Source of the DNA: an uncultured Candidatus Poseidoniales archaeon
Lineage (GTDB): Archaea; Thermoplasmatota; Poseidoniia; Poseidoniales; Poseidoniaceae
Assembly: GCA_902625885.1 (NCBI GenBank)
Contig: CACODE010000002.1
Location: 72,454 to 136,453 of the forward strand
DNA length: 64,000 nucleotides
Direction of reading: 5' to 3'
Below, piece by piece: positions 1 to 64,000 of this stretch (the stretch's first letter is position 1; every line of letters starts with the position of its first letter). Position numbers and translations under genes: made by a program. Under the pieces are notes generated by a model. That model made no database searches, was not told the origin of the DNA, and worked only from the letters and a program-made list of their open reading frames with translations.

Positions 1-1
1 C

Positions 2-151
2 TACTACAGACTCAAGGACGAAGGGATGGAAGACGGCATGACGTTCATGGGCGAACCAATGGAGGATGGAGGTAAATTCACCGTTGCGCTGTTGACCCTC
101 GCCTTGGTTCTTGGCCTCCTGACCATGGTCAACGAGGTCTTGCTGGCTTGA
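2..151 (+). CDS. C-terminal fragment of a membrane protein (partial)
   Basis: An open frame runs in from the left edge and stops at TGA 149-151, giving 49 residues. The end is amphipathic and acidic (DEGMEDGMTF) and is followed by one hydrophobic segment of about 20 residues (VALLTLALVLGLLTMV), so this is probably the last transmembrane helix of a longer protein. No family can be named from this much sequence. It converges on the minus-strand gene at 238-930. Confidence 0.5.
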   Translation, partial: YYRLKDEGMEDGMTFMGEPMEDGGKFTVALLTLALVLGLLTMVNEVLLA

Positions 152-237
152 GGCAAAAAGTACTGTTGAATCACGGGATATTGCCGTGGGTACCCTTTGC
201 TCACCCGTCTCAGCAAAGTGAACCTCTTTGTTATGTA

Positions 238-930
238 TCACTTGAAAAGACGGTACCATTCAAAATATACAAAAATGAACAAAAACACAACATAAGCAAT
301 GAATCTTTTTTTCTGAGTTTGTTCAACCTCCGATAACGGCCATCCTCGCGCTCCCGTCAAGGAATCGTCCTGTTTCGGTACCGGGACCGACGAGAATACC
401 ATCAGTGATAAGCCCAGCATGGGCGCCCATAATCCATTGTAGGCCCAGAAGAAATACCCCAAATTATCCAAGTTCGCAGCATCCGAAACCGGTTGGATGA
501 AGTCGATGATTGAGTGATCTACGGCCCATAGTGGGTACCCATAACTGCCACTGTCGAATTCTGTTCCAATGCAGACGAAAAACCAACTCGCAAAAAAGCC
601 AATCGGTACCAAGAGTGATGCGACCAGCGGAGAGAGAAAATATCTGATTTTGGATTTGGTTTTTACAGCAATTTCGAGCGGTATGAAAAAGCACAACGAC
701 ATGGTGAAAGCGAACACAATGTTGGCCAGAAGACTCCAGGTCCAAATCTTCAGGAAATAAAACTCCTCAAATATCTCTTGAGGAAAGGGAGTGGTGCCTG
801 CTATGTTTGCTATGAAGATGAAAAGCACACAAAAAATCTTGAATTTTGGCGGAGATTGAACAGCGAAGTCTCGCAGTTCTTCCCAGTATTCTTTGCGCAA
901 CAACCTCAACATGGCATTGCTTGCCATCAA
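238..930 (-). CDS. Hypothetical multi-pass membrane protein
   Basis: This encodes 230 residues with about four hydrophobic segments (near residues 30-48, 65-90, 100-125 and 205-228) and a basic N-terminus (LRLLRKEYWEELR). No known family is recognised. The gene and its flanks are visibly richer in A and T than the rest of the window, with many Phe, Ile and Lys codons, which suggests acquired or accessory DNA. Start candidates are the adjacent Met codons at 930, 927 and 912. It is followed by an AT-rich non-coding stretch of about 200 bases before the serS stop. Confidence 0.6.
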   Translation of the reverse strand: MMASNAMLRLLRKEYWEELRDFAVQSPPKFKIFCVLFIFIANIAGTTPFPQEIFEEFYFLKIWTWSLLANIVFAFTMSLCFFIPLEIAVKTKSKIRYFLSPLVASLLVPIGFFASWFFVCIGTEFDSGSYGYPLWAVDHSIIDFIQPVSDAANLDNLGYFFWAYNGLWAPMLGLSLMVFSSVPVPKQDDSLTGARGWPLSEVEQTQKKRFIAYVVFLFIFVYFEWYRLFK

Positions 931-1136
931 TTACTTGTCTTTAATCATTAAGCCGGTTATCCTGCATCGGCTGCATACATGTCGATTTGATGAGTTGAGA
1001 AGGTTAAACCCATTACCCTTTGAATTTTATATTCTGATACGAAGGGTTTGCAGTGAGTCGTCACTAACGCCATCTTTTCTATTGGATGGGTGAGGGGAGA
1101 TGTCGGCATACGCGTAGGATAGCCAGCGCTGCGCGC

Positions 1137-2441
1137 TCATCCCCAGCCGCACGGTTCGAGGACGTCCTGACCGCCCATCAAAGGTTGAAGCGCCTCGGGG
1201 ATGGCGACCCGACCGTCCTCAAGTTGGTACTGCTCCATGATGGCGACCAGGGCACGGGACGTGGCGACCGCCGTCGAGTTGAGGGTGTGAACGATGGGTT
1301 GGTTGGGATGGCCGGGCTGTCCGTAGCGAATGCCAAGCCGGTTCGCCTGATAGTCCGTGCAGTTTGAACAGGAGACGATCTCCTTGTACTGCTTCGCACC
1401 AGGAATCCACGCCTCAAGGTCGTATTTTTTCGCCGCCACCGTGCCCATATCGCCGGTGCAGATGTTGACCACCTCGTAGTGGATGCCGAGGCTGTCCCAC
1501 AGGTCGGTGCAGTTCTTGAGCAACTCTTCGTGAAGTTCCCAGGAATCCTCTGGGCGGGCAATGATGATTTGCTCTACCTTCGTGAATTGATGGACGCGCC
1601 AAATACCGAGGTCGCTTTGCCCATGACTCCCGACTTCACGACGGAAGCACTGGGACACCCCAACCATGCGCAGCGGCATCTGTTCTTCTGGAATCGTTTC
1701 GTCCATGTACATCGCCGTGAGCGGGTGTTCCGAAGTGGCGATCATGTAGTACTTGTCCGGCTCGATGCCGTACATGACCGTTTCAAAGTCGCCGAGGTCG
1801 GTGACCCCTTCGTAGGCCTCTCGGTTCATCATGACGGGGGGCTGAACGAAGGTGTAGGCGCGCTCGCGCAGGAAGTTGACAGCGTACTGCTGTAGCGCGA
1901 ACTCCAACCGGGCCAAGTCGCCTTTCAGAAAGTAAAATCGGCTACCGGTGATTTTTGCAGCTCGCTTGAGGTCAACCCAGCGGTTCATTTCGATAAGTTC
2001 GTTGTGGGTTCGAGGTTCAAAGCTGAACTCGGGTTTGACCCCGTAGACCCCGTGAACGGTGTTGCCCGAGTCGTCCTCACCCACCGGCACGTCTGCGTGA
2101 AGGATGTTGGGTATCGACATGCGAAGCCGGTCCCGGACGGCCACGGCCTCGTTGGTTTTGGCTTCCATATCGGCTATTTTGGCCCCGAGGTCAGCCACCT
2201 CGGCGAGAATGGTTTTTGCCGCTTCGTCGTCACCGGCCTTCTTGGCTGCACCAATGCCGCGAGCCGCCTCGTTCTTGGCACGACGAAGCTGGTCGGTTTC
2301 GTGCAGGAGGTTCCGCCAGCGCTGGTCGAGTTCAATGACCTTGTCGATGTTGTCGTGCGGCAGACCGCGCTTGGTGTGGTCGGCACGAATAAGGTCGGCG
2401 TGCTCACGGAACATGTTCATGTCAAGCATTGGCTTCACCAC
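1137..2441 (-). CDS. serS: Seryl-tRNA synthetase
   Basis: This cytoplasmic class II aminoacyl-tRNA synthetase charges tRNA-Ser with serine. The 434-residue length is typical of the common (non-methanogen) SerRS. The first 110 residues are a charged coiled coil, the tRNA-binding arm. The catalytic part has the class II motif 2 region (QCFRREVGSHGQ) and a motif 3 region (STAVATSRALVAIMEQYQ) near the C-terminus. The ORF starts at 2441, which overlaps the end of the upstream presenilin-like gene by 7 bases; Met codons at 2429 and 2420 are equally plausible starts. The same strand and overlap indicate co-transcription with that gene. Confidence 0.95.
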   Translation of the reverse strand: MVKPMLDMNMFREHADLIRADHTKRGLPHDNIDKVIELDQRWRNLLHETDQLRRAKNEAARGIGAAKKAGDDEAAKTILAEVADLGAKIADMEAKTNEAVAVRDRLRMSIPNILHADVPVGEDDSGNTVHGVYGVKPEFSFEPRTHNELIEMNRWVDLKRAAKITGSRFYFLKGDLARLEFALQQYAVNFLRERAYTFVQPPVMMNREAYEGVTDLGDFETVMYGIEPDKYYMIATSEHPLTAMYMDETIPEEQMPLRMVGVSQCFRREVGSHGQSDLGIWRVHQFTKVEQIIIARPEDSWELHEELLKNCTDLWDSLGIHYEVVNICTGDMGTVAAKKYDLEAWIPGAKQYKEIVSCSNCTDYQANRLGIRYGQPGHPNQPIVHTLNSTAVATSRALVAIMEQYQLEDGRVAIPEALQPLMGGQDVLEPCGWG

Positions 2442-4672
2442 GAGATGTTGAAACTAAAGATGTCGCCGCCGAGGAGGAGAAGCCCGCCAATAAAGTACCC
2501 AAGAATGGCGCCACCGTTGAGCAGAGGCAGGCCGGCTTGTGCTTTCCCACGAGCGACGTAGGTCATCAGGGCAAGGTAGCCGAGAAGCGCTCCAGCCAGC
2601 GTGAACATGGCCACTTGGAAGGCGGCGCTCTGGTCAAGCCACTGCAGGGCTGAAAGCACGAGCATGCCCGGGAAAATGATGTCTCCCAAACCCATGAACA
2701 TCGCTTCGCTCCCTTTCTTGGCGCGTTTGACCGTGGCACCGGGCGCAGCCGCTGGTTGCGACGAGACCGGACGCTTGGCTCGCTGCGTCTCTTCGATGAG
2801 GGAGTATTCACTGTCTTGAGGCGCCACGAGAAGGATGGGCAGGCGCAGCCCGACCATCGTGTCGGCCAAATCGAGCATGTGTTTGGATTTGTAAACCGCC
2901 CAGAAGTCGTAGACAGCAGCGAGGACCATGAACAAAATCGCCAGCGCCGGCACGAAGGTCACGCCCAGCATCACGCAAACCCCCGCGCCCAACAACACGC
3001 CCGTGGTGTTCACCACGTACCATTCGCTGTGAACCACGAGAAGGAGCAACAGGAGAGCGGTCGCCGCCAAACCGGCTAAGGTGGGCATCAGGAACAACTG
3101 CAAGCCATAGAGCGGGAACATCGCCGAGGTCAGTTCACCGTCTTGGAGAAGGGTCGTGCCGTCCGCCTTACTTTTGCTGAGCACGAGCAACGTTGCCTCT
3201 TCATCCTCCACGGCAAAGAACACGTTGGCTGCGTCCTCGGCGACGGGGAAACTGGCCCGGTTGATGAGCGACGTCGTGTAAATCCAGTGCGCTTCACCGT
3301 CACCTGCAATCAACAGGTCAGAGATGCCGGATTCGTCCAAGTCAGTGATTCGCACGGACGAGACGTTGTCGACCAAGCCGTCCAAATTCAACTTGTCCTG
3401 CGGAGTGTAGGCGTCTTCGCCCTCCAAACTGCCGTTCCACTCAACGCCCGTTATGGTGCCGTCATCAGCACCCATGAGAATCAGTCGCTGGTGCCTCGTG
3501 TCGGGCATTGACATCGCTTCGGAGATGTTCTCTTCCATGAACGGCGACCAGCCCACGTCAACCGAAGTCAGTGCTGTGCCTTGTTCTGGATAGTGCTGCA
3601 TGTGATAGGTGGCGTTGTTGACGGCTCCTTGACCGAGATCAAGCGCTGCGGCGTTTTCCTCAAGCAAGATCGAAGCGGCTTGCGTTGGCATTGCCAAGAA
3701 CCAATGGTCATCGTCAAGGAGTTGGCTGCGTAAGAGTTGCCCAGCCACGTCAAAGTCCGGCAGAGCCCAGCGGCCTTCGTAGACCAGCAAGCCGGGATCG
3801 CTCTCGAACGTTTGGTAGCGGAACAGTTCAGCATAAGGATTGACGATGTAGTACCCGTCTGAAGTGGAGACAGCGAGGTTGCAGCCGCCCTCCATGTTGC
3901 CAAGGTGCTCGATGACATCGCCGTCGGTCGTGTAGCAGGCATAGCTTTCCAGAAGTTCGCCGGTGGACGCATCGAGAACCCAAGTGTAAGCATTGGAGGC
4001 AAACGTGAGCTTGTCTGCGGAAACGGTCATCGTGACCGGAGCACCAGGTTCGTAAACGTGGTGAGGGTGCGTCGTGTTCCAAACAGGCGTCTCGTAATCG
4101 TTGGACGCATCCCACGCCATGATGTCAACGGTGGTGTTCGTGTCTCCATCGCTTACGTCGTAGAGAAGGAAACCGTTGTCGCCCCAAGCGCCCAGCATCT
4201 TGCCGTCCAACGTCCGCTCGTTCTCCACCGCAAAAGGTTCGGTGTCAAAGTCGAGCACAAGCATGTGAGCAAGCGGCACGGTGGTGTACATCATGGCCAA
4301 CGTGAGAACAACGTACATACCGTATTTGATGATGTATTCCTTGCCCCAACGAGCGAGAAAAATGATGAGCGCCGTGAACGCAAAAATGGCGAGGAGTTCC
4401 AGAGCAACGTAGCGCACTTGCGTGGCGCCCGACGCGCCAAAGGCGTGCAGTTCACCCACGTCGTAGTACGGTCGAATGTAGATCGCAAGAGCGATGGTGG
4501 CGACAAACATACCGGCCATGCCCGCCATGCCACGCCATTGCTCGGCCATCAAAGCACCGATCGTGTCGCCCTGTCGAAGCTCGTCCTCGACATCGGCGAA
4601 GCGCTGAGAGACGTCTCGAGTCTCGTCGGCCTCTGCAACATCGCTCATGGCCTTCCCAATCCCCTCTTCCAT
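2435..4672 (-). CDS. Presenilin/signal-peptide-peptidase-like intramembrane aspartyl protease with large extracytoplasmic insertion
   Basis: This is predicted to cleave transmembrane segments inside the membrane. The second half has the three signatures of the A22 presenilin/SPP family: YDFWAVY (catalytic Asp about 589), GLGD (catalytic Asp about 664) and a PAL-like GLPLLNGG near residue 715. Three helices precede (about 50-68, 85-107, 112-135) and six follow, giving the usual nine. Between helices 3 and 4 about 370 residues are inserted, with repeat-like beta structure and a calcium-loop-like DLDESGISD motif, suggesting a beta-propeller-like ectodomain. Single-domain archaeal homologues are around 300 residues, so this protein is more than twice the usual size. 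The family call is firm; the propeller fold is inferred. Confidence 0.85.
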   Translation of the reverse strand: MEEGIGKAMSDVAEADETRDVSQRFADVEDELRQGDTIGALMAEQWRGMAGMAGMFVATIALAIYIRPYYDVGELHAFGASGATQVRYVALELLAIFAFTALIIFLARWGKEYIIKYGMYVVLTLAMMYTTVPLAHMLVLDFDTEPFAVENERTLDGKMLGAWGDNGFLLYDVSDGDTNTTVDIMAWDASNDYETPVWNTTHPHHVYEPGAPVTMTVSADKLTFASNAYTWVLDASTGELLESYACYTTDGDVIEHLGNMEGGCNLAVSTSDGYYIVNPYAELFRYQTFESDPGLLVYEGRWALPDFDVAGQLLRSQLLDDDHWFLAMPTQAASILLEENAAALDLGQGAVNNATYHMQHYPEQGTALTSVDVGWSPFMEENISEAMSMPDTRHQRLILMGADDGTITGVEWNGSLEGEDAYTPQDKLNLDGLVDNVSSVRITDLDESGISDLLIAGDGEAHWIYTTSLINRASFPVAEDAANVFFAVEDEEATLLVLSKSKADGTTLLQDGELTSAMFPLYGLQLFLMPTLAGLAATALLLLLLVVHSEWYVVNTTGVLLGAGVCVMLGVTFVPALAILFMVLAAVYDFWAVYKSKHMLDLADTMVGLRLPILLVAPQDSEYSLIEETQRAKRPVSSQPAAAPGATVKRAKKGSEAMFMGLGDIIFPGMLVLSALQWLDQSAAFQVAMFTLAGALLGYLALMTYVARGKAQAGLPLLNGGAILGYFIGGLLLLGGDIFSFNISW

Positions 4673-4730
4673 ATCAGTCTCGCGTTTCTTGAAGGCGTGT
4701 TTCTGACAGGAAAGAGGCTATGGCACAGGG

Positions 4731-6035
4731 ATGGTAGCCCGTGTTATGGTGGAAACGGCCGACCTGCGCGCTTGGCTGGAGGCCACCAAACAACGGGGCA
4801 TGACACTGGGGCTGCAAAGCACCGCTGCGGCGCTGAAGGAACTGCAGCTCCCTACCCCTGCTTACGAGACGGTACACGTCGCCGGAAGCAACGGCAAAGG
4901 CACCACCATCGCTGCGCTGTCAGCAGCCCTGTCCGCCTGCAGCATCAACCACGTGGCGTTCACCTCACCGCACCTCGTGCGGGTTGAAGAGCGGGTGCGC
5001 ATTAACGGTCGCCCGGTCTCAAAAGAGGTGTTTGATGAAGCCCTGCGCCATGTCCATCAAACGGTCCAACGAGCGCGTATCGACCTGACCTTCTTTGAAA
5101 CGACGTTTCTGGTGGCCATGGTGGTCGCCGCCCGCTCTTCGGTTCAGGTCTTGCTGCTCGAGACCGGCCTTGGCGGAAGGCTGGACGCCACGCGGGTGGC
5201 CGATGCTGATGTAGCGGTCATCACCTCGCTGAGTCTAGAGCATGCATCGGTTCTTGGCGACACGCTCGAAGCGATCGCCAAAGAAAAGGCCGCCATTGCT
5301 CGGCCTGGAAAACCGCTAATTGTTCGCCAACCGACATCAGCGAGCGTGCAGAAGGGCATCGAGGGGTGCGCAAAGTCGGCTGGAAATCCAGACCTTGGGG
5401 AACAACCGCAACCTGCCGGTTTGGAATGGGTGCTGGTCGACGAAAGCGGCCCTTATGTTGAGGAAGCCATGCAACTGGCGAACACCGCATGGAACCACCT
5501 GAAAGCGTGTCATCAACACCCTTTCCCCGCGTTCAAAAGCCTGCAATGGCCGGGAAGAATGCAAGCCGTAACCTCTCCAAGACGCCCAAACCTCACGTTT
5601 CTACTCGAAGGGGCGCACAACCCGAGCGGCATGGAAAAATCGTGCGCTGTGCTTTCGTCCACAAAGGCCCTGAAAGGACCGTGGATCCTGCTTTTCGGCA
5701 CGAGTCCTCAACAAGACATGGAAGCGATGTTGGCGCCGGTGGTATCGCTGTGCAACCAATGTCCTCCCGAAGCCGTTGTGTTGACTGAACCCCAGTTTGG
5801 TCGATACCCCGGTGTACCCAGAGAGATTTTGGCGGCATCGTTTACGGAGGTCGGTTTGCCGGTTGACGGCACTTTCAAAACGGCGAAAGAAAGCGTTGAT
5901 TGGCTCGAGTCAAACGGCCTGGACGGCACGACAGTTGTTTGTTTGGGGTCGTTGTACCTCCAAGGAAATTTGCTCAGCGCCCTCGGAGCAGATAGCGACG
6001 ACCTTCTCGCCATCACGGCTGAACGGTTCGTTTGA
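4731..6035 (+). CDS. folC: Folylpolyglutamate synthase / dihydrofolate synthase (Mur ligase family)
   Basis: This cytoplasmic ATP-dependent ligase adds glutamate to (dihydro)folate or a related pterin cofactor. The glycine-rich ATP loop HVAGSNGKGTT lies near residue 50, and a TGLGGRLDATR motif follows at about 145, both typical of FolC. The 434-residue length matches the family. A second Met codon lies 15 bases inside. The start is divergent from the presenilin-like gene, with 58 bases between them to hold both promoters. The C-terminal Mur-ligase domain (EGAHNPSGMEK) is present. Confidence 0.9.
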   Translation: MVARVMVETADLRAWLEATKQRGMTLGLQSTAAALKELQLPTPAYETVHVAGSNGKGTTIAALSAALSACSINHVAFTSPHLVRVEERVRINGRPVSKEVFDEALRHVHQTVQRARIDLTFFETTFLVAMVVAARSSVQVLLLETGLGGRLDATRVADADVAVITSLSLEHASVLGDTLEAIAKEKAAIARPGKPLIVRQPTSASVQKGIEGCAKSAGNPDLGEQPQPAGLEWVLVDESGPYVEEAMQLANTAWNHLKACHQHPFPAFKSLQWPGRMQAVTSPRRPNLTFLLEGAHNPSGMEKSCAVLSSTKALKGPWILLFGTSPQQDMEAMLAPVVSLCNQCPPEAVVLTEPQFGRYPGVPREILAASFTEVGLPVDGTFKTAKESVDWLESNGLDGTTVVCLGSLYLQGNLLSALGADSDDLLAITAERFV

Positions 6036-6144
6036 CCCAGCGTGGAAGGTATGACCTCCCTTCGGGTCGAGAACCAAAATTCGCCGTTGTTAATCCAACC
6101 TGCAAAGGCTCATAGGGAGAGGCCGCCAGAGCGACTTGGTCGGT

Positions 6145-6597
6145 ATGCCAACGAAGTGGGATGTGCGTTTTCTCGACCTGGCTCACCACATCAGCCTGTG
6201 GTCAAAAGACCCCTCCACGAAAGTGGGATGCGTCGTGGTCGGTGCAGACCGAGAGATACGCTCGACCGGATTCAACGGTTTCCCTCGAGGCATTGAGGAC
6301 TCCCTTGACCGGCTGGAGGACAGGGAACAGAAATACCCGCTCATCTGCCACGCAGAAGAGAACGCCATCATGCACGCGGCGAGGATCGGCGTTTCGCTGA
6401 AGGATTGCACGGCCTACGTGACGTGGCCGCCCTGCACACGCTGCGCCCGTTCCTTGATTCAAGCCGGCATCGTCGAAGTGGTCTACACGGGTGGCGACAC
6501 CATTCCTGAACGCTGGCATGAAGACTTTGAGCGGTCAACCAACATGATGCGTGAGGCTGGGTTGAAGGTACGAAACATCAAACCCGACGAAGCGTGA
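6145..6597 (+). CDS. dCMP / cytidine-type deaminase
   Basis: This is a zinc-dependent deaminase, most likely acting on dCMP to give dUMP for thymidylate synthesis. It has the HAEENAIMHA motif (zinc His and catalytic Glu) and the PPCTRCARSL motif (two zinc Cys). The length of 150 residues is normal for ComE/dCMP deaminases. The ATG at 6145 is preferred; an in-frame TTG lies at 6136. It follows folC in the same direction about 110 bases later, which suggests a shared one-carbon or thymidylate context. Confidence 0.88.
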   Translation: MPTKWDVRFLDLAHHISLWSKDPSTKVGCVVVGADREIRSTGFNGFPRGIEDSLDRLEDREQKYPLICHAEENAIMHAARIGVSLKDCTAYVTWPPCTRCARSLIQAGIVEVVYTGGDTIPERWHEDFERSTNMMREAGLKVRNIKPDEA

Positions 6598-6657
6598 ACA
6601 AGAACTCGCCTTCGTTGAACCGAGAATGTTGAGGTCACGCCCGTATGGTGGCGAGAA

Positions 6658-8493
6658 TCAAGGCGTGTAGCTGATGAACATGAAAACGCTCAGAAGAAAG
6701 ACGAACAGCGGCACCAGCAAGATCTCAAACACGGACCGATTGTGAGCCAGCACGTCGAGTTCCGTGCCGTAATGGAACGAAGACTGATCGCCCGTTCCCT
6801 TCGTCGGGACCATCGTCAAGAGGGCTTGTGCCAAGGTTGGATGGCCACCCCATTTCTCCAGATGTTCGTTGTTTCTTGGAACGCAGTCACCCAAGATGTA
6901 AATCGGGTCGCCAACGCCAAATCCACTTAACTTCCATTTCCAATCGCCCCGTCTCCATTCCGACAGGACCGGGCCGTAGTCGATGGATTCGCCCTCCCAA
7001 AGCGACGGGTCGATGAGCATCCCGCCAGAACCGTCGTGAATCATGAAGGGGACGCCACCTGTTTTGGTTTCCCTGTGCTCCCAGCTGCAAGACCTGTTGC
7101 CCTCTGAATCCGTGCTGCATTCGTATTCGTACGACTTCCACTGCCAACCGGCCAAGCCGTTGTGTGTTCGCCCGCCCACTGACATTGCTGGTGTCCCTGC
7201 TACCGAAGGGCGCACTTGGCCAACGAGTTCGGCCTGGCCCACCGCCACGCTTCGGATGGGAGAGGTGGGCAAATCACGTATCAGTCGCGTCAACTTAAAT
7301 TGCTTCCATGCGCTTCGGAACCAAAGCAAATTCACCACCGTGACCAACGCCGTGAGGCCCCATCCGAGGGTGGTGTGAAACTCAGAGCCGTCTCGCGCAC
7401 GCAAATCTGCGGCCAGCCAGATGAACGAACCAGCAAAGAGGATAGCACCAAGGGTGTAAGGGGTGATAACGGCAGGTGTCGGCGTACCGACGAGGTTGGG
7501 GTGCTCAGGCATCAATTTCCCGCCCTCGTCACCCGGATACGGGTCGGCAAAATTTGACGGGGCCGGGGAGCCAAGCAACCAATCGTCGTCGACCGACCGA
7601 GCAATGGCGTCGCTGAAAGGCAGCGGTTCAAAGTTAACCCCAAAATGGGGGAAATACCTGCCGCTGGAGCCTAAAATGCCCGCCGAAGAGGTCACGTCCT
7701 TAACAGCGTCCTTGTTGGCCTCTCGCAACTTCCGAAGTTCATGGCGAAGAGGAGGTTGGGTGCTGAGCATGAACACCAAGCCTGCGACGCCGAACTGGGC
7801 AAGTGCAAACCGGCCTACGTCTTCACGCTGCGTGACCTCTTGAGGTGGCTCCCCCGGGTCATCAAAATCCACAATCTCTTGGACGGAAAGGATTTGGTAC
7901 CGTTCGGGATTTTGCTCCACCATCATGAACACGTTGAACTCGTGAGGATCGCTGTTTTCAAAATACCCAGATTCATAGCCAGCGATGTCTCTGTACCACT
8001 CATAATTGCAAGGCGGTTCAATGACCTCGCCTTCCGGGTTGAGTGAACCTTGGAGTGAAAACGCGGCCGTGATTTGTTTGCCGTTCACGTCAAGCCACGT
8101 CAACTTGCTTGCCGGTTCCATATCAAAACCGTAACTCCAGCTTCCACCGCCGTCGTCGTCTTCACTCCACGTGCATTTGTGTGAAGCAATGTGGCCGTCT
8201 TTCAACTGCAGCGGGACCGTGATGAAGGCCGCGCTTTCGGCATATTCCGGTGATTCAAAACCGGCCTGAACCGGCTCAAAGGTGTAGGACGACACGTCGT
8301 CGTGCAGGGCGTCCATTTCCAACGCTTCACCAACCTGCGGGACATCTGGTATGGACAGGCTTCCGCTGTACATGATAACAGCGGCGACAAGGAACCCAAT
8401 CACCACAACGTAGCCCAGAATACCAAGAGGTTTTTTTGGCCCTGAAAGCAAAAATACGCCCTGGTCGAGTTGGCGAATGGCTTGATTGTCCAT
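6658..8493 (-). CDS. GIDE-domain (MUL1-like) membrane protein without RING finger
   Basis: This encodes 611 residues. Order: an N-terminal transmembrane helix, an outside domain of about 170 residues, two or three more helices, a domain that resembles the GIDE module of MUL1-type ubiquitin ligases (starts near LPTSPIRSVAVGQAELVGQV, then PFMIHDGSGGMLIDP and GDPIYILGD), and a final hydrophobic segment (FEILLVPLFVFLLSVFMF). There is no Cys/His-rich RING, so ligase activity is not suggested. The start chosen is the Met beginning MDNQAIRQLDQ; a longer frame to 8550 would run up to the att site of the integrated element. The function is unknown. Confidence 0.7.
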   Translation of the reverse strand: MDNQAIRQLDQGVFLLSGPKKPLGILGYVVVIGFLVAAVIMYSGSLSIPDVPQVGEALEMDALHDDVSSYTFEPVQAGFESPEYAESAAFITVPLQLKDGHIASHKCTWSEDDDGGGSWSYGFDMEPASKLTWLDVNGKQITAAFSLQGSLNPEGEVIEPPCNYEWYRDIAGYESGYFENSDPHEFNVFMMVEQNPERYQILSVQEIVDFDDPGEPPQEVTQREDVGRFALAQFGVAGLVFMLSTQPPLRHELRKLREANKDAVKDVTSSAGILGSSGRYFPHFGVNFEPLPFSDAIARSVDDDWLLGSPAPSNFADPYPGDEGGKLMPEHPNLVGTPTPAVITPYTLGAILFAGSFIWLAADLRARDGSEFHTTLGWGLTALVTVVNLLWFRSAWKQFKLTRLIRDLPTSPIRSVAVGQAELVGQVRPSVAGTPAMSVGGRTHNGLAGWQWKSYEYECSTDSEGNRSCSWEHRETKTGGVPFMIHDGSGGMLIDPSLWEGESIDYGPVLSEWRRGDWKWKLSGFGVGDPIYILGDCVPRNNEHLEKWGGHPTLAQALLTMVPTKGTGDQSSFHYGTELDVLAHNRSVFEILLVPLFVFLLSVFMFISYTP

Positions 8494-8552
8494 TGTATTT
8501 CGCAGAAGGTCCCGTGTTATAATCAAGCCCCCGTCGGTGGAACCAATCACAA

Positions 8553-8578
8553 TGCCGGGGGCAGGTTCTGAACCTGCG
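8553..8578. repeat. Left attachment site (tRNA 3'-end mimic)
   Basis: The sequence matches the complement of the tRNA-Leu 3' end: TGCCGGGGGCAGG is exact over 13 bp, then five bases with three differences, then AACCTGCG exact. The internal part, 8561-8577, is a perfect inverted repeat with 8-bp arms and one central base (GCAGGTTCTGAACCTGC). It lies 59 bp upstream of the GIDE-protein start, where the tRNA 3' flank would have been before insertion. Confidence 0.8.
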
Positions 8579-8609
8579 CCAAAAATGCGTCACTGCGAAC
8601 ATGCTACAT

Positions 8610-8647
8610 CCTGCAAAAATCCCGAATTTTTGGCATGTTTTTGCAGG
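8610..8647. terminator. Inverted repeat after the minus-strand gene block
   Basis: CCTGCAAAAA at 8610-8619 is perfectly repeated in inverse at 8638-8647 (TTTTTGCAGG). It lies about 90 bp beyond the stop of the last gene in the minus-strand block, so it may end that transcript. It also lies among the shared end repeats and could instead bind the recombinase. Confidence 0.45.
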
Positions 8648-8722
8648 GAAAAACCTGCCAATTTTGCCTTCAAATCTGGCATTTTTCCGTGACGGGATTC
8701 GGGACAAATGTTCCGGATTCCG
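8626..8722 (+). repeat. Left-end repeats shared with the right end
   Basis: Three 12-bp words present here recur just inside the right att site: ATTTTTGGCATG (8626-8637), TCTGGCATTTTT (8675-8686) and TTCCGGATTCCG (8711-8722). Their presence at both element ends suggests recombinase or accessory-protein binding sites. No gene overlaps the stretch. Confidence 0.6.
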
Positions 8723-8738
8723 TCGTTATTCGGCACGC

Positions 8739-9116
8739 TCACTTGAACGGATTTGTCGCTATTCCGATATTGATGCCAGCACCAAACAACGAGCCAACAA
8801 CGGGAATACCGGCGAACGGATTCTTGTAGGTCTTGCCGGTTTCTTTGTCCTCGTATTCCTTCTTCCCGAGGACGGGTTCCATCACGCCGTCCGCCAACTC
8901 GCCCAAGTCGTCCATGATGTCCTCGGTCCACCCTGCGACGGCCTTAGCGGTCTTGTAGCCGATGTAAGCGGCGGAACCCACGCCTGCGGCGATGATGACA
9001 GGGCCAGTGACGTTCTTGACGACGCTTCCGCCGACATACGCTTCCAGCATGTCACGCTCTTTCTCCTGCAACTCAATGCGATGGACGATAACCTGCGTGG
9101 GCTTTGACTTAGGCAT
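8739..9116 (-). CDS. Element gene: small membrane-associated protein
   Basis: This encodes 125 residues and is the last gene of the minus-strand block. A charged N-terminal part (VHRIELQEKERDMLEAYVGG) is followed by a hydrophobic stretch (VTGPVIIAAGVGSAAYIGY) and a Gly/Ala-rich C-terminal segment (GSLFGAGINIGIATNPFK). The start at 9116 (MPKSKPTQ) falls 4 bases after the preceding stop; a longer frame to 9188 would overlap the previous gene. No family is recognised. The make-up is compatible with a small membrane-embedded virion component, but that is inference from context. Confidence 0.65.
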   Translation of the reverse strand: MPKSKPTQVIVHRIELQEKERDMLEAYVGGSVVKNVTGPVIIAAGVGSAAYIGYKTAKAVAGWTEDIMDDLGELADGVMEPVLGKKEYEDKETGKTYKNPFAGIPVVGSLFGAGINIGIATNPFK

Positions 9117-9120
9117 GGTA

Positions 9121-9351
9121 TCACGCAAGGAGTTCTTTGGTGCGCAGTAGCCACGACAGATAGGCGCAGATTTCCGCCGTTTCCGCACGGGCCAGCACGC
9201 CGTTCAAATCGGCCTTGACATCGGCGGCGAGGATGTCGGCAAAGGTGGAACTGCTATACTTGACATAGAGGGGGTTCTCCATGAGCCTACGGTTGCCCGT
9301 AGAGGCCGCCCAGTTGATGGGATAACCCGAGGTCATACCGGTTCGCCTCAC
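9121..9351 (-). CDS. Element gene: 76-residue hypothetical protein
   Basis: This small protein has a basic N-terminus (MRRTGMTSGY) and a helical C-terminal half (ADLNGVLARAETAEICAYLSWLLRTKELLA). Its ATG overlaps the stop of the candidate coat-protein gene by 4 bp, which supports translational coupling and a real gene despite its size. No family is recognised. Confidence 0.6.
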   Translation of the reverse strand: MRRTGMTSGYPINWAASTGNRRLMENPLYVKYSSSTFADILAADVKADLNGVLARAETAEICAYLSWLLRTKELLA

Positions 9352-10055
9352 GGTGCAGAGGTCGTTTGAACCTTGATTTGGAAACCCTTCCCGATGGGAA
9401 CGGCCAATGAATCGGCGTTGAGGTTCTTGTAGAGCGACATCGCCCCGAGCGTATCACCACGGACACCGCCGAACAGCGTAAGCACGACACCGCCCGAGTT
9501 GTCAATGATGGTCACCTCATCCACGGTCGCCCCGTCCTCTGCTTGCACGCAGATGGAGCCGAGCGTTGAGTTGAACATTGAGTCGCCGAGGGTCTGGTCA
9601 TTCACGACCGTTTTCATGGCCGTAGGCACGCCGTCAACGACGCCTTTCGCCTCAAACAACTCGACGCCCTTCGTGGTCTGAATCCATGCGAGAACATTCG
9701 TTTGCTGGGCCGTCCCGTCAACTGGCAGAGGGTACACGGTGAAGATGTCGTTCGGGTTGATGCTGTACGGTGCGATACGGGACGAATCAAAGCAGGCGAG
9801 GCCGTCTTTGGAGCCAAAGCCCCAGCGATTGAAAACGAGGCTCTGGGCGTTCTGTATGCGCCACGCCACGAGTCCGCCGGTGTATTGGCATTGAACTTGA
9901 GAAATGGTCGTGTTTGGCATCAGAATGCCGACCTGCTGGCCGCTAATGGTATCGGTCAAGGTGTTGCCGTCCCAGATGTCATCAGTTGCGTTCTTGGAGA
10001 AGACCTTGCCCATCCGGGCGTTGCTCAAAGTTGCTTGAACATCCTGCGTGGTCAT
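9348..10055 (-). CDS. Element gene: candidate coat (major capsid-like) protein
   Basis: This 235-residue protein is the largest product of the minus-strand block. It is rich in Gly, Thr, Val, Asn and Gln with alternating hydrophobic patterns and few charged helices, as expected for an all-beta fold. It lacks a signal peptide and a transmembrane helix. Position in the middle of a compact block of small basic and membrane-type proteins fits a structural gene. It is short for a double jelly-roll capsid protein but right for a single jelly roll. No sequence motif proves capsid identity, so treat this as a hypothesis for structure prediction. Confidence 0.55.
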   Translation of the reverse strand: MTTQDVQATLSNARMGKVFSKNATDDIWDGNTLTDTISGQQVGILMPNTTISQVQCQYTGGLVAWRIQNAQSLVFNRWGFGSKDGLACFDSSRIAPYSINPNDIFTVYPLPVDGTAQQTNVLAWIQTTKGVELFEAKGVVDGVPTAMKTVVNDQTLGDSMFNSTLGSICVQAEDGATVDEVTIIDNSGGVVLTLFGGVRGDTLGAMSLYKNLNADSLAVPIGKGFQIKVQTTSAP

Positions 10056-10507
10056 ACCTTCACCCCGCTAAGTCCAGCCGCTTTGAGCATCCGGTTGGCA
10101 GGCGTGATGATTGGTTTCCGGAGCAACTTCGTTCCGATTTTGAAAGCGATGGGTATGCCGATGACAGCCCCCAGCATTGGAACGGCGTTCCTCTTGAGGT
10201 TGGTCTTGAGAACCTGCGGAACTCCACCCGACCAATACGAGCCAGCGATACCGCCAGAGCCTCCCATCGCCCGGTCAATCAATTCCTTCAAGGTCAACTC
10301 GTCCGAGTTGTTGCCGCTACTGTACCCGCCGCCGAAGTCGTTACGGAGGCCAAGGAAAGTAAGCAGGTTGACGCCCATCATCCCTCTGCTAACAGCGTCG
10401 GCGATGAGGTACTGTTGCGCAAGCATGGTGACGTTAGTTGTCTTCTTGCGTCGGCGTCTGGTCGTCGTCTGGCGGGAGAACCTCCCATTCTTGCTCCGGC
10501 GTGGCAT
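10052..10507 (-). CDS. Element gene: basic, glycine-rich membrane-type protein
   Basis: This encodes 151 residues if it starts at 10507, with a very basic N-terminus (MPRRSKNGRFSRQ then RRRRKK). It continues with a Gly/Ser-rich middle and a hydrophobic Gly/Pro/Ile segment (VPMLGAVIGIPIAFKIGTKLL). An alternative Met at 10426 removes the basic arm and the 74-bp overlap with the upstream gene. Its stop overlaps the next start by 4 bp. An arginine-rich arm is common in nucleic-acid-contacting virion proteins, but the start choice decides whether it exists. Confidence 0.6.
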   Translation of the reverse strand: MPRRSKNGRFSRQTTTRRRRKKTTNVTMLAQQYLIADAVSRGMMGVNLLTFLGLRNDFGGGYSSGNNSDELTLKELIDRAMGGSGGIAGSYWSGGVPQVLKTNLKRNAVPMLGAVIGIPIAFKIGTKLLRKPIITPANRMLKAAGLSGVKV

Positions 10508-10784
10508 GTTTCCCAGCCATTCCGTTGCTATTCAAAAGCGAATTGAGGATAATCCCGAACGGCGAATTTGAACCCGCCTCTGGTGGTTTCTGCGAGGTGG
10601 CGTCACCGAGGTCGGCAATCAGTTGGGCCACCTCGTCCAGCAGGTCGGAAGTCTGCTCCAAACGGTCGGTTATGGCCCGTCCTTGGATGGGCAATTCTTC
10701 CTTGATTCCAAAGCAGGAGCGCACCAAAAAGTAGTGTGTTCCAATCAAACCCAACAGCGCAAAAGCCTGCAATTCCTCAAGCAT
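10434..10784 (-). CDS. Element gene: single-helix acidic protein
   Basis: This encodes 116 residues from the Met beginning MLEELQAFALLGLIGTHYFL, which puts a hydrophobic helix at the N-terminus, followed by a helical region and an acidic tail (EWEVLPPDDDQTPTQEDN). The frame is open to a Met at 10967, but the extra 61 residues are low-complexity and come from AT-rich DNA that looks like a control region. It is the first gene of the minus-strand block. No family is recognised. Confidence 0.5.
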   Translation of the reverse strand: MLEELQAFALLGLIGTHYFLVRSCFGIKEELPIQGRAITDRLEQTSDLLDEVAQLIADLGDATSQKPPEAGSNSPFGIILNSLLNSNGMAGKHATPEQEWEVLPPDDDQTPTQEDN

Positions 10785-11287
10785 GTTTGGCGCACCGTGA
10801 AGCGGTTTAGAAGGAGTTCTGGCATACGTACGAACGATCACTACCTCAAGCCAACCTGAACCCGACTCGTCGAGCAAAAAAGGGGTCAAAAACGGTGAGG
10901 TAAATTTTGAGGAAAGTGAAGTTTTTGACTCTGTGTTATTGTTATTGGAGAGAAACGAGAATCTCAAGAATCGTTCTGTGTTACTAAATGTAAAGACACT
11001 ACACTTGACAACGCTTACAACTGCGATATGTGCGGGTTGTTATGAACCCACGCTGGCCGTATTCTGGCATAATTCTGCGTATGTTTAAGACGGTTCGGGA
11101 TTTGCCACTAACCAGAAAAGCACCAACCCCACTACGGACGGGCAACAGGATAGGAAGAATGGCAACTGCGTTAGAGGGCCGACGAAAGGGGCCGTCGTAG
11201 CGTGTGTTGAACAGTGGGAACGACTGGAGAGGGTAGTCTTCGTGACTCCCCAGCGTTCCCATACCACGGAGGGGAAGTTGACAGAAT
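10785..11287. promoter_or_regulatory. Divergent control region of the element
   Basis: This roughly 500-bp stretch separates the two gene blocks and should carry both promoters. The left part is AT-rich with TATA-like patches (for example near 10985-10995 for the minus strand and TTTAAG near 11084 for the plus strand). The right part is GC-rich with strong hairpins just before the plus-strand block. If the minus-strand gene starts at 10967 the non-coding part shrinks to 320 bp. It could also hold the origin of replication. Confidence 0.5.
11216..11260 (+). other. Strong stem-loop upstream of the recombinase operon
   Basis: GGGAACGACTGG (11216-11227) pairs with CCAGCGTTCCC (11250-11260) over 11 bp with one bulged A. 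An inner stem AGTC/GACT (11235-11238 with 11244-11247) closes a TTCGT loop. A weaker stem CGACG/CGTCG lies just before, at 11180-11197. A purine-rich GGAGGGG (11268-11274) follows, ahead of the first gene. It may be a leader RNA or an origin hairpin. Confidence 0.5.
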
Positions 11288-11581
11288 TTGAAGAGACAAT
11301 ACCACTACTTCGTGTATCGGTGCGAAGAGTCCGCAGAGACTCGGGGAAGAACGAAACAACCAGACAGGAGGCAACCCTGCGGACGCTGGGGCGTCCATCA
11401 AAGCCGGGCAGAGGGTTCGTTTGAGGAAACCCTCGCCCAGAAGCCCAGCATCCGGGCAAGGTGCAAATGCGACAGACGGCAGGTGTTGAAGAACGAAAAT
11501 GTCCTGCCAAAGCACCGCTTTGAGCATCGCTCGGCGGCTCGTGCCATCGCTGAACACCTCAACCGGGAGGAAGAGGAATGA
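11288..11581 (+). CDS. Element gene: small basic Cys-containing protein
   Basis: This encodes 97 residues from a TTG start, with Cys at several places, including a CKC pair in the second half (IRARCKCDRRQVL) and a basic helical end (HRSAARAIAEHLNREEEE). It could be a small zinc-binding DNA-binding regulator. Its stop overlaps the next ATG by 4 bp, the main support for it being real. The first half is less convincing and the true start may lie further in. Other frames are also open here, so confidence is moderate. Confidence 0.5.
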   Translation: MKRQYHYFVYRCEESAETRGRTKQPDRRQPCGRWGVHQSRAEGSFEETLAQKPSIRARCKCDRRQVLKNENVLPKHRFEHRSAARAIAEHLNREEEE

Positions 11582-11970
11582 GGCCCATTTTCATTGATGT
11601 CCCATTCCTCAAGGTTGCATGCGGTTGGAGCCGCTACAAGACCCGCAAGGGACGCACTCGCTACGGGTGCCTCAATGTCCCCAACTACGAGGGGCCGGGC
11701 GAGGTTCTGGCGTACGATTTCAGCCCCGACAGGAACGGTGACATCAGCGTCAATGTCCGCAAGAAACCACGAGACTTGGAGAGCCTCACGCTCAAGCGCA
11801 TGGCCGACTTCCGGGGCTTCATCATCAGCAAGAACGGATTCGTCCGCCCGCTTGATGAGAAGAGTTCCAACTGGCGGGAACGAAGCAATCCACGAAAGGC
11901 CGAAAATTGGCGAGACTATGCCATGTTCTTGAAGGAGTATCTGGATAGCATGCGTGGTGATGAAGAATGA
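11578..11970 (+). CDS. Element gene: 130-residue hypothetical protein
   Basis: This is a soluble, basic, mixed alpha/beta protein (PIFIDVPFLKVACGW, then GDISVNVRKKPRDLESL and a helical C-terminus). It is linked to both neighbours by 4-bp start/stop overlaps, so the plus-strand block is a translationally coupled trio. No family is recognised. Its place between a small Cys-containing protein and the recombinase suggests a role in replication, excision control or regulation, but nothing in the sequence shows which. Confidence 0.65.
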   Translation: MRPIFIDVPFLKVACGWSRYKTRKGRTRYGCLNVPNYEGPGEVLAYDFSPDRNGDISVNVRKKPRDLESLTLKRMADFRGFIISKNGFVRPLDEKSSNWRERSNPRKAENWRDYAMFLKEYLDSMRGDEE

Positions 11971-12014
11971 TTTCGCTTTGGCTTGCGCTGTCTCTGTTCG
12001 GCTTATGCTTGAGC

Positions 12015-12890
12015 ATGAAAACGGCCCTCTCTGGGCGTCAACCGGTGCTTTACTGCCGGGTGTCCACCAAGGAGCAAAAGAAGACGCTCACGGCGCAGGA
12101 AACGGTCTTGCTGGACTGGCTCAAGCAGAACGGCATCAAACGGAAGCCGAAGGTGTTCAAAGAGCAGGTTAGCGGTACTTCGGAAGAACCGCCCATGCTC
12201 CTTGAGGCGATAGCCTACTGCGTCGCTCGTCCGGGCAAAACCTTCCTGCTCGTCCGAGACTTCCAGCGCATCAGCAGGAACTGGCGATTTGGTGCGGCCA
12301 ACATGATACCGCTATGGAAGGCTGATGTCCCGGTGGTTTCGGCCTTGACGAACCAAGTGTCAAACACCTCGCAGAGCATCCAAGACAACGACTTCCTCAT
12401 TGGTCTGTTCATGGCCCTTGGTGCGCAAGAAGTTGACCAAGTGAAGAAGCGTACCGCCGCAGGAACCGCCGCCGCACGAGCGTTAGGCATTATTCCCGGC
12501 ACGACATTGGATTTCTACCTCAAGGACAGCCTCAACCCATACCGAGAACTGCGCAGGCTCTTGCAGGCTGGCGTAGGACAGACAGAGGGTTCCCGCCGCT
12601 TGAACAAGTCAACCTCGTGGTGGCGCAAGCGCAGGGAGTTCTTCCGTGAAGTCATGGAGCGTGGAGGCGAGGAAGCGATAGAGAACTGGCTCACGACCAC
12701 CGACAGGATGCGGGAGCGATTGGCAACGCTTGACCTCAAGAAGAAGGATGACAAGAAGAAGGAGCGAGCATTGAAGAGAATGACCTCTGGCTTCCTCAAG
12801 TTCCCCTATGAGTTCCCCATGCCGAGCGAGGAACAACTTGACGAGTTCATGCAGAATTTCCAGTTGTACCAACCCAAGCGAACGAAGTGA
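12015..12890 (+). CDS. Serine recombinase (resolvase/invertase family), probable integrase of the element
   Basis: This catalyses site-specific DNA recombination through a phosphoserine link. The resolvase domain has YCRVSTKEQ with the catalytic Ser (about residue 17), FLLVRDFQRISRNW (equivalent to the usual LDRLSRN strand) and the helix MALGAQEVDQVKKRTAAGTA. The C-terminal 130 residues are basic and helical, shorter than in large serine integrases, with no obvious zinc ribbon. The start MKTALSGRQP is preferred. An upstream ATG at 11967 overlaps the previous stop but adds a hydrophobic 16-residue leader that is odd for this family. The gene ends 68 bp from the att site, the usual place for an integrase. 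Confidence 0.88.
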   Translation: MKTALSGRQPVLYCRVSTKEQKKTLTAQETVLLDWLKQNGIKRKPKVFKEQVSGTSEEPPMLLEAIAYCVARPGKTFLLVRDFQRISRNWRFGAANMIPLWKADVPVVSALTNQVSNTSQSIQDNDFLIGLFMALGAQEVDQVKKRTAAGTAAARALGIIPGTTLDFYLKDSLNPYRELRRLLQAGVGQTEGSRRLNKSTSWWRKRREFFREVMERGGEEAIENWLTTTDRMRERLATLDLKKKDDKKKERALKRMTSGFLKFPYEFPMPSEEQLDEFMQNFQLYQPKRTK

Positions 12891-12894
12891 TTTT

Positions 12895-12934
12895 TCCGGA
12901 TTCCGGCGTTTGGCATTCTGGCATTTTTGGCATG
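12895..12934 (+). repeat. Right-end repeats shared with the left end
   Basis: TTCCGGATTCCG (12895-12906), TCTGGCATTTTT (12917-12928) and ATTTTTGGCATG (12923-12934) repeat the three 12-bp words of the left end, here more tightly packed and partly overlapping. They lie between the recombinase stop and the att site. The order is reversed relative to the left end while the orientation is the same. Confidence 0.6.
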
Positions 12935-12958
12935 AAATAATCTGGTCAAAAACAGTGG

Positions 12959-12984
12959 TGCCGGGGGCAGGATTCGAACCTGCG
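12959..12984. repeat. Right attachment site (3' end of tRNA-Leu)
   Basis: These are the last 26 bases of the tRNA gene, matched by the left copy at 8553-8578. The T loop here is the normal TTCGAAT; the left copy has a changed loop. The exchange is therefore most simply placed in the exact 13-bp block 12959-12971, which leaves the tRNA body host-derived. Confidence 0.75.
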
Positions 12985-13040
12985 AAGCATTATGCAGAGG
13001 AGCTTGAATCCACCCCCTTTGACCACTCGGGTACCCCGGC
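12959..13040 (-). tRNA. tRNA-Leu (CAA)
   Basis: This is an 82-nt gene without encoded CCA. The acceptor stem GCCGGGG pairs fully with CCCCGGC, and the discriminator is A as in leucine tRNAs. The D stem is CCC/GGG with GAGTGGTCAAA between. The anticodon loop TTCAAGC gives anticodon CAA at 13004-13006, reading UUG. The anticodon stem has one U-U mismatch. The variable arm is long (GCATAATGC hairpin), as in class II tRNAs, and the T arm is GCAGG-TTCGAAT-CCTGC. Its 3' end is the target of the integrated element. Confidence 0.9.
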
Positions 13041-13073
13041 TTCTTGCCCAGCCGTGCGTCCCGGTCTTCTTCA

Positions 13074-16000
13074 CTATTCCTCTCGCGAGGTGTCCGATAA
13101 GTCCCACGGCTTGGGCGGTGGTCGCCTCAATGAAACGATGCGCTTGATGCGTTCAAGATGGTACAGTTCGTCCCGTTGCGCTCGCCGTTGTCGAACCACA
13201 AACAGCACCATGCCGGCGACGACGAAGGCCAGTATGGAGAGGCTGAACGTCGCCATATCGCCCGCTGAGGAGGATGGATCTCGCGCTCGAATTTCGGCTA
13301 AAGGAACCGGGATACGCAAGCTGTGGTTTTCAATTTCCAAAGTGAGCAGAAGTCGCCCTTCTTTCCAAGCCTCGATGTTCCAAACGAAATTCCTGTACTC
13401 GCCCTTTTCAAGGTAGGCCGTGCCGTTGCCCAACTCCTTCCCCAGGTCGTCTCGAAGGACAACCCGTACCTCACCACCCAGCAGCCCGTCGTTGGCAACC
13501 CTTGCGTAAATCGAGATGTTGTCGCCAAGAACGGGTCGGTACGGTGTGGCCGTGGTTTCGGTGAATTCCGGTTCAAAGGCGAACCAAGTGATGCCAACGG
13601 TGATGGGGGATTGCGGCGAACCGCGCCCAACCAGCGAACGGCCCGACCTGTCGGTTGCATTGAACCAAACGATGAGCACATCGCTGCTGGTGAGTTCAAC
13701 CCCTGCCGGCACGAAATCCACGACGTCTTCGTAGACGGTGAAATCGTTGAGCAGTCGAGCGATGGGCAGGTGAACAACTTGTCGCGAACCTTCCACGATT
13801 TGCCCGACGCGAGAAATTTGCGTGTGCATTTCAAGCGCTGTTGGAGGCATGTCCGTGTCATCGTTGACGCTGACGGAGATGGGGACGGCCGTCATGGCGT
13901 TCGAGGCGTAATTGTTCAACACTCCTGCAGCGATGACGACCCTTGGAGCGACGTCGTCAACGACAACGCCGTAGCTGATGGGGTGGATGATGTACCCTTC
14001 AAAGCCTGTTGGTGCCACGATGAATTCACCCGTGTCTGAATACAGCACGTTTTCGTTCATGTAGACGTCAAAGTCAACGCGGCCGTTCATGGTTAGGTTT
14101 ACAACGCCACCGCCCGTTCGTTCGCCGTCCGACAAAATCCATTCGAACTGTCCCGTCTGCGGGAAGTCGCGCGCCAGTATGGTGGTGTTTTGGTGGTAAA
14201 GCCCGATGCTGTGCTGGACCTTGTCGTTGCGATGGAACCAATAGATTGAACCGTTGTTTTGACCGTACGGCTGCTGCGTATCCACAATCTCAATCCAGCG
14301 CAATTCAACCAAATCGTGGGCCATCCAAGACAAACTGCTGAGGCTGTAAAGTCCCAAACCAAGGTCTTGACCTTCGTCAAACACCTTCAACGACGGCGTC
14401 AATTCTTGTTGCCCGAGATCCCTTGTGGCGTTCCACGTCAACCTGAACGCGACAGAGATGTCGTAGATGTTCGCCAGCGGCCGTTGTTCAACGCTCACGG
14501 ATGGTGATGCAACAAAACAACCCTCGTCGTGTTGAACCTCGGCGAAACGAGGAAGGTAATGGATGAAGCACGACGATTCGTTTTGTTCTCCCAACAACGC
14601 CAGCTCGATCGCATCGAGCGAACCGAGACCGTTCGCATCACCAAGCGTGAAGGAGAAACGGTGTTCATTCCCCGCAAAGAGAAAGCCACTTTGACGGTCA
14701 AGGGTGATGCTGTCAACATCCAAGACGGTGTCCGCTCGGCGTTGAACGCTGAGGGTTGCAAGGTCGTGTTCCGTCCCAAAATCCCCGCCGCCGTCAAGCG
14801 GGTTGCCAGCGAGGTCTTGACCGACCAAAACAACGCTCAGAAGACCGCTGTTGGCGCCGTTTGGAACCACGTTCTCCGAAGCGATAAGGGGAAGGTCAAC
14901 CTCAAGTTCGCGCGCACCCCGGTTCAAACTGACCGTCTGCATGGCGTATTCGGTCGATTGAGGAACGCCGTCGTTGTTGCTGTCGTGGAGGCTCTCAAGC
15001 CAAGTCCACACCTCGAGTTGACTCGCCAACCCTTCCTGGTCGCTGATTTCCAGTCGTAAGGCCACGTCTTTGCCGTACATCGTGATGTGCTCGTCAGCCG
15101 GAACTTCTCGGCCCGCATCAAGCACCGTCAGCGAATCGACTTGCGGGCTTACGGTATCGTGCAAAAACCGCGTTGGCGTCAGGACGACGGTGCGATCGTC
15201 GCTGGTAGCGGTGATGGCGTCCATCGGCCCGCGACGGGAAAGGCTCGGAACGATTTCCAGGAAGGTGTTACTTGGAACAGCATCGCCCTCGCTTGGTGTG
15301 CTAATGGGAACGGTGAACCAACCTCCCGGGCCGACCTCTGCCTGCCAGGACTGGGACCACACCACCGGCGTGCCCGGCCATTCATCTGGGCCCCCTGTGA
15401 GGTTCTTTGGCGGGACGGCACGCATCGTGACGGTGGCCTCTGCCTCGCCTTGGTTGACCCACTGATTGGCGATGCCCTCCATGCGCACGCGTCCTTTGGC
15501 CTCCAAGGCTTGAGAGCGGTTGAGATGGAACGGCCAGAACGAGTTCGTCCAATCGTCAATGCGTCGCGAAGAAACGTCGCTCACCGTGAAATCCACCACT
15601 TCCAAATCGTTCTCTATTTCGTTGAAGGCGGTTTTTCTCACGAACACCTTCGGACCCACTTCCAGCCCGTCTTCATCGGTCGCCGAAACCAGAACGTGCA
15701 AGTCATCCACGTCATCAAGAAGCCAAGTGCTGGTGAAAGACCACGTGATGCTGCACGTGTTTGTTGAGCATGAAACCGATGAATTTTGCACGTCAAGGGG
15801 GGCGAGGCCCGCTCCGCCGAGTTGCCGGAACCTTGGTGCCTGCTGAATTCGGTCAACTTGGACATGAACCAACCTCTGCTCAAGATCGGCGTTGCCACCA
15901 AGGTACAGCGAAATCGCGCTGATGTCTGGCGCATCTTCCGTTGGATTGAGAGGGTTGTACCGGGTGTGATGGCTGGTGAACGAAACGGTCTCCTCGGGCA

Positions 16001-19000
16001 ACCAACGCGTGTAGGTCGGTGCATCCACCTCTTCCACCATCATCGGAAGCGTGGTCGCATTGAGCCCTACACGGAGACCGCCTCTCAAACTCTTCACGTG
16101 AAGCGGCACTTCGAGAACCTCGCGGACGTCCTGGCCCAGCGAGGCTGATTTGGCAGCGTTCAGCGCCGTCGAAGAAACGCTGACTTCGAGGGTCGTGTCG
16201 GGAAGCATGTGCAGCAAATCGCCGACATGGACTTCCGCAGCACCCTGCACTTCGATGTTGACCGAACACGTCAGGACGTAGGCGTTGTAGCTTGGATGGG
16301 GATGGCTGGAGGTAACGTTCGGGCAGGACTGAGTGGACTGGTAATGAACGACGGCGTACTCCTCCGGTGTCGGTTGAACGGCCCCGTTGATACGAACCAC
16401 GGTCCCTGCAGAAACGTTGCTGAGCATGAGGTTGAAGGCGGGTCCAACGCCAGTGGACGAACCCTGAGGTTGCCGGTCAATGGAAACAAAAGAGAGGGTG
16501 AGTGACGAGTTGTTCGTTGCAATGGTGGGATGAGTCGTGTTGTTTCCCGCCGTCATGTTGAGGCCGTTGTGAACGACGGAAGTCCACTGCGTGTTGAGGC
16601 CAAACAGCGCATCCATGCCGTTTGGTGGCCACTCCATGACGGACACGTTGTTCCATCCAATCGATAGGTGAGGCGCTGTTGGTGGAAGAACACAATCCAA
16701 TTCAGCCTTGGCTCTAATGAATTGCTCACCACCGGAAGCAACGAGCGTGAACGCAGGTGTTGTGGCGATGTCGCCACCGAGCGAATGATTGAGGTAGGTG
16801 GTTTTGACGCGACCGGGGACGTGTGCGGAAGCGACGAGTTGACCGTTGGGTGTTGCCCAGGTCAGGTTGTCGCCAAAGGTTGTGATACGGTAGCCATCAA
16901 AGGGGCAGGCAAGCGGCGAAAACAGCGGTGTTGAGAACGCACCCACCACGTTCAACGTCCCGTTGTCATCGACCAGGGCGTTGGCTGAGCCCGATACCGT
17001 GTTCATCACGTGTTGCGGTCCAATGTAGATGGTGCGGCCAAAGCTCATGCTGTGCACCAGTGGCGTGACAAAGGCGTCGTCAGTGCTCATTCGGACCCGT
17101 ACGTGAACGGAGGGGTGCTCGACGGTGTCAATGACCGGGTACGCTGGCAAGGTGAGGTTCTGCAGACCCTCTATCGGTACCTTGTTGGCGTCCAAAACAT
17201 CGAACAGAAGTTGGGTGCCGTTGGGTTGTTCAAACCACCCGTCCAACCACCCATAACCGAACAGAGGGTCGGGCGCAATCGCAGGGGAAACCCAAGTTCC
17301 CGACGTCTCGAACAAATCGATTTCGATGCCCGCATCGTCGATGTACCAACCGTCGGCTTCGACGTAGGTGTCGGAGAAAAAGGAAAATCGGGCCTTGAGC
17401 GTTTGGCCAGAAAGGTTGGACAGGTCGTAAGTCTTGAGTTCAAAATCACGGTTGTTCGACGAACCACAGCCACCCGCCACGCTCGAACCGTCGATGATGC
17501 CTCGGCCGAAGAACGGTGAATTGGTGTTCACGGTGGAGACCTGATCGTGAAAACCGTTCACTTCGGCCGGTAGCCACCACCAACTCAAGCCCTCGTCTGT
17601 GGAAATCGAAACGCCGCCGCCGTCCCAGTTTGCCTCGGTGCACACCCAAGAACGGAACGAGAGGCGTGCCGTTGCGTTGGTGGGTATGGTGTACTCTTCG
17701 GTGACCAAGTGCGTGTAAACATTGTTGGTGTACTTCGTGGTCAGGTTGATGGCCGCCCCGTTTTGACCGGAATAAAACAACCCGGGGCCGTATCCAGAGG
17801 TGTTTCTTGTTTGACCGACCTCCCAACCGTCCGGCCACGTGCCTTCAATTGACCAGCCCGGAGGCGTTATGATTGAATTTTCAAAAGAATTCGTTGAGGT
17901 CTGTGATGGATTCATCCCAAAATCGGTTGTCCAGTTCCACTCGTTCACGTAGGAGGGAGAGGGGTCCAGCCAACCGCGCTGGTCCCCATATTGACCGCTG
18001 GAGTTCACCGAGAAATTGCCGATTTGGAGCCGCTCGGCCTGTACGGTTCCGGGCCGATGAATCACCGCAACATCGTCGATGGCCACGCCTTCCCACCCCG
18101 ACGAGGCAAAGCCTCCGTACCCGTTTTGATAGTTGGTGACGACCTGAAATTGAAACAAGGTCCTCGAGGCGTTCGGGTGGCCGGAAACGCCTGAGGGCAA
18201 ATTGTAGGTGATGGGAATCCAACCCAACGATTCGTCCGTGTAATACCTGCCCTGGTGGGAAAGGCCGTTGCCGGGCAAGCCGGGAATACCTGAAACGGGT
18301 GCCCATGTGGTGCCGTTGTTCAGACTGACCAACACGAGCAGGTTGTCGTAATACGAGCCCTCGAGATCCCAATTTGCCCAAAACTCAAGCTGCATCGGAC
18401 CGTTGTAGCCCGACAAATTTGCTGGCAGATACAACCGCCCGTCGGCGTTGTTGGCGTAGTTCCCGCTCATGTTTCCGTGGAACCACGCCCCCGGTACATC
18501 GCCAAGATTGGAGAACGTGTAGTTGTCAAGGAACCATCCGTGGCGCATGCCAGCGGTCTCGGAGGTCTTGAAACAAAATCGGATCTCAACGGTCGAAGAG
18601 GAAGTGACAAGGGCGTCAAGGCTGAAGTGAGCCCGTTGCCATGAAGATGAGGCGCCGGACCAAACATCGGTGGGGGCGCCCGTGAGGGTGGAAGCGTTGG
18701 TGTAGCCGGTGGAAGGAGAGAGGACTTGCCACGAACCCCCGGACAAACGGCTCTCCACCCAGGCTGCGTCGTCGTCAAAAAACGACAACCAATGGTCAAG
18801 CGTGAGGTTGTACTGGTTCACAAAAGCCGGGACGGTTTCCTGTGGCGAGGCCAGACAACCGCTCATGTTGGCACCCAGCCCACCAAGTGCTTGGGTCGCC
18901 AGAACATGTTGCCCTTCTGTGGCGCTGCTCGGTTGATTCACCGATGTCGACGAGGTGTTTGGGTGAACAACGTTCCACGTGTTGTGATTTGGTCCTTGCC

Positions 19001-19421
19001 CGACCCAATCAGGGAGGGTGGCAATAAGTGTCTCAAAATCAGTAAGGGTCCCTACCGTCGACTGCGTGGCGAGACTCAATTGACCTCCATGGCCAATCCC
19101 CTGTGTCCCCTGATGCGAACCGTTCCAGCCCTTTCTTCCATCAATACCGTAACGGCTGGAGGTGTCAGCAGCGCCTGACCACATCGGGGTGACGTCAAGC
19201 TGCCCGCCACTGAAGGTTTGGTTGTAGGGGATGCTGAGGAGGTTCGTGTTGGTGGTGTTGACGCCCGTTTCGGTTCCGCTTGGAATGTAGTACGTCGCTC
19301 GTTCAGGGGAGGTTTCCGGTTCAAAGACAGGAGGCACCATGGGTGAAAACACCACCATGCACATCAAAAAACACAGACCGACCGCTGTCAAAGAACGAGC
19401 GGAAGACCGTGCGTTTGCCAT
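13074..19421 (-). CDS. Giant secreted, membrane-anchored surface protein (2,115 residues)
   Basis: A signal peptide (SLTAVGLCFLMCMVVFSPMV) is followed by a very long outside region and one C-terminal transmembrane helix (FSLSILAFVVAGMVLFVVRQ) with a basic cytoplasmic tail. At least three modules in the first 750 residues end in GWFLDN, GVAIDD or GWYIDD with preceding Ser/Trp-rich strands, resembling the MAM-like/immune-inhibitor-A carbohydrate-binding modules. A calcium-loop-like DSNNDGVPQSTE occurs in the second half, and the last outside domain looks like a CARDB-type module. Many N-x-S/T sites suggest glycosylation. A role in surface binding or as part of a cell envelope is likely; no enzyme motif was seen. 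Confidence 0.85.
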   Translation of the reverse strand: MANARSSARSLTAVGLCFLMCMVVFSPMVPPVFEPETSPERATYYIPSGTETGVNTTNTNLLSIPYNQTFSGGQLDVTPMWSGAADTSSRYGIDGRKGWNGSHQGTQGIGHGGQLSLATQSTVGTLTDFETLIATLPDWVGQGPNHNTWNVVHPNTSSTSVNQPSSATEGQHVLATQALGGLGANMSGCLASPQETVPAFVNQYNLTLDHWLSFFDDDAAWVESRLSGGSWQVLSPSTGYTNASTLTGAPTDVWSGASSSWQRAHFSLDALVTSSSTVEIRFCFKTSETAGMRHGWFLDNYTFSNLGDVPGAWFHGNMSGNYANNADGRLYLPANLSGYNGPMQLEFWANWDLEGSYYDNLLVLVSLNNGTTWAPVSGIPGLPGNGLSHQGRYYTDESLGWIPITYNLPSGVSGHPNASRTLFQFQVVTNYQNGYGGFASSGWEGVAIDDVAVIHRPGTVQAERLQIGNFSVNSSGQYGDQRGWLDPSPSYVNEWNWTTDFGMNPSQTSTNSFENSIITPPGWSIEGTWPDGWEVGQTRNTSGYGPGLFYSGQNGAAINLTTKYTNNVYTHLVTEEYTIPTNATARLSFRSWVCTEANWDGGGVSISTDEGLSWWWLPAEVNGFHDQVSTVNTNSPFFGRGIIDGSSVAGGCGSSNNRDFELKTYDLSNLSGQTLKARFSFFSDTYVEADGWYIDDAGIEIDLFETSGTWVSPAIAPDPLFGYGWLDGWFEQPNGTQLLFDVLDANKVPIEGLQNLTLPAYPVIDTVEHPSVHVRVRMSTDDAFVTPLVHSMSFGRTIYIGPQHVMNTVSGSANALVDDNGTLNVVGAFSTPLFSPLACPFDGYRITTFGDNLTWATPNGQLVASAHVPGRVKTTYLNHSLGGDIATTPAFTLVASGGEQFIRAKAELDCVLPPTAPHLSIGWNNVSVMEWPPNGMDALFGLNTQWTSVVHNGLNMTAGNNTTHPTIATNNSSLTLSFVSIDRQPQGSSTGVGPAFNLMLSNVSAGTVVRINGAVQPTPEEYAVVHYQSTQSCPNVTSSHPHPSYNAYVLTCSVNIEVQGAAEVHVGDLLHMLPDTTLEVSVSSTALNAAKSASLGQDVREVLEVPLHVKSLRGGLRVGLNATTLPMMVEEVDAPTYTRWLPEETVSFTSHHTRYNPLNPTEDAPDISAISLYLGGNADLEQRLVHVQVDRIQQAPRFRQLGGAGLAPLDVQNSSVSCSTNTCSITWSFTSTWLLDDVDDLHVLVSATDEDGLEVGPKVFVRKTAFNEIENDLEVVDFTVSDVSSRRIDDWTNSFWPFHLNRSQALEAKGRVRMEGIANQWVNQGEAEATVTMRAVPPKNLTGGPDEWPGTPVVWSQSWQAEVGPGGWFTVPISTPSEGDAVPSNTFLEIVPSLSRRGPMDAITATSDDRTVVLTPTRFLHDTVSPQVDSLTVLDAGREVPADEHITMYGKDVALRLEISDQEGLASQLEVWTWLESLHDSNNDGVPQSTEYAMQTVSLNRGARELEVDLPLIASENVVPNGANSGLLSVVLVGQDLAGNPLDGGGDFGTEHDLATLSVQRRADTVLDVDSITLDRQSGFLFAGNEHRFSFTLGDANGLGSLDAIELALLGEQNESSCFIHYLPRFAEVQHDEGCFVASPSVSVEQRPLANIYDISVAFRLTWNATRDLGQQELTPSLKVFDEGQDLGLGLYSLSSLSWMAHDLVELRWIEIVDTQQPYGQNNGSIYWFHRNDKVQHSIGLYHQNTTILARDFPQTGQFEWILSDGERTGGGVVNLTMNGRVDFDVYMNENVLYSDTGEFIVAPTGFEGYIIHPISYGVVVDDVAPRVVIAAGVLNNYASNAMTAVPISVSVNDDTDMPPTALEMHTQISRVGQIVEGSRQVVHLPIARLLNDFTVYEDVVDFVPAGVELTSSDVLIVWFNATDRSGRSLVGRGSPQSPITVGITWFAFEPEFTETTATPYRPVLGDNISIYARVANDGLLGGEVRVVLRDDLGKELGNGTAYLEKGEYRNFVWNIEAWKEGRLLLTLEIENHSLRIPVPLAEIRARDPSSSAGDMATFSLSILAFVVAGMVLFVVRQRRAQRDELYHLERIKRIVSLRRPPPKPWDLSDTSREE

Positions 19422-19547
19422 TCGATGACACCTAAAGATACCATGAGCAGGAGGAGGATATGAAAGGGTGTTATGAATGCATCAAGCATTTCGAGACGAT
19501 TCTCAAACGGAAGAGGATTCAAAACCCGTCACTTTTACGTTGGTATC

Positions 19548-20558
19548 ATGACACCAGCCCGCGATCTTGATGGGGCGCAAGCCCACGAGATTGAGGAGCA
19601 GTTGTTCACGACACATCGCCAACAACTGCCGAGGCACGTGCCCATACCCCTTCCGCGTCAGGACTTCTGGGAAATGGTTCGAGCGCTTCTCTCAAACCTT
19701 GATTTGGAGATTCAAGAAATGGTCCGGAAAGGCTCGATTGACATGCGTCTTCAAAATCTGCAAAAAAGGCAGACAAACATACGGCGAATCGCTTCGGAAC
19801 TCGCCAGAAAGCGGATGGTTGCCATGATGCAACACGCTGCAAGCCAAGCGCTGCGAAGCGGAGTGAATCCTGGCATGGCTCAGGAACTGCCATCGCTTGA
19901 TTGGCAGCGTCATGATCCTGCTGAAAAGGCGTTTTATCACGCCCTTCAACTCAACGTCGACCGGTTCAAAAAAGAGATCGACTGGCAGGGGATGCAACAA
20001 GGTTTGCTTGGAGAAATTGGCACGCAGCCCATCATCCACGCTCCGGGGACGATGCAGTTGGACGCCTTTGTTGGCACTGGAAAAATATCCTCGGAACCGC
20101 CCCCTGACTTGGCGTTTGAGGACCCTCTTGAGCCCCTACCCCAAACGGTCGAAGATGCTGAGGAACGTTGGATGGATGACGCTCCTTGGGCGGATGAGGA
20201 AGCGTACCTCTTGGCGGACATGGCCTCAATGGAGGCGAGCGTACCCCCGAGCAGACAAGACAAGGATGGTCCTGATGCCTCGCGGAAACACGGCGCAGCC
20301 ATGGAACTTGCCCCCTCGAAGGAACCCGTTCAGACCATCGTGGAGGAGCCGCCTGAGCAAAGTGAAGAAGCGGACGCAACGGTAGAAAACCAAAACGACG
20401 AGAACATTCGGGTGCGGATCCTTGAAACCATGCCCGAGCCGATTATGGACGCTTCGGGTGAGCCGCTGGCGCTAGAAGCCGGAGACGTCCATTTTCTTGA
20501 CGAAGGCACAGCGTCGTGGTTAATCGATGCCGGTGTTGCTGAAAAAGCACAGCTGTAG
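19548..20558 (+). CDS. GINS complex subunit, Gins51 type
   Basis: This component of the replicative helicase complex (Cdc45/RecJ-MCM-GINS) couples the helicase to primase and polymerase. The N-terminal A-domain has a PRQDFWEMVRALLSNL helix followed by a basic helical block (RLQNLQKRQTNIRRIASELA). The C-terminal B-domain has the typical pattern MPEPIMDASGEPLALEAGDVHFL with an end near LIDAGVAEKAQL. The middle 120 residues are an acidic, low-complexity linker, longer than usual. The start at 19548 gives an N-terminus that matches the family; the frame is open to 19473. Confidence 0.8.
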   Translation: MTPARDLDGAQAHEIEEQLFTTHRQQLPRHVPIPLPRQDFWEMVRALLSNLDLEIQEMVRKGSIDMRLQNLQKRQTNIRRIASELARKRMVAMMQHAASQALRSGVNPGMAQELPSLDWQRHDPAEKAFYHALQLNVDRFKKEIDWQGMQQGLLGEIGTQPIIHAPGTMQLDAFVGTGKISSEPPPDLAFEDPLEPLPQTVEDAEERWMDDAPWADEEAYLLADMASMEASVPPSRQDKDGPDASRKHGAAMELAPSKEPVQTIVEEPPEQSEEADATVENQNDENIRVRILETMPEPIMDASGEPLALEAGDVHFLDEGTASWLIDAGVAEKAQL

Positions 20559-20600
20559 GTATTCAGAGGCTTTGCGGCCACAAGGGCTTAGAGCCTTGGC

Positions 20601-20930
20601 TCAGTTGATGTTTCTCATCGAGATTTCAATACTGACGGTGTCAGGTATTGGGATCTTGGTGACCGAGCGAAGCGCCGTTTGATCCTTGGCCGTGGAAATG
20701 TCCATCTCAAGCAAACGCTTGTGAATGCGCATTTCCCAATGGTCGTAGGTTTCGCTGCCTTCGCCGTCTGGGGCTTTCCTCACGGGAACGACCAGGCGTC
20801 GGGTTGGCAGGGGAATCGGTCCCCGAAGGTTGATGCCGCCGGTGTCGCAAATTATCTTGATTTGGTTGGCAACGGTGTCGATGTCCTTGTGGTTCTCGCC
20901 AGTCAATTTTATGACGGTAACGGCAACCAT
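20601..20930 (-). CDS. rps10: 30S ribosomal protein S10
   Basis: This small-subunit protein of 109 residues has the S10 core (RGPIPLPTRRLVVPVRKAP, then HWEMRIHKRLLEMD) and the C-terminal strand PDTVSIEISMRN. It lies 38 bp downstream of the EF-1 alpha gene on the same strand, the conserved archaeal order at the end of the str operon. It converges on the GINS gene. Confidence 0.95.
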   Translation of the reverse strand: MVAVTVIKLTGENHKDIDTVANQIKIICDTGGINLRGPIPLPTRRLVVPVRKAPDGEGSETYDHWEMRIHKRLLEMDISTAKDQTALRSVTKIPIPDTVSIEISMRNIN

Positions 20931-20968
20931 TCAATCCACCTTTCGCATGCGTTTTCCAGTGAGGGGTC

Positions 20969-22258
20969 TCACTTCTTCTCGATCTTGAGGCAGACGCCTG
21001 CAGCCACGGTCTTGCCCATGTCGCGGATGGCGAATCGGGAAAGTTCGGGGAAAGTGTCCATCTGCTCGATAGCCATTGGCTTGGTTGGCTGGAACCGAAT
21101 CAAGCACGCATCCCCAGTCTTGAGGAAGGAAGGGTTGGCTTCTTTGCCGGACTTGTTGGTCTTTTCCAAGAGTTCCATGAACTTCACAGCGACTTGAGCG
21201 GTGTGAGCGTGGAAGACCGGGGTGTAGCCAACGGAAACAGCCTTGGGGATGTCCATGAGCTGGATTTGTCCAACGAAGGTCTCGTCATGACGAACGAAGG
21301 TCGGCTCGCTGTCAGAGTAGCCTGCAACGTCGCCACGGCGGATGTCAGTGGCGGCGAGGCCACGGACGTTGAAACCGACGTTGTCGCCGGGCTCAGCCTT
21401 GTCGACCATGGTGTGGTGCATCTCAATGGACTTCACTTCACCGCCCTTCATCGAGGGGTTGAACACGACGTTCTTACCGACGTTGAGGACACCGGTTTCG
21501 ATCTTGCCGACTGGCACGGTGCCGATACCGGAGATCTTGTAGACGTCCTGAATTGGCAAGCGCAGTGGCTTGTCGGATGGCTTGCTTGGCATTGGTGTAG
21601 CGTTGATGGCTTCGAAGAGGGTTGGTCCGCTGTACCACGGGCACTTGTCAGACTTCTCGAAGACGTTGTCGCCGTTCAGCGAGGACGCTGGAATCATGGG
21701 GACGTCGTCAGGCTTGAAACCGGCCATCTTCAGAAGGCTGGAGACTTGCGAGCAGGCCTCTTTGTACTTGTCCTCGCTCCAGTCAACACCGGAAATGTCC
21801 ATCTTGTTGACGTGAACGATGAGACCCTTGACACCAAGCACCTTGGCCAAGAAAGCGTGTTCCTTGGTCTGGGCGTTCACACCGTCGTTGGCGGCACACA
21901 GCAAAACGGCGGTGTCGGCTTGGGAAGCGCCGGTGATCATGTTCTTGACGAAGTCTCGGTGGCCAGGTGCGTCGATGATGGTCCAGTAGTAGTCTGGTGT
22001 GAAGAACTCCTTGTGAGCCACGTCGATGGTGATTCCACGCTCTCGCTCTTCCTTGAGTCCGTCCATGACGTACGCAAGACCGAAACCGGCCTTTCCGGAT
22101 TCGGCAGCGAGTTTTTCGTTCTTCTCAATCACGTGCGCTTCAATGTGGCCGGAATCGAGGAGGAGACGTCCAACAGTAGTGGACTTTCCGTGGTCGACGT
22201 GACCGATAAACACGATGTTGCGGTGTGGCTTGCTTCTGTCTTCCCATTGTGATGGCAT
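20969..22258 (-). CDS. tuf: Translation elongation factor EF-1 alpha
   Basis: This GTPase delivers aminoacyl-tRNA to the ribosome. It has the P-loop GHVDHGKS (residues 19-26), DAPGHRDF (G3), NKMD (G4) and the domain 2 signature GTVPVGKIETG. The 429-residue length is standard. A Shine-Dalgarno-like AAGGAGCG lies 8 bases before the ATG. S10 follows directly. The S12, S7 and EF-2 genes often found upstream are not here; pyruvate kinase is instead. Confidence 0.97.
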   Translation of the reverse strand: MPSQWEDRSKPHRNIVFIGHVDHGKSTTVGRLLLDSGHIEAHVIEKNEKLAAESGKAGFGLAYVMDGLKEERERGITIDVAHKEFFTPDYYWTIIDAPGHRDFVKNMITGASQADTAVLLCAANDGVNAQTKEHAFLAKVLGVKGLIVHVNKMDISGVDWSEDKYKEACSQVSSLLKMAGFKPDDVPMIPASSLNGDNVFEKSDKCPWYSGPTLFEAINATPMPSKPSDKPLRLPIQDVYKISGIGTVPVGKIETGVLNVGKNVVFNPSMKGGEVKSIEMHHTMVDKAEPGDNVGFNVRGLAATDIRRGDVAGYSDSEPTFVRHDETFVGQIQLMDIPKAVSVGYTPVFHAHTAQVAVKFMELLEKTNKSGKEANPSFLKTGDACLIRFQPTKPMAIEQMDTFPELSRFAIRDMGKTVAAGVCLKIEKK

Positions 22259-22356
22259 GGTAATCGCTCCTTAGCAAGCGCTCCGACAATTACCCCCTAT
22301 ATCAAGAGCGCGACGCGATTCAAGAGCAAAAATCCCCCGCATACGGTCGTTTTGGC

Positions 22357-23808
22357 TCATTCTGCGTCAAGAATTTCTCCGTCCGTGCTGATTTTGTAAA
22401 GACGGAGCGTGCTCGTTGCCCCTCGCATGGCGAGTGGGCTGCCCGAAATAGCGACAACGCGTTCGCCCGGTTGGACGCGCTTTTGGAGAACCAGTTGTTC
22501 AACCGCTTCACGCATGGTCTTGGAACCTCGGTCGTGTTCCTTGCACAAGATGGCGTCAACACCCGGCAGAAGGCACGCCCGACGAAGCGCCCGAAGGCGG
22601 TCGCTGACGGCCGTTACAGGAATGGCCGGTCTGTACCCAGATACCAAACGAGGTGAAGTCCCGTGTTGCGTAGCGACGATGATGCGGGAGGCACCGGATT
22701 CTTTGGCGAGAACAACCCCGGCATGGGCGACGGCCCGGGTTGAACGAAACTTCGCCAGAGCTGTCGGTCGCAGTTCGTAAGTGTCAAGCCCCTCTTCGGT
22801 GGCGTTCACAATCTTGGCCATGGTTTCTACGGTTTCTACGGGGTATTTTCCAGAGGCGGTTTCTCCAGACAGCATGACGCCTGTCGCCCCGTGCCGAATG
22901 GCCGTGGAGACATCGCTTACCTCGGCTCTTGTCGGTCGGGGCTGAAACGTCATGGATTCCAGCATCTGCGTGGCAACGATAACCGGCATGCCTCGCTCCA
23001 AGGCCTTGTCGATGATCTGCTGCTGTACGACAGGGACGTTCTCAAGCGGAATTTCCACGCCGAGGTCGCCTCTGGCGACCATAACGGCATCCGCCGCATC
23101 GAGAATGCTGTCCAGATTTTCAAGCGCCACAGGGTGTTCTATTTTGGCCAGAACGGGCACGTGCATCGACGCAGCCCTCACCGCTTCCTTGGCAGGAAGG
23201 AGGTCTGCTGCCGTGCGGACGTAACTCACGGCGATGCAGTCGGCGCCGTTTTCCAAGGCGTGATTGAGCGCCAAGGTATCCTTGGGTCCAATGGCCGGCA
23301 AATCCACAAGAGTGCCGGGAACGTTCACCCCTTTCCGACTGCTGATGGGTCCTCCATCAACAACGGTGCAACGCACCTTGCCGTCAGCCTCACCGTCGGT
23401 TGTGTCAACCTCCAGCCGAATGAGACCATCGGCCAGCAAGATGGGGTCTCCCGGTTTGATTTCAGCAGACAATCCACCGTACTCAACCGGAAAATCGGTC
23501 CCGTTGGTGCGCTCGATATGGAGCACGCCGCAGTGAAGCGTGATTTCGGCGCCGTCTTCCAGCATGTGGACTTCAGGAAAATTACCAAGGCGAAGTTTTG
23601 GCCCGGGAAGGTCGGCAAGAATGCACGTGGGTCGGCCCATCTCATCCTCGATGTCCCGCACCCGCTGATAGAGTTCCGTCTTGTCTTCAGGGTCGCCGTG
23701 CGAATAGTTGAACCGGCAGACGTCAACTCCCGACTCCAACAGAGATTTCAGGGTTGGTCGGTCGCTGGATGCTGGACCAATGGTGGCCACGATTCGCGTG
23801 CGGCGCAT
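22357..23808 (-). CDS. pyk: Pyruvate kinase
   Basis: This catalyses phosphoenolpyruvate plus ADP to pyruvate plus ATP in the cytoplasm. The protein is 483 residues. It starts with the conserved RRTRIVATIGPASS and CRFNYSHG, has the active-site region VLAKIEHPVALENLD with MVARGDLGVEIP, and ATQMLESM further on. The C-terminal regulatory domain is present. The Met at 23808 is preferred because homologues begin here; the frame extends to 23904 but would overlap the preceding lipoprotein gene. Confidence 0.95.
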   Translation of the reverse strand: MRRTRIVATIGPASSDRPTLKSLLESGVDVCRFNYSHGDPEDKTELYQRVRDIEDEMGRPTCILADLPGPKLRLGNFPEVHMLEDGAEITLHCGVLHIERTNGTDFPVEYGGLSAEIKPGDPILLADGLIRLEVDTTDGEADGKVRCTVVDGGPISSRKGVNVPGTLVDLPAIGPKDTLALNHALENGADCIAVSYVRTAADLLPAKEAVRAASMHVPVLAKIEHPVALENLDSILDAADAVMVARGDLGVEIPLENVPVVQQQIIDKALERGMPVIVATQMLESMTFQPRPTRAEVSDVSTAIRHGATGVMLSGETASGKYPVETVETMAKIVNATEEGLDTYELRPTALAKFRSTRAVAHAGVVLAKESGASRIIVATQHGTSPRLVSGYRPAIPVTAVSDRLRALRRACLLPGVDAILCKEHDRGSKTMREAVEQLVLQKRVQPGERVVAISGSPLAMRGATSTLRLYKISTDGEILDAE

Positions 23809-23825
23809 GACTCTCACCCGGTTTT

Positions 23826-25028
23826 TCACTTGTAGTAGAGACGGATCACGAACTGGTCGACCCTGAAGTTGTTGACCCGGTCGTTTTGGATGGTCATGGT
23901 CCACTCGCCATCGCCGTAGGTGGACTCGGTGTCCGAAAACATGTAGCCTGACAGCCTGAGATGAACGCAGTCTTGGTCTTCATCGCATTCACCCTCGTCC
24001 CTTGACTCAAGTTCTGTACCCGTGGTGTTGCCGGCCTCCTCGTCTTCTTCATTGTAGGCGTAAATATCCAGTTCGGCGCGACAGTTGTTGGCGCCGGGTA
24101 TGTTCGTGCAGCCGTCATCCTCCTTCGGGTATTCCAACTCCACTTGCGCCTTGACGATGGTGTTCCCGTTGTCCTTGTCGTAGTGAATCAAAGCGTCAAA
24201 ATCCAACTCGGCGGCGTTGCCGCTCGTGTTGCCGCCGATTTCAAAGTCTTTCCAATAGCCAGCATAACTCACGTAGACGCGAATCGTAGCGCTGTCCACC
24301 ATCTCAACATTGTTGGTAATGGTAAGGCCGATTTCGTATTCGCCTGGCGCAACGTTGCTCCAATCAACGGTTGAGCCTACCAAATCGTCGTCGTTCTCAG
24401 GGTCGCCGTCGTTGTCCTTGTCCTCGTTCAGGTTCAGGTCCCAAGCATAGCCATCCTCTGGGATGTATTGCGAGTCCGAGCCGGGGGTGGATGAAGAAGC
24501 GTCGAGATTGATGGTGGTCGTTTCGGTCACGGACCGATCGGTCGTCGTTTTTTCTCGTGCACAAATCCACACCAGGATGTGACGAGATTCGGATATGGAT
24601 TCATCCTCGCAGTCCTCAGCGTCGGCGTACTGCGTGATGGTGGCGGTTGGGGGTTCGGCGGTTTCTGCATAAACGGCGACGTCTCGGGTTTGCTCCGAAG
24701 TGGTTGTGCCGTCAGAGACCTCGAGCGTCACCTTGTAGGTCTTCGCTTCGTCAAACGACCAGGTAGCCGTCAATCCGGTAGCGTCAATGTCGATGGAGCC
24801 TTCGGTATCGAAATTCCAACGGTAGGTCAGCGAGCCGTCGTTTGGTGTTGAGCTTGAGGCGTCAAAACTCACGGTGGTGCCGGCCTTGATGTTCTTGCTC
24901 GGGCTGAAGCTGAACACGGCCAACACATCGGCAGCGTCGCTTTCAGAGCCGTCTTCAAAAATGCACCCTGCCATGGATGAGCAGAGCATTAGCCCCGCCA
25001 TGATGAGCGTCTGTGCGTAGCGTCCCAT
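23826..25028 (-). CDS. Secreted PKD-domain lipoprotein
   Basis: This encodes 400 residues with a signal peptide ending in a lipobox-like SMAGC, so it is probably lipid-anchored outside the membrane. One PKD-type domain (LTYRWNFDTEGSIDIDATG, then YKVTLEVSDG) is followed by a second beta domain with an acidic, calcium-loop-like stretch (NEDKDNDGDPEND). The last 120 residues end in GDGEWTMTIQND and VDQFVIRLYY, similar to proprotein-convertase P-type domains. It lies 17 bp upstream of pyk on the same strand. The binding target is unknown. Confidence 0.8.
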   Translation of the reverse strand: MGRYAQTLIMAGLMLCSSMAGCIFEDGSESDAADVLAVFSFSPSKNIKAGTTVSFDASSSTPNDGSLTYRWNFDTEGSIDIDATGLTATWSFDEAKTYKVTLEVSDGTTTSEQTRDVAVYAETAEPPTATITQYADAEDCEDESISESRHILVWICAREKTTTDRSVTETTTINLDASSSTPGSDSQYIPEDGYAWDLNLNEDKDNDGDPENDDDLVGSTVDWSNVAPGEYEIGLTITNNVEMVDSATIRVYVSYAGYWKDFEIGGNTSGNAAELDFDALIHYDKDNGNTIVKAQVELEYPKEDDGCTNIPGANNCRAELDIYAYNEEDEEAGNTTGTELESRDEGECDEDQDCVHLRLSGYMFSDTESTYGDGEWTMTIQNDRVNNFRVDQFVIRLYYK

Positions 25029-25080
25029 GGTAAAGGCGTGGTGGCCTGTTCGTCAAAAGGGCTTCCTTGAATCGTCACTC

Positions 25081-27768
25081 TCAAAAAGAGAACAGAGAGG
25101 TTTGCTTGTTGCCTGCCATCAGGTCCTTCGCCTCCCAACCAAAAGCCTCGGTAATCCTCCCGACAGCCGCTGCCAAGCGCTCGGCATAGAAACGCCCGTC
25201 GTAAGACACCTTGGCTTGATCCTCTTCGTTGTCCAGCCACGGGACCACCGACATCGGCCGTTTGGTGGCGTCGGAGACGACATACGAAACTTTCATGCCG
25301 CTGGTGAAGCCAAGGCCACGGTCGATTCGTTGCCGTGCCACGCGAACTTGAGCCATGCTGTCGGGGTTCGTGTAATCGCGAGTAAAGTCAACGTCGTCTC
25401 TGGATTTAACCGGTGTGCGAACCACCCGCCCTTTGCATGATTTTGCGAGCACCACTTGGCTTGCATGAACCTCTCCTTGACGCAGTGCCTCAACACGCTT
25501 CTTGGCGAAGGCCACCAACGCATCGCCCTGGTCGGCGAGAGCGTATCGGAAAATCTCCTTCATGGTCGACGTGAGGTAGATGAACGAATCCGTGCGTTGG
25601 GTCTCATAGCCTCGAACCAACATCTCCTTGTCGGGCCAGACAACTTGGCCTATGTACCGTTTCTTGGCACCATGACTGAAGAAAACGGACAGGCCTTTTT
25701 CAAACTCGAGCACGGCTGAATCCCGGCTGTACCGTTCGGCGAGTTGGGTGCCAAAATCAACCATGCTTTGCACCGCATCACGATGCTCTTGGAGCAGCTT
25801 TTTTGCGTCGGCGTCGCCGTTTTCTGCCTCTGCAAATTCTTCCTCCGACAAAATCCTTGGAGCGTTCTGGTCCACCGGAGACCGAACGAAAATAGAGTCC
25901 GTGTCCGAATAGACCACGCCATGACCCTCGGCTTCAACAGCAGCGATGATGCCCTTGATGTTTTGACGCGCCCATGCGGTGATTGACGAGCCAAGATCTC
26001 GATGCGTGAAGCGGTAAAAACCGCTTGCAAACACGCCGTAAAAGGAATTCATGAGGATTTTGACAGCGTATTGCATGGCGTCGTGAAAATCAACGGCTGC
26101 CTCATCGCCGGCGGATTTAGCGGATTTGATGGCCGATTTATGCCGATCGCGCTGCGCCATCAAGTCCTCAAGAAGCGTGGGCACCATGCCTTTCCGCTCT
26201 TCCTGTTTTCGAAACAAGGCTCCAGTTGGGGCTTCGTGCACGCCGAGATGTTGGTCGGTTGATCCCGGCTGTGCAGGGTCAATGCGCGTGGTGTAGCAGA
26301 TGTTGTGGCCGATCATGATGGAGGGGTACATGCTCTTGAAATCGAGCACCGCAATCCAAGGATGGAGGCCGGCCTCGACCTCGTGCACATAACCGCCCGT
26401 GATTTGGCCTTCCTTGGCCTCTGCTGAACCCGTTAACGGCACGGCTACGGCCTGCCTGTCCGCCATTCGTATCACCAACGAATCGATAAGTTGGCTCGTG
26501 CTACCGTTGGCCGCTGTTTCAAACGGCACCTTAGCGACAGCCGCCACGGCTTCCTTTCTCCGGACGGCTTGGATGGCACCGAGAATGTCCAAAGGCAACG
26601 CCGCATCCCTTGCACAATACGCCATCACCTCGTCGGGTCGATTCGCCCACTCTCGGTCCATCTCTGAAGCATCAATGTCCATCTTGTGCTTGTCCTCGTC
26701 ATCGGGGAACAAGAGCGAAGCCACGAACGAAAGGGTCTCTCTACGCGGTTTGAGGGCTTGCCTGGCTTGCCACCATGCGTCCATGACGACCCGACCCGAA
26801 AGGTTCCATGCCCGGTTGCTCTGTCGCTTTGGTGTGAGGGCGTCTCGGTTCCGCTTCAGTTCCCCTTCGAGGACCGGGGCTCTTCCCCAACCGAACAGTC
26901 GGGCGGTGGCCTGCCAACCCTGGTTTCGCCGCAAAACGTTGGTCCGGTCAGCCAGTCTAGGCAGGTCGAAATTGTCGATGTTGTAGCCGGTGATGATGTC
27001 AGGATCCGTCGCTTGGACCGTAGCGGTCAGAGCTTCCAGAATCTCGGATTCCGTGCCTCGGTACTCAAACATTTGACGCTCGCCAGAGCCAAGGTGTTCC
27101 ACACAAGCAGCGGCGCAGAGAACCGTTTCATGCTCAATGCTGGTCTCCAAATCAAACGAAAACAGGGTGTAGGGCACTTGGAAGGGTTCCGTGGCCCGAA
27201 CCTGCTCGATGTCGCATCGAACGGTGATGTCAACACCGTAGCGGCCGCTGCCGCCCGCGATGAGAACTTCCGCTTTGTCGACCGGTCCTTGGTCAGCCCG
27301 TTTGTCAACCACCTCCCCCTCAAAAGCGATGTGAATGCCAACGTCACCGTCAAGAAAGAAGCGGTTGACGAACGGGATATCTCCTGAGAAGACTTGCCAA
27401 GAGCGGGTTTTGAGGGTCTTTCGCAAGGCCGGTACGTGGAACGGTTGTTCGACTTCAATGTTCCATACGGGACGGTCACCGAGCTGTGTCCATTTGGTTT
27501 CGGGACCTGAAACAGCCAAAACGTGCTCCATGGAACGAACGTTTTCGATTCTGTCTTTGATGAAAGAAGGCATGCCGTCGTCCAAATCCCATGTTCCGAT
27601 GGGTGCAATTTCAAAGGAAGGGCGCAAACCGTGCACGAGAAGGCAAACAGATGACCCTGTGTCCGTTCTTCCGAAAAGTTCGATGACGGTCTGGGGCTGA
27701 GAACGGCCGTTGATGGAGGTTTGCGAAGAGCGGTAACGCCCGCTTACAATCCCCATGCGTCCCTTCAT
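25081..27768 (-). CDS. polB: Family B DNA polymerase
   Basis: This replicative or repair polymerase of 895 residues has proofreading. Exonuclease motifs are intact: SFDLETS (Exo I, Asp206/Glu208), TGYNIDNFDLP (Exo II) and YCARDAALP (Exo III). Polymerase motifs are DFKSMYPSIM (A), KILMNSFYG (B) and YSDTDSIFV (C). No intein interrupts motif A or C, where archaeal PolB genes are often invaded. It lies on the same strand as the lipoprotein gene 52 bp downstream and is divergent from ilvE. Confidence 0.95.
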   Translation of the reverse strand: MKGRMGIVSGRYRSSQTSINGRSQPQTVIELFGRTDTGSSVCLLVHGLRPSFEIAPIGTWDLDDGMPSFIKDRIENVRSMEHVLAVSGPETKWTQLGDRPVWNIEVEQPFHVPALRKTLKTRSWQVFSGDIPFVNRFFLDGDVGIHIAFEGEVVDKRADQGPVDKAEVLIAGGSGRYGVDITVRCDIEQVRATEPFQVPYTLFSFDLETSIEHETVLCAAACVEHLGSGERQMFEYRGTESEILEALTATVQATDPDIITGYNIDNFDLPRLADRTNVLRRNQGWQATARLFGWGRAPVLEGELKRNRDALTPKRQSNRAWNLSGRVVMDAWWQARQALKPRRETLSFVASLLFPDDEDKHKMDIDASEMDREWANRPDEVMAYCARDAALPLDILGAIQAVRRKEAVAAVAKVPFETAANGSTSQLIDSLVIRMADRQAVAVPLTGSAEAKEGQITGGYVHEVEAGLHPWIAVLDFKSMYPSIMIGHNICYTTRIDPAQPGSTDQHLGVHEAPTGALFRKQEERKGMVPTLLEDLMAQRDRHKSAIKSAKSAGDEAAVDFHDAMQYAVKILMNSFYGVFASGFYRFTHRDLGSSITAWARQNIKGIIAAVEAEGHGVVYSDTDSIFVRSPVDQNAPRILSEEEFAEAENGDADAKKLLQEHRDAVQSMVDFGTQLAERYSRDSAVLEFEKGLSVFFSHGAKKRYIGQVVWPDKEMLVRGYETQRTDSFIYLTSTMKEIFRYALADQGDALVAFAKKRVEALRQGEVHASQVVLAKSCKGRVVRTPVKSRDDVDFTRDYTNPDSMAQVRVARQRIDRGLGFTSGMKVSYVVSDATKRPMSVVPWLDNEEDQAKVSYDGRFYAERLAAAVGRITEAFGWEAKDLMAGNKQTSLFSF

Positions 27769-27914
27769 GCTGCGACCTCATCGGGTTCTCCATTCCACCC
27801 CATTAGAACCCATCTGCTCGACGCGATGACAAAAAGCGTCCAACGGGCAAAAAATGGAAGAGGAATCCTTGAAAGCCTCATTCAAATGGCTACTTTTGAG
27901 CCCGGGGTCGTCAC

Positions 27915-28931
27915 ATGAATGAATCGTTTGATTGGGACAGCCTGACTTTCTCTCTAACACCGACCGACACCATGTACATCACCACGACCACGGGCGATGA
28001 ACCATGGATGCCCGGTGACTTGCAACCCTACGGTGACGTCCCCATGTCGCCCGCAGCGGGTGTGCTCAATTACGGACAGGGCTTGTTTGAAGGCATGAAA
28101 GCCTACCGCACTTCAACCGGCCGAATCGTCTTCTTTCGACCCGAGGAAAACGCTCGCCGCATGCAGCGCGGAGCGGACCGATTGAAGATGCCGCCCGTTC
28201 CCGAATCCATTTTTGTTGATGCGGTTGAGCAAGTGGTTTCCGCAAACAAGCACTGGGTGCCGCCCTGTGGCAAAGGCGCCATGTATGTCAGACCGTTGCT
28301 GATGGGCAGCGGCCCCGTGCTTGGCGTTGCACCGGCGCCCTCCTACACTTTCCTGATCTACGTCACGCCCGTGGGACCGTACTTCAAAGGCGGGATGAAC
28401 GCCATCGACCTGATCATATCAGAGCACCACCACCGAGCCGCACCTGGTGGGTCAGGGGGCGTCAAGGCCATTGGGAATTACGCCCCTGGCATGAAACCGA
28501 GCAAGGAAGCGAAAGCCAAAGGTTACGCAGAAGTCATCTACCTCGACGCCGAAACCCATACTGTCATTGAGGAGGTTGGCGCAGCGAATTTCTTCTGCGT
28601 GAAGGACAAAGTCCTCTACACGCCTGAATTAACCGGAACCATCCTTCCGGGCATCACAAGGGATTCAATCATACAACTTGCTCGACATCTCGGGTACGAG
28701 GTGGTTGAAGAAAAAGTGGCCGCAGACTTCGTGATGGAGGCTGATGAAGCGTTCTGCTGCGGTACGGCTGCCGTCATTTCACCGATCGGTTCCATTACCC
28801 ACGACGGAGAGAAGGCCGTGTACGGTGGCGGAAAACCCGGGCCCATCACCGTTGAGCTGTACGACGCTCTGACGGGCATTCAAGACGAGACCAACGAAGA
28901 CGTGTTCGGCTGGCTTCACCCGTTGCCTTGA
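27915..28931 (+). CDS. ilvE: Branched-chain amino acid aminotransferase
   Basis: This is a PLP-dependent transaminase for Leu, Ile and Val, fold type IV. GQGLFEGMKAYRT and the Lys-containing stretch GGVKAIGNYAPGMK are typical of the family. VIEEVGAANFFCV and TGTILPGITRDSI follow, as do the FCCGTAAVISPIG residues near the PLP phosphate. The protein is 338 residues. Its 3' end overlaps the convergent cupredoxin gene by 16 bp. Confidence 0.93.
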   Translation: MNESFDWDSLTFSLTPTDTMYITTTTGDEPWMPGDLQPYGDVPMSPAAGVLNYGQGLFEGMKAYRTSTGRIVFFRPEENARRMQRGADRLKMPPVPESIFVDAVEQVVSANKHWVPPCGKGAMYVRPLLMGSGPVLGVAPAPSYTFLIYVTPVGPYFKGGMNAIDLIISEHHHRAAPGGSGGVKAIGNYAPGMKPSKEAKAKGYAEVIYLDAETHTVIEEVGAANFFCVKDKVLYTPELTGTILPGITRDSIIQLARHLGYEVVEEKVAADFVMEADEAFCCGTAAVISPIGSITHDGEKAVYGGGKPGPITVELYDALTGIQDETNEDVFGWLHPLP

Positions 28932-29398
28932 CGTCGACTTGAGAGGCTCCAAGCGAGGAACATCACGGCCGCCGTGGCGAACAGCGAGACCGAAGGCGTG
29001 TCTTCAGCCGTTGTCTCAACAGTCGCTACCGGTAGAGGCGGAGCCGGCTCCACGGTGATGTCGCCGACCATGCCCATGGAAGCGTGGGGTTCGCAAACAA
29101 ATTCGTAGGTCCCGTTGGAGCCTCGCTCAAAGGTGAAACTGTAGTCCACGTTTCGGGCGGGTTCACCGGAATCAAACACGCCATTGTTTTCCACGGCGTT
29201 GTGGGGAAGGCTTTGACCGCTCCAAAAGAAACGCACGGTGTCGCCTTCGGTGATGGTTACCGACGACGGTGAAAAGCGGAGGTTTGTGCTGTCAACACCG
29301 ATGACCACCGTCTCCCCGTCCGACGATGATTCAGAGAGATCTCCCTGAAGTCCACCGGTTAACAGCAACATTACTGAAAGCAAAATCAGGGGGCGCAT
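28916..29398 (-). CDS. Secreted blue-copper (halocyanin/plastocyanin-like) protein
   Basis: This small exported electron carrier has 160 residues. A signal peptide (MRPLILLSVMLLLTGG) precedes one cupredoxin domain with the type 1 copper ligands visible as His in LPHNAVE, then Cys, His and Met in FVCEPHASMGM. A short linker and a C-terminal hydrophobic helix with Arg-Arg (FATAAVMFLAWSLSSRR) anchor it outside the membrane. The frame is open upstream to 29653, but the Met at 29398 gives a clean signal peptide. Electron partners cannot be deduced from the neighbours. Confidence 0.85.
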   Translation of the reverse strand: MRPLILLSVMLLLTGGLQGDLSESSSDGETVVIGVDSTNLRFSPSSVTITEGDTVRFFWSGQSLPHNAVENNGVFDSGEPARNVDYSFTFERGSNGTYEFVCEPHASMGMVGDITVEPAPPLPVATVETTAEDTPSVSLFATAAVMFLAWSLSSRRQGNG

Positions 29399-29441
29399 GT
29401 TCAAAAAAGCGTCCCAAAGGTTATCAAATCCTGTTTTGTAA

Positions 29442-29885
29442 TCAGCGCTTTTTGAAACTCTTTCGCTTCTTGAAACTGCCACGTTGCTGGGTGTTCTTTC
29501 GTTGCGAGCGTGCTCGGCGGTCGCCGGTCTTGGGCCCACGAGCCGTGGCCTGTTCAGCCGCTTGACGTTGGCTTCGCTGCATTTCACGCCACTGCCCACC
29601 AATGAGTTGCAGGAGTTCTTCTTTGGAACCGGCCCCGATGGATTGTTTGGCACCCGCTGCGGAGACCCAAAGCCGCCCCTCTCGGCCGTGAGGGCGGCGG
29701 GGGTGAGAGGCGTTTTCTTCCCGCTTTATTTTGCGAAGTCCAACCGCTCTCGCCGCCATGAACAAACCTTCCAAGTCCGGCTTGAGCACGGAGGCGTCTT
29801 TGGGTACGCGCCGACCTGAGCGGCGAGATTGTTTGATGTCAAAATAACCCGGCCAAACACAGAGTCGGTCGGGGTTGTGGTCCAT
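29442..29885 (-). CDS. srp19: Signal recognition particle protein SRP19
   Basis: This binds 7S RNA and helps SRP54 assemble for co-translational targeting. The N-terminal WPGYFDIKQSRRSGRRVPK is the family signature. The protein has 147 residues, longer than many archaeal homologues, with a strongly basic C-terminal tail rich in Arg, Lys and Gln that ends in repeated FKKRKSFKKR. It lies 54 bp downstream of the S8e gene on the same strand. Confidence 0.92.
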   Translation of the reverse strand: MDHNPDRLCVWPGYFDIKQSRRSGRRVPKDASVLKPDLEGLFMAARAVGLRKIKREENASHPRRPHGREGRLWVSAAGAKQSIGAGSKEELLQLIGGQWREMQRSQRQAAEQATARGPKTGDRRARSQRKNTQQRGSFKKRKSFKKR

Positions 29886-29939
29886 GGTCTCGCCTCATCG
29901 GCGCCTCGTGGCGTGGTTTCTTGAAGCCGTCGCTTGTGT

Positions 29940-30320
29940 TCAATCAAGCAAAACGCCGTTGATAACGCCGTCTTTGCCGGGTCGAGAGGTGATGCGGACA
30001 CGGCCCTTATCGGTCTCGATCACGGCCCCCTTCACGAGGATGTTTCGACGGACGTAGTTCGGGTCGGAGGCGTTCTCAACAACGCTATGAATGGTGCCGA
30101 GGGAGGTCTTTCCCGTCTTTGGGTTGTTGATGCTCACCTTGTTGGCTGCCATCACGCGGACCATGCTGTTGCCGCCGGTCTTTCGGTAGATTTTCCGCTT
30201 TGGTTCGCCAACCAAAGCGAATTGCTTCTCCGTTGAGATTTCGGTTGCTCGCTTGCCGCGTGCCTGAACCTTGCGTCCACCGGACGGTTTGCGTCGTGAT
30301 ATTCCGTGCCATTGAGCCAT
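29940..30320 (-). CDS. rps8e: 30S ribosomal protein S8e
   Basis: This encodes 126 residues from the Met of MAQWHGISRRKPSGGRK, the characteristic S8e start; the frame extends to 30353. Further family blocks are ENASDPNYVRRNILVKGAVI and the C-terminal DGVINGVLL. A purine-rich GGAG lies upstream of the ATG. It is followed by SRP19 on the same strand. Confidence 0.95.
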   Translation of the reverse strand: MAQWHGISRRKPSGGRKVQARGKRATEISTEKQFALVGEPKRKIYRKTGGNSMVRVMAANKVSINNPKTGKTSLGTIHSVVENASDPNYVRRNILVKGAVIETDKGRVRITSRPGKDGVINGVLLD

Positions 30321-30373
30321 AGGGAGGTCTCCTGCGTCGCCACCGACCAGCACGGGCTATATCAAAGCAACCC

Positions 30374-30982
30374 TCAGGCACACCGGATGTCAATTTCTGA
30401 CAGAACCTCGCCATGTCCGTTGGTCAGTCGGGCAAGAACGCGGTCCTCGGGGAGAAGTTCGCCAACGCCCTGCGGGGTCCCGGTGAACAGGAGGTCGCCT
30501 TCCGATACCGGTGCCCAGTCGAGCAGGGCGTCGATTTGCTGGCGCGGCGTCACCGACATCTCGTGAAGAGGCGTCGACTGCCGAAGTTGACCGTTGACGG
30601 CAAGGTCAAGATGCAATCCCTCACCAGGCGCCACGAGCGATTCCCAATCGCTGTTCCAAACATGCCAAGGGCCGACAACGGCGCTTGAGCGGAAACATTT
30701 TGCCTTGGCCCAAGGCAATTGTTCAGCCCGGAGCTCACCCTGACAAGGACGGTCGGTCAAATCCAAACCAACAGCGATGGCGATTGGTTTCATGTCGCTT
30801 CCAATCTGAACAACACACTCAACCTCGTGATGGACTTCACCGGGATGGGCACTGACCGGAATTGGGCCGGACAGGTGGAGGCAGCCTTGCGGTTTGACGA
30901 AAATAATCGGTTCTGCGGCTGGCTTGTTGCCCAGTTCAAGGGCGTGCTTTGCAAAGGTCCGAATGGTGCACCACATTGCCAT
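30374..30982 (-). CDS. Fumarylacetoacetate hydrolase (FAH) family enzyme
   Basis: This cytoplasmic enzyme of 202 residues matches the FAH fold, acting as an acylpyruvase, decarboxylase or isomerase. The metal-binding region is visible in PGEVHHEVECVVQIG, and the later loops LLFTGTPQGVG and GDRV-like EDRV are typical. The length fits the short FAHD1 type. The substrate cannot be assigned. It is divergent from the PUA-domain gene. Confidence 0.85.
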   Translation of the reverse strand: MAMWCTIRTFAKHALELGNKPAAEPIIFVKPQGCLHLSGPIPVSAHPGEVHHEVECVVQIGSDMKPIAIAVGLDLTDRPCQGELRAEQLPWAKAKCFRSSAVVGPWHVWNSDWESLVAPGEGLHLDLAVNGQLRQSTPLHEMSVTPRQQIDALLDWAPVSEGDLLFTGTPQGVGELLPEDRVLARLTNGHGEVLSEIDIRCA

Positions 30983-31058
30983 GATGCGTTGAAGACCGCC
31001 CGGTTCATGAATCGCGCGCCCGCCAAATATGATAGCCTCCTTGCTACCGTTTCTTCAC

Positions 31059-31565
31059 ATGGCGAACGAATGGAGCATGCGAAAAAGACGGCCCGTTCGG
31101 AGAAAAAACATCGCTCCGCTGCTGAAACGGCTTGAGGAAGATTTGGCCATCGATCTCAACGTTGACGGGGCTTTTTTGGAAATGGCGGAATACGGGCCTT
31201 GGACCATGGTGTTTGTTGACCGTACACCCCTCGTCATTGAATTGCAGGATTTGGAGGACGAGCGTTGCGTCTTCCTCACGCTGCGCGGCTTCTTGGAACA
31301 TGTTGAGGCCCTCAAATGGGTGGAGGTTGACCACGGTGCGATTCCTTTTCTGATGAACGGCGCCGATTGCATGGTGGCTGGCGTGCACGCAGCGGAGGCA
31401 TCGGTTCAGTCCGGCGACCTGGTTTGGATTCGTGACATGACGCACAAGCGTCCGCTCGCCTTGGGCTGGGCCGTAAAAGACGCAGACCAGTTGGTTGCTG
31501 AAACCAAAGGCAAAGGCATCAAAACCTTGCATTGGGTTGGTGATGAACTCTGGGAAATGGAATGA
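31059..31565 (+). CDS. PUA-domain RNA-binding protein (MCT-1-like)
   Basis: This encodes 168 residues. The N-terminal 80 residues contain a basic start (RKRRPVRRKNIAPLLKRL) and a small alpha/beta domain. The C-terminal PUA domain is recognisable from IPFLMNGADCMVAGVHAAE, GDLVWIRD and LALGWAV. This layout matches archaeal relatives of MCT-1/Tma20, which act in translation or RNA modification. Met codons at 31029 and 31077 are alternatives. Its last bases overlap the open frame of the next gene. Confidence 0.8.
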   Translation: MANEWSMRKRRPVRRKNIAPLLKRLEEDLAIDLNVDGAFLEMAEYGPWTMVFVDRTPLVIELQDLEDERCVFLTLRGFLEHVEALKWVEVDHGAIPFLMNGADCMVAGVHAAEASVQSGDLVWIRDMTHKRPLALGWAVKDADQLVAETKGKGIKTLHWVGDELWEME

Positions 31566-31603
31566 GAAGAAGCCAAATAAAGGAGAGCGGTTTCTTTTCC
31601 ATC

Positions 31604-32194
31604 ATGAAGCGTGTCTGTGCCGTTTTGGTGATGTGCAGCTTGATGGCAATGGGCGCCCTGCCGGCCCAAGCCGGCTCTGCAACGGGAGGCGAAGACGTCA
31701 ACCCCGACGGCAACGCTCCGTTCACGGTCGAGGAACGAACGACCCCCTCGCAGGACGGGCAGGCCTGGCAACTGAAGGTGGCCTTGAATCAAGAGGCAAC
31801 GGACAACGGCACAACCCTCGCCATCACCACCCAAATCTGCACCAACGATGGGGTTTGCGACCCACCGACACTTCAAGAGGCGACGGTAAGCGACGACGGT
31901 CAAACCTACAGCATGGAACTCACGCCGCCTACCGACCACACCTACGTCAACTGGCGTGTCAAGGCGACTTATGACGACGATTCAACCGAAAATTTCCCGG
32001 CGGGAGACTGGTACAAAACATGGTCAACATGCTACTACGACGACGGCACCTTTGGTGGCGTTCACGCAACGAGCGACGGCTGCGACGTGCCTGCATCCGG
32101 TGAAAGCGAAGGTTTTCTCCCCGGCTTTGGCATGCTGACCGTCCTTGGGACGCTCGTCGCAGCCGCGGCGGTGGTTCAGCGACGCATCCGCTGA
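31604..32194 (+). CDS. Secreted protein with PGF-CTERM-like sorting signal
   Basis: This encodes 196 residues. A signal peptide ends near ALPAQAG, followed by a single beta domain of about 130 residues with four Cys. At the C-terminus, GFLPGFGMLTVLGTLVAAAAVVQRRIR-type sequence matches the PGF-CTERM pattern (Pro-Gly-Phe, hydrophobic helix, Arg-Arg), the signal cut and lipid-linked by archaeosortase. The frame is open upstream to 31562, but the Met at 31604 gives the signal peptide. No archaeosortase gene is in the window. Confidence 0.8.
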   Translation: MKRVCAVLVMCSLMAMGALPAQAGSATGGEDVNPDGNAPFTVEERTTPSQDGQAWQLKVALNQEATDNGTTLAITTQICTNDGVCDPPTLQEATVSDDGQTYSMELTPPTDHTYVNWRVKATYDDDSTENFPAGDWYKTWSTCYYDDGTFGGVHATSDGCDVPASGESEGFLPGFGMLTVLGTLVAAAAVVQRRIR

Positions 32195-32195
32195 C

Positions 32196-32600
32196 CTACC
32201 CACGCATGTGATGTTCAACGAGACGCTCAACCAACCGACGTTGCTCTTGGTTCCACGCCGTTAAGCAAACCGAAACGGAATTGCGCTTTTTGCTCAGCAC
32301 ACCATCGCAGAAACCAGATGCGGTCAAATCGCTTTCAACCAGTGGCAAGTGTTGACCTTCAAACGTCAACAGGCAACCACTTTCCATCACAATGGCGTTC
32401 CCGGCAGCAAACACAAGGGTTTGGTCTTCCAACTTCGCTTTCATACCCCCAGCGATGAGAAAACGTTTCAGTGCTGCCAAGATGGCCGCACCGTCGGACT
32501 TTGGTGCATCACCAACACCGCCGTAGGCCGAAAGAAAGGTCAGTTCTGTATCGTTCTGCTCCATGAGGTGGTCAAGACCGCGTCCTTCGGAACTCATCAT
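32196..32600 (-). CDS. Hypothetical protein, coupled to the SAP-domain gene
   Basis: This 134-residue soluble protein has alternating strands and helices (LTFLSAYGGVGDAPKSDG, then VFAAGNAIVMESGCLLTFEG). The start MMSSEGRG overlaps the stop of the upstream SAP-domain gene by 4 bp, which indicates coupling and argues against the longer frame to 32699. No family is recognised. It ends 1 bp from the convergent PGF-CTERM gene. Confidence 0.65.
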   Translation of the reverse strand: MMSSEGRGLDHLMEQNDTELTFLSAYGGVGDAPKSDGAAILAALKRFLIAGGMKAKLEDQTLVFAAGNAIVMESGCLLTFEGQHLPLVESDLTASGFCDGVLSKKRNSVSVCLTAWNQEQRRLVERLVEHHMRG

Positions 32601-34807
32601 CCCAACTCCTCTACCGAGAGGCTCGTCCAACCGATCAACCGGCCGTCCGTGCCATCGACGAGGGCGGAGAAACTTCTGTCCTTTGCCCCGTCGTCCCATG
32701 TTCTTCTGACATCGATGGTCGTCGCCCCCGAGGTGTCGAGAAGGTCACTAAAGTCGATGCCAAACCCGCTTCCGGGGACAACAACCAGGTAACCTGAGCT
32801 GGTGCTGTCATGAGGGCCTGAGGATGTGTAGAGGGCTGAAGGGCCTGTCAACACCGCATGACGTTGCGAGTCCATCAGAATCGCTTCAATTTCGTGCATG
32901 GGCAACACCTTCGGAATGGAATCGCGATTGTGCGTGATGGATTCATCAAAAGTACCCTTTGAAACGAACTCGCAAACGAGATCGTCTGCACTGCCAGAAA
33001 CATCGAAATTTACCCAGCCAGCGGTTGTGTCTGTGGCGACCCAAGAGAGGTTCCAGGACGTTTTTGAGCCGTTTTGGGTATCAACCGCTCGCCAAACATA
33101 GCCGTCGTTTTCCAAGGCCGACACCGCCCCTGATGCAACACTGCTGAACCCGTCCAGGCACGCCATAGCCAAATCAAGTGGATGTTGGCGAACGGTGGAG
33201 TTGTCCGGTAGATGCGTCCCATCAACGCCCCAATTGACCAACTCGTCATCGTCGGGTTCCGCTTCGGTGGAGCGGGGACGATTGTCGTAGGCTTTGCCGA
33301 GTTCGATGGATTTCACGCCTCGCTTGAGGGTGGTTTGTTCAAAGGTGTGGTGCAATTCCAACTCCCCATCCGGAAGCACGGCGTCGATGCCACGCTGTTG
33401 CCAGGCCGAACAGCTCGAGCGAGAGGCTTCATCGCTGCTGATGGCAACATCAACCGATTGTCGCGCTGCCCAAGGGCTTTCAGCATCGAGCCACATGGTC
33501 ATGGTCGCATAGCCAAGGCAGAAATCCCTGATGTCTTGATGGCTGGCGGTGACCTTCCACATGTTGGTCGAACCTATTTTTTCCGACCCGGTCACGCGCC
33601 ATTCCCAGCCCGAACTCAACCCGGTGGCGTCCTTCGTGATGTATTCATTGCCAAAGAAATCGGCCAACACAACCGGGGATATGACCATGCCAAGGCCCGG
33701 AGAAAGTTCTTCCAATCCCCCCAGCAAACCACCTACGCCGTAGGTGAAGGCCGTTCCTTCGTACGATGTACCCGACAGAATGGATGTAAAGTCAAGTTCT
33801 GTGGCGAGAACGACCTGCTCCCGCAGCTCTTTCCACGTGGTCAAATTCAAATTCGCCTGACCTTGCGTGGTGTCGATTGAAATGTCGGAACATTGGGAAA
33901 AGGACGGACGGTGGCCCGACACATCAAATTTGGAGAACGACATCTTCGTGACGCTTTCAACACCCAGCCACGAAAGGCCGTGCCCGTCCTGAATCTTCAC
34001 GGCGCCCAAGCGATCGTTGGTCGATTGCGTGTTCAGTTCGGCCGTTGTGCCTTCGGTGATGGAAGCGGAACTCGACCCTTGGAAACTGAGGCGCACCTTG
34101 CAATAATTCGGTGGATCCTCTAGGCGGTCGGTCACCAATTCTACGTACTCCTCCGAGGCCATGAACGAACCGTCTTGCACCATGTAGGTCATTTCGTCAC
34201 CGTACCGAAGCGAATCCGCTGTGAAGGGTTCGATTTGGTTGTTGACGTAGTAATAACCGCCTGCACCAAGCAACAGCAAGGTCACCAAAACAGCGATGGC
34301 CTGCGGACGACGCACCATGTCCATGAGCGTCATGGCACCTCCGGCCTCAGATTTTGCGCTACGTGGCGAGGGTTCACCAGACGAGGCGGGCAAAGGAACC
34401 GCCGTTGCTTCTGCACCCTTTGATGGTGCTTCTTCAGCGGGAAGAAGGTCGGCCTCGAGAATTTCCGCTTCAAGGACCTCGGGTTCCGGTTTCGTCCGCT
34501 TCTTGGCGGGTGCAACCGTCGAAGGCATCGTGTCTTCGTCTTCAAGGGAAAGCATGAGGGGTTCAGCAGGGCTTTCATCGGACGCCGATTCGTCTGCTTG
34601 GGCATCCGGTTCGTCCTCCACCGCCACGAACGTGGACGTCGTTTCGTCAAACACTTCGATGCCAAGGGTCTCCTTGTCAACACCTGCCTCCAGCAGGCGA
34701 ACCAGCAACTCCGCTTTTTTCCCGCTGGCTGACAGGTCGTTGAGGACGCACAGAGCCTTGAGTTTCGCCACCGTCAGCGTGGTGGTTGGCTCGTCCCCCA
34801 TGGTCAT
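32597..34807 (-). CDS. Membrane-anchored protein with N-terminal SAP domain
   Basis: This encodes 736 residues. Residues 9-44 match the SAP motif, normally DNA-binding (LTVAKLKALCVLNDLSASGKK). An acidic, low-complexity linker follows to about residue 165. One transmembrane helix (AIAVLVTLLLLGAGGYYYVN) comes next, then an outside domain of about 540 residues with several Cys and N-glycosylation sites. The topology puts the SAP domain in the cytoplasm. The outside part has no recognised family. It is followed by a coupled 134-residue gene. Confidence 0.75.
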   Translation of the reverse strand: MTMGDEPTTTLTVAKLKALCVLNDLSASGKKAELLVRLLEAGVDKETLGIEVFDETTSTFVAVEDEPDAQADESASDESPAEPLMLSLEDEDTMPSTVAPAKKRTKPEPEVLEAEILEADLLPAEEAPSKGAEATAVPLPASSGEPSPRSAKSEAGGAMTLMDMVRRPQAIAVLVTLLLLGAGGYYYVNNQIEPFTADSLRYGDEMTYMVQDGSFMASEEYVELVTDRLEDPPNYCKVRLSFQGSSSASITEGTTAELNTQSTNDRLGAVKIQDGHGLSWLGVESVTKMSFSKFDVSGHRPSFSQCSDISIDTTQGQANLNLTTWKELREQVVLATELDFTSILSGTSYEGTAFTYGVGGLLGGLEELSPGLGMVISPVVLADFFGNEYITKDATGLSSGWEWRVTGSEKIGSTNMWKVTASHQDIRDFCLGYATMTMWLDAESPWAARQSVDVAISSDEASRSSCSAWQQRGIDAVLPDGELELHHTFEQTTLKRGVKSIELGKAYDNRPRSTEAEPDDDELVNWGVDGTHLPDNSTVRQHPLDLAMACLDGFSSVASGAVSALENDGYVWRAVDTQNGSKTSWNLSWVATDTTAGWVNFDVSGSADDLVCEFVSKGTFDESITHNRDSIPKVLPMHEIEAILMDSQRHAVLTGPSALYTSSGPHDSTSSGYLVVVPGSGFGIDFSDLLDTSGATTIDVRRTWDDGAKDRSFSALVDGTDGRLIGWTSLSVEELG

Positions 34808-34895
34808 TCCTCAGCAAACCGTAGGCCCGGTGCCTTTCAAGGGTGGTGCTCAATTGTTGGCGTTTTGCGTCAATATCAAACCGGTACCGATACCG

Positions 34896-35882
34896 TCAGC
34901 CCTCATGGGGCGTCATAACGCCGTCAGCGTTCTTGTAGTAGGCCGTCTGTTCGTACGTTCCATCGGGCAGTTTACGGTAATAATACCCGTCGTCTGTCAG
35001 TTCGTAGACGGGTTCTGCAGGTTTGGTGGTCGGTGGCTGCTTCGGCTCGCTCGGTGGTGAGGTTGGCGGTCGCCCGGGAGGTCCAGACGGGCCTGGAGAA
35101 GCTGAAGGCGGTGCCCCTGACGGCCCTGCGGCAATACGGGCTTTGCTCGCCTCCGAGAGCACCTTTGATTCCGTAGTCTCGTTGTCACCCTCAAGGATGC
35201 TTCGCAGCGCCTGCCCGTGTTTTTGAGCGCCCATGAAGGCAAAACCTGACAGGCCCAAACAAAGCAGGCCAAGGAAGCCACCAATGAACTGATTTGGGTA
35301 AAGTTTGCCTTCCACGGACAACGACGAATCGCCCGTGCTGATCGATTCACCATCGCCGTTGATGTATTCGGCGACGAGGCAGTAATGCCCGGGGTCGATG
35401 TTGAATTCAAAGTCGTACGTCCCGCCTTGGAGTACCCGAGAAGTGGCTTCTTGGTACTGATAAGCATGGGAACCTCCAGCCTTGGCCTCCTGCATTTTCT
35501 CGCTCATGGTGTAGTCTTGGCAGTTGGTTTGTTCGATAACGTAAACGGCGATGTTGATGCTTGATTGCGTCGGCGGTGAGGTTGCTGTCACCGTCAATCG
35601 CATAGGAACATCAAACGCATCCTCACCGTCAACGGGCAGGCCCCAAACAAAACCAAGGTCTTTCTCGGCAGAGCCGCTTAGGCCGTCGTGGCTGGCGGAA
35701 AACGGCATCGGGAAGAGGGCAAAACCAAACAGAATGGCGGCGACACCGAGGTACAGGAAAACGTTCCAACGCGATTTTTTCAAGCGATCTTCTCGCTCCT
35801 GGATGGACATCTCCTCGAGTTGCTCATCGCGGTCTTCGTCAACATCCAACGCACCTGGTGTATCAGGTTCCTCTTCGGTCAT
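34896..35882 (-). CDS. Hypothetical two-helix membrane protein with proline-rich tail
   Basis: This encodes 328 residues: an acidic cytoplasmic start, a helix (WNVFLYLGVAAILFGFALF), an outside beta domain of about 140 residues, and a second helix (FIGGFLGLLCLGLSGFAFMG). A cytoplasmic tail follows, rich in Pro, Ser and Gly, ending in a Tyr-rich motif (YELTDDGYYYRKLPDGTYEQ). The start MTEEEPDTPG fits an N-in topology; the frame extends to 35969 but would overlap the divergent rimK start. No family is recognised; the tail suggests protein-protein contacts. Confidence 0.65.
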   Translation of the reverse strand: MTEEEPDTPGALDVDEDRDEQLEEMSIQEREDRLKKSRWNVFLYLGVAAILFGFALFPMPFSASHDGLSGSAEKDLGFVWGLPVDGEDAFDVPMRLTVTATSPPTQSSINIAVYVIEQTNCQDYTMSEKMQEAKAGGSHAYQYQEATSRVLQGGTYDFEFNIDPGHYCLVAEYINGDGESISTGDSSLSVEGKLYPNQFIGGFLGLLCLGLSGFAFMGAQKHGQALRSILEGDNETTESKVLSEASKARIAAGPSGAPPSASPGPSGPPGRPPTSPPSEPKQPPTTKPAEPVYELTDDGYYYRKLPDGTYEQTAYYKNADGVMTPHEG

Positions 35883-35937
35883 ATACGCCCGATAACTGCC
35901 GAGCACTTCAAGAGCGCGACACGGTATTCGCTTCCCA

Positions 35938-37182
35938 ATGGGAACCGAAGGTAGCGACGCCAACCTCACACAGCAGCCCCATTTGGGTCTGCGGTTGGCC
36001 GTTTTGAGCAGAGGGCCTCGCCTCTACAGCACGCGTCGCATCGTCGAGGAAGCCAAAAAACGAGGGCTGGATGTGGAGGTCTGCGACCCGATGAAGTTCT
36101 CTCTAGTCGTGAATCAGGGCAGCGTGGACGTGCTTCACAGGGGTCAAGCGTTCGCAAAGGACGCCGTCATACCCCGCATTGGCCACTCCATCACGCAGCA
36201 CGGTGTCGCTGTTCTCCGCCATATTGAGCAGTTGGGGATTTGGACGGCCAACACAGGTCAAGGCATCTTGCAAAGCAGAGACAAACTCAATGCGTCGCAA
36301 ATTTTGGCTCGCAATCGCATACCGGTGCCGAAAACCGTCTATGTCAGGGACATTTTGGATGTGGAGCAAGCCATTGAAACCGTCGGAGGACTCCCGGTTG
36401 TCGTGAAGGTAACACAAGGTACTCAAGGCGATGGTGTCTTTCTTCGCCACACCGCTTTTGAGGTTCGGAACCTCGTTCAGGGACTGCTCATGACCGGCAA
36501 GTCCGTTCTTGTTCAGGAATACATTGCTGAATCTCACGGCCGAGACATCCGTGCCCTTGTCGTTGGTGACAAAATTGTCGCTTGCATGCGACGGCGTGCT
36601 CGCGGCAGGGAATTTCGAAGCAACTTCCACCTGAACGGGATCGTCGAGAGCGTCCAACTCCCAGAGGGTTACGCCGAGGCAGCGTGTCGAGCGGCGCGCG
36701 TGCTCGGGCTCAACATTGCCGGCGTTGACCTGTTGGAAGGCAACAACGGCCCCCTGGTTTTGGAGGTCAATTCGTCGCCGGGTTTGGAAGGCATTGAGAA
36801 GGCCAGTGGTGTGAACGTGGCGGGCGCCATCGTCGACTACGTGATGGAGGACACCGCCTTTGCAGAGGTGGACATCGGGCAACTCTTACGAACCGTTCCC
36901 GGCTCTGGTGTCCTTTCCCTTCAACTTCGCAACCACCCGAAAATGGTCGGGAAGCGATTGGACGAAGTGTTTGCCTCCGTCCCTGTTTTTGCGCTCTCTC
37001 GTGACAACCGCTTGGTCTGGAACCCTGAGCACGATGTGCAACTCCGCTACGACGATGTGCTGGTCTGCTACGGGGAATTGACCGAACTGCGCGCTTCCCT
37101 TCGACAAGCCATGTTGGGCGTGCCAAAGGAGGCGTTGATGTTTGACAACGCACCGGAGTCAAGCGGACAAACCGAAGGCTAG
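35938..37182 (+). CDS. rimK: RimK-type ATP-grasp ligase with extra C-terminal domain
   Basis: This ATP-dependent ligase adds amino acids, usually glutamate, to a carboxyl group of a protein or small molecule. ATP-grasp features are VVVKVTQGTQGDGVFL, the RimK blocks GRDIRALVVGDKIVACMRR and EFRSNFHLNG, and the metal site PLVLEVNSSPGLEGIE. The core ends at about residue 305. A further 100 residues (from GSGVLSLQL to VLVCYGELTELRASL) resemble a TrkA-C/RCK-C ligand domain. The target could be ribosomal S6-like, a cofactor (as in CofF/MptN) or LysW-linked; no neighbour decides this. Confidence 0.85.
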   Translation: MGTEGSDANLTQQPHLGLRLAVLSRGPRLYSTRRIVEEAKKRGLDVEVCDPMKFSLVVNQGSVDVLHRGQAFAKDAVIPRIGHSITQHGVAVLRHIEQLGIWTANTGQGILQSRDKLNASQILARNRIPVPKTVYVRDILDVEQAIETVGGLPVVVKVTQGTQGDGVFLRHTAFEVRNLVQGLLMTGKSVLVQEYIAESHGRDIRALVVGDKIVACMRRRARGREFRSNFHLNGIVESVQLPEGYAEAACRAARVLGLNIAGVDLLEGNNGPLVLEVNSSPGLEGIEKASGVNVAGAIVDYVMEDTAFAEVDIGQLLRTVPGSGVLSLQLRNHPKMVGKRLDEVFASVPVFALSRDNRLVWNPEHDVQLRYDDVLVCYGELTELRASLRQAMLGVPKEALMFDNAPESSGQTEG

Positions 37183-37348
37183 CGGCTGAACGAAAACCGC
37201 ATCGATGGTGTTCGAGCAACACCGACTGTTGTTGATTGGCGAAAATTGGCTATGCAACCGGTCAAGCCATTGCACCCGTCAAGGCAAACCTCCGCAAGGT
37301 TGCATTGATAGGCCGTGGGAGCGAGCCATCACGCAGAGGTGAAGGTTC

Positions 37349-37903
37349 ATCGACACCATCACGCACGCCATCATCGGACTGACGGTGGGCGAATGCGCTC
37401 CAAAGAACATCAAACACCGTCACTGGATTGGCATGGGCTTTGGCGTGCTGCCGGACATCACCAACCTCATCCTGGTCCACCCGTACCTCGGCCACATCGC
37501 CGGGCGAACCATCCCGTTTGCTTTGGGCTCTGATTTTGTTGATTTCCCGCAAATTCTGGACCACTGGACATACCATGTTTGGTTGCTTTCTCACAGTTTG
37601 TTGTTCTGGGCCATCGTCTTTGCCCCGCTTTGGCGACGCAGTTCGGGCATGAAATTGGCGACCTTGGCTTACCTTTCGCATGTTCTGGCCGACCTTCCAT
37701 CCCATACCGGAGCGTACGGTCTTGAACCGTTCTACCCCGTTCACTACATCTTCGACGGGTGGTTTGACGCTTGGCTTTGGGGGCCAGGACCCATCGCCGT
37801 AAGCGTGGTTCTCACCACGGTCGTTTTCTTGCTCACGCGAGCACTGCGGCAACGGGTGCTGTGGCCGTCGGAAAGACAGGACAAAACGCTCAACCGTGCG
37901 TGA
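37349..37903 (+). CDS. YdjM-like membrane metal-dependent hydrolase with non-standard start
   Basis: This encodes 184 residues with several transmembrane helices and family-type His/Asp motifs (DTITHAIIG at the start, DITNLI, HSLLFW, YLSHVLADLPSH). Homologues of the LexA-binding, inner-membrane YdjM family begin Met-Asp-x-x-Thr-His. Here the first codon of that block, at 37349, is ATC. It sits 7 bases after a GAGGTG motif (37336-37341), with an in-frame stop at 37340-37342. The next standard start is GTG at 37385, which loses the conserved block. Either ATC is used, or the base is a sequence error or mutation. Confidence 0.7.
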   Translation: MDTITHAIIGLTVGECAPKNIKHRHWIGMGFGVLPDITNLILVHPYLGHIAGRTIPFALGSDFVDFPQILDHWTYHVWLLSHSLLFWAIVFAPLWRRSSGMKLATLAYLSHVLADLPSHTGAYGLEPFYPVHYIFDGWFDAWLWGPGPIAVSVVLTTVVFLLTRALRQRVLWPSERQDKTLNRA

Positions 37904-37975
37904 TAGAAAGGCAACGAAGCCGGGCGACTTTGAAGCGCCTCGCGTGTTTTTATGGGAGGACCGGGTGGGTGGACC

Positions 37976-38356
37976 ATGGACCTTTACTTCCCAGGCATGA
38001 TCGTCGGCATCATCGTTCTCCAAACCGCCATCGTGGCCCCAACGCTGTTCAAGAACCTCGACATCAAAGATTTCGGCAAGGTCATCCGAGCTCTTTGGCC
38101 GAAGTTCTTCGTTTTCTTGAGCGTGCTCGGCGCCGCTACTTTGGTGGCGCTGTTCCTTGAGGACGCTGCATCGACGGCTCGGTACGTCATCGCCGGCATG
38201 ACCACGCTGTTTGCCGTGGTTTGCTACGCCATCATCCCGGCCACGAACAGAGCCACGGACGAAGGCAATCAGAAATTGTTCAACATCCTGCACAAAACGA
38301 GCGTCTACCTCACCGTGATTATGCTGCTCATGAACATCGCTTACCCCTTTGTTTGA
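37976..38356 (+). CDS. DUF4149/TMEM205-like membrane protein
   Basis: This 126-residue protein has four hydrophobic helices. The start MDLYFPGMIVGIIVLQTAIVAP, the loop around PTLFK and the later CYAIIPATNRATDEG followed by HKTSVYLTVIMLLMN match the small integral membrane family DUF4149. Function is unknown. Purine-rich GGAGGA and GGGTGG stretches precede the ATG. It follows the YdjM-like gene in the same direction. Confidence 0.7.
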   Translation: MDLYFPGMIVGIIVLQTAIVAPTLFKNLDIKDFGKVIRALWPKFFVFLSVLGAATLVALFLEDAASTARYVIAGMTTLFAVVCYAIIPATNRATDEGNQKLFNILHKTSVYLTVIMLLMNIAYPFV

Positions 38357-38372
38357 ATTCTTTCCAATCAAG

Positions 38373-39335
38373 TCAAGGGCTGCCCGTTGGGTAGGTTTGG
38401 TTCCACTTCGCCGCCGCCGTGAACAGGTCGACAAACGCTTCAAGCGTGGCCTCAATCGGTTTTGCGTACCCGCCCCCCATGAAGATCACAACGGGAATTC
38501 GGCGGGCCTGCGCTGCCTCAAAGACCAATCGATTTCGCTCTTCCATGCCTGCGCGCGAAACCCTGAGTTTACCCAAGGCATCGGCCTCCAACCCGTCAAC
38601 ACCGGCTTGGAAAAGCACCAACGCTGGTTCAAAATCCATGCAGATGTCCAACGCCTCCTGCACTTTCTCCAGATACGCTACATCGCCGCCCTGAGCTGCC
38701 ACAGGAAGGTCGTGGTCGCTGGTGGATTTGCGGAAAGGAAAGTTGGTTTCGCAGTGAACGGAAATGGTGCACACTCGAGACTCGTCGGACAGAATGGTTG
38801 CCGTGCCGTCTCCTTGGTGCACGTCCAGGTCAAGCACGGCAACGCGTTCAACATTCAACCGATGCACGGCGTAAAGTGCGCTGATGGCGAGATCGTTGAA
38901 CACGCAATATCCAGAACCAAAGTCTCGATGTGCGTGGTGCGTACCACCGGCCATGTTGCCGCTGATACCACCGTTCATGACGGCGTATTCGGTGGCTTCA
39001 ACAGCCCCACCTGTTAAGCGCAACGTGCGCTGAATCATGTCGGGCGTCCATGGTGTTAAGCCGATTCGCTTTTCTTCTTTGACGGTCAATTCTCCCGCTA
39101 AAAAACGATGCACATAGTCGCTGCCGTGGGCGAGCAAGAGCAGGTTTTTTTCCAGCGCACCAGGGGTGCGAAACGTCATCGTCTCAAAAACGTCTGAATC
39201 GATAAGACGCAAACGCAACAGTTCATACCGATCTCTCGGAAAACGGGCTTCGGGATGAATGCCTTCCGTGTACAGGGGATGGTACCACAATGGAAACAAG
39301 CGTTGCTGCCCGTCAACCTCACCGATGTTTGACAT
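38373..39335 (-). CDS. Histone-deacetylase-family amidohydrolase
   Basis: This zinc-dependent deacetylase-like enzyme has 320 residues. Zinc and active-site motifs are present: GTHHAHRDFGSGYCVFND, then LDLDVHQGDGT (Asp and His ligands), QAGVDGLEAD (third Asp) and a Gly-rich MGGGYAK end. Archaeal members act on acetylated proteins or small molecules such as polyamines; the substrate is not shown. The Met at 39335 follows a strong purine-rich ribosome site (AGGGAGAGG) in the 13-bp gap after lhr. The two genes form an operon. Confidence 0.9.
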   Translation of the reverse strand: MSNIGEVDGQQRLFPLWYHPLYTEGIHPEARFPRDRYELLRLRLIDSDVFETMTFRTPGALEKNLLLLAHGSDYVHRFLAGELTVKEEKRIGLTPWTPDMIQRTLRLTGGAVEATEYAVMNGGISGNMAGGTHHAHRDFGSGYCVFNDLAISALYAVHRLNVERVAVLDLDVHQGDGTATILSDESRVCTISVHCETNFPFRKSTSDHDLPVAAQGGDVAYLEKVQEALDICMDFEPALVLFQAGVDGLEADALGKLRVSRAGMEERNRLVFEAAQARRIPVVIFMGGGYAKPIEATLEAFVDLFTAAAKWNQTYPTGSP

Positions 39336-39348
39336 GTTCCTCTCCCTC

Positions 39349-42300
39349 TTAACCCCAGAAACGCCGCGTCCTTGCGTACTCAACCTCGGCTTTGTGAATC
39401 GCTTGCAACAAGCCATCGGTATCGCCTGGTGAGACCCGCACCAACAAGCGATTGGCGGTGGCTTCAGCAATGCCTCGACCCATCAGGCACATGATGGCCT
39501 CCGACCCTCGATTGGCGACCAAATCTGCGTTCTTCATCATGCGATCTTGGTCTTTCCGATCCTCTGAGGTCACCCACTTTTCAAGCATCTCCTGCAGACC
39601 CTCGCGGGCCACAGCCAGTCGCCTTCCACCGCACTTCAAGCAGGTTCCCGGCTTTTCCATCGCCTCATAACGAGCAACTCGAAAACGTCGGACAGCATGA
39701 CATCGCAAACAACACATCACGGCTCGTTCGTTGGTGAGTCTTCCTCGAAGACGTTCCCTCAAAGCGGCGTTGTCCCAATTGGGGAGAAGCATGTCATCTT
39801 GTGTGCGGTTCGAAAGGCCCATCGGTCCTTGAGCGGTGATGTTGATTGACAGCAGGCCAGATTGCAGCCCGCGCAAGACATCCGTCGCCCCACTCACATC
39901 CATGCGTTCGTGGAAAAGTTTGGACAACACTTCCTCCATGACGACCGTCCCGCGGTATTTCCGCAACAGGGCTTGGAGATTGATGCGACGAGGATCCACG
40001 CCATGACGCAATATCCCAAACACTTTCGCCACTTGAGCAAAACGCCAACGAACCTGACGGGAATTGGGCACCGTGATGCTCAACAACTGCTCAATGGCCT
40101 CGGGCGGCGTTTGCATGAGCCATTCAACGATGTCTTCTGCTCTGACTCCGCCGACCTGCAGCGCCACACGGGTGGGTTCAACGATGAGGCGCCCCCAACT
40201 GCCTGATTTGGTTGAGGCCATCGCCAGAAGAAAGTTGCCGATGGCCTCGTTAATCTTTGACCCCTGACAGGAATTGATGACCAGGGCATCGTTGCGTTCC
40301 TCTATCGTGAGGACACGATCCGTTGGAAGGGTCCCTGTCGCCTCAACATGTGCTGCAATCGTTTCTGCCAGCATGCTCCTCGCTTCATCGTCCAAGGGGT
40401 AATCCGAGAGTTGGGTCGTACGGGCCGGAACGAGTCCCAACGGGTCCAGACCGGGTGGCTCAAGCGGCGGAAGGAGGCCAATGTCTTCGGCAATCAGATG
40501 ACGAAGATAGCCGACTTCCCTAGCCACGGATTCAGGCACGGGTGGAAGTTCACCAAGCCAGTGGGGCGCCTTTCCGTGATCGCTGACCGGCGAGACGAGC
40601 AATTCCGACTGCTCTGGATCGGCATCGACGATGAGCCATGTTCGTCCAGCGATGACGAAGCGCCTCGGTGTACCGTCGTCGTCCTCACCTGCGTCGTTAA
40701 GGCTGAGAACGAAGGCCTCATCGACGTTTCCAAGGCTACGGCGGGTGACGGCGTCGCGAACCCTGTAGGTTTTCTTGTCCGGAATCATTGACAGGTGTTT
40801 TGACACCCAATCACGGGTCTTCCCGGCTGTTGAGAACCACCCGCCAGCAAACCGTTTTGGGACATCAACACTTCTTTCTGTGTACGCTCGAGGGACCGCT
40901 TCGTCCGGTGTGTTGTACATGGGCAAGTCTTCAGGGAGCGTCTCGCCCTTTGCAGAGGCCTCCTGCTTGGCGATTTCATACACGGCTTTTGGCCATCGGT
41001 ACCACTGCAATTCCGAGGGAACCGGGGTGAACCTTACAACCCAATTTTCAGCCAGCACCCGAAGCAATGCCTCGGTATCGGGGCGTTCCCACCCTTCAAA
41101 CTGCGGGGTGGCGGCCAACAACTGCGTGGCTTCGTCAATGCTGACGGCCTTGAAACAGTGGGCCATCAGCACCAGTTGGTTGGCGGCAATGATCCCTGGG
41201 CGTTTCCTCCAGGAAACGGGCTCGATGTCGCCCTCCATGGCTTTTTGAGCGACGACCGCCGACTCAAGCAAATGATCAACGTCCCACGAAAGAACGTGCC
41301 CGCGACCGACACCACCGAGCCGATGGTCAGCACGACCAACGCGCTGAAGCATGCGGTCGACCGATTTTGGCGAATGAACTTGAACGATCCTGTTGACGCT
41401 ACCGACGTCGATGCCGAGTTCAAGACTAGAGGTGCAGACCAAACCGGAAAGCGTTCCGCCTCGCAAGTCGTCTTCCATTTGTTGCCGGGTTTCTGCGGCA
41501 AGAGAACCATGGTGAACACCGATGTTCAAATCCGGAGCCATGGCTTGAAGTCGGGTGGAAAGGGTCTCTGCATCGCTTCGGCTGTTCACGAAGACAAGGC
41601 ATGGCGCATCCGTCCGTAGGATTTGGCAAAGGTGGCGGTAAGAAGCGTGCTGCTTCGGACTCAGCGAGGTGTCCACCGCTCCAATCTCGTCCTCCGCAAG
41701 GGGTGTAGGGGATTCGACGGTGAGTTTTGTGATGCGCTGCCCGGTTGTTATCAACGGCACAGCTTTGCCATGCGAAAGCCAAGCGGCGACGGCTTCGGGA
41801 TTACCGACCGTGGCCGAGAGACCGAGCCGTTGCACGCTTCGACCCGCCAAGGCTTCAAGTCGCGACAGACCGACCCCGAGTTGCCACCCACGCTCAGAAG
41901 CAGCGAGGTCGTGAACCTCGTCAACAACCACCGCCTGGACCGAACTCAGCATGGCCCGGAGGTTTTTACCGCTGAACATCAACTGAAACGTTTCTGGTGT
42001 GGTCACGAGGAGGTTTGGCGGGTTTCGAGTTTGTTTCGCTCGTTGGGACTGACTCGTATCGCCGTGCCTGACATCAACGCGCAGTCCCACGGACTCAGCA
42101 AGTTCGCGCAAGCGCCTGTCAACGTCGCGATTGAGGGCTCTTAGGGGCGTGATGTAGAGGATGGACAAAGAGGGCCACGCCTCTGTGAGGCACCGGTGAA
42201 ACAACGGAAGAATGCCGGCCATGGTCTTCCCCGACCCGGTCGGGGCGATGATAAGGCGGTCGTGACCCTTCATGACATCGGGCAAAGCTTGCTCCTGTAC

Positions 42301-42411
42301 CGGCGTGGGCTTCCAACCTTTTTCTGCAAGCGCCGAAGCCATGAGCGGGTGAAGCCTGGAGAACGCGCGTGACATACTCTCCCCACCCTCGGGCAGGTTG
42401 TCCATGCTCAC
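39349..42411 (-). CDS. lhr: Lhr-family superfamily 2 DNA helicase
   Basis: This 1,020-residue ATP-dependent 3'-5' helicase acts in repair of stalled or damaged forks. Helicase motifs: APTGSGKTMAG (I), VVDEVHDLA (II, DEVH), LSATVGNPE (III) and QRVGRADHRLGG (VI). The winged-helix and Lhr core region follows. The C-terminal part holds a Cys-rich zinc site (CCLRCHAVRR, then CLKCGGRRL), seen in some archaeal Lhr types. It is followed closely by the deacetylase-like gene. Confidence 0.92.
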   Translation of the reverse strand: MSMDNLPEGGESMSRAFSRLHPLMASALAEKGWKPTPVQEQALPDVMKGHDRLIIAPTGSGKTMAGILPLFHRCLTEAWPSLSILYITPLRALNRDVDRRLRELAESVGLRVDVRHGDTSQSQRAKQTRNPPNLLVTTPETFQLMFSGKNLRAMLSSVQAVVVDEVHDLAASERGWQLGVGLSRLEALAGRSVQRLGLSATVGNPEAVAAWLSHGKAVPLITTGQRITKLTVESPTPLAEDEIGAVDTSLSPKQHASYRHLCQILRTDAPCLVFVNSRSDAETLSTRLQAMAPDLNIGVHHGSLAAETRQQMEDDLRGGTLSGLVCTSSLELGIDVGSVNRIVQVHSPKSVDRMLQRVGRADHRLGGVGRGHVLSWDVDHLLESAVVAQKAMEGDIEPVSWRKRPGIIAANQLVLMAHCFKAVSIDEATQLLAATPQFEGWERPDTEALLRVLAENWVVRFTPVPSELQWYRWPKAVYEIAKQEASAKGETLPEDLPMYNTPDEAVPRAYTERSVDVPKRFAGGWFSTAGKTRDWVSKHLSMIPDKKTYRVRDAVTRRSLGNVDEAFVLSLNDAGEDDDGTPRRFVIAGRTWLIVDADPEQSELLVSPVSDHGKAPHWLGELPPVPESVAREVGYLRHLIAEDIGLLPPLEPPGLDPLGLVPARTTQLSDYPLDDEARSMLAETIAAHVEATGTLPTDRVLTIEERNDALVINSCQGSKINEAIGNFLLAMASTKSGSWGRLIVEPTRVALQVGGVRAEDIVEWLMQTPPEAIEQLLSITVPNSRQVRWRFAQVAKVFGILRHGVDPRRINLQALLRKYRGTVVMEEVLSKLFHERMDVSGATDVLRGLQSGLLSINITAQGPMGLSNRTQDDMLLPNWDNAALRERLRGRLTNERAVMCCLRCHAVRRFRVARYEAMEKPGTCLKCGGRRLAVAREGLQEMLEKWVTSEDRKDQDRMMKNADLVANRGSEAIMCLMGRGIAEATANRLLVRVSPGDTDGLLQAIHKAEVEYARTRRFWG

Positions 42412-42453
42412 TGCATTTGAGCGTTTGGCTTTCGGCTTGTTCCGTTCAGAACG

Positions 42454-45400
42454 TCAATCGTCGTCCTCGTCGTCGTCCTCGTCGTCGGCTTCATCGTCGT
42501 GTTCCCAATCGGCTTCGTCCTCTTCAAACGCACCATCACCGTAATCGATGGAGGTCTTTGTGGCAACGGTGAGAACGATGGCAAGGGTCATGATGCTGAG
42601 GATGGCGAACATCCAAGCCAACGGTTGCTCACGCACCGAATCAAACCAACCGAGGTATTGGCCGTAAGCGATGGTCACGGCGTGTTCTGCAGAGTTGTCG
42701 TTGTCGTTTGCTTCAGGTATTTCTTCTTCGTAGTCGACGACGACTCGAATCCTGTCGACCTCTTCCGACTTCCAGACGACGCTAACAGGGTAGTACTCTC
42801 CGCTGTCAATACCGTTGATTCTGGCCACCTCAAACGGCTCTTCAGCCGTCCCTGCGAAGAAGGCCACCTTGAATTGCGAGGTCGTGTTTCCACCCGCATT
42901 GTAAACGGTGGCTGTGATGTCAATTGAGGCTCCTGGAGCGATGTGGTCATCGCTCATAACGATGTTCTTGACACGCAGTTCTGGACCCACAGCTCCCAAG
43001 CGAATCCACTGCCGTTCGAAATCCGTGTCGTCCGAAGCCAACTCGGGGATAGGGCTCGCTTCGGAATTTGAAACGACCGGGAATTGATTGCCGGCCGCAT
43101 CGTATCCAGTGACGTAGAAGCCAACGAAATCCCCAGCCTTTGGCAGGACCGTTCCGCCTGCGGTGATGTCAACAACACCGGTCCACTTGACGTTCTGTCC
43201 ATCTTGCTGCATGCCCAGCAGAGTGGACCCCGCACCGATGGTCATCGTTCGGGTAGCGTCCCTCATCACCCAGTGAACGGTTTGTTTCGATCCGGTGAGG
43301 TCGGCGTCTTCCGTTCCCTGGAATTCGACCTCAATTTGCGTGAGGTCGTTTTGGGCTGAAATATCAATGACATTGAGGGGTGCCACCCTGCGAGTGACGC
43401 GGGGCGCTGCATCGTCCACCACGACTTGAAGCGTCGTTGAGACAAGGGTTCCGGTCATGTCCTCGCCTCGTCCTGGTATGTTGGTGATTTGGATAAGGCA
43501 GGTGCGAGAAGGCGATGATTGGAGCGTCAGGGCCGAGGAAAGCGGGACTTCAACGGCGTAGCCACCTTCGGTTGTCAAGGAACCGTCGGACCACAGTTTC
43601 TCACCGTCAAAGACCTCCACCAAAATACCGACGTCTCGCGGGGCGGGAGTTTGGCTTCCTTCGTAGACGACCCTGCCCGAGAACGCAAGCCGGTCGTCTT
43701 TCCGGACGCGACTGCCATCGGCTACAGGACCGGTGCGAGGCTCGCTGATGTCCTCGACGCGGAAGTCGGTTGGCGAGAGCATGAGGTCGTTTTCAACCCG
43801 GAACGTGTGTTCGAGCAACAAAATACGGTTCGGGTCTGAATTGCCGAGTTCTTTGTACAGCAAAGCCACGTCGCCCATCTCTTCGTCTGGCCAATCCCAA
43901 CTGAATTTGAAATTGAAATCAAGCATGATCCAAGGCAGGCCGGACTCGTTGGTTGTCTGAGTCATCTTGCTTGTCGGCAGGAGGTGTATGTAGGGTGAAT
44001 CGGACCAGAAGGTGTTGTTCGTGCCCGAGTAGGAGATAGCTTGAGCGTCGCGGGCTGGATTGGGTCCCTCAAAGTCGAAAACAAGCGAGATGAATTCGAA
44101 ATCAATCGCCGTGTTGGCGTCAATAAAGCCGAGGGAAATGGTTTGTTCCAAACCGGCAAAGACCGGGTCGTTGTCCTCATGGCCCACCCAGTCCAAACCG
44201 GTGAAGATGGCGGCAGAATCCTTTCGCGTTCGGAAGGTGGCATCGTCATAGAGGAAACCTTCACCGGATTCAAACTTCATGAGTTCATCATCGTCGTTCA
44301 TCACGGTGAAATGCAACGGATTACCGGCCTGGTCCCCACCGTCCCAGAAGTACGAGACGCGCCCCATGTTGGGGTTTCGTGAGGTGTCGATGTTGGTGAT
44401 GAACCACTTTGAACGGGCCTCAGTCGTGTTTGTCACCGCTTTTGCAACGTACTCTTCCGGGTCGGCTTCACCGTTGCGATTGGCGTCATGGTCGGCCTCA
44501 ACCCAGTAGTTGAGTTCCAGCTCCATAGGGTGGCCGACTTTGTCTTCAACCAGGATTTGAACCGTCTGCTCGTTGGTGGCGGCTTCGTACGCATCGTCCG
44601 TCGGCCAAACTTGCTTCCGTTCAGGATGCGTAGCGTCAACGAGGTACGTGCGCTGCCACTCCGTGTTGGGTTGCTGAACGTGGTCAGGGTTTCGTTCGTT
44701 GTACGTTTGCACCTCATAGGTCAAGCCGTCAGGGATGTCGATTGCCGGGAGGTCAATGGAGATGAAGAACGAGCCGTTGTTGTTGGTCGTGTCGCGAGCC
44801 GTGCTCTCGACGTACCCGTTACGAGAAATTCGGACATCAAAGGCGCTGTCTTTGGGGGCGTCATCGGTATCTTGGAACCACATGGCCCCGACAAAATGCA
44901 ACTGGTCGCCAGCGGCCACCCAAGAACCAGATTCAACATCCATTGAGGTCAGTTCACCGTCGTTGTCCCGAACGTTTAGCCACCCCAATCCGAACGACCG
45001 GTTGACGCGCAGACCGGTGTCGGACATCAGAGGGTCCGGTGCAAATCCGGCCGTACCGCTGTCGTCCAAGCAACCCACCCGGAAACGAACCTCGTCCTGA
45101 TCAGGCATCTCGCTTGTGACGAAGAATTTCCAATGAATCTCGAGAATACCGTTGTTCTCAGTTGAATAGGACGATGGATCCACCTCGATGTATTGCGCAG
45201 GGTCGTTTGGTGCAGGAAACACGTCGCCGTACTGCCAAGTAAGAATGGGCCAGTTGGCAGCGCTTCCAGCCGTCATCAAGGTCAACTCAGCAGAGGCCAT
45301 GGAGGTGGCTGATTCCCCAATGACGTGTCGAGAAACCACCTCGTAAGGAGTGATTCGCTCGTGCAGTATTTCGCCTTCAGGTATGACAAGGTCGAGGTTC

Positions 45401-47553
45401 ACGGTTTGCATGGTGTAGGTGATTTCAAACGAGGTGATCGACAGTTTTCCAGCCGATTCAGAAGTGAGGTCGATTGGAATTTCAACCGTACCAGAACCGG
45501 TGTTCGGTATGGCGTCGTTGAGCGCCTTCAGCAACGGCTTGGGCGTTTGCGGGGTGTGTTGGCCGCTTTCCGAAACGGTGGTTGGGCCAATCAGGGCGCC
45601 CGCCGAAGCCGAGCGCTTCCAGGCGGAGACACCATCAATGTTCAATCCCGGTTGGACCGGAGCGTTGGAATGCAGAGCAATAGACAGGTCGCTGATTGTT
45701 GGCGTCACCGAGGTTGAGGATGTTGAGAGCATGATGCGGACGCAGAAGTAATACGATGTTCCCGTCATCGACTTGGTGGTGTTTGGCGCCGTGTAGCTCT
45801 GGACGCCAGTGCCGCCGTTGCCGCAGGTAGAAGAACCGGCTTTGTGGCCTACATTGACGCTGATGGATGTCCCAGCGGGTCGAGTTTCATTCCAGTCCAC
45901 CGTAGCGGCGATGACGCTGCTGCTTCCCGAGCCGATGTATTGGTAAGCGTAGTAGTAGCCGCTCGTTTGGTAATTGGTGGTGTATGTAAGCACCACGTCC
46001 CCGAGCACAGGGCTCTTGGCCGTCGTGCCGTTCAACGTTGCCCGCCATTTGAGTGATGACCCAGCATTGGCGAACGTGACCTTCTGGCCGACACGTCCCG
46101 TTTTCCACGTGCTTCCTCCGTCGTTGGAGACATCAAGATTGATGCTGGTTCCTGACGGTGTTGAGCCAAATATCCCGTCGACGTTAACGCTGCTTATCGG
46201 ACGAGAGGTGGTGGTGGTTTGACCCACGACGAGTTGGGTCGTGAGCGATGAGGAGCGGACGTCATGGTGAGCCCCGTCACCGTAAGCGTGGACCTTTCGC
46301 ACGCCCTGTGTGCAATAATTGGTGCCCGAGCTAATGCCGCGGTGACAGGAGAAGACAACGGTGTGGTCGTCCGTGTCAACCATGCCGTAGTGGCCACCAC
46401 CAGGCATCGTTCGCTCGCCTTGGCTTGAGAGCAGGCCGTTGTTCATCGTGAAGTGATAATGGACGCTTTTGTAATCGGTGTTCATGTAGTAGATGTTGTA
46501 CATCACGTTCGGCATGTTGACCGACAAACCCGCGCCGTGGTCGTAATAATACGAAGTGGATGTCATCAGCCACGTGCCGGTGATGACGGTCGGTGAACTC
46601 GGGTTGACTTCCTTGAGGTAGTGGTTTTGGGCCGATGTGTCGTACACGCTGATGTACATCTTGCCTGTGTTGTCGTCGAAATCAACGCCCGTCACGTAAT
46701 TCGGATAGTTGTAATTGTAAGAGGCCTGGCAACTCCATTGAACCTGTGTGCCAGCGGTGTTCCAACCGACGCTCCACTTGTTGACCTTGTAGTAGGTGTA
46801 GTGAGCGGTGTAGACGTCCCCGTTGTAAACGTCAGCATCGTGGATGGCGTACAGGGCCGTCGAACCGCATGTGCCCGTGACGTAGGAAGCCGTGCCGAGG
46901 TACTGTCCGTTGGTTGGATTGATGCGCATGATGGCCGTCGGCGTGCTGGTCATGTACTGATTGGAGTATCGCAGCACGTGTATTTCTGAACTGTTGATGG
47001 GAACCACGACCCCCGTGTAGCCCCAAGGCGTGTTGCTGGCCGGTCTGACGTCGGGAAATTGTTTGGTTGGGCTCGTGTAGCCTTGATCGCTCAACGCAAC
47101 AAATTCACCCGTGGTGTTGAGGTGGGCACTGCCGAGCGAAGCCACCGATGTTGTTGAAGAAAACCGCGGATTGAACTCTGTGGGGTTGCCCTTGAGGGAC
47201 ACCGTTTGGCTGTCAACTTCGAAATTGTCACGGCGAGCGGTCGTGAAGGGTGATGGGGACCCGGCGTTTGAACTGGTGTGGTCGGTGTCTCCTGCCCCAC
47301 CGTAATGGTTGTCGGTTGTGAAGTTGGTGTAGGATGTGGTGCTGGCTTCACCGAGCAGGCGGAAAGTGGCCGATTGCACGTTAGCACCAATGGGCATCGT
47401 CACCATACCTGCAGGACCGGTGCCTTTCTGCGAGAAGGTGTGTTCATACGAGGTGCTACCGTCTTTGAATTGGGTTTCCGTGGTCGCAGCGCCCGCAAGA
47501 GGGGACATCACGGAGAGGACGAACACGAGCGTGAGGAAGATTGCGCAACGCAT
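42454..47553 (-). CDS. Giant secreted, membrane-anchored surface protein (1,699 residues)
   Basis: A signal peptide (MRCAIFLTLVFVLSVMSPLAGA) leads to a long outside region. The first 450 residues are Tyr/Thr/Ser-rich with repeated strand units, possibly a propeller (VLRYSNQYMTSTP, YNGDVYTAHYTYY). The middle contains repeated beta-sandwich units and a calcium-loop-like DANRNGEADPEE. A CARDB-like module (IAPGASIDITATVYNAGG) precedes the transmembrane helix (LAWMFAILSIMTLAIVL). The cytoplasmic tail is almost pure Asp/Glu, encoded by GAC/GAT runs at 42455-42530. The Met at 47553 is preferred over 47622 because it gives a signal peptide. Confidence 0.85.
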   Translation of the reverse strand: MRCAIFLTLVFVLSVMSPLAGAATTETQFKDGSTSYEHTFSQKGTGPAGMVTMPIGANVQSATFRLLGEASTTSYTNFTTDNHYGGAGDTDHTSSNAGSPSPFTTARRDNFEVDSQTVSLKGNPTEFNPRFSSTTSVASLGSAHLNTTGEFVALSDQGYTSPTKQFPDVRPASNTPWGYTGVVVPINSSEIHVLRYSNQYMTSTPTAIMRINPTNGQYLGTASYVTGTCGSTALYAIHDADVYNGDVYTAHYTYYKVNKWSVGWNTAGTQVQWSCQASYNYNYPNYVTGVDFDDNTGKMYISVYDTSAQNHYLKEVNPSSPTVITGTWLMTSTSYYYDHGAGLSVNMPNVMYNIYYMNTDYKSVHYHFTMNNGLLSSQGERTMPGGGHYGMVDTDDHTVVFSCHRGISSGTNYCTQGVRKVHAYGDGAHHDVRSSSLTTQLVVGQTTTTSRPISSVNVDGIFGSTPSGTSINLDVSNDGGSTWKTGRVGQKVTFANAGSSLKWRATLNGTTAKSPVLGDVVLTYTTNYQTSGYYYAYQYIGSGSSSVIAATVDWNETRPAGTSISVNVGHKAGSSTCGNGGTGVQSYTAPNTTKSMTGTSYYFCVRIMLSTSSTSVTPTISDLSIALHSNAPVQPGLNIDGVSAWKRSASAGALIGPTTVSESGQHTPQTPKPLLKALNDAIPNTGSGTVEIPIDLTSESAGKLSITSFEITYTMQTVNLDLVIPEGEILHERITPYEVVSRHVIGESATSMASAELTLMTAGSAANWPILTWQYGDVFPAPNDPAQYIEVDPSSYSTENNGILEIHWKFFVTSEMPDQDEVRFRVGCLDDSGTAGFAPDPLMSDTGLRVNRSFGLGWLNVRDNDGELTSMDVESGSWVAAGDQLHFVGAMWFQDTDDAPKDSAFDVRISRNGYVESTARDTTNNNGSFFISIDLPAIDIPDGLTYEVQTYNERNPDHVQQPNTEWQRTYLVDATHPERKQVWPTDDAYEAATNEQTVQILVEDKVGHPMELELNYWVEADHDANRNGEADPEEYVAKAVTNTTEARSKWFITNIDTSRNPNMGRVSYFWDGGDQAGNPLHFTVMNDDDELMKFESGEGFLYDDATFRTRKDSAAIFTGLDWVGHEDNDPVFAGLEQTISLGFIDANTAIDFEFISLVFDFEGPNPARDAQAISYSGTNNTFWSDSPYIHLLPTSKMTQTTNESGLPWIMLDFNFKFSWDWPDEEMGDVALLYKELGNSDPNRILLLEHTFRVENDLMLSPTDFRVEDISEPRTGPVADGSRVRKDDRLAFSGRVVYEGSQTPAPRDVGILVEVFDGEKLWSDGSLTTEGGYAVEVPLSSALTLQSSPSRTCLIQITNIPGRGEDMTGTLVSTTLQVVVDDAAPRVTRRVAPLNVIDISAQNDLTQIEVEFQGTEDADLTGSKQTVHWVMRDATRTMTIGAGSTLLGMQQDGQNVKWTGVVDITAGGTVLPKAGDFVGFYVTGYDAAGNQFPVVSNSEASPIPELASDDTDFERQWIRLGAVGPELRVKNIVMSDDHIAPGASIDITATVYNAGGNTTSQFKVAFFAGTAEEPFEVARINGIDSGEYYPVSVVWKSEEVDRIRVVVDYEEEIPEANDNDNSAEHAVTIAYGQYLGWFDSVREQPLAWMFAILSIMTLAIVLTVATKTSIDYGDGAFEEDEADWEHDDEADDEDDDEDDD

Positions 47554-47693
47554 GGTGGCCACCGGGGTAGGTTGAGGTTCATCCGCATCGCATTTGAATG
47601 ATGCCCCTACCGGGCAAAACACAAAACCACCAACATTCCCAACGAATGGGAGGTTTGAAGTTCTCCAGCCCGCTGGTGATAATTGGTGAACGC

Positions 47694-48086
47694 ATGACTG
47701 ACCAAGGCTCCTTCCTCGGCCGCATTTGGGCCAAACAATACGGCAAGCAATTTGCGATTACGGCGATTGCTTCAGGCTCAAGCGCTGTCGTTCTGGTGGC
47801 GTGCATGTACCAAATTCTCTTTCTGCAAGACCACGCGGAATGGAACGATTTCACCGGAGGTGCCATCATCGGGGCGGTCGTGTCGCTCATCATTGTCCTG
47901 GTGTCGTTTCCGGAATTCCTCCGTTTCAAAGGCCACGTGGCCGTTCTTGAGGAGATTAAGGAGATTCAATCGACGGCTGAAATCCGCAGAAGAAAAGCCG
48001 ACGGAAACGAGGCTGCGGAGGCTTTGGGTGCCGGTCATTTAGAGCAGTGGAACGCTTTTTTGGAAAGCCGAGGCATAAAGCGCTGA
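47694..48086 (+). CDS. Hypothetical two-helix membrane protein
   Basis: This 130-residue protein has a short basic N-terminal segment, two transmembrane helices (AIASGSSAVVLVACMYQILF and GGAIIGAVVSLIIVLVSFP) and a charged helical C-terminus (LEEIKEIQSTAEIRRRKAD). No family is recognised. It is divergent from the giant surface-protein gene and 15 bp upstream of the signal peptidase gene in the same direction, so the two may be co-expressed. Confidence 0.65.
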   Translation: MTDQGSFLGRIWAKQYGKQFAITAIASGSSAVVLVACMYQILFLQDHAEWNDFTGGAIIGAVVSLIIVLVSFPEFLRFKGHVAVLEEIKEIQSTAEIRRRKADGNEAAEALGAGHLEQWNAFLESRGIKR

Positions 48087-48101
48087 TACCGAGGTTGAAG
48101 C

Positions 48102-49085
48102 ATGCCTTCTCACAACCCAATGCGCACGCTCCTGCTCGAGTTGGCCCTTGCTGTCGGCATGATCGCCTGTCTGGTCGGGGCGATGTTCATCCATACCGGT
48201 TCCATGCCACCGTTGGTGGTCGTCGAGTCCAAGTCGATGATTCACGATGAAAACGGTGAAATTGGCAGCATTGACGCAGGCGACTTGATTTTGGTGCACA
48301 ACCAACCTGCAGACACCATCGTGACGTTTGCAGAAGCAACCGACCCCAACAATGCGGCCCACGGCTACGAACAGCACGGTCTGGAGGGTGATGTCATTAT
48401 CTACGCAAAAAACGGTGAGGACGGGACGCCAATCATCCACCGCGCCATCATGAGGGTCATCGCAGAAGAGACCGTGCTGCCCGACAGAAACGCCGACACG
48501 CCGTGCCCTTCGACAGCAACTTATGACAGGGAACGGGTGGCGGAGGACGGCTTGCCGGGGTCCTGCATCTTGACGTGGTCGGTCCCCGGCACCATGGTTC
48601 GCAACGTGTCAAACATCACGGTGCACTTTGATGGCGAGCAAGCGGGATTCTACGATTGCAAGCGCCCGGCGCACAACAACGTTGAGGCTTACCTCGTGGT
48701 GTGGCAGTGGAAACCAGCGCATGAAGGGATGTTGACGCTGGGTGATAACAACAAATGCTCCGTGGATCAAGGTGCTCAAGCGACCAACGGGTCAGCCGGT
48801 GTCCACGGTGTTTCCGGGATCGTCGGGCCGGTGAGGGACGATTGGGTCGTGGGCGTCGCCGGTGGCGAGGTCCCCTGGTTAGGAACGGTGAAGTTGATGG
48901 TTGGAGGTCCCAATTCATACGGCACGAGGGACGTGCCATCCTCCTCGTTCTTCGCCTTGTTTGCGGTCATCGGTGGGGTCGTTATGGCTCCACAAGCCAC
49001 GGAATCGGTGTTTAGGTGGTGGCTGCGGCGTTCACCTGAACTCAGCATGGAGAGCGATTTGCCACCGATTCAAGAGGAATCATAG
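48102..49085 (+). CDS. Archaeal signal peptidase I (S26B-type) with large outside loops
   Basis: This is predicted to remove signal peptides from exported proteins. After an N-terminal helix the catalytic Ser region reads VVVESKSM, and GDVIIYAKNG followed by PIIHRAI carries the His that replaces Lys in archaeal/eukaryotic enzymes. LTLGDNN is the conserved GDN box. The protein is 327 residues, about twice the usual archaeal size, with inserted outside segments carrying several Cys. A second helix lies near the C-terminus (FFALFAVIGGVVM). It sits among giant exported proteins, its plausible substrates. Confidence 0.82.
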   Translation: MPSHNPMRTLLLELALAVGMIACLVGAMFIHTGSMPPLVVVESKSMIHDENGEIGSIDAGDLILVHNQPADTIVTFAEATDPNNAAHGYEQHGLEGDVIIYAKNGEDGTPIIHRAIMRVIAEETVLPDRNADTPCPSTATYDRERVAEDGLPGSCILTWSVPGTMVRNVSNITVHFDGEQAGFYDCKRPAHNNVEAYLVVWQWKPAHEGMLTLGDNNKCSVDQGAQATNGSAGVHGVSGIVGPVRDDWVVGVAGGEVPWLGTVKLMVGGPNSYGTRDVPSSSFFALFAVIGGVVMAPQATESVFRWWLRRSPELSMESDLPPIQEES

Positions 49086-49816
49086 CCCGCCTCTTTGAGG
49101 GCTTCTTCCATCGTCAGGGCGCCTTGAGTGATGCGTCGGGCCGTTTGCAGCGATATGGTGATGTGGCCTTTGGATTGTTGTCGACTTATGCGTTGCAAAT
49201 TGCGCAGTTCGCCGTGGCTGGCGTCAACGCGCCGTTGCTCATGAACCGGTTTTCCAGCGACCATGGCGATTTTCACGGCGGATGAGCCGTGTGCGTGGCG
49301 GGATTGGCCTGCGCTCGTTCGGTGTTCGTTCACGATTTCAACATGGTAGCCCAAGGCCAAAATTTCGTTGATTAAGCGGTCGCGGTGGACCGGCGAACCG
49401 TGGCCAATTCGCACCAAAACCTCTCGTGGCGTGGTTTGTTTGACAACGGCGCTGATGTCTTGAACGGCAGCACCGATGGAATCCATTTCGCGCTTGCCCA
49501 ACAGTGCTCCATCAGAAAGAAAGGCGTAACCTGGACGCGGCCCGGGGTCGATACCGATGACGAGCTTGGAGGGCGGTCCGTCAATTTGCAACGAGAGAAG
49601 CCATGCGGAAATCGCTTCCTTCACGGATTCAGGCTCCACAGGTATGCCTCGCCCGCCGAGCCTCTCCACTTCTTCAGCGGTGCCAAACCAATAGGCATCG
49701 GGTTCGATGGCATCGGTGAGCGAAAGTTGCTTTGCGGTGAGGTTTCGTTCGTGCAATTCGCTTAGCAAGCGATGCGCGAGTCGAAAATCCTCTGTTCTCA
49801 CGTACAACCGTTTCAC
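49070..49816 (-). CDS. RNase H-fold (RuvC-like) putative nuclease
   Basis: This encodes 248 residues. Residues 1-80 are a small charged domain. The RNase H-fold core starts at VIGIDPGPRPGYA (Asp90), with later candidate acidic site NEHRTSAG, a layout like RuvC-type enzymes. A basic helical C-terminal part (TARRITQGALTMEEALKEAG) could bind DNA. Substrate is not established. It converges on and overlaps the signal peptidase gene by 16 bp and is divergent from hjc, 124 bp away. Confidence 0.65.
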   Translation of the reverse strand: MKRLYVRTEDFRLAHRLLSELHERNLTAKQLSLTDAIEPDAYWFGTAEEVERLGGRGIPVEPESVKEAISAWLLSLQIDGPPSKLVIGIDPGPRPGYAFLSDGALLGKREMDSIGAAVQDISAVVKQTTPREVLVRIGHGSPVHRDRLINEILALGYHVEIVNEHRTSAGQSRHAHGSSAVKIAMVAGKPVHEQRRVDASHGELRNLQRISRQQSKGHITISLQTARRITQGALTMEEALKEAGYDSS

Positions 49817-49940
49817 AACCCTTGGTGGGTCGCGTCCCGTTCTAACCTATCGGTCGGCGGCTTTCCGTTCAGGAAGAACCGGCAACATCCCCGCTGCGGG
49901 AGCCGAAGTTATCAAGAACGATGGACGATGATGTCTCGCC

Positions 49941-50612
49941 ATGACAGGCGCTTACGAACGTGAACTGAGGAACGTTCTCTCAGGCACGAACAAGGGCGTG
50001 GATGCGGTGAGTCGCAGTTGCACAAAAGAACAAGCGAAGCGAATGCGTTTGGTTCTCGAACGCCCGTTCTTGGTGGTGCGAGCCGCAGGTTCGGGTATGG
50101 AAGGCAGCGGTGATTTGGTGGCTCTGAGGGGCGACTGCAGTTTTCCCATTGAGGTAAAATCAACGCGGGCTGAAAAACTGTACTTCTCGGGCCGAACCAT
50201 GGACCAACTGATGGCGATGATTCGAGAAGGAGAGCGTTCGGGCTTGATGCCCCTTTACGCTCACAGAAGGAAAGGCGTTCGGGGCGATTCATGGCGGCTG
50301 TTCCGCGTTGAAACTGAGGGTCTCAAAGGTACACTTGCCCGGTTAGCAACCATGATCCCACCCCTCCCCCTCAACCGCAACGGTACACCGTTCATCGATT
50401 GGGAACAAGGCATGCCGCTGAACAAATTCATTGGCTTGATGTGCAGTCCTGAAGGCGGGACAAACGCCTCGCTCAAGCATGTTGGTAAGCGAGCCGCAAA
50501 CGCCCCTCTGAAAGCCAAGAAACATCGAGAAAAAAGCACCGAAGACATTCTTGCCGAACTTGAACGTCGTCGGTCTGAAATCATGCTCACAGGTAAGGAA
50601 CGACCATTGTGA
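49941..50612 (+). CDS. hjc: Holliday junction resolvase Hjc-like
   Basis: This structure-specific nuclease of the restriction-endonuclease-like fold has 223 residues. The catalytic set is Glu8 (YERELRNVL), the VVRAAGSGMEGSGD block with Asp58, and IEVKST with Glu71 and Lys73. There is an insertion of about a dozen residues before VVRAAGS compared with the usual spacing. A C-terminal extension of about 90 residues ends in a basic coil (AKKHREKSTEDILAELERRR). Its 3' end overlaps the site-2 protease gene by 26 bp. Confidence 0.85.
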   Translation: MTGAYERELRNVLSGTNKGVDAVSRSCTKEQAKRMRLVLERPFLVVRAAGSGMEGSGDLVALRGDCSFPIEVKSTRAEKLYFSGRTMDQLMAMIREGERSGLMPLYAHRRKGVRGDSWRLFRVETEGLKGTLARLATMIPPLPLNRNGTPFIDWEQGMPLNKFIGLMCSPEGGTNASLKHVGKRAANAPLKAKKHREKSTEDILAELERRRSEIMLTGKERPL

Positions 50613-52047
50613 ACAAGAGCATACCGAGAATGATCAGCGAAGAGTATCCCGAGGCTCTGGAGGAAAAGTGATCAACCCACATGGGGTGCAAATCCCACAG
50701 TTTGAGTTTCCTTCCCAATCGCTTGATACCGCTCAAAAAAGCATGGAGCATGTCCCTGAACATGTGGCCGCCATCAAACGGCACGATCGGTATCAGGTTG
50801 GTGAAACCGAGCAGGATGTTCACCCACATCAACCAGAAAAGAAGGTGCGTGAAGAACATCAGGGCATCGGTGCCTAAAACGCCGGCAAGAAGTCCGTCAC
50901 CAGCCACCATCAACGATTCTTCAAACGGGTGAATGGCTATCCCTCCCAGTTCGAAAGGAATGATCAGCACGCTGAGCACGTGGAAAGGAACGGAAAGCGC
51001 CCGTTGCCCAATCGTCCCTTCAAAGCGAGGTGAAAAAGGCCCGGCGAGTCGGTCGATACCAGCGGTGCCCTCCGACAAACCCTCAACCCCTAGGAACGGG
51101 TCGCCCGGTTCAACTTCTAAACTCGCCAGAACGTCCTCACTCCAGCCTAGCTCGGTGTAATACTGGTACTTGTCGCCAAAGGTTGCACGCAAGGTTTCCT
51201 GTGTGCCGTTCTGATGAATGACGACCAGTTCGGCCGAGTCGTTGCTGGCGTAAGATGTTAGGATGTTGCGGAAATCATCCGACGTGTGGACCGGTGCTCC
51301 GTCGATCGACACCAAAATGTCCCATGGTTGCATACCCGCTTGGTCAGCCCCGCCATCAACAACGATGCCTTGAACGTGAATAAAATCGTCTTTGGCAACC
51401 AGTTGCGAGGCGACGCCACCCAAGAGGAGAAGAAGAACAAACGCTGCAAAAATATTGGTGGCGGGTCCTGCTGCAAACATGCGTAGCCGTTCTCGCCGAG
51501 GCGCTCTCAACAATTCATCCGATTGCGGTTCAGCGAACGCACCAAGCGGCAACGGCCCCAGTTGGAGAAGGCCAAACGCTCGAACCCGCATCCCATGGGC
51601 CCTGGCCAACAGGCCGTGACCGTATTCGTGAATGACGAGGCAAACGACGAAGGCAACGGCCCCCCAACCGATGGGTATCACCGGGTTGAGGCCCGGTATA
51701 GCGACGAGTTCACTGGCGCTGGGTGGGTCGGAGACTTGAGGTGGTGAGAGCAGGGAAGTGATGAACACGAGCAACACAAGCAGAGCAACGATAAGCATCG
51801 ATACGGAACAAACCCATAGCGAGACTTCGCCATAAGCCCTCCAAAACCGACGCGGTTTGGCTAACCAGTCAAGGAACCGCTGACCTCGCTGGGTGCGCAC
51901 CATGAGGACAACCCCCAGAACCCTTGTCGCGTTCCATTTGTCGAGGGTGCCGTTCCGCTCCCATGTTCTGATGAGGACGTACCAACCGATCAACAGAGCG
52001 AACAACAAGGTCCAATCGGCCTGAACCGAACCCCATGAGCCCACCAT
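50587..52047 (-). CDS. Site-2-type membrane metalloprotease (M50)
   Basis: This zinc protease of 486 residues cleaves within the membrane. HEYGH (residues 140-144, in VCLVIHEYGHGLLARAHG) is the HExxH site and NLIPIVPFDGGHM carries the third zinc ligand (Asp). A PDZ-like domain lies between, around GVVDGGADQAGMQPWDILVSI-type sequence. There are at least six hydrophobic segments. The Met at 52047 is chosen because it starts just before the first helix; the frame is open to 52227. Confidence 0.9.
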   Translation of the reverse strand: MVGSWGSVQADWTLLFALLIGWYVLIRTWERNGTLDKWNATRVLGVVLMVRTQRGQRFLDWLAKPRRFWRAYGEVSLWVCSVSMLIVALLVLLVFITSLLSPPQVSDPPSASELVAIPGLNPVIPIGWGAVAFVVCLVIHEYGHGLLARAHGMRVRAFGLLQLGPLPLGAFAEPQSDELLRAPRRERLRMFAAGPATNIFAAFVLLLLLGGVASQLVAKDDFIHVQGIVVDGGADQAGMQPWDILVSIDGAPVHTSDDFRNILTSYASNDSAELVVIHQNGTQETLRATFGDKYQYYTELGWSEDVLASLEVEPGDPFLGVEGLSEGTAGIDRLAGPFSPRFEGTIGQRALSVPFHVLSVLIIPFELGGIAIHPFEESLMVAGDGLLAGVLGTDALMFFTHLLFWLMWVNILLGFTNLIPIVPFDGGHMFRDMLHAFLSGIKRLGRKLKLWDLHPMWVDHFSSRASGYSSLIILGMLLFTMVVPYL

Positions 52048-52159
52048 GATTCGCCGACGCGCTGTTCTGTCTTGAACATTGATACCATTGCAGGCACGAC
52101 GTTGGTCACAAAAGTTGATGATGGGTCGGCTGTCTCTCATCATCATGCACCCGCACAGC

Positions 52160-52663
52160 ATGGCGATAGAGGTCTGGTGCGAAGAAACATGGGGCGAACG
52201 CCCCGTTAGAATTTCGGATTGGGCCAACCATGACGAGATTGTTCAAGTTCTCATTCGCCTGTCCTCAAGCGTCCTCATCGCTGATTTCCTGTTGGACAGC
52301 GACGGTAAACTTGACATCCAGCAACACCTTCATATCCCCCTCGAAACGTGGAACCCGGGCTCCATTCAAGGCCTCCGGACAAGCGAAGGAAAAACGCGAT
52401 TTCAACACCGCCGTCACAGCATCTACCTGTCGAGCGAGCTCAGGGTTCCAGAGTGGGGTGCAGCGCTGTTGGAGGAATGGCTAATGAACATGCGCAGTGC
52501 AATGAACAGGCCAAAGGATCGAACCCAAAGGATCAACGAAATCAAGAGAATGAAACTGTCGGTTGAGCGAAACCTCGAGAGCGCTTCGCTGGACAAAGTG
52601 GAACGGGAACGCGTCGCTCTGGATGCTCAACTTGACAGGATCAATGAACGCTTAGCGAACTGA
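52160..52663 (+). CDS. Hypothetical protein with C-terminal coiled coil
   Basis: This encodes 167 residues from MAIEVWCEETWG. A small beta-rich N-terminal domain (residues 1-95) is followed by a long charged helix (RINEIKRMKLSVERNLESAS) likely to form a coiled coil. No family is recognised. The frame is open to 52079. It overlaps the convergent macro-domain gene by 12 bp. Confidence 0.6.
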   Translation: MAIEVWCEETWGERPVRISDWANHDEIVQVLIRLSSSVLIADFLLDSDGKLDIQQHLHIPLETWNPGSIQGLRTSEGKTRFQHRRHSIYLSSELRVPEWGAALLEEWLMNMRSAMNRPKDRTQRINEIKRMKLSVERNLESASLDKVERERVALDAQLDRINERLAN

Positions 52664-53290
52664 GTCCTGCATGGTGGTGTCAACGCCAGGAAACTGGTCT
52701 TCGCCTTCTCTGTAAACCGTCCGCATGTTGCTGATGAAGTTCTTTTCCTTGACCACGATGGTGTAGTTGCGAATGCCGTAGTCCTTCTCGCCGTCCATCA
52801 TCTCCAACAGCACTTGAAGGGTTAGCCTGGCACCCTCCCTGTGCGGGTAAGCGAAGACGCCCATGGAAATGGGTGGGGCCACAACAGAGTTAATGTCGCC
52901 CATTTCCACAATGGTGGCAAACAGGTTAGCGTAAGTTTCAGCGAGCAGTTCCCTGCGGGATTCGTCTTGATTGGGTCGGCGGCAGTCGGGGCCCACTGCG
53001 TGGATGATGTGCTTGTAATTTTCAGAAAGTGCAAAGGGTTCCGTGATAACGTTGCGGGTAACGGCGCACGGAGGAGCGTTTATTTTGCGCATGTCGAGGC
53101 AGATGTTTCGGGTGACTTGCGTCAATTCCTTGCCGGCTTTTTGATGAATCATGGCGTCCAAGCCTTCACGACCGGAAAGCCGGTTGTTGGCCGGTGTGAT
53201 GAGCACGTCTGCGGTGTGATTCCAGACATCACCGCCCATCACGCGAAGAACACCGTGTTTGCACGTTCGTGCCATGTAGAGTTCCGCCAT
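52652..53290 (-). CDS. Macro-domain protein
   Basis: This 212-residue protein binds, and may hydrolyse, ADP-ribose or related nucleotides. The macro fold is shown by GDVWNHTADVLITPANNRLS near the start, YKHIIHAVGPDCR in the middle and APPISMGVFAYPHREGARLT for the phosphate loop. It spans most of the sequence with no other domain. A later Met at 53275 is an alternative start. It is divergent from the third giant surface protein, with 137 bp between. Confidence 0.85.
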   Translation of the reverse strand: MAELYMARTCKHGVLRVMGGDVWNHTADVLITPANNRLSGREGLDAMIHQKAGKELTQVTRNICLDMRKINAPPCAVTRNVITEPFALSENYKHIIHAVGPDCRRPNQDESRRELLAETYANLFATIVEMGDINSVVAPPISMGVFAYPHREGARLTLQVLLEMMDGEKDYGIRNYTIVVKEKNFISNMRTVYREGEDQFPGVDTTMQDSVR

Positions 53291-53427
53291 CGGTTCGGAG
53301 AGGAGGCGACCCTACATATTATCTACGCCGGAAATGGATGAGATGAAGCAAAAACAAGACCTTGGCCACGCTGTGCCCGCTTCCAATCATGCGATAGGGC
53401 TAAAATCAGCACCGAGGTCCATTTACT

Positions 53428-56400
53428 ATGTCCACGAAAGCGTCAAGCGTCGCTTTGGTGTGCTTGCTACTCTTCTCCTTGATGCCCACAACGCCTGCAC
53501 CTCCGGCCAGTACAGACCTTGGACACAGGGTGCTCTCCGATGATTTGTTCTCAGGGTTCCTTGTCGGGGCCGAAGGCGACGTGTGGAATCAGACACCGTT
53601 CTCAACCGTCGCTGTGCCAGAAGGGTTCACCTACCAAAGCGTCATCGATTACAGCGACGTTGGTGTGCTCATCAACAACCGTTCGGAAGAGAGCAAAACC
53701 ATTGGGTGGGCTTTTGTTGCTGCAAGAAACATTTCGCTCGACAGGGTCTTCATCTTTGACCATTCAGACACACCGACCGACGAGACGATCAACAGAAATC
53801 GCTTCAACACCTACTTTGCGTTACCGTTTCTGGAGATGTTGCAAAACCGCAGCTCCGCCAACGGCCTCAATTATTTGGTCACCACCAAGGGGATACCGTT
53901 GCGCATTTCGGGAGGGAACGACAAGGCCAGTTTTGACCAAGAACTCGCGCTTCTCGGCGGCGCCTACAACAGCACCATTGGTGGCGATTACTGGAACGCT
54001 CACGGTTATGGGCCCCTTGCTGGAAAGGCCATGGAGCCGTTTTCAAGGAACAAGTATGGGTTCTTTTTGGTCACGCGTCTTACGGGATACACCGTTGATA
54101 CGGCGTTGGAACTCATTGAACGCGCCAACCAAAGCCTCGGGCAGCGCGGAACCTTCGTGCTTGATTTAGCAACCAACCGCAACGAATCGGGGTACAAATT
54201 TTGGAACGACGACCTCTACACCGCCAACAGCACGCTCAACGGCACGATGGGACTGCCCGTGCATTTTGATGAGGAAACCAACTTTGTCACCAACATTTCG
54301 AGCGTGATGGGTTACGCCTCGTGGGGCAGCAACGACGGCAACTGGAACGCAAACACACTGCCCAACGGAGGGTTTGACACCCTTGATGCTTCATGGGAAA
54401 GCGGGTCGCGGTACTGGAACACCAGTTCGCCCGTTGTGGCTCCGGAAGACGACTTTGAATGGCGCTACCAAACCGAAACAAAAGAAGGCGGCTCGGGAGC
54501 GTTTGAGGCAAGCCTACGCACCGACTGCAGCCAAGATAGTGGAAAAGGCATGCAGGGCATTTACGCTGAATACTTTGACAATGATGGTGTGAGTTTCAGC
54601 ACGGCCAGCATGCCACTGCTCATCGACCGTGAACCGGACAGGGTGCAAATCGAGCCGGATTTGAATCATGGGTCCTCTTACAACGCTTATTCTGGACTGG
54701 ACGACCGCTTCAAGGAAAATTGGGGCGCAAGGTTCAGCGGTTTTGTTGACCTCCCGCAATCGGGAAGTTGGACGTTCTTCATCAACTCCGATGATGGTAC
54801 AGAACTGTGGGTGAACGGCGTGTCGATCGCCACGAACTACGGCTCACACGGGATGCGAGAACGGTCCGGACAATTGAACCTCACCGAGGGGCTCCACGAG
54901 TTCCGAATTGAGTTTTTCCAAGGCGGTGGCCCACACGGGCTTATTTTTTCTTGGCAGGGGCCGGGTACGTCCAAAGCCCCCATTCCCGCCTCGGCTTTCC
55001 GGGTAGCGAGCGATGTCGCCCCTAGGGCTGCTGACCTCATGCACCACTGGGCGTTTGAGGACAACAACGGCAGCGTTGCTGTCGATAACGGCACGGAACA
55101 AGCCAACCTGACGCTGTCCGGTATGGACAACACCAATTGGCGGGCGTGCCCTGACGGTTCTTGCCTGTGGTTTGACGGTGTGAACGATGTCGCGCGCGTC
55201 GATGTTGAAGACGTCTATGGCAACCTCACGGTCAGCCAGTGGGTTTGGGCCAACACCACGTCCCAGAGCACGTATGCCTCAACATTCGCCGTCAACGACC
55301 AAGCAGGTTCAAACCTCTCTTTCCAACACATGGTTCAGAACAACAAGTGGCGACTTCATAACAACCAAACGAAAGCGTTCGGCGATGTCGTCGCACAACG
55401 TTGGACCCACCTCGTTTCAGTGTTTGACAACGGCGACATTCGTCAGTACATGGACGGTGTGCTGGTCAACGACGACACCTACCCCAACGGCTCGTTTGTC
55501 AACGTAGACCTTTACAAAATTGGGGTCAACCGTGCCGGAAACTCGTACTTCGAAGGCATGGTTGATGAAATCATGGTCTGGGATGTTGCGCTGACGGACC
55601 AAGACGTCACGCGCCTGCGCCGAACCATCGTCGACAACTGCACGGCCTACTCCGGAGCAGGTGTTGATGCGGCTCAACTTGAGACAACGTTCACTGTTCC
55701 AAGCCAGTTTGCCGAACACGCATGGATTCTTTCGGTCTCCGGGAAGCGAAACGGGGAGGTTAACGGCGCCTTTGGCATAAGCGTATTGGCGCTGGATGCA
55801 ACAGGCAATGTACTGACTTCTAACAGCTCAGACAAGAAAACGTTCACGACCTCTTGGGCGTCACAAAACATGCGATTCCGCCCGGACGCTAACACCGCAT
55901 CATTCGTGATCAGAGCGACCATGGACATCGATGCGATTTCATCGGTTGGTTCATTGTTCGTCGACTCGGTCAGGCTCTACCCTATACGACCTCACATGGA
56001 CTGGGTCAACGGCTCGATTGTCGAAACAGCGGTCTCCACCGGTGGCCGTTCCTTTGAATGGGGAACAGAATACGGCCAATCCCTCATCGCAGATTTGTTG
56101 GAGGACGGAGTCTCCGGAGTGAAAGGCTACGTCTACGAGCCCTACCTAATCGCCGTCGGCCTGCCCAGTGCCGTGTTACCCACCTACGCTTCGGGCTACA
56201 ACCTCGCAGAAAGCCATGTGGCGGCAAGCCTCTTCACGAGCTGGATGGGGGTGGTGGTGGGCGACCCGAAGATGGCCCCGTTCGTGGACGTGCTTCACGA
56301 TGTCAACATTGTTGATGTCAGGACGGTGGGGCATGTCAACTTTGGAGAGAACACGACCCTTGAATTGCTGGTTGAAAACCTCGGCATGGCTGCAGCAAAC

Positions 56401-58776
56401 GGGAGCATTGAGATCCGAACCGTTTTGGGCAACAACCTGCTTCACCAAAGTAACCTTTCACTTCCGCCGGGCGACCAATCCGGTAGCCGGGCAACGCTGA
56501 ACCTCTCGTTCGTCCCACCCAACAGCGGGTTCCTCGACTTGCGCATCCGCTACGTGAACGCCACGCCCGAACGGAATTACGAAAACAACCTCCGATCGAC
56601 CTCGCTTGTCGTCAACGCACCGCCGAGCATTGAGGATGTTTACTGCAGCGCTTCGGTGTTGTCTCGCGGCGAGTACACCACGTGCTCGGTCGTGGCGAGC
56701 GACGACATCGGCATCATCAACGCCTCTCTGCAGTGGCAAATCCTGGCTGAAAACACCTCCGTTGACGAAGCAGGGTGGTTGACCCTTGCGATGGGTCAGG
56801 TGAACCCGACGCTATGGGAGACGGCCCTCATCGTGCCGCCAGAGGCATCGTTGGGCGATATTGTCGTGCGCGCTGTTGTGGAGGACGGGGGTGAGATGAG
56901 CGCGGTGTTAACCGTGGAAAACGTCGTCAGCGTCGTTGATGCCCCCCCTACATGGTACGGCCCCCACGTCTCGGGCGTTGACCCGCCTGATTGGAACAAC
57001 GCCTCTGCACTTCCCAACAAACCATCCACCGGATTGCTGCGCCAAAGGGTGAGCACGCTCACCGCTTGCGTGATGGATGCCGATTACCGGTTAGAGGACT
57101 CAATGCCGATGTTCCTAACAAATAGGGGCGTTCTTGGAAACACGTCCTATCAGGAGCAATCCATACCGCATCTTTACTGCTACATCAGCACACTTGCGCT
57201 TGAACTGGGCAGCAGCCTGGATGAGGTGGATCTTCAATTGCGCACCGAAAGCGGCTCGCTGCTGCTCCAACGAACGCTGATGGTGGCGGACTTGTCACCT
57301 GAAATTTCCATCGGCGTAGAAACAACGGAAGGCCAACCTCTGGACCGTGTGGTTGGTGGGGGAGACGAGCAGCTTCGAATCAGCGTGACCGACGCAGACG
57401 ACCCCGATACACCGTTTGTTGGAGATGTCACCCTGCGATGGCCCGGTGGGGAACCGATACAGTTGCCACTGGACATTCCGCAAGGAGGTGGGGGGGTTGT
57501 TGTGGCTCTTGAGAAGGTGATGGTTCCCCTTGAAGCGGGTGACTTGCAAATCACCGTTTCAGGAAGAGGGCAACACGGTGCCACCGCTACCAAGGACCTG
57601 AGCGTTCCGTTTCTGCTCACGCCGCCCTCCTTCGCGTTCTTTGAAACATGTGATCAAAACGGTCCTGTTCAGAACATGACGTTTGGCCAAACGGCAACGC
57701 TCGTCGTGGCTGTTGAAAGTGACCGCCCGATTCAATCCTCAACGGCGCAGTTGATTCAGTCGAGTTGGGCGGTCAACGCCCCACAAATTGATACCCCCTC
57801 CTGGGATGTTAATTCAACACCACTTGGTTGCGGCGTTGAAGAAACGTCCGCTCAATCCACAGAATGGTTGTATTTCCGCCTCAAACTGGACAATTCACTC
57901 ATTGATGGCCCCGGTCGCATCCTCTTTTCAGTAGTGGACGTCGACGGTTTGGTAAGGTCCGAGAGCGTTGACCTGACGTTCCAACACGCTCCCACGGTGT
58001 TTGACCAAATTGAATTTTCAGAGGTTATGGCGGGCGAAGACCTCTACGCCAACATCACGGTAAGCAATCTAGACGGGCTGGGTGAAGTCGTTTGCACTTG
58101 CACCATCGAGAAGCAAAACGACGAGGTTCTCATGAACACAATGTTACCTGCAGGACCGCCAGGTTTCCTCACCAATGAACTCCTTTACCGATACCCCGTA
58201 CCGCAGGATTTGGGTAACACAACGCTGCTCGTCACCTTTTCTTGCGTTGACGGTCTTCAACGACTTTACGCCTACAACACCACACTCGAAGTCGCACCGT
58301 CCGAATCCTGCCTGAATTGCGCCGATGCAGAAACCGTCAACGACGCCATGTTGACCGAAAAAAGCGGGCAGCAAACAACACTGCTGCTCCTGCTGGGGAG
58401 CGTGATATTCGTCGCTGTTCTGGTTGGTTTGATGCTCCGTCGACGTACAACCAGAAACATTGAACCCTCATGGGACGAGGATTTCTCACCTCTCCTTGGA
58501 ACAGAAGCACTCTTCGATCGAGAGATGGAGTCCAGTTTGTTTGATGAAGATCACCATAGGGAGGAGACCGCAGGACAGCAGAATGCACAGGAAGTGGAGG
58601 CAGACAAAGACGAAGACGAATTGAGCGAACTTCTTCCGGAGGGATGGACGGTTGAGGCGTTTGCCGAATGGCTCAAAGGTCCGCTACCGGACGGATGGAC
58701 CGAAGAGCAATGGTCATCCTATGTCGCCTCATCAACCGCCGTTCTCAACAGCCACAACAACGAATCGGAAGGGTGA
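53428..58776 (+). CDS. Giant surface protein: TIGR03790-like domain split by PA14 and LamG-type domains (1,782 residues)
   Basis: A signal peptide (SSVALVCLLLFSLMPTTPAP) is followed by a TIGR03790-like region to about residue 300 (YGFFLVTRLTGYTVDTALEL, MGYASWGSNDGNW). About 200 residues later lies a PA14-type unit (FKENWGARFSGFVDLPQSG, SDDGTELWVNG), then a LamG/concanavalin-like unit (HWAFEDNNGSVAVDNGTE, VDEIMVWDVALTD). The second TIGR03790 half resumes near residue 865 (GRSFEWGTEYGQSLIADLL, SGVKGYVYEPY, VVVGDPKMAPF). A CARDB-like region, several beta domains, a transmembrane helix (LLLLLGSVIFVAVLVGLML) and an acidic cytoplasmic tail complete it. It is probably a glycan- or polymer-binding envelope protein. 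Confidence 0.82.
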   Translation: MSTKASSVALVCLLLFSLMPTTPAPPASTDLGHRVLSDDLFSGFLVGAEGDVWNQTPFSTVAVPEGFTYQSVIDYSDVGVLINNRSEESKTIGWAFVAARNISLDRVFIFDHSDTPTDETINRNRFNTYFALPFLEMLQNRSSANGLNYLVTTKGIPLRISGGNDKASFDQELALLGGAYNSTIGGDYWNAHGYGPLAGKAMEPFSRNKYGFFLVTRLTGYTVDTALELIERANQSLGQRGTFVLDLATNRNESGYKFWNDDLYTANSTLNGTMGLPVHFDEETNFVTNISSVMGYASWGSNDGNWNANTLPNGGFDTLDASWESGSRYWNTSSPVVAPEDDFEWRYQTETKEGGSGAFEASLRTDCSQDSGKGMQGIYAEYFDNDGVSFSTASMPLLIDREPDRVQIEPDLNHGSSYNAYSGLDDRFKENWGARFSGFVDLPQSGSWTFFINSDDGTELWVNGVSIATNYGSHGMRERSGQLNLTEGLHEFRIEFFQGGGPHGLIFSWQGPGTSKAPIPASAFRVASDVAPRAADLMHHWAFEDNNGSVAVDNGTEQANLTLSGMDNTNWRACPDGSCLWFDGVNDVARVDVEDVYGNLTVSQWVWANTTSQSTYASTFAVNDQAGSNLSFQHMVQNNKWRLHNNQTKAFGDVVAQRWTHLVSVFDNGDIRQYMDGVLVNDDTYPNGSFVNVDLYKIGVNRAGNSYFEGMVDEIMVWDVALTDQDVTRLRRTIVDNCTAYSGAGVDAAQLETTFTVPSQFAEHAWILSVSGKRNGEVNGAFGISVLALDATGNVLTSNSSDKKTFTTSWASQNMRFRPDANTASFVIRATMDIDAISSVGSLFVDSVRLYPIRPHMDWVNGSIVETAVSTGGRSFEWGTEYGQSLIADLLEDGVSGVKGYVYEPYLIAVGLPSAVLPTYASGYNLAESHVAASLFTSWMGVVVGDPKMAPFVDVLHDVNIVDVRTVGHVNFGENTTLELLVENLGMAAANGSIEIRTVLGNNLLHQSNLSLPPGDQSGSRATLNLSFVPPNSGFLDLRIRYVNATPERNYENNLRSTSLVVNAPPSIEDVYCSASVLSRGEYTTCSVVASDDIGIINASLQWQILAENTSVDEAGWLTLAMGQVNPTLWETALIVPPEASLGDIVVRAVVEDGGEMSAVLTVENVVSVVDAPPTWYGPHVSGVDPPDWNNASALPNKPSTGLLRQRVSTLTACVMDADYRLEDSMPMFLTNRGVLGNTSYQEQSIPHLYCYISTLALELGSSLDEVDLQLRTESGSLLLQRTLMVADLSPEISIGVETTEGQPLDRVVGGGDEQLRISVTDADDPDTPFVGDVTLRWPGGEPIQLPLDIPQGGGGVVVALEKVMVPLEAGDLQITVSGRGQHGATATKDLSVPFLLTPPSFAFFETCDQNGPVQNMTFGQTATLVVAVESDRPIQSSTAQLIQSSWAVNAPQIDTPSWDVNSTPLGCGVEETSAQSTEWLYFRLKLDNSLIDGPGRILFSVVDVDGLVRSESVDLTFQHAPTVFDQIEFSEVMAGEDLYANITVSNLDGLGEVVCTCTIEKQNDEVLMNTMLPAGPPGFLTNELLYRYPVPQDLGNTTLLVTFSCVDGLQRLYAYNTTLEVAPSESCLNCADAETVNDAMLTEKSGQQTTLLLLLGSVIFVAVLVGLMLRRRTTRNIEPSWDEDFSPLLGTEALFDREMESSLFDEDHHREETAGQQNAQEVEADKDEDELSELLPEGWTVEAFAEWLKGPLPDGWTEEQWSSYVASSTAVLNSHNNESEG

Positions 58777-58809
58777 TGTGCTGGCGATGCGTGTGTCCAA
58801 TTGAGCAGC

Positions 58810-59046
58810 ATGGCCATCGGATACGTCCTCATCAATGTCCAACCAGGTACCGAACAACAAGTCTACAACGACGTGAAGTCGTTGCCTCATGTTACCGACG
58901 CAACGGTGCTGTTTGGAGACCATGACCTCATCGTCAAGCTTGAAGCCACAGACTTAGCGACCATCGCCAAGGCGGTCGTTCAGCACATCCGTTCGGTGGA
59001 AGGTGTTGTCGATACCAAAACTCTGGCTGGGGCCGACCTCGACTAG
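58810..59046 (+). CDS. Stand-alone Lrp/AsnC ligand-binding (RAM) domain protein
   Basis: This encodes 78 residues with no DNA-binding helix-turn-helix. The RAM pattern is clear: AIGYVLINVQPGTEQQVYND, LPHVTDATVLFGDHDLIVKL, IRSVEGVVDTKTL. Such proteins form oligomers that bind amino acids and may modify Lrp regulators. The ATG at 58810 is preferred to the TTG at 58801. A hairpin terminator follows at 59101. Confidence 0.88.
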   Translation: MAIGYVLINVQPGTEQQVYNDVKSLPHVTDATVLFGDHDLIVKLEATDLATIAKAVVQHIRSVEGVVDTKTLAGADLD

Positions 59047-59100
59047 CGAATATGAAACCGTGGCACTGAGGGAAAGTTTGCAAAAAAAGCCGCTCGGAAT

Positions 59101-59141
59101 GGGGTACTGAAGGCCATATGTGGCGCAGTACCCCTCTTTTT
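59101..59141 (+). terminator. Hairpin terminator after the RAM-domain gene
   Basis: GGGGTACTG (59101-59109) pairs perfectly with CAGTACCCC (59126-59134), followed by TCTTTTT. It lies 55 bp after the RAM stop and before the MC1 promoter. Confidence 0.7.
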
Positions 59142-59151
59142 CGGCATAAAC

Positions 59152-59187
59152 ATTATATGCTCAACGGTCCAACGCTGTATCGGAGGT
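59152..59187 (+). promoter_or_regulatory. MC1 promoter and ribosome-binding site
   Basis: A TATA-like ATTATATG lies at 59152-59159, about 40 bp before the MC1 ATG, and the Shine-Dalgarno GGAGGT lies at 59182-59187 with 7 bases to the start. With the usual spacing, transcription would begin close to the GGAGGT, giving a very short leader. This is the clearest promoter in the window, as expected for an abundant chromatin protein. Confidence 0.6.
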
Positions 59188-59194
59188 AATCCAA

Positions 59195-59461
59195 ATGTCA
59201 GACGGAAAGAAATACTTCGTCCTCATGGAGGGCGGAAAAGACACGAGCCAGGTATTTGCGAGCAAGCAACCCCGCGGTGCAGCCTTGAAGGCCGCAACCC
59301 GCGGACACACAACCATCCGCCTACGAGAGCGCGGCACCAAGCGTGTGCACGTTTTCACGGGCAGCATCTCGATGGTTGACAAGCCTGCTGGCGGGCCAGA
59401 CTGGCTCCCAGACAAGATCAAGAAGGCCAACGTCAAAAAGCAAGGCATCGAGCACCTTTGA
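59195..59461 (+). CDS. MC1-type chromatin protein
   Basis: This small, basic, monomeric DNA-bending protein coats archaeal DNA. The 88 residues match MC1 along most of their length: KQPRGAALKAATRG, TTIRLRERGTKRVHVF and GPDWLPDKIKKANVKKQ are the family blocks. It has its own promoter and strong ribosome site. A structured intergenic stretch follows, then xerA. An HhH/H1-like protein is encoded 1.5 kb away, so nucleoid functions cluster here. Confidence 0.9.
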   Translation: MSDGKKYFVLMEGGKDTSQVFASKQPRGAALKAATRGHTTIRLRERGTKRVHVFTGSISMVDKPAGGPDWLPDKIKKANVKKQGIEHL

Positions 59462-59506
59462 GTGCAGCCTGCGCTGACCTTCTTCCAGCTCTTCGAGTTG
59501 TACAAC

Positions 59507-59652
59507 GACCTTTCTTGTGCCAAGGCACATCAAAGGTCCCTTCCCTCTTCTGCCCTCTTCATCAACGATGAGTTGATAAACAAAACCACCGTACTCTGCA
59601 TGTCCTCAGGGACACGGGATGCACACCCGCTTCGGCGGGAGGCGGTGACGCC
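59507..59652 (+). ncRNA. Candidate structured RNA: run of hairpins between MC1 and xerA
   Basis: Consecutive stem-loops fill the stretch. 59507-59538: GACCTTT and TGTGCC pair with GGCACA and AAAGGTC, 13 bp in all with a small internal loop. 59561-59577: ATCAAC/GTTGAT. 59597-59623: TGCAT+GTCC pairs with GGAC+ATGCA with a 5-nt bulge. 59626-59639: CCCGC-TTCG-GCGGG, a UUCG tetraloop. 59641-59652: GGCG-GTGA-CGCC, a GNRA tetraloop. The last ends 2 bases before the xerA ATG. It may be a small RNA, an MC1 3' end, an xerA leader, or a protein-bound DNA site. No known RNA family is recognised. Confidence 0.45.
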
Positions 59653-59654
59653 AA

Positions 59655-60740
59655 ATGGAAAGACGAGAGATGCGAACGCCACAACCCAGAGCGCGTAAGC
59701 CAAGCCAGCTTCGTCTGACCAACGACCAGCCGTCTCTACCCGCACGGTTGGTGCACCTTCGGCACCTCGCCTGGCTCGAATGCTACAAACGGCAACTCCA
59801 GACGGAAAACAAATCCGACAACACCCAGAAATCCTACTTCTACGGGCTTCGAGCTCTCATCGAAACCCGGTGTGCTGACGAAGACGTGCTTGATGAGGAA
59901 CGGTACGAACAACTGTCCATCCAAGAAATGGCTGAAAGGATGGAACCGATGAACGGGCGGCTGGACCTCTGGGCCCACAGCATTTCAAATCTCAAGCCGA
60001 CGACCTACAACGCTCGTATTGCCGCTGCTCGGCATTTCATTCGGTGGCTTGGTTTGCGATGGCCCGATCACCTTCAGAGGGCGCGAACAGGAAAACGGCT
60101 CCCAAGAACGCTCACCAGAAGAGAGCTCACGACCGTCATCGAAGTGGCTGAACTGAGCGAAGACCCTGTTGCATCGCTGGTCGTCACGATGATGCTCGAC
60201 ACCGGCATGCGAGTGAGCGAGGTATGCGGCCTCAACCTGGAAGACATTGATTTTGATGATGCGTCCGCAAAAGTACTGGGCGGAAAGGGGGATAAGGACC
60301 GTCTCGTGCTGTTCACGAAACGAACCATTCAACGCCTTCAAGCCTGGATACCCATACGCGAGCGTTTGGTGTCTGAGGGTGAGCAGGCTTGTTTCGTTAA
60401 TCGCCACGGACGAAGACTTCAGCCTCGCGGCGTCCAGCGGTTAATGGATACCCTCGGTCAAGACGCGAAGCTTCCGAAAGGAAAGTTGACACCTCACGTG
60501 CTGCGACACAACTTTGCCACTGGCCTGCTCGAAAGGGGAGCAGACCTGGTCACCATTCAGCGTCTGATGGGGCATGCGACCATTGCAACGACACGGGTCT
60601 ACCTGGAAATTTCCGACCAAACCCTTCGAGAGGTGTATCACAGAGCGCAGTCCAATCGGGAAGACATGGGCGATGCTCACGATGAGCCACGACCGGTTGA
60701 AGAGAGAACACCGTCGACGAGCACGCATGGTGTACCGTAA
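59655..60740 (+). CDS. xerA: Tyrosine recombinase XerA
   Basis: This probably resolves chromosome dimers at a dif site. It has 361 residues. The N-terminal SAM-like core-binding domain (about 30-150) is followed by the catalytic domain with Arg (TGMRVSEVCGLN), Lys region (GGKGDKDR), His-x-x-Arg (PHVLRHNFATG), His (LMGHATIATT) and Tyr nucleophile (TRVYLEIS). All key residues are present. Met codons at 59655 and 59670 are possible starts. It has no att-like repeats nearby and looks like the resident Xer rather than part of an element. Confidence 0.92.
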   Translation: MERREMRTPQPRARKPSQLRLTNDQPSLPARLVHLRHLAWLECYKRQLQTENKSDNTQKSYFYGLRALIETRCADEDVLDEERYEQLSIQEMAERMEPMNGRLDLWAHSISNLKPTTYNARIAAARHFIRWLGLRWPDHLQRARTGKRLPRTLTRRELTTVIEVAELSEDPVASLVVTMMLDTGMRVSEVCGLNLEDIDFDDASAKVLGGKGDKDRLVLFTKRTIQRLQAWIPIRERLVSEGEQACFVNRHGRRLQPRGVQRLMDTLGQDAKLPKGKLTPHVLRHNFATGLLERGADLVTIQRLMGHATIATTRVYLEISDQTLREVYHRAQSNREDMGDAHDEPRPVEERTPSTSTHGVP

Positions 60741-60923
60741 TCAAGAGGTCGATTTCTTCCGCTTGGCTACCCGTTCGGGTCCGGTCCATTCCCTGCTGGG
60801 ATGGATGGCGCGCCCCTGATGACCTTCGATGGGGCAATGCTTACCCGATCGACATCGAGAACAGTTGCCTTTTGGAGGTAACTCGACGGTTTTACGGAGT
60901 CGCCCGTATTTCCGCCTTGGCAT
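60741..60923 (-). CDS. Possible small Cys-rich basic protein
   Basis: This encodes 60 residues with a basic start (MPRRKYGRLRK), CSRCRSGKHC with three Cys and a His that could bind zinc, and a basic C-terminus. It sits alone between xerA and the HhH gene on the strand of the latter, 43 bp after it, and does not overlap a better gene. No family is recognised; the size and lack of an obvious ribosome site keep confidence low. Confidence 0.4.
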   Translation of the reverse strand: MPRRKYGRLRKTVELPPKGNCSRCRSGKHCPIEGHQGRAIHPSREWTGPERVAKRKKSTS

Positions 60924-60966
60924 GAGGTAAAACGTGTCAAGAGGGCCTTCAAAGGTAGCGGTGGTT

Positions 60967-61437
60967 TCAGCCTTTCTTGAACCAAGGCATGTCTTTGACG
61001 GACCGAGGCACCTTGATCGTGGCGCCTTTCCTGTCTTTGGAAGTCGTGGTCTTCAAACTGGTACCCGCTGCTTTGGTTTTCTCAACAACTTTCGTCGCTA
61101 CTGTCTGCCCTTTCCCGACGGCTTTTTGCGAGGCTTCTAAGGTGGCAGAGGCCGCTTTTTTCGAAGTTGATTTGGCTTTTGAAGCGGCTTTCTTTGCGAC
61201 ATCTGCTGCTTTCCCACCGGCCTTCTTGGCCGCTTTTTTTGCACTGCCGGCAGCCTTGGCTGCGGCGAGGACTTTCTTCGCTGCCGCTGCCGTGAGGCCG
61301 GCCTTCTGCAAATCGCCGAGGCTGGCTTTGGCAAGTTTGGCAACGGTGCCCAACTTGGCCGCTTTCAATTTCTTCGCCGTTGCTGCACCGACACCTGGCA
61401 GCGATGTGATGCCCGTACCCTCTGATTTCCCTGCCAT
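60967..61437 (-). CDS. Helix-hairpin-helix protein with histone H1-like Lys/Ala-rich tail
   Basis: This encodes 156 residues. Residues 8-60 form helix-hairpin-helix DNA-binding motifs (ITSLPGVGAATAKKLKAAKL, then a second HhH-like pass LGDLQKAGLTAAAAKKVL). Residues 60-135 are low-complexity Lys/Ala/Ser/Thr like eukaryotic histone H1 or bacterial AlgP tails. The protein ends in a distinct motif (VPRSVKDMPWFKK). Likely a nucleoid-associated protein; the combination with MC1 nearby supports this. The role of the C-terminal motif is unknown. Confidence 0.75.
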   Translation of the reverse strand: MAGKSEGTGITSLPGVGAATAKKLKAAKLGTVAKLAKASLGDLQKAGLTAAAAKKVLAAAKAAGSAKKAAKKAGGKAADVAKKAASKAKSTSKKAASATLEASQKAVGKGQTVATKVVEKTKAAGTSLKTTTSKDRKGATIKVPRSVKDMPWFKKG

Positions 61438-61588
61438 TCTTTCACCGATTGGACGATGATGCTTGCCGAATTTGAACCTTCCTGCTTTGGTTAACGGCGT
61501 CGGTCATCGGTTGATTCTTGAGTGCATCCCTCCTCCACGAACCATGAGCGAAAACCTGAATCCATTCGGATGAGGCAGGGGTTTGGCC

Positions 61589-62497
61589 ATGAGACACCGG
61601 CGAGGCGATGACGTGGAGAACATCCTTGACGCTAAACAATCCGTGTTGGTTGCGCAAGTTCGCCGTGCAGAAGCATCGCACAAAATCGACACCGTACACA
61701 ACCTCCTCAGGGGCAAGCACTTCACGGGTCCCAGCAGTGTTGTGTATCTCGGCGACCTTGCAGGGGCCCTCCTTGCACAGCTCCCGCATCCTGAAACACC
61801 GGTTTTTTCAGAAAGTCCAGGATTCAACGAGCAGCGATGGACGCTTGAAACAACGAGCGGTGATTTGAGCGTAACCATCGTTTCTCGGTCGTATTGGGCG
61901 TGGGGGTTGCTCTCGTCTGGCTACCTCAACATCATTACGCTCGAGGGCCCTCCAGAGGAACGCGCTCGACTGGTGCTCGACACCATCAGCGCTTTGGGCC
62001 AACCGCCTTGGGAATTTGCACACCAAACATCCGCTAGCAGGTGGATGAAGAGGAATGCGTCGGACATCAATCTCAAAACAAACGAGCAGAACTGGAAAAA
62101 TCTGCATCGAGCGGCCCGAGAAACGCTGCTCGAAGCCATCGAGAACATGAGGGAGAAAACGGACGCGAAATTGTCCGCAACGACCGACGCACAGCAGGCA
62201 TGGATGGCTGCCGTCGAAGACGATCTTCACATGGCTAGACAAGCCCTAGCGGAAGACAACGCTCCCGGTGTTGAGAGGGCGCTTGCGCGCCTTGAAGCAA
62301 CGTTGATTCGCATGAATGTCGACCCGCATGAACATCACGTGCAAGCTCCAGAGACCGTAACCTCCGACGGTTCCGATGTAATGGACCTGGTGCTGGAAAC
62401 CTCGGGAGGGCGCACCAGCCTGCCCGACGTGTACGAAGAAGAAGACGTCCCCTTTGTCGACCTTTCCAACGATTCAACGTCCAACGAGGAGGAATAA
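61589..62497 (+). CDS. Hypothetical 302-residue protein
   Basis: This is a soluble protein. A mixed alpha/beta N-terminal region (residues 1-140, with VVYLGDLAGALLAQLP) is followed by a helical stretch likely to be a coiled coil (NLHRAARETLLEAIENMREK) and an acidic C-terminus. No family is recognised. The ATG at 61589 follows an in-frame TTG at 61583. It lies upstream of the Sec61 beta gene in the same direction with 50 bp between. Confidence 0.65.
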   Translation: MRHRRGDDVENILDAKQSVLVAQVRRAEASHKIDTVHNLLRGKHFTGPSSVVYLGDLAGALLAQLPHPETPVFSESPGFNEQRWTLETTSGDLSVTIVSRSYWAWGLLSSGYLNIITLEGPPEERARLVLDTISALGQPPWEFAHQTSASRWMKRNASDINLKTNEQNWKNLHRAARETLLEAIENMREKTDAKLSATTDAQQAWMAAVEDDLHMARQALAEDNAPGVERALARLEATLIRMNVDPHEHHVQAPETVTSDGSDVMDLVLETSGGRTSLPDVYEEEDVPFVDLSNDSTSNEEE

Positions 62498-62547
62498 ACC
62501 GCGCGTCGCGTTCATAAGGGGGAGGCTTTTGGGAAGGTTCGGTCAAC

Positions 62548-62739
62548 ATGGCTACCAAAAAGAAAAACGACGGCAGCGGCATACAACAGGCCGCTGGTTT
62601 GATTCGCTATTTTGATGAAGAATCGGAAGACTCGTGGAAGATTACACCCGCTCAAGTCTACTTTGCGTGCATCGCTCTTGGTGGCTTTTTCTACCTGGTC
62701 AATCAAGGCGTCGTTCAAGCCATTTGGAACCTGTTTTGA
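62548..62739 (+). CDS. Preprotein translocase subunit Sec61 beta
   Basis: This small third subunit of the SecYE-beta channel has 63 residues. The family pattern is present: a polar start, QQAAGLIRYFDEESEDSWKI, then ITPAQVYFACIALGGFFYLV as the single transmembrane helix. It completes the set of export functions in the window with SRP19 and signal peptidase. SecY and SecE are not here. Confidence 0.85.
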   Translation: MATKKKNDGSGIQQAAGLIRYFDEESEDSWKITPAQVYFACIALGGFFYLVNQGVVQAIWNLF

Positions 62740-62741
62740 AA

Positions 62742-63098
62742 CTACAGGGCCTGTATCAGCACCACTCGCTGATCGCTCTCTGCCACGCAGCGAGCCACTT
62801 CAAGCGCTGTGGTCAAGTCTTCCGTGACACCCAAGACCTCCTCACCCGTTGGTGTTTGAACCACCAACCGATGCGAAAGCTGACTCAACACAGATGCTTC
62901 AATGCGTTCAAAGACCCAATGTTCGTTTTCAATGCGCACAAGAGATGGAACCTCGGTAAGGGGCCCCATTTGTTGAACGGTACGCTCTGCTCGAGAGGTG
63001 AGTGAAGCGAGATCTTTCACCGGCCTCCACAGACGTTGTCTAAGGGGCATTCTGAGTTTCCGTTTTGGTTCAATGCCTGCGCGAAACGCTCTTGCCAT
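62742..63098 (-). CDS. Hypothetical 118-residue protein
   Basis: This basic, soluble protein has N-terminal Arg/Lys-rich helices (MPLRQRLWRPVKDLASLTSR) and a C-terminal alpha/beta part (HWVFERIEASVLSQLSHRLV, then DQRVVLIQAL). No family is recognised. It converges on Sec61 beta with 2 bp between and lies downstream of the membrane protein at 63154 on the same strand. Confidence 0.55.
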   Translation of the reverse strand: MARAFRAGIEPKRKLRMPLRQRLWRPVKDLASLTSRAERTVQQMGPLTEVPSLVRIENEHWVFERIEASVLSQLSHRLVVQTPTGEEVLGVTEDLTTALEVARCVAESDQRVVLIQAL

Positions 63099-63153
63099 GC
63101 GGGTCCCATCCCTGAAATCCTAAGATTTCGATTGGCGCTTTTTTGATGCACCT

Positions 63154-63999
63154 TTAAAGAGCGCGCTCCATATCTGACTCAAGTCGCTGTTTTTCAACGG
63201 CCGGGTTTCGCTCGTGACGAAACCAAATGAACCCAATGCCACCGGAACTGGCTATCGATACCACCGACACGAGGAGTTTCAATTTCGAGGTGGAAAGGCC
63301 AAGCATCACCAACAACAACAACGCCCACAACAGAACAGCCAACAATGGCAGGCGACGGCTTGTGTGTTGACCTCCAAGAACGAAGGTCTGCACGATGAGG
63401 TAGATAGCGCCCGATTGAAGGAGGGCCGGAAGAAGTAACCAGCCCCCACTCGATGACAGCGTCGCAAGCGGGACGAACATCACCAGCCCTGTTCGAAACC
63501 ACCATGCTTCGGGATGGTGAGCAGCATCAAATCCGGCGAGGGGCAGCACCATGGCGGCAACGCCGGTGAAGAGAAGGAACGCCGCCCATCGCCAGCCGAC
63601 GAATTGGGCGTCTACACCCGTGCCGTAGACATGAGTCGTGTCGGCGATGCTTGAAACAGTGAAGTACGAAGTGAGGGCCACCGCCCCAACGCACAAGCCC
63701 AGCGCTTTGGCCTGGGAGGATGATGCTTCTTGCAGACCCTCAAGGACGGTGGCTAAGGCGTGGGTGATGACCATCCACGTGGCATAAACAGTCACCAATA
63801 GCGCAAACGACAGACGCGGTTCTGCCATCGGTCGGCTCCACCAATCATCGGTGAACATCTCGGTTTGAAAGAGCCAAAACCACGCTATGCTCGCAACAAC
63901 CACCGTCTTCATGATGGCTCGCTTGAAAAGCAAGTCCGTTTCACCGTTCATCGACATCCAAGCCGACGCGGTCAAAATTTCGCCAGACATGATGAGCAA
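63154..63999 (-). CDS. Multi-pass membrane protein, possibly cut by the window edge
   Basis: This encodes 281 residues with about eight hydrophobic helices and a basic C-terminal tail (FIWFRHERNPAVEKQRLESD). No family is recognised. The first in-frame Met found is at 63999, one base from the right edge, so the true start may lie beyond it. GAGCGCGCTC followed by TTT near 63162 overlaps its 3' end and may help end transcription. Confidence 0.6.
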   Translation of the reverse strand: MLIMSGEILTASAWMSMNGETDLLFKRAIMKTVVVASIAWFWLFQTEMFTDDWWSRPMAEPRLSFALLVTVYATWMVITHALATVLEGLQEASSSQAKALGLCVGAVALTSYFTVSSIADTTHVYGTGVDAQFVGWRWAAFLLFTGVAAMVLPLAGFDAAHHPEAWWFRTGLVMFVPLATLSSSGGWLLLPALLQSGAIYLIVQTFVLGGQHTSRRLPLLAVLLWALLLLVMLGLSTSKLKLLVSVVSIASSGGIGFIWFRHERNPAVEKQRLESDMERAL

Positions 64000-64000
64000 G

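Follow-up and report, generated by a model that had tools for sequence, protein, structure and literature searches.

Charybdis elements are circular elements of about 4.6 kb found in Poseidoniales, and members of one clade, clade P, are integrated adjacent to tRNAs (Kirchberger & Luque 2025 preprint, PMC12324425). They are defined by a circular genome of 3.7-5.2 kb and by two oppositely oriented modules, a structural module (gp1-gp3 and downstream genes) and an accessory module; their gp3 protein has about 230 aa and two beta-sandwich domains (PMC12324425). Clade P has no gp5 protrusion gene, and all integrated Charybdis elements carry an integrase or recombinase (PMC12324425). The terms "serine" and "att site" do not occur in that preprint, which neither names the recombinase class nor describes the att sites. 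According to the papers that we searched, tRNA genes are not among the known targets of serine integrases.

Here we analyze a 4.4-kb segment of a metagenome-assembled genome (70% completeness) from the family Poseidoniaceae of the Poseidoniales, within a 64-kb window that is the whole stretch of DNA analyzed. The segment is very probably an integrated (proviral-like) Charybdis element mobilized by its own serine recombinase, and it is of the integrating type, being assigned to clade P by the preprint's description and not by a tree. The sequence-only reading of this DNA had considered a new kind of mobile element; the kind, however, had already been described in the 2025 preprint.

Insertion into tRNA-Leu and empty sites in congeners

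A tRNA-Leu gene (anticodon CAA) was located by ARAGORN at 12956..13040 on the minus strand, and an intact tRNA is present at the same place in 24 relatives. The 3' end of this gene is directly repeated. The tRNA-proximal attachment repeat (12959..12984, identical core 12959-12971) and the distal attachment repeat (8553..8578, identical core 8553-8565) are 26 bp long, identical at 23/26 positions and spaced by 4,406 bp; the sequence-only reading had given both values, and they were reproduced when recomputed. The repeat has no further counterpart in the window: the next-best match on either strand agrees at 17/26 positions, and the 13 identical bp of the core, TGCCGGGGGCAGG, are present just these two times.

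The uninterrupted junction, consisting of a large secreted-protein gene, tRNA-Leu(CAA) and a GIDE-like gene, was found in every same-genus genome with a readable locus (24/24). Because of these uninterrupted junctions, we conclude that the 4.4-kb segment is an insertion that restored tRNA-Leu. The earlier reading had proposed that such tRNA-Leu/GIDE junctions be sought in relatives, and had held that the same gene order in all relatives with vertical inheritance, or the lack of any relative without the segment, would speak against an element; all 24 lack the segment. Outward of the distal repeat copy lies the host's original GGCATT, with a flank resembling that of L024 (CGGGGGYTTGATTATARCACGG). 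The tRNA-proximal end reads GGCACCACTG, a sequence that the close empty sites all lack, and tRNA-Leu is rebuilt by an element-supplied 3' end (with CCA). The precisely bounded, intact-looking proviral copy together with the empty sites provides the exact ends of the element and the exact circle junction to be expected.

The base composition of the element (0.52-0.57) is close to that of the host (about 0.57), as would be expected of an ordinary vertically inherited region in which the repeat arose by coincidence. This explanation is nevertheless refuted by the empty sites at the exact junction in the readable congeners; the 235-aa protein encoded by the segment is in no congener, the repeat has no further copy in the window, and we give vertical inheritance practically no credence.

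Gene layout and the structural module

Eight tightly packed genes lie between the repeats in two divergent blocks, as the earlier reading had described. The minus-strand block (8739-10784) has five genes and the plus-strand block (11288-12890) three, and the two modules are separated by a divergent intergenic region of 503 bp (10785..11287). The accessory block begins with a gene for a 97-aa Cys-containing protein (11288..11581, plus strand), to which a gene in the related locus L015 is similar (27%); Cys-rich genes occupy its position in the related elements L010-L013. The second gene encodes a 130-aa accessory protein (11578..11970, plus strand) that is unique to this element within the 171 family genomes, and the third is the recombinase gene. 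Searches of the non-recombinase proteins against Pfam, PHROGs, NCBIfam and PADLOC returned nothing credible, and weak matches to ribosomal L12, thymidylate synthase and endolysin were rejected.

The minus-strand genes correspond to the structural module of Charybdis elements. The gp2 protein (151 aa; 10052..10507, minus strand), which has an Arg-rich N-terminus and a net charge of +19, and gp6 (125 aa; 8739..9116, minus strand), in which a conserved N-terminus (KPTQVIVHRIELQExER) precedes a hydrophobic part, are homologous to the proteins of ten IMG/VR contigs of 4.3-4.9 kb, nine of which have direct terminal repeats. In HHalign comparisons with the circular-element proteins, gp2 reached a probability of 98.5% (E 1.6e-15) and gp6 a probability of 99.1% (E 4.9e-19). 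The gp1-like protein (116 aa; 10434..10784, minus strand) has an N-terminal hydrophobic segment and an acidic remainder; its profile match to circular-element gp1 was not significant (0.7%), although position, size and N-terminal hydrophobic segment agree. Between gp3 and gp6 lies only p76 (9121..9351, minus strand), a conserved 76-aa protein with a GYPINW motif in the gp4/gp5 position; a gp5 protrusion gene is absent, as in clade P. Homologs of p76 were found in L010, L011, L012, L014 and L015. Among the minus-strand proteins a clear hydrophobic segment was detected only in gp1, gp2 and gp6 (maximum 19-residue Kyte-Doolittle mean 1.4-1.7), so that the earlier designation of some of these proteins as membrane-type is plausible, but the segments are of moderate strength.

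The gp3 protein (235 aa; 9348..10055, minus strand) is a candidate capsid protein. Its AF2 model (pLDDT 91.7, pTM 0.89) consists of two beta-sandwiches, in line with the beta-rich character noticed previously, and the order of strands and helices is the same in a model of circular-element gp3 (pLDDT 82.1). The profile comparison with gp3 of the circular contigs was not significant (2% probability), and the proposed link between the two is therefore based on position, length and predicted fold. An internal duplication of gp3 received weak sequence support (P 0.0025). Foldseek searches of the model against PDB and BFVD gave nothing at E<=0.001, with TM-scores mostly about 0.2 or below, and PDB sequence searches with gp3 and with the recombinase gave nothing usable. 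The protein occurs in 6/171 family genomes, in the same gene block each time.

The element shares with Charybdis elements the two opposed modules, a gp2 homolog upstream of gp3, a gp6 homolog closing the structural module, a predicted two-sandwich gp3 and a host in Poseidoniales, and its integrated length fits their size range; on the other hand, no circle of this lineage was present in IMG/VR. When gp3 (as one sequence and as two alignments), p76, gp2 and the recombinase were scanned against that database, no free form of this lineage emerged, nor was the predicted circle junction (12958 joined to 8553) found there; gp6 alone reached other circular clades. Neither gp3 nor gp6 had a match among the INPHARED phages. 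The profile comparison with viral contigs advised by the earlier reading was successful for gp2 and gp6 but not for gp3 and gp1.

That reading had also regarded the five minus-strand genes as a possible minimal virion set. The homology of this block with the structural genes of virus-like circular elements agrees with this proposal, and the module (gp1, gp2, gp3, p76 and gp6) would probably build a small particle, with gp3 as shell protein, or decorate a membrane vesicle. Replication would be carried out by the host or a helper. Domain searches recognized no replication or packaging gene among the eight proteins, in agreement with the first description. The lack of a packaging ATPase, a replication gene and a known capsid hallmark would also suit a satellite or plasmid-like passenger, whose module makes surface or vesicle proteins and whose DNA travels in a helper virus or in host vesicles. 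Charybdis elements occur in a vesicle/small-virus density fraction, and the preprint cannot decide between these two (PMC12324425). Evidence against a passenger comes from the uniform size of about 4.6 kb and the conserved, exclusive structural module, which point to a particle of limited size (PMC12324425); genes redirecting a helper's capsid were not recognized. We consider the passenger a serious contender, with somewhat less than an even chance of being correct.

The serine recombinase and its putative sites

The recombinase gene (11967..12890, plus strand) encodes a 307-aa protein with the catalytic motif YCRVST (R31, S33), R101 and R104, and these four residues are invariant across the recombinases of five diverged relatives. 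The protein contains a Pfam Resolvase domain (PF00239, E=1.6e-19) and 68 bp separate the end of its gene from the tRNA-side repeat, which bears out the earlier observation of a serine recombinase adjoining the tRNA. All five elements with an intact accessory end (that of the window, L010, L011, L012 and L013) encode such an enzyme of 307-379 aa with PF00239 only, the Pfam Recombinase domain (PF07508) being absent from each. These enzymes resemble large serine integrases of the phiC31/Bxb1 type in the N-terminal Resolvase catalytic domain, the conserved Arg and Ser residues and the integration role, but differ from them in length, in lacking PF07508 and in their association with restored tRNA 3' ends.

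The predicted attP region, taken from the recombinase stop to the gp6 stop, measures 259 bp. On either side of the predicted attP lie three 12-bp repeats, which occur nowhere else in the window. The recombinase-side arm (12894..12934) carries TTCCGGATTCCG at 12894-12905, TCTGGCATTTTT at 12917-12928 and ATTTTTGGCATG at 12923-12934, and the same three 12-mers are found in the gp6-side arm (8626..8722) at 8711-8722, 8675-8686 and 8626-8637, respectively. None of 2000 shuffles shared two or more 11-mers between the arms. Most likely, the paired 12-mers are binding sites for the recombinase or for an accessory/excision factor.

This arrangement of tRNA gene, element, displaced tRNA fragment and paired arm repeats recalls the elements that tyrosine integrases insert into tRNA genes (Islander-type islands and those of archaeal integrases), although the enzyme found here belongs to the unrelated serine family. 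Insertion into tRNA genes could accordingly be the work of a tyrosine integrase encoded by the host, the serine recombinase being a resolvase carried as cargo, since tyrosine integrases classically target tRNA 3' ends and paired arm repeats resemble the layout of their sites. We consider this unlikely, because of the presence of the serine recombinase in 5/5 elements with an intact accessory end, with no other strong match to its profile in the 171 family genomes. Moreover, domain searches detected no tyrosine recombinase among the eight proteins of the element, and integrated Charybdis elements without exception carry an integrase or recombinase (PMC12324425).

From its constant association with the elements, we infer that the serine enzyme rather than a host factor makes the crossover, and the element was apparently placed in tRNA-Leu by it. 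A circular DNA of about 4.4 kb would have carried an attP that includes the terminal portion of tRNA-Leu and lies where the structural and accessory modules meet with their 3' ends. The recombinase would have made the crossover within the 13 bp that attP has in common with the tRNA gene (CCTGCCCCCGGCA), and the tRNA would consequently have been rebuilt with the 3' end of the element, the old host end being pushed to the far side. If the enzyme does act on tRNA-Leu, the stated rule that serine integrases spare tRNA genes is broken. The defined att sites and the 307-aa recombinase constitute a system that is testable in vitro or in E. coli.

Related elements at other tRNA genes

The elements target different tRNAs, namely Leu, Glu, Ala, Asn and probably Arg, and the core shared between the repeats is only 13-19 bp of the tRNA 3' end. 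In L011 the 3' end of tRNA-Ala is repeated (16/16), and in L012 that of tRNA-Asn (19/19). About 130 bp beside tRNA-Asn in L012 are common to the element-free relative G022, so that the insertion was not cleanly resolved, and an empty site, though sought for this element, could not be established. L010 repeats the 3' end of tRNA-Glu with a 13-bp identical core and has empty sites in G084, G052, G039 and G056. Restoration of the tRNA is observed for both Leu and Glu. The serine recombinase, the tRNA-restoring att repeats, the different tRNA for each element and the paired arm repeats are not described for Charybdis elements in the preprint.

Charybdis elements may be an unrecognized lineage of viruses in an archaeal group that ranks among the most abundant in the ocean and whose members cannot be grown. 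We suggest, tentatively and as a possibility that we rate below even, that a short serine recombinase family without the Recombinase domain evolved tRNA-restoring targeting, switched tRNAs between relatives and mobilizes what would be some of the smallest archaeal viruses; their gp3 would have a new capsid fold built of two beta-sandwiches, which would make them candidates for a new viral realm.

A weak match to the recombinase profile in G165 was traced to a provirus-like region, unrelated to these elements, whose serine integrase is of the ordinary kind, and was rejected. By contrast with the five enzymes above, PF07508 is present in the serine recombinase of L074, a provirus-like region of this archaeal family that is likewise unrelated to the elements.

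Insertion of the element at tRNA-Leu(CAA)

The sole tRNA gene of the window, tRNA-Leu(CAA) (12956-13040, minus strand), has its 3' end copied at 8553-8578 with 23 of 26 identities. The second-best copy in the 64 kb, searched on both strands, reached only 17 of 26, and the identical 13-bp core of the repeat occurs twice in the window. Eight genes lie between the two copies, five on the minus strand and three on the plus strand, several of which overlap at their ends, so that both the repeat and the eight genes proposed in the sequence-only reading were confirmed. The base composition of the element is not distinct from that of its surroundings.

The left flanking gene (630 aa, the GIDE protein of that reading) and the right flanking gene (2,115 aa) were sought in 30 genomes of the genus. 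The uninterrupted tRNA-Leu/GIDE-protein junction expected in relatives was present in all 24 genomes readable at the left gene and its upstream side, where the large gene's C-terminus, then an intact tRNA-Leu(CAA), then the left gene were found in succession, with the element absent. A contig edge fell at the locus in two further genomes and the left gene was unmatched in two. Once the flanks of the window are joined, their alignment with the closest relatives continues through the tRNA end. The tRNA-side end in the window is ...GGCACCACTG, and the far copy and the close empty sites end in ...GGCATT or similar, without CCA. Since the empty sites match the far copy and not the tRNA-side end, the host's original end now lies at the far copy and the tRNA 3' end was supplied by the element. 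The segment is an insertion with tRNA restoration, and the crossover point is within CCTGCCCCCGGCA.

G146, another genome of the genus, carries about 2 kb of other genes (nucleotidyltransferase-like and methyltransferase-like) between tRNA-Leu and a GIDE-like gene (L075, G146:C82, about 300-3519), the same place as that of the window's element, suggesting that this junction is possibly a recurrent insertion spot. The 2,115-aa secreted-type protein adjoining the insertion site (13074-19421) has an immune-inhibitor-A-like MAM domain and is conserved in the genus.

Related elements and their tRNA targets

Of the 171 family genomes, six have the 235-aa protein (gp3), which is absent from the rest of the window's genus; a class-wide profile search (340 genomes) returned the same six. 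Within contig reach, the six neighbourhoods contained gp1-like, Arg-rich gp2, 235-aa, 76-aa GYPINW and gp6 proteins, with a Cys-rich protein and a serine recombinase on the opposite strand. The related element L015 (G083:C10, 2098-4954) is a decayed copy which kept the block, with stop codons, and in which the recombinase is absent. Locus L052 (8001-8312) is a decaying remnant with a gp6-like reading frame only.

The identical repeat was 13 bp at tRNA-Glu(CTC) in element L010, as at tRNA-Leu(CAA) in the window, 16 bp at tRNA-Ala(TGC) in L011 and 19 bp at tRNA-Asn(GTT) in L012, each spanning from the T-stem 3' strand to the tRNA end. The target of L014, whose contig is cut there, is probably tRNA-Arg(CCT). 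The empty site of L010 was seen in four relatives, with the same flank that the element displaced. The tRNA-side flank of L012 (genome G027) is common to the element-free close relative G022, so that its insertion at tRNA-Asn is putative. About 130 bp after tRNA-Asn (L012 7109-7240 and locus L080) are common to the carrier G027 and to G022 before the sequences diverge; this stretch may be the remnant of an arm left by an earlier element. At L073 (G110:C50, 5155-5474) the contig stops inside a related recombinase beside TGCCGGGGGCA, the tRNA-Leu 3' end motif, and this is probably another cut-off integrated copy.

The serine recombinase and the predicted attP

All five elements retaining the accessory end contain a serine recombinase. 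R31, S33, R101 and R104 are invariant in these enzymes, at 18-37% identity to that of the window, and the Pfam Recombinase domain was found in none of the five. The recombinase profile, run over the 171 family genomes, returned these five, one contig-end fragment and one unrelated provirus-like region. The enzyme presumably has a catalytic role in insertion. Serine integrases are not known to target tRNA genes, according to the papers searched. A review (PMC8371274) notes archaeal serine recombinases in transposons and states that they were never studied in full. No later report of a serine integrase targeting tRNA genes was found in open papers, which is not proof of absence. The provirus-like region (L074, G165:C65, 108-9001), from the same archaeal family, lies near tRNA-Lys and tRNA-Arg genes and encodes a serine integrase of the ordinary type, with Resolvase and Recombinase domains.

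Because the recombinase end adjoins the tRNA in the window and L011 and is the far end in L010 and L012, attP occurs in either orientation. The non-coding stretches on either side of the window's predicted attP have three 12-mers in common (ATTTTTGGCATG, TCTGGCATTTTT and TTCCGGATTCCG), all in direct orientation, in an order mirrored outward from the core, and absent elsewhere in the window. None of 2,000 dinucleotide shuffles had even two 11-mers in common between the arms. L011 has one such pair (TTTCCGGTAT); in L010 and L012 the recombinase arms are short and the pattern is absent. These repeats may be binding sites of the recombinase or of a directionality factor, with a putative use in integration, or they may be origin iterons.

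Homology to Charybdis elements

The conserved N-terminus of gp6 (KPTQVIVHRIELQEKER) matches ten IMG/VR contigs that are 4.3-4.9 kb long, nine of them bearing direct terminal repeats. These contigs have a similar structural block and, in the opposite orientation, an accessory block. Profile comparison with the circular contigs gave 99.1% for gp6 and 98.5% for gp2. These ten contigs are Charybdis elements of Kirchberger & Luque (PMC12324425), circular Poseidoniales elements of ~4.6 kb that encode a Gp3 of two beta-sandwich domains and accessory methyltransferases. No replication or virion hallmark has been recognised in them, and they are enriched in the vesicle/small-virus fraction. Clade P of these elements has no gp5 protrusion gene and was seen integrated beside tRNAs, with outward-facing modules and an integrase/recombinase (PMC12324425); the window element agrees with it on all of these counts. 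The window's gp3 model is confident (pLDDT 91.7, pTM 0.89), and its strands and short helices follow one order, gone through twice, which the gp3 model of a circular element (pLDDT 82.1) also shows. The two gp3 sequences gave no significant match, and Foldseek with gp3 found no relative at E<=0.001. The module is homologous to that of the Charybdis elements, and the suggestion of a new kind of mobile element does not stand, this kind having already been described (PMC12324425). The element adds to it an integration system that is unusual and directly testable; 'serine' and 'att site' never occur in the preprint's text (PMC12324425).

Neither a circular genome of the window's lineage nor the predicted circle junction was found in IMG/VR; the host genome assembly is 70% complete. 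We infer that the element has a circular form and builds a particle.

L072 (G314:C19, 1878-6821), from another family of the class, is a Charybdis block of non-P-like type, with a gp3 similar to that of locus L063, directly after an alanyl-tRNA synthetase gene on the same contig and with no visible integrase. Either an element outside clade P has integrated here or the contig is an assembly chimera, adapter-like sequence being present at its end. Two circular elements (L055, 1056-2042, and L058) encode a 328-aa protein which appears to us to be a topoisomerase VI A-subunit/Toprim relative; a Pfam search with it gave no match. Other circular elements carry Dam, C5 methylase and PAPS-reductase-like genes.
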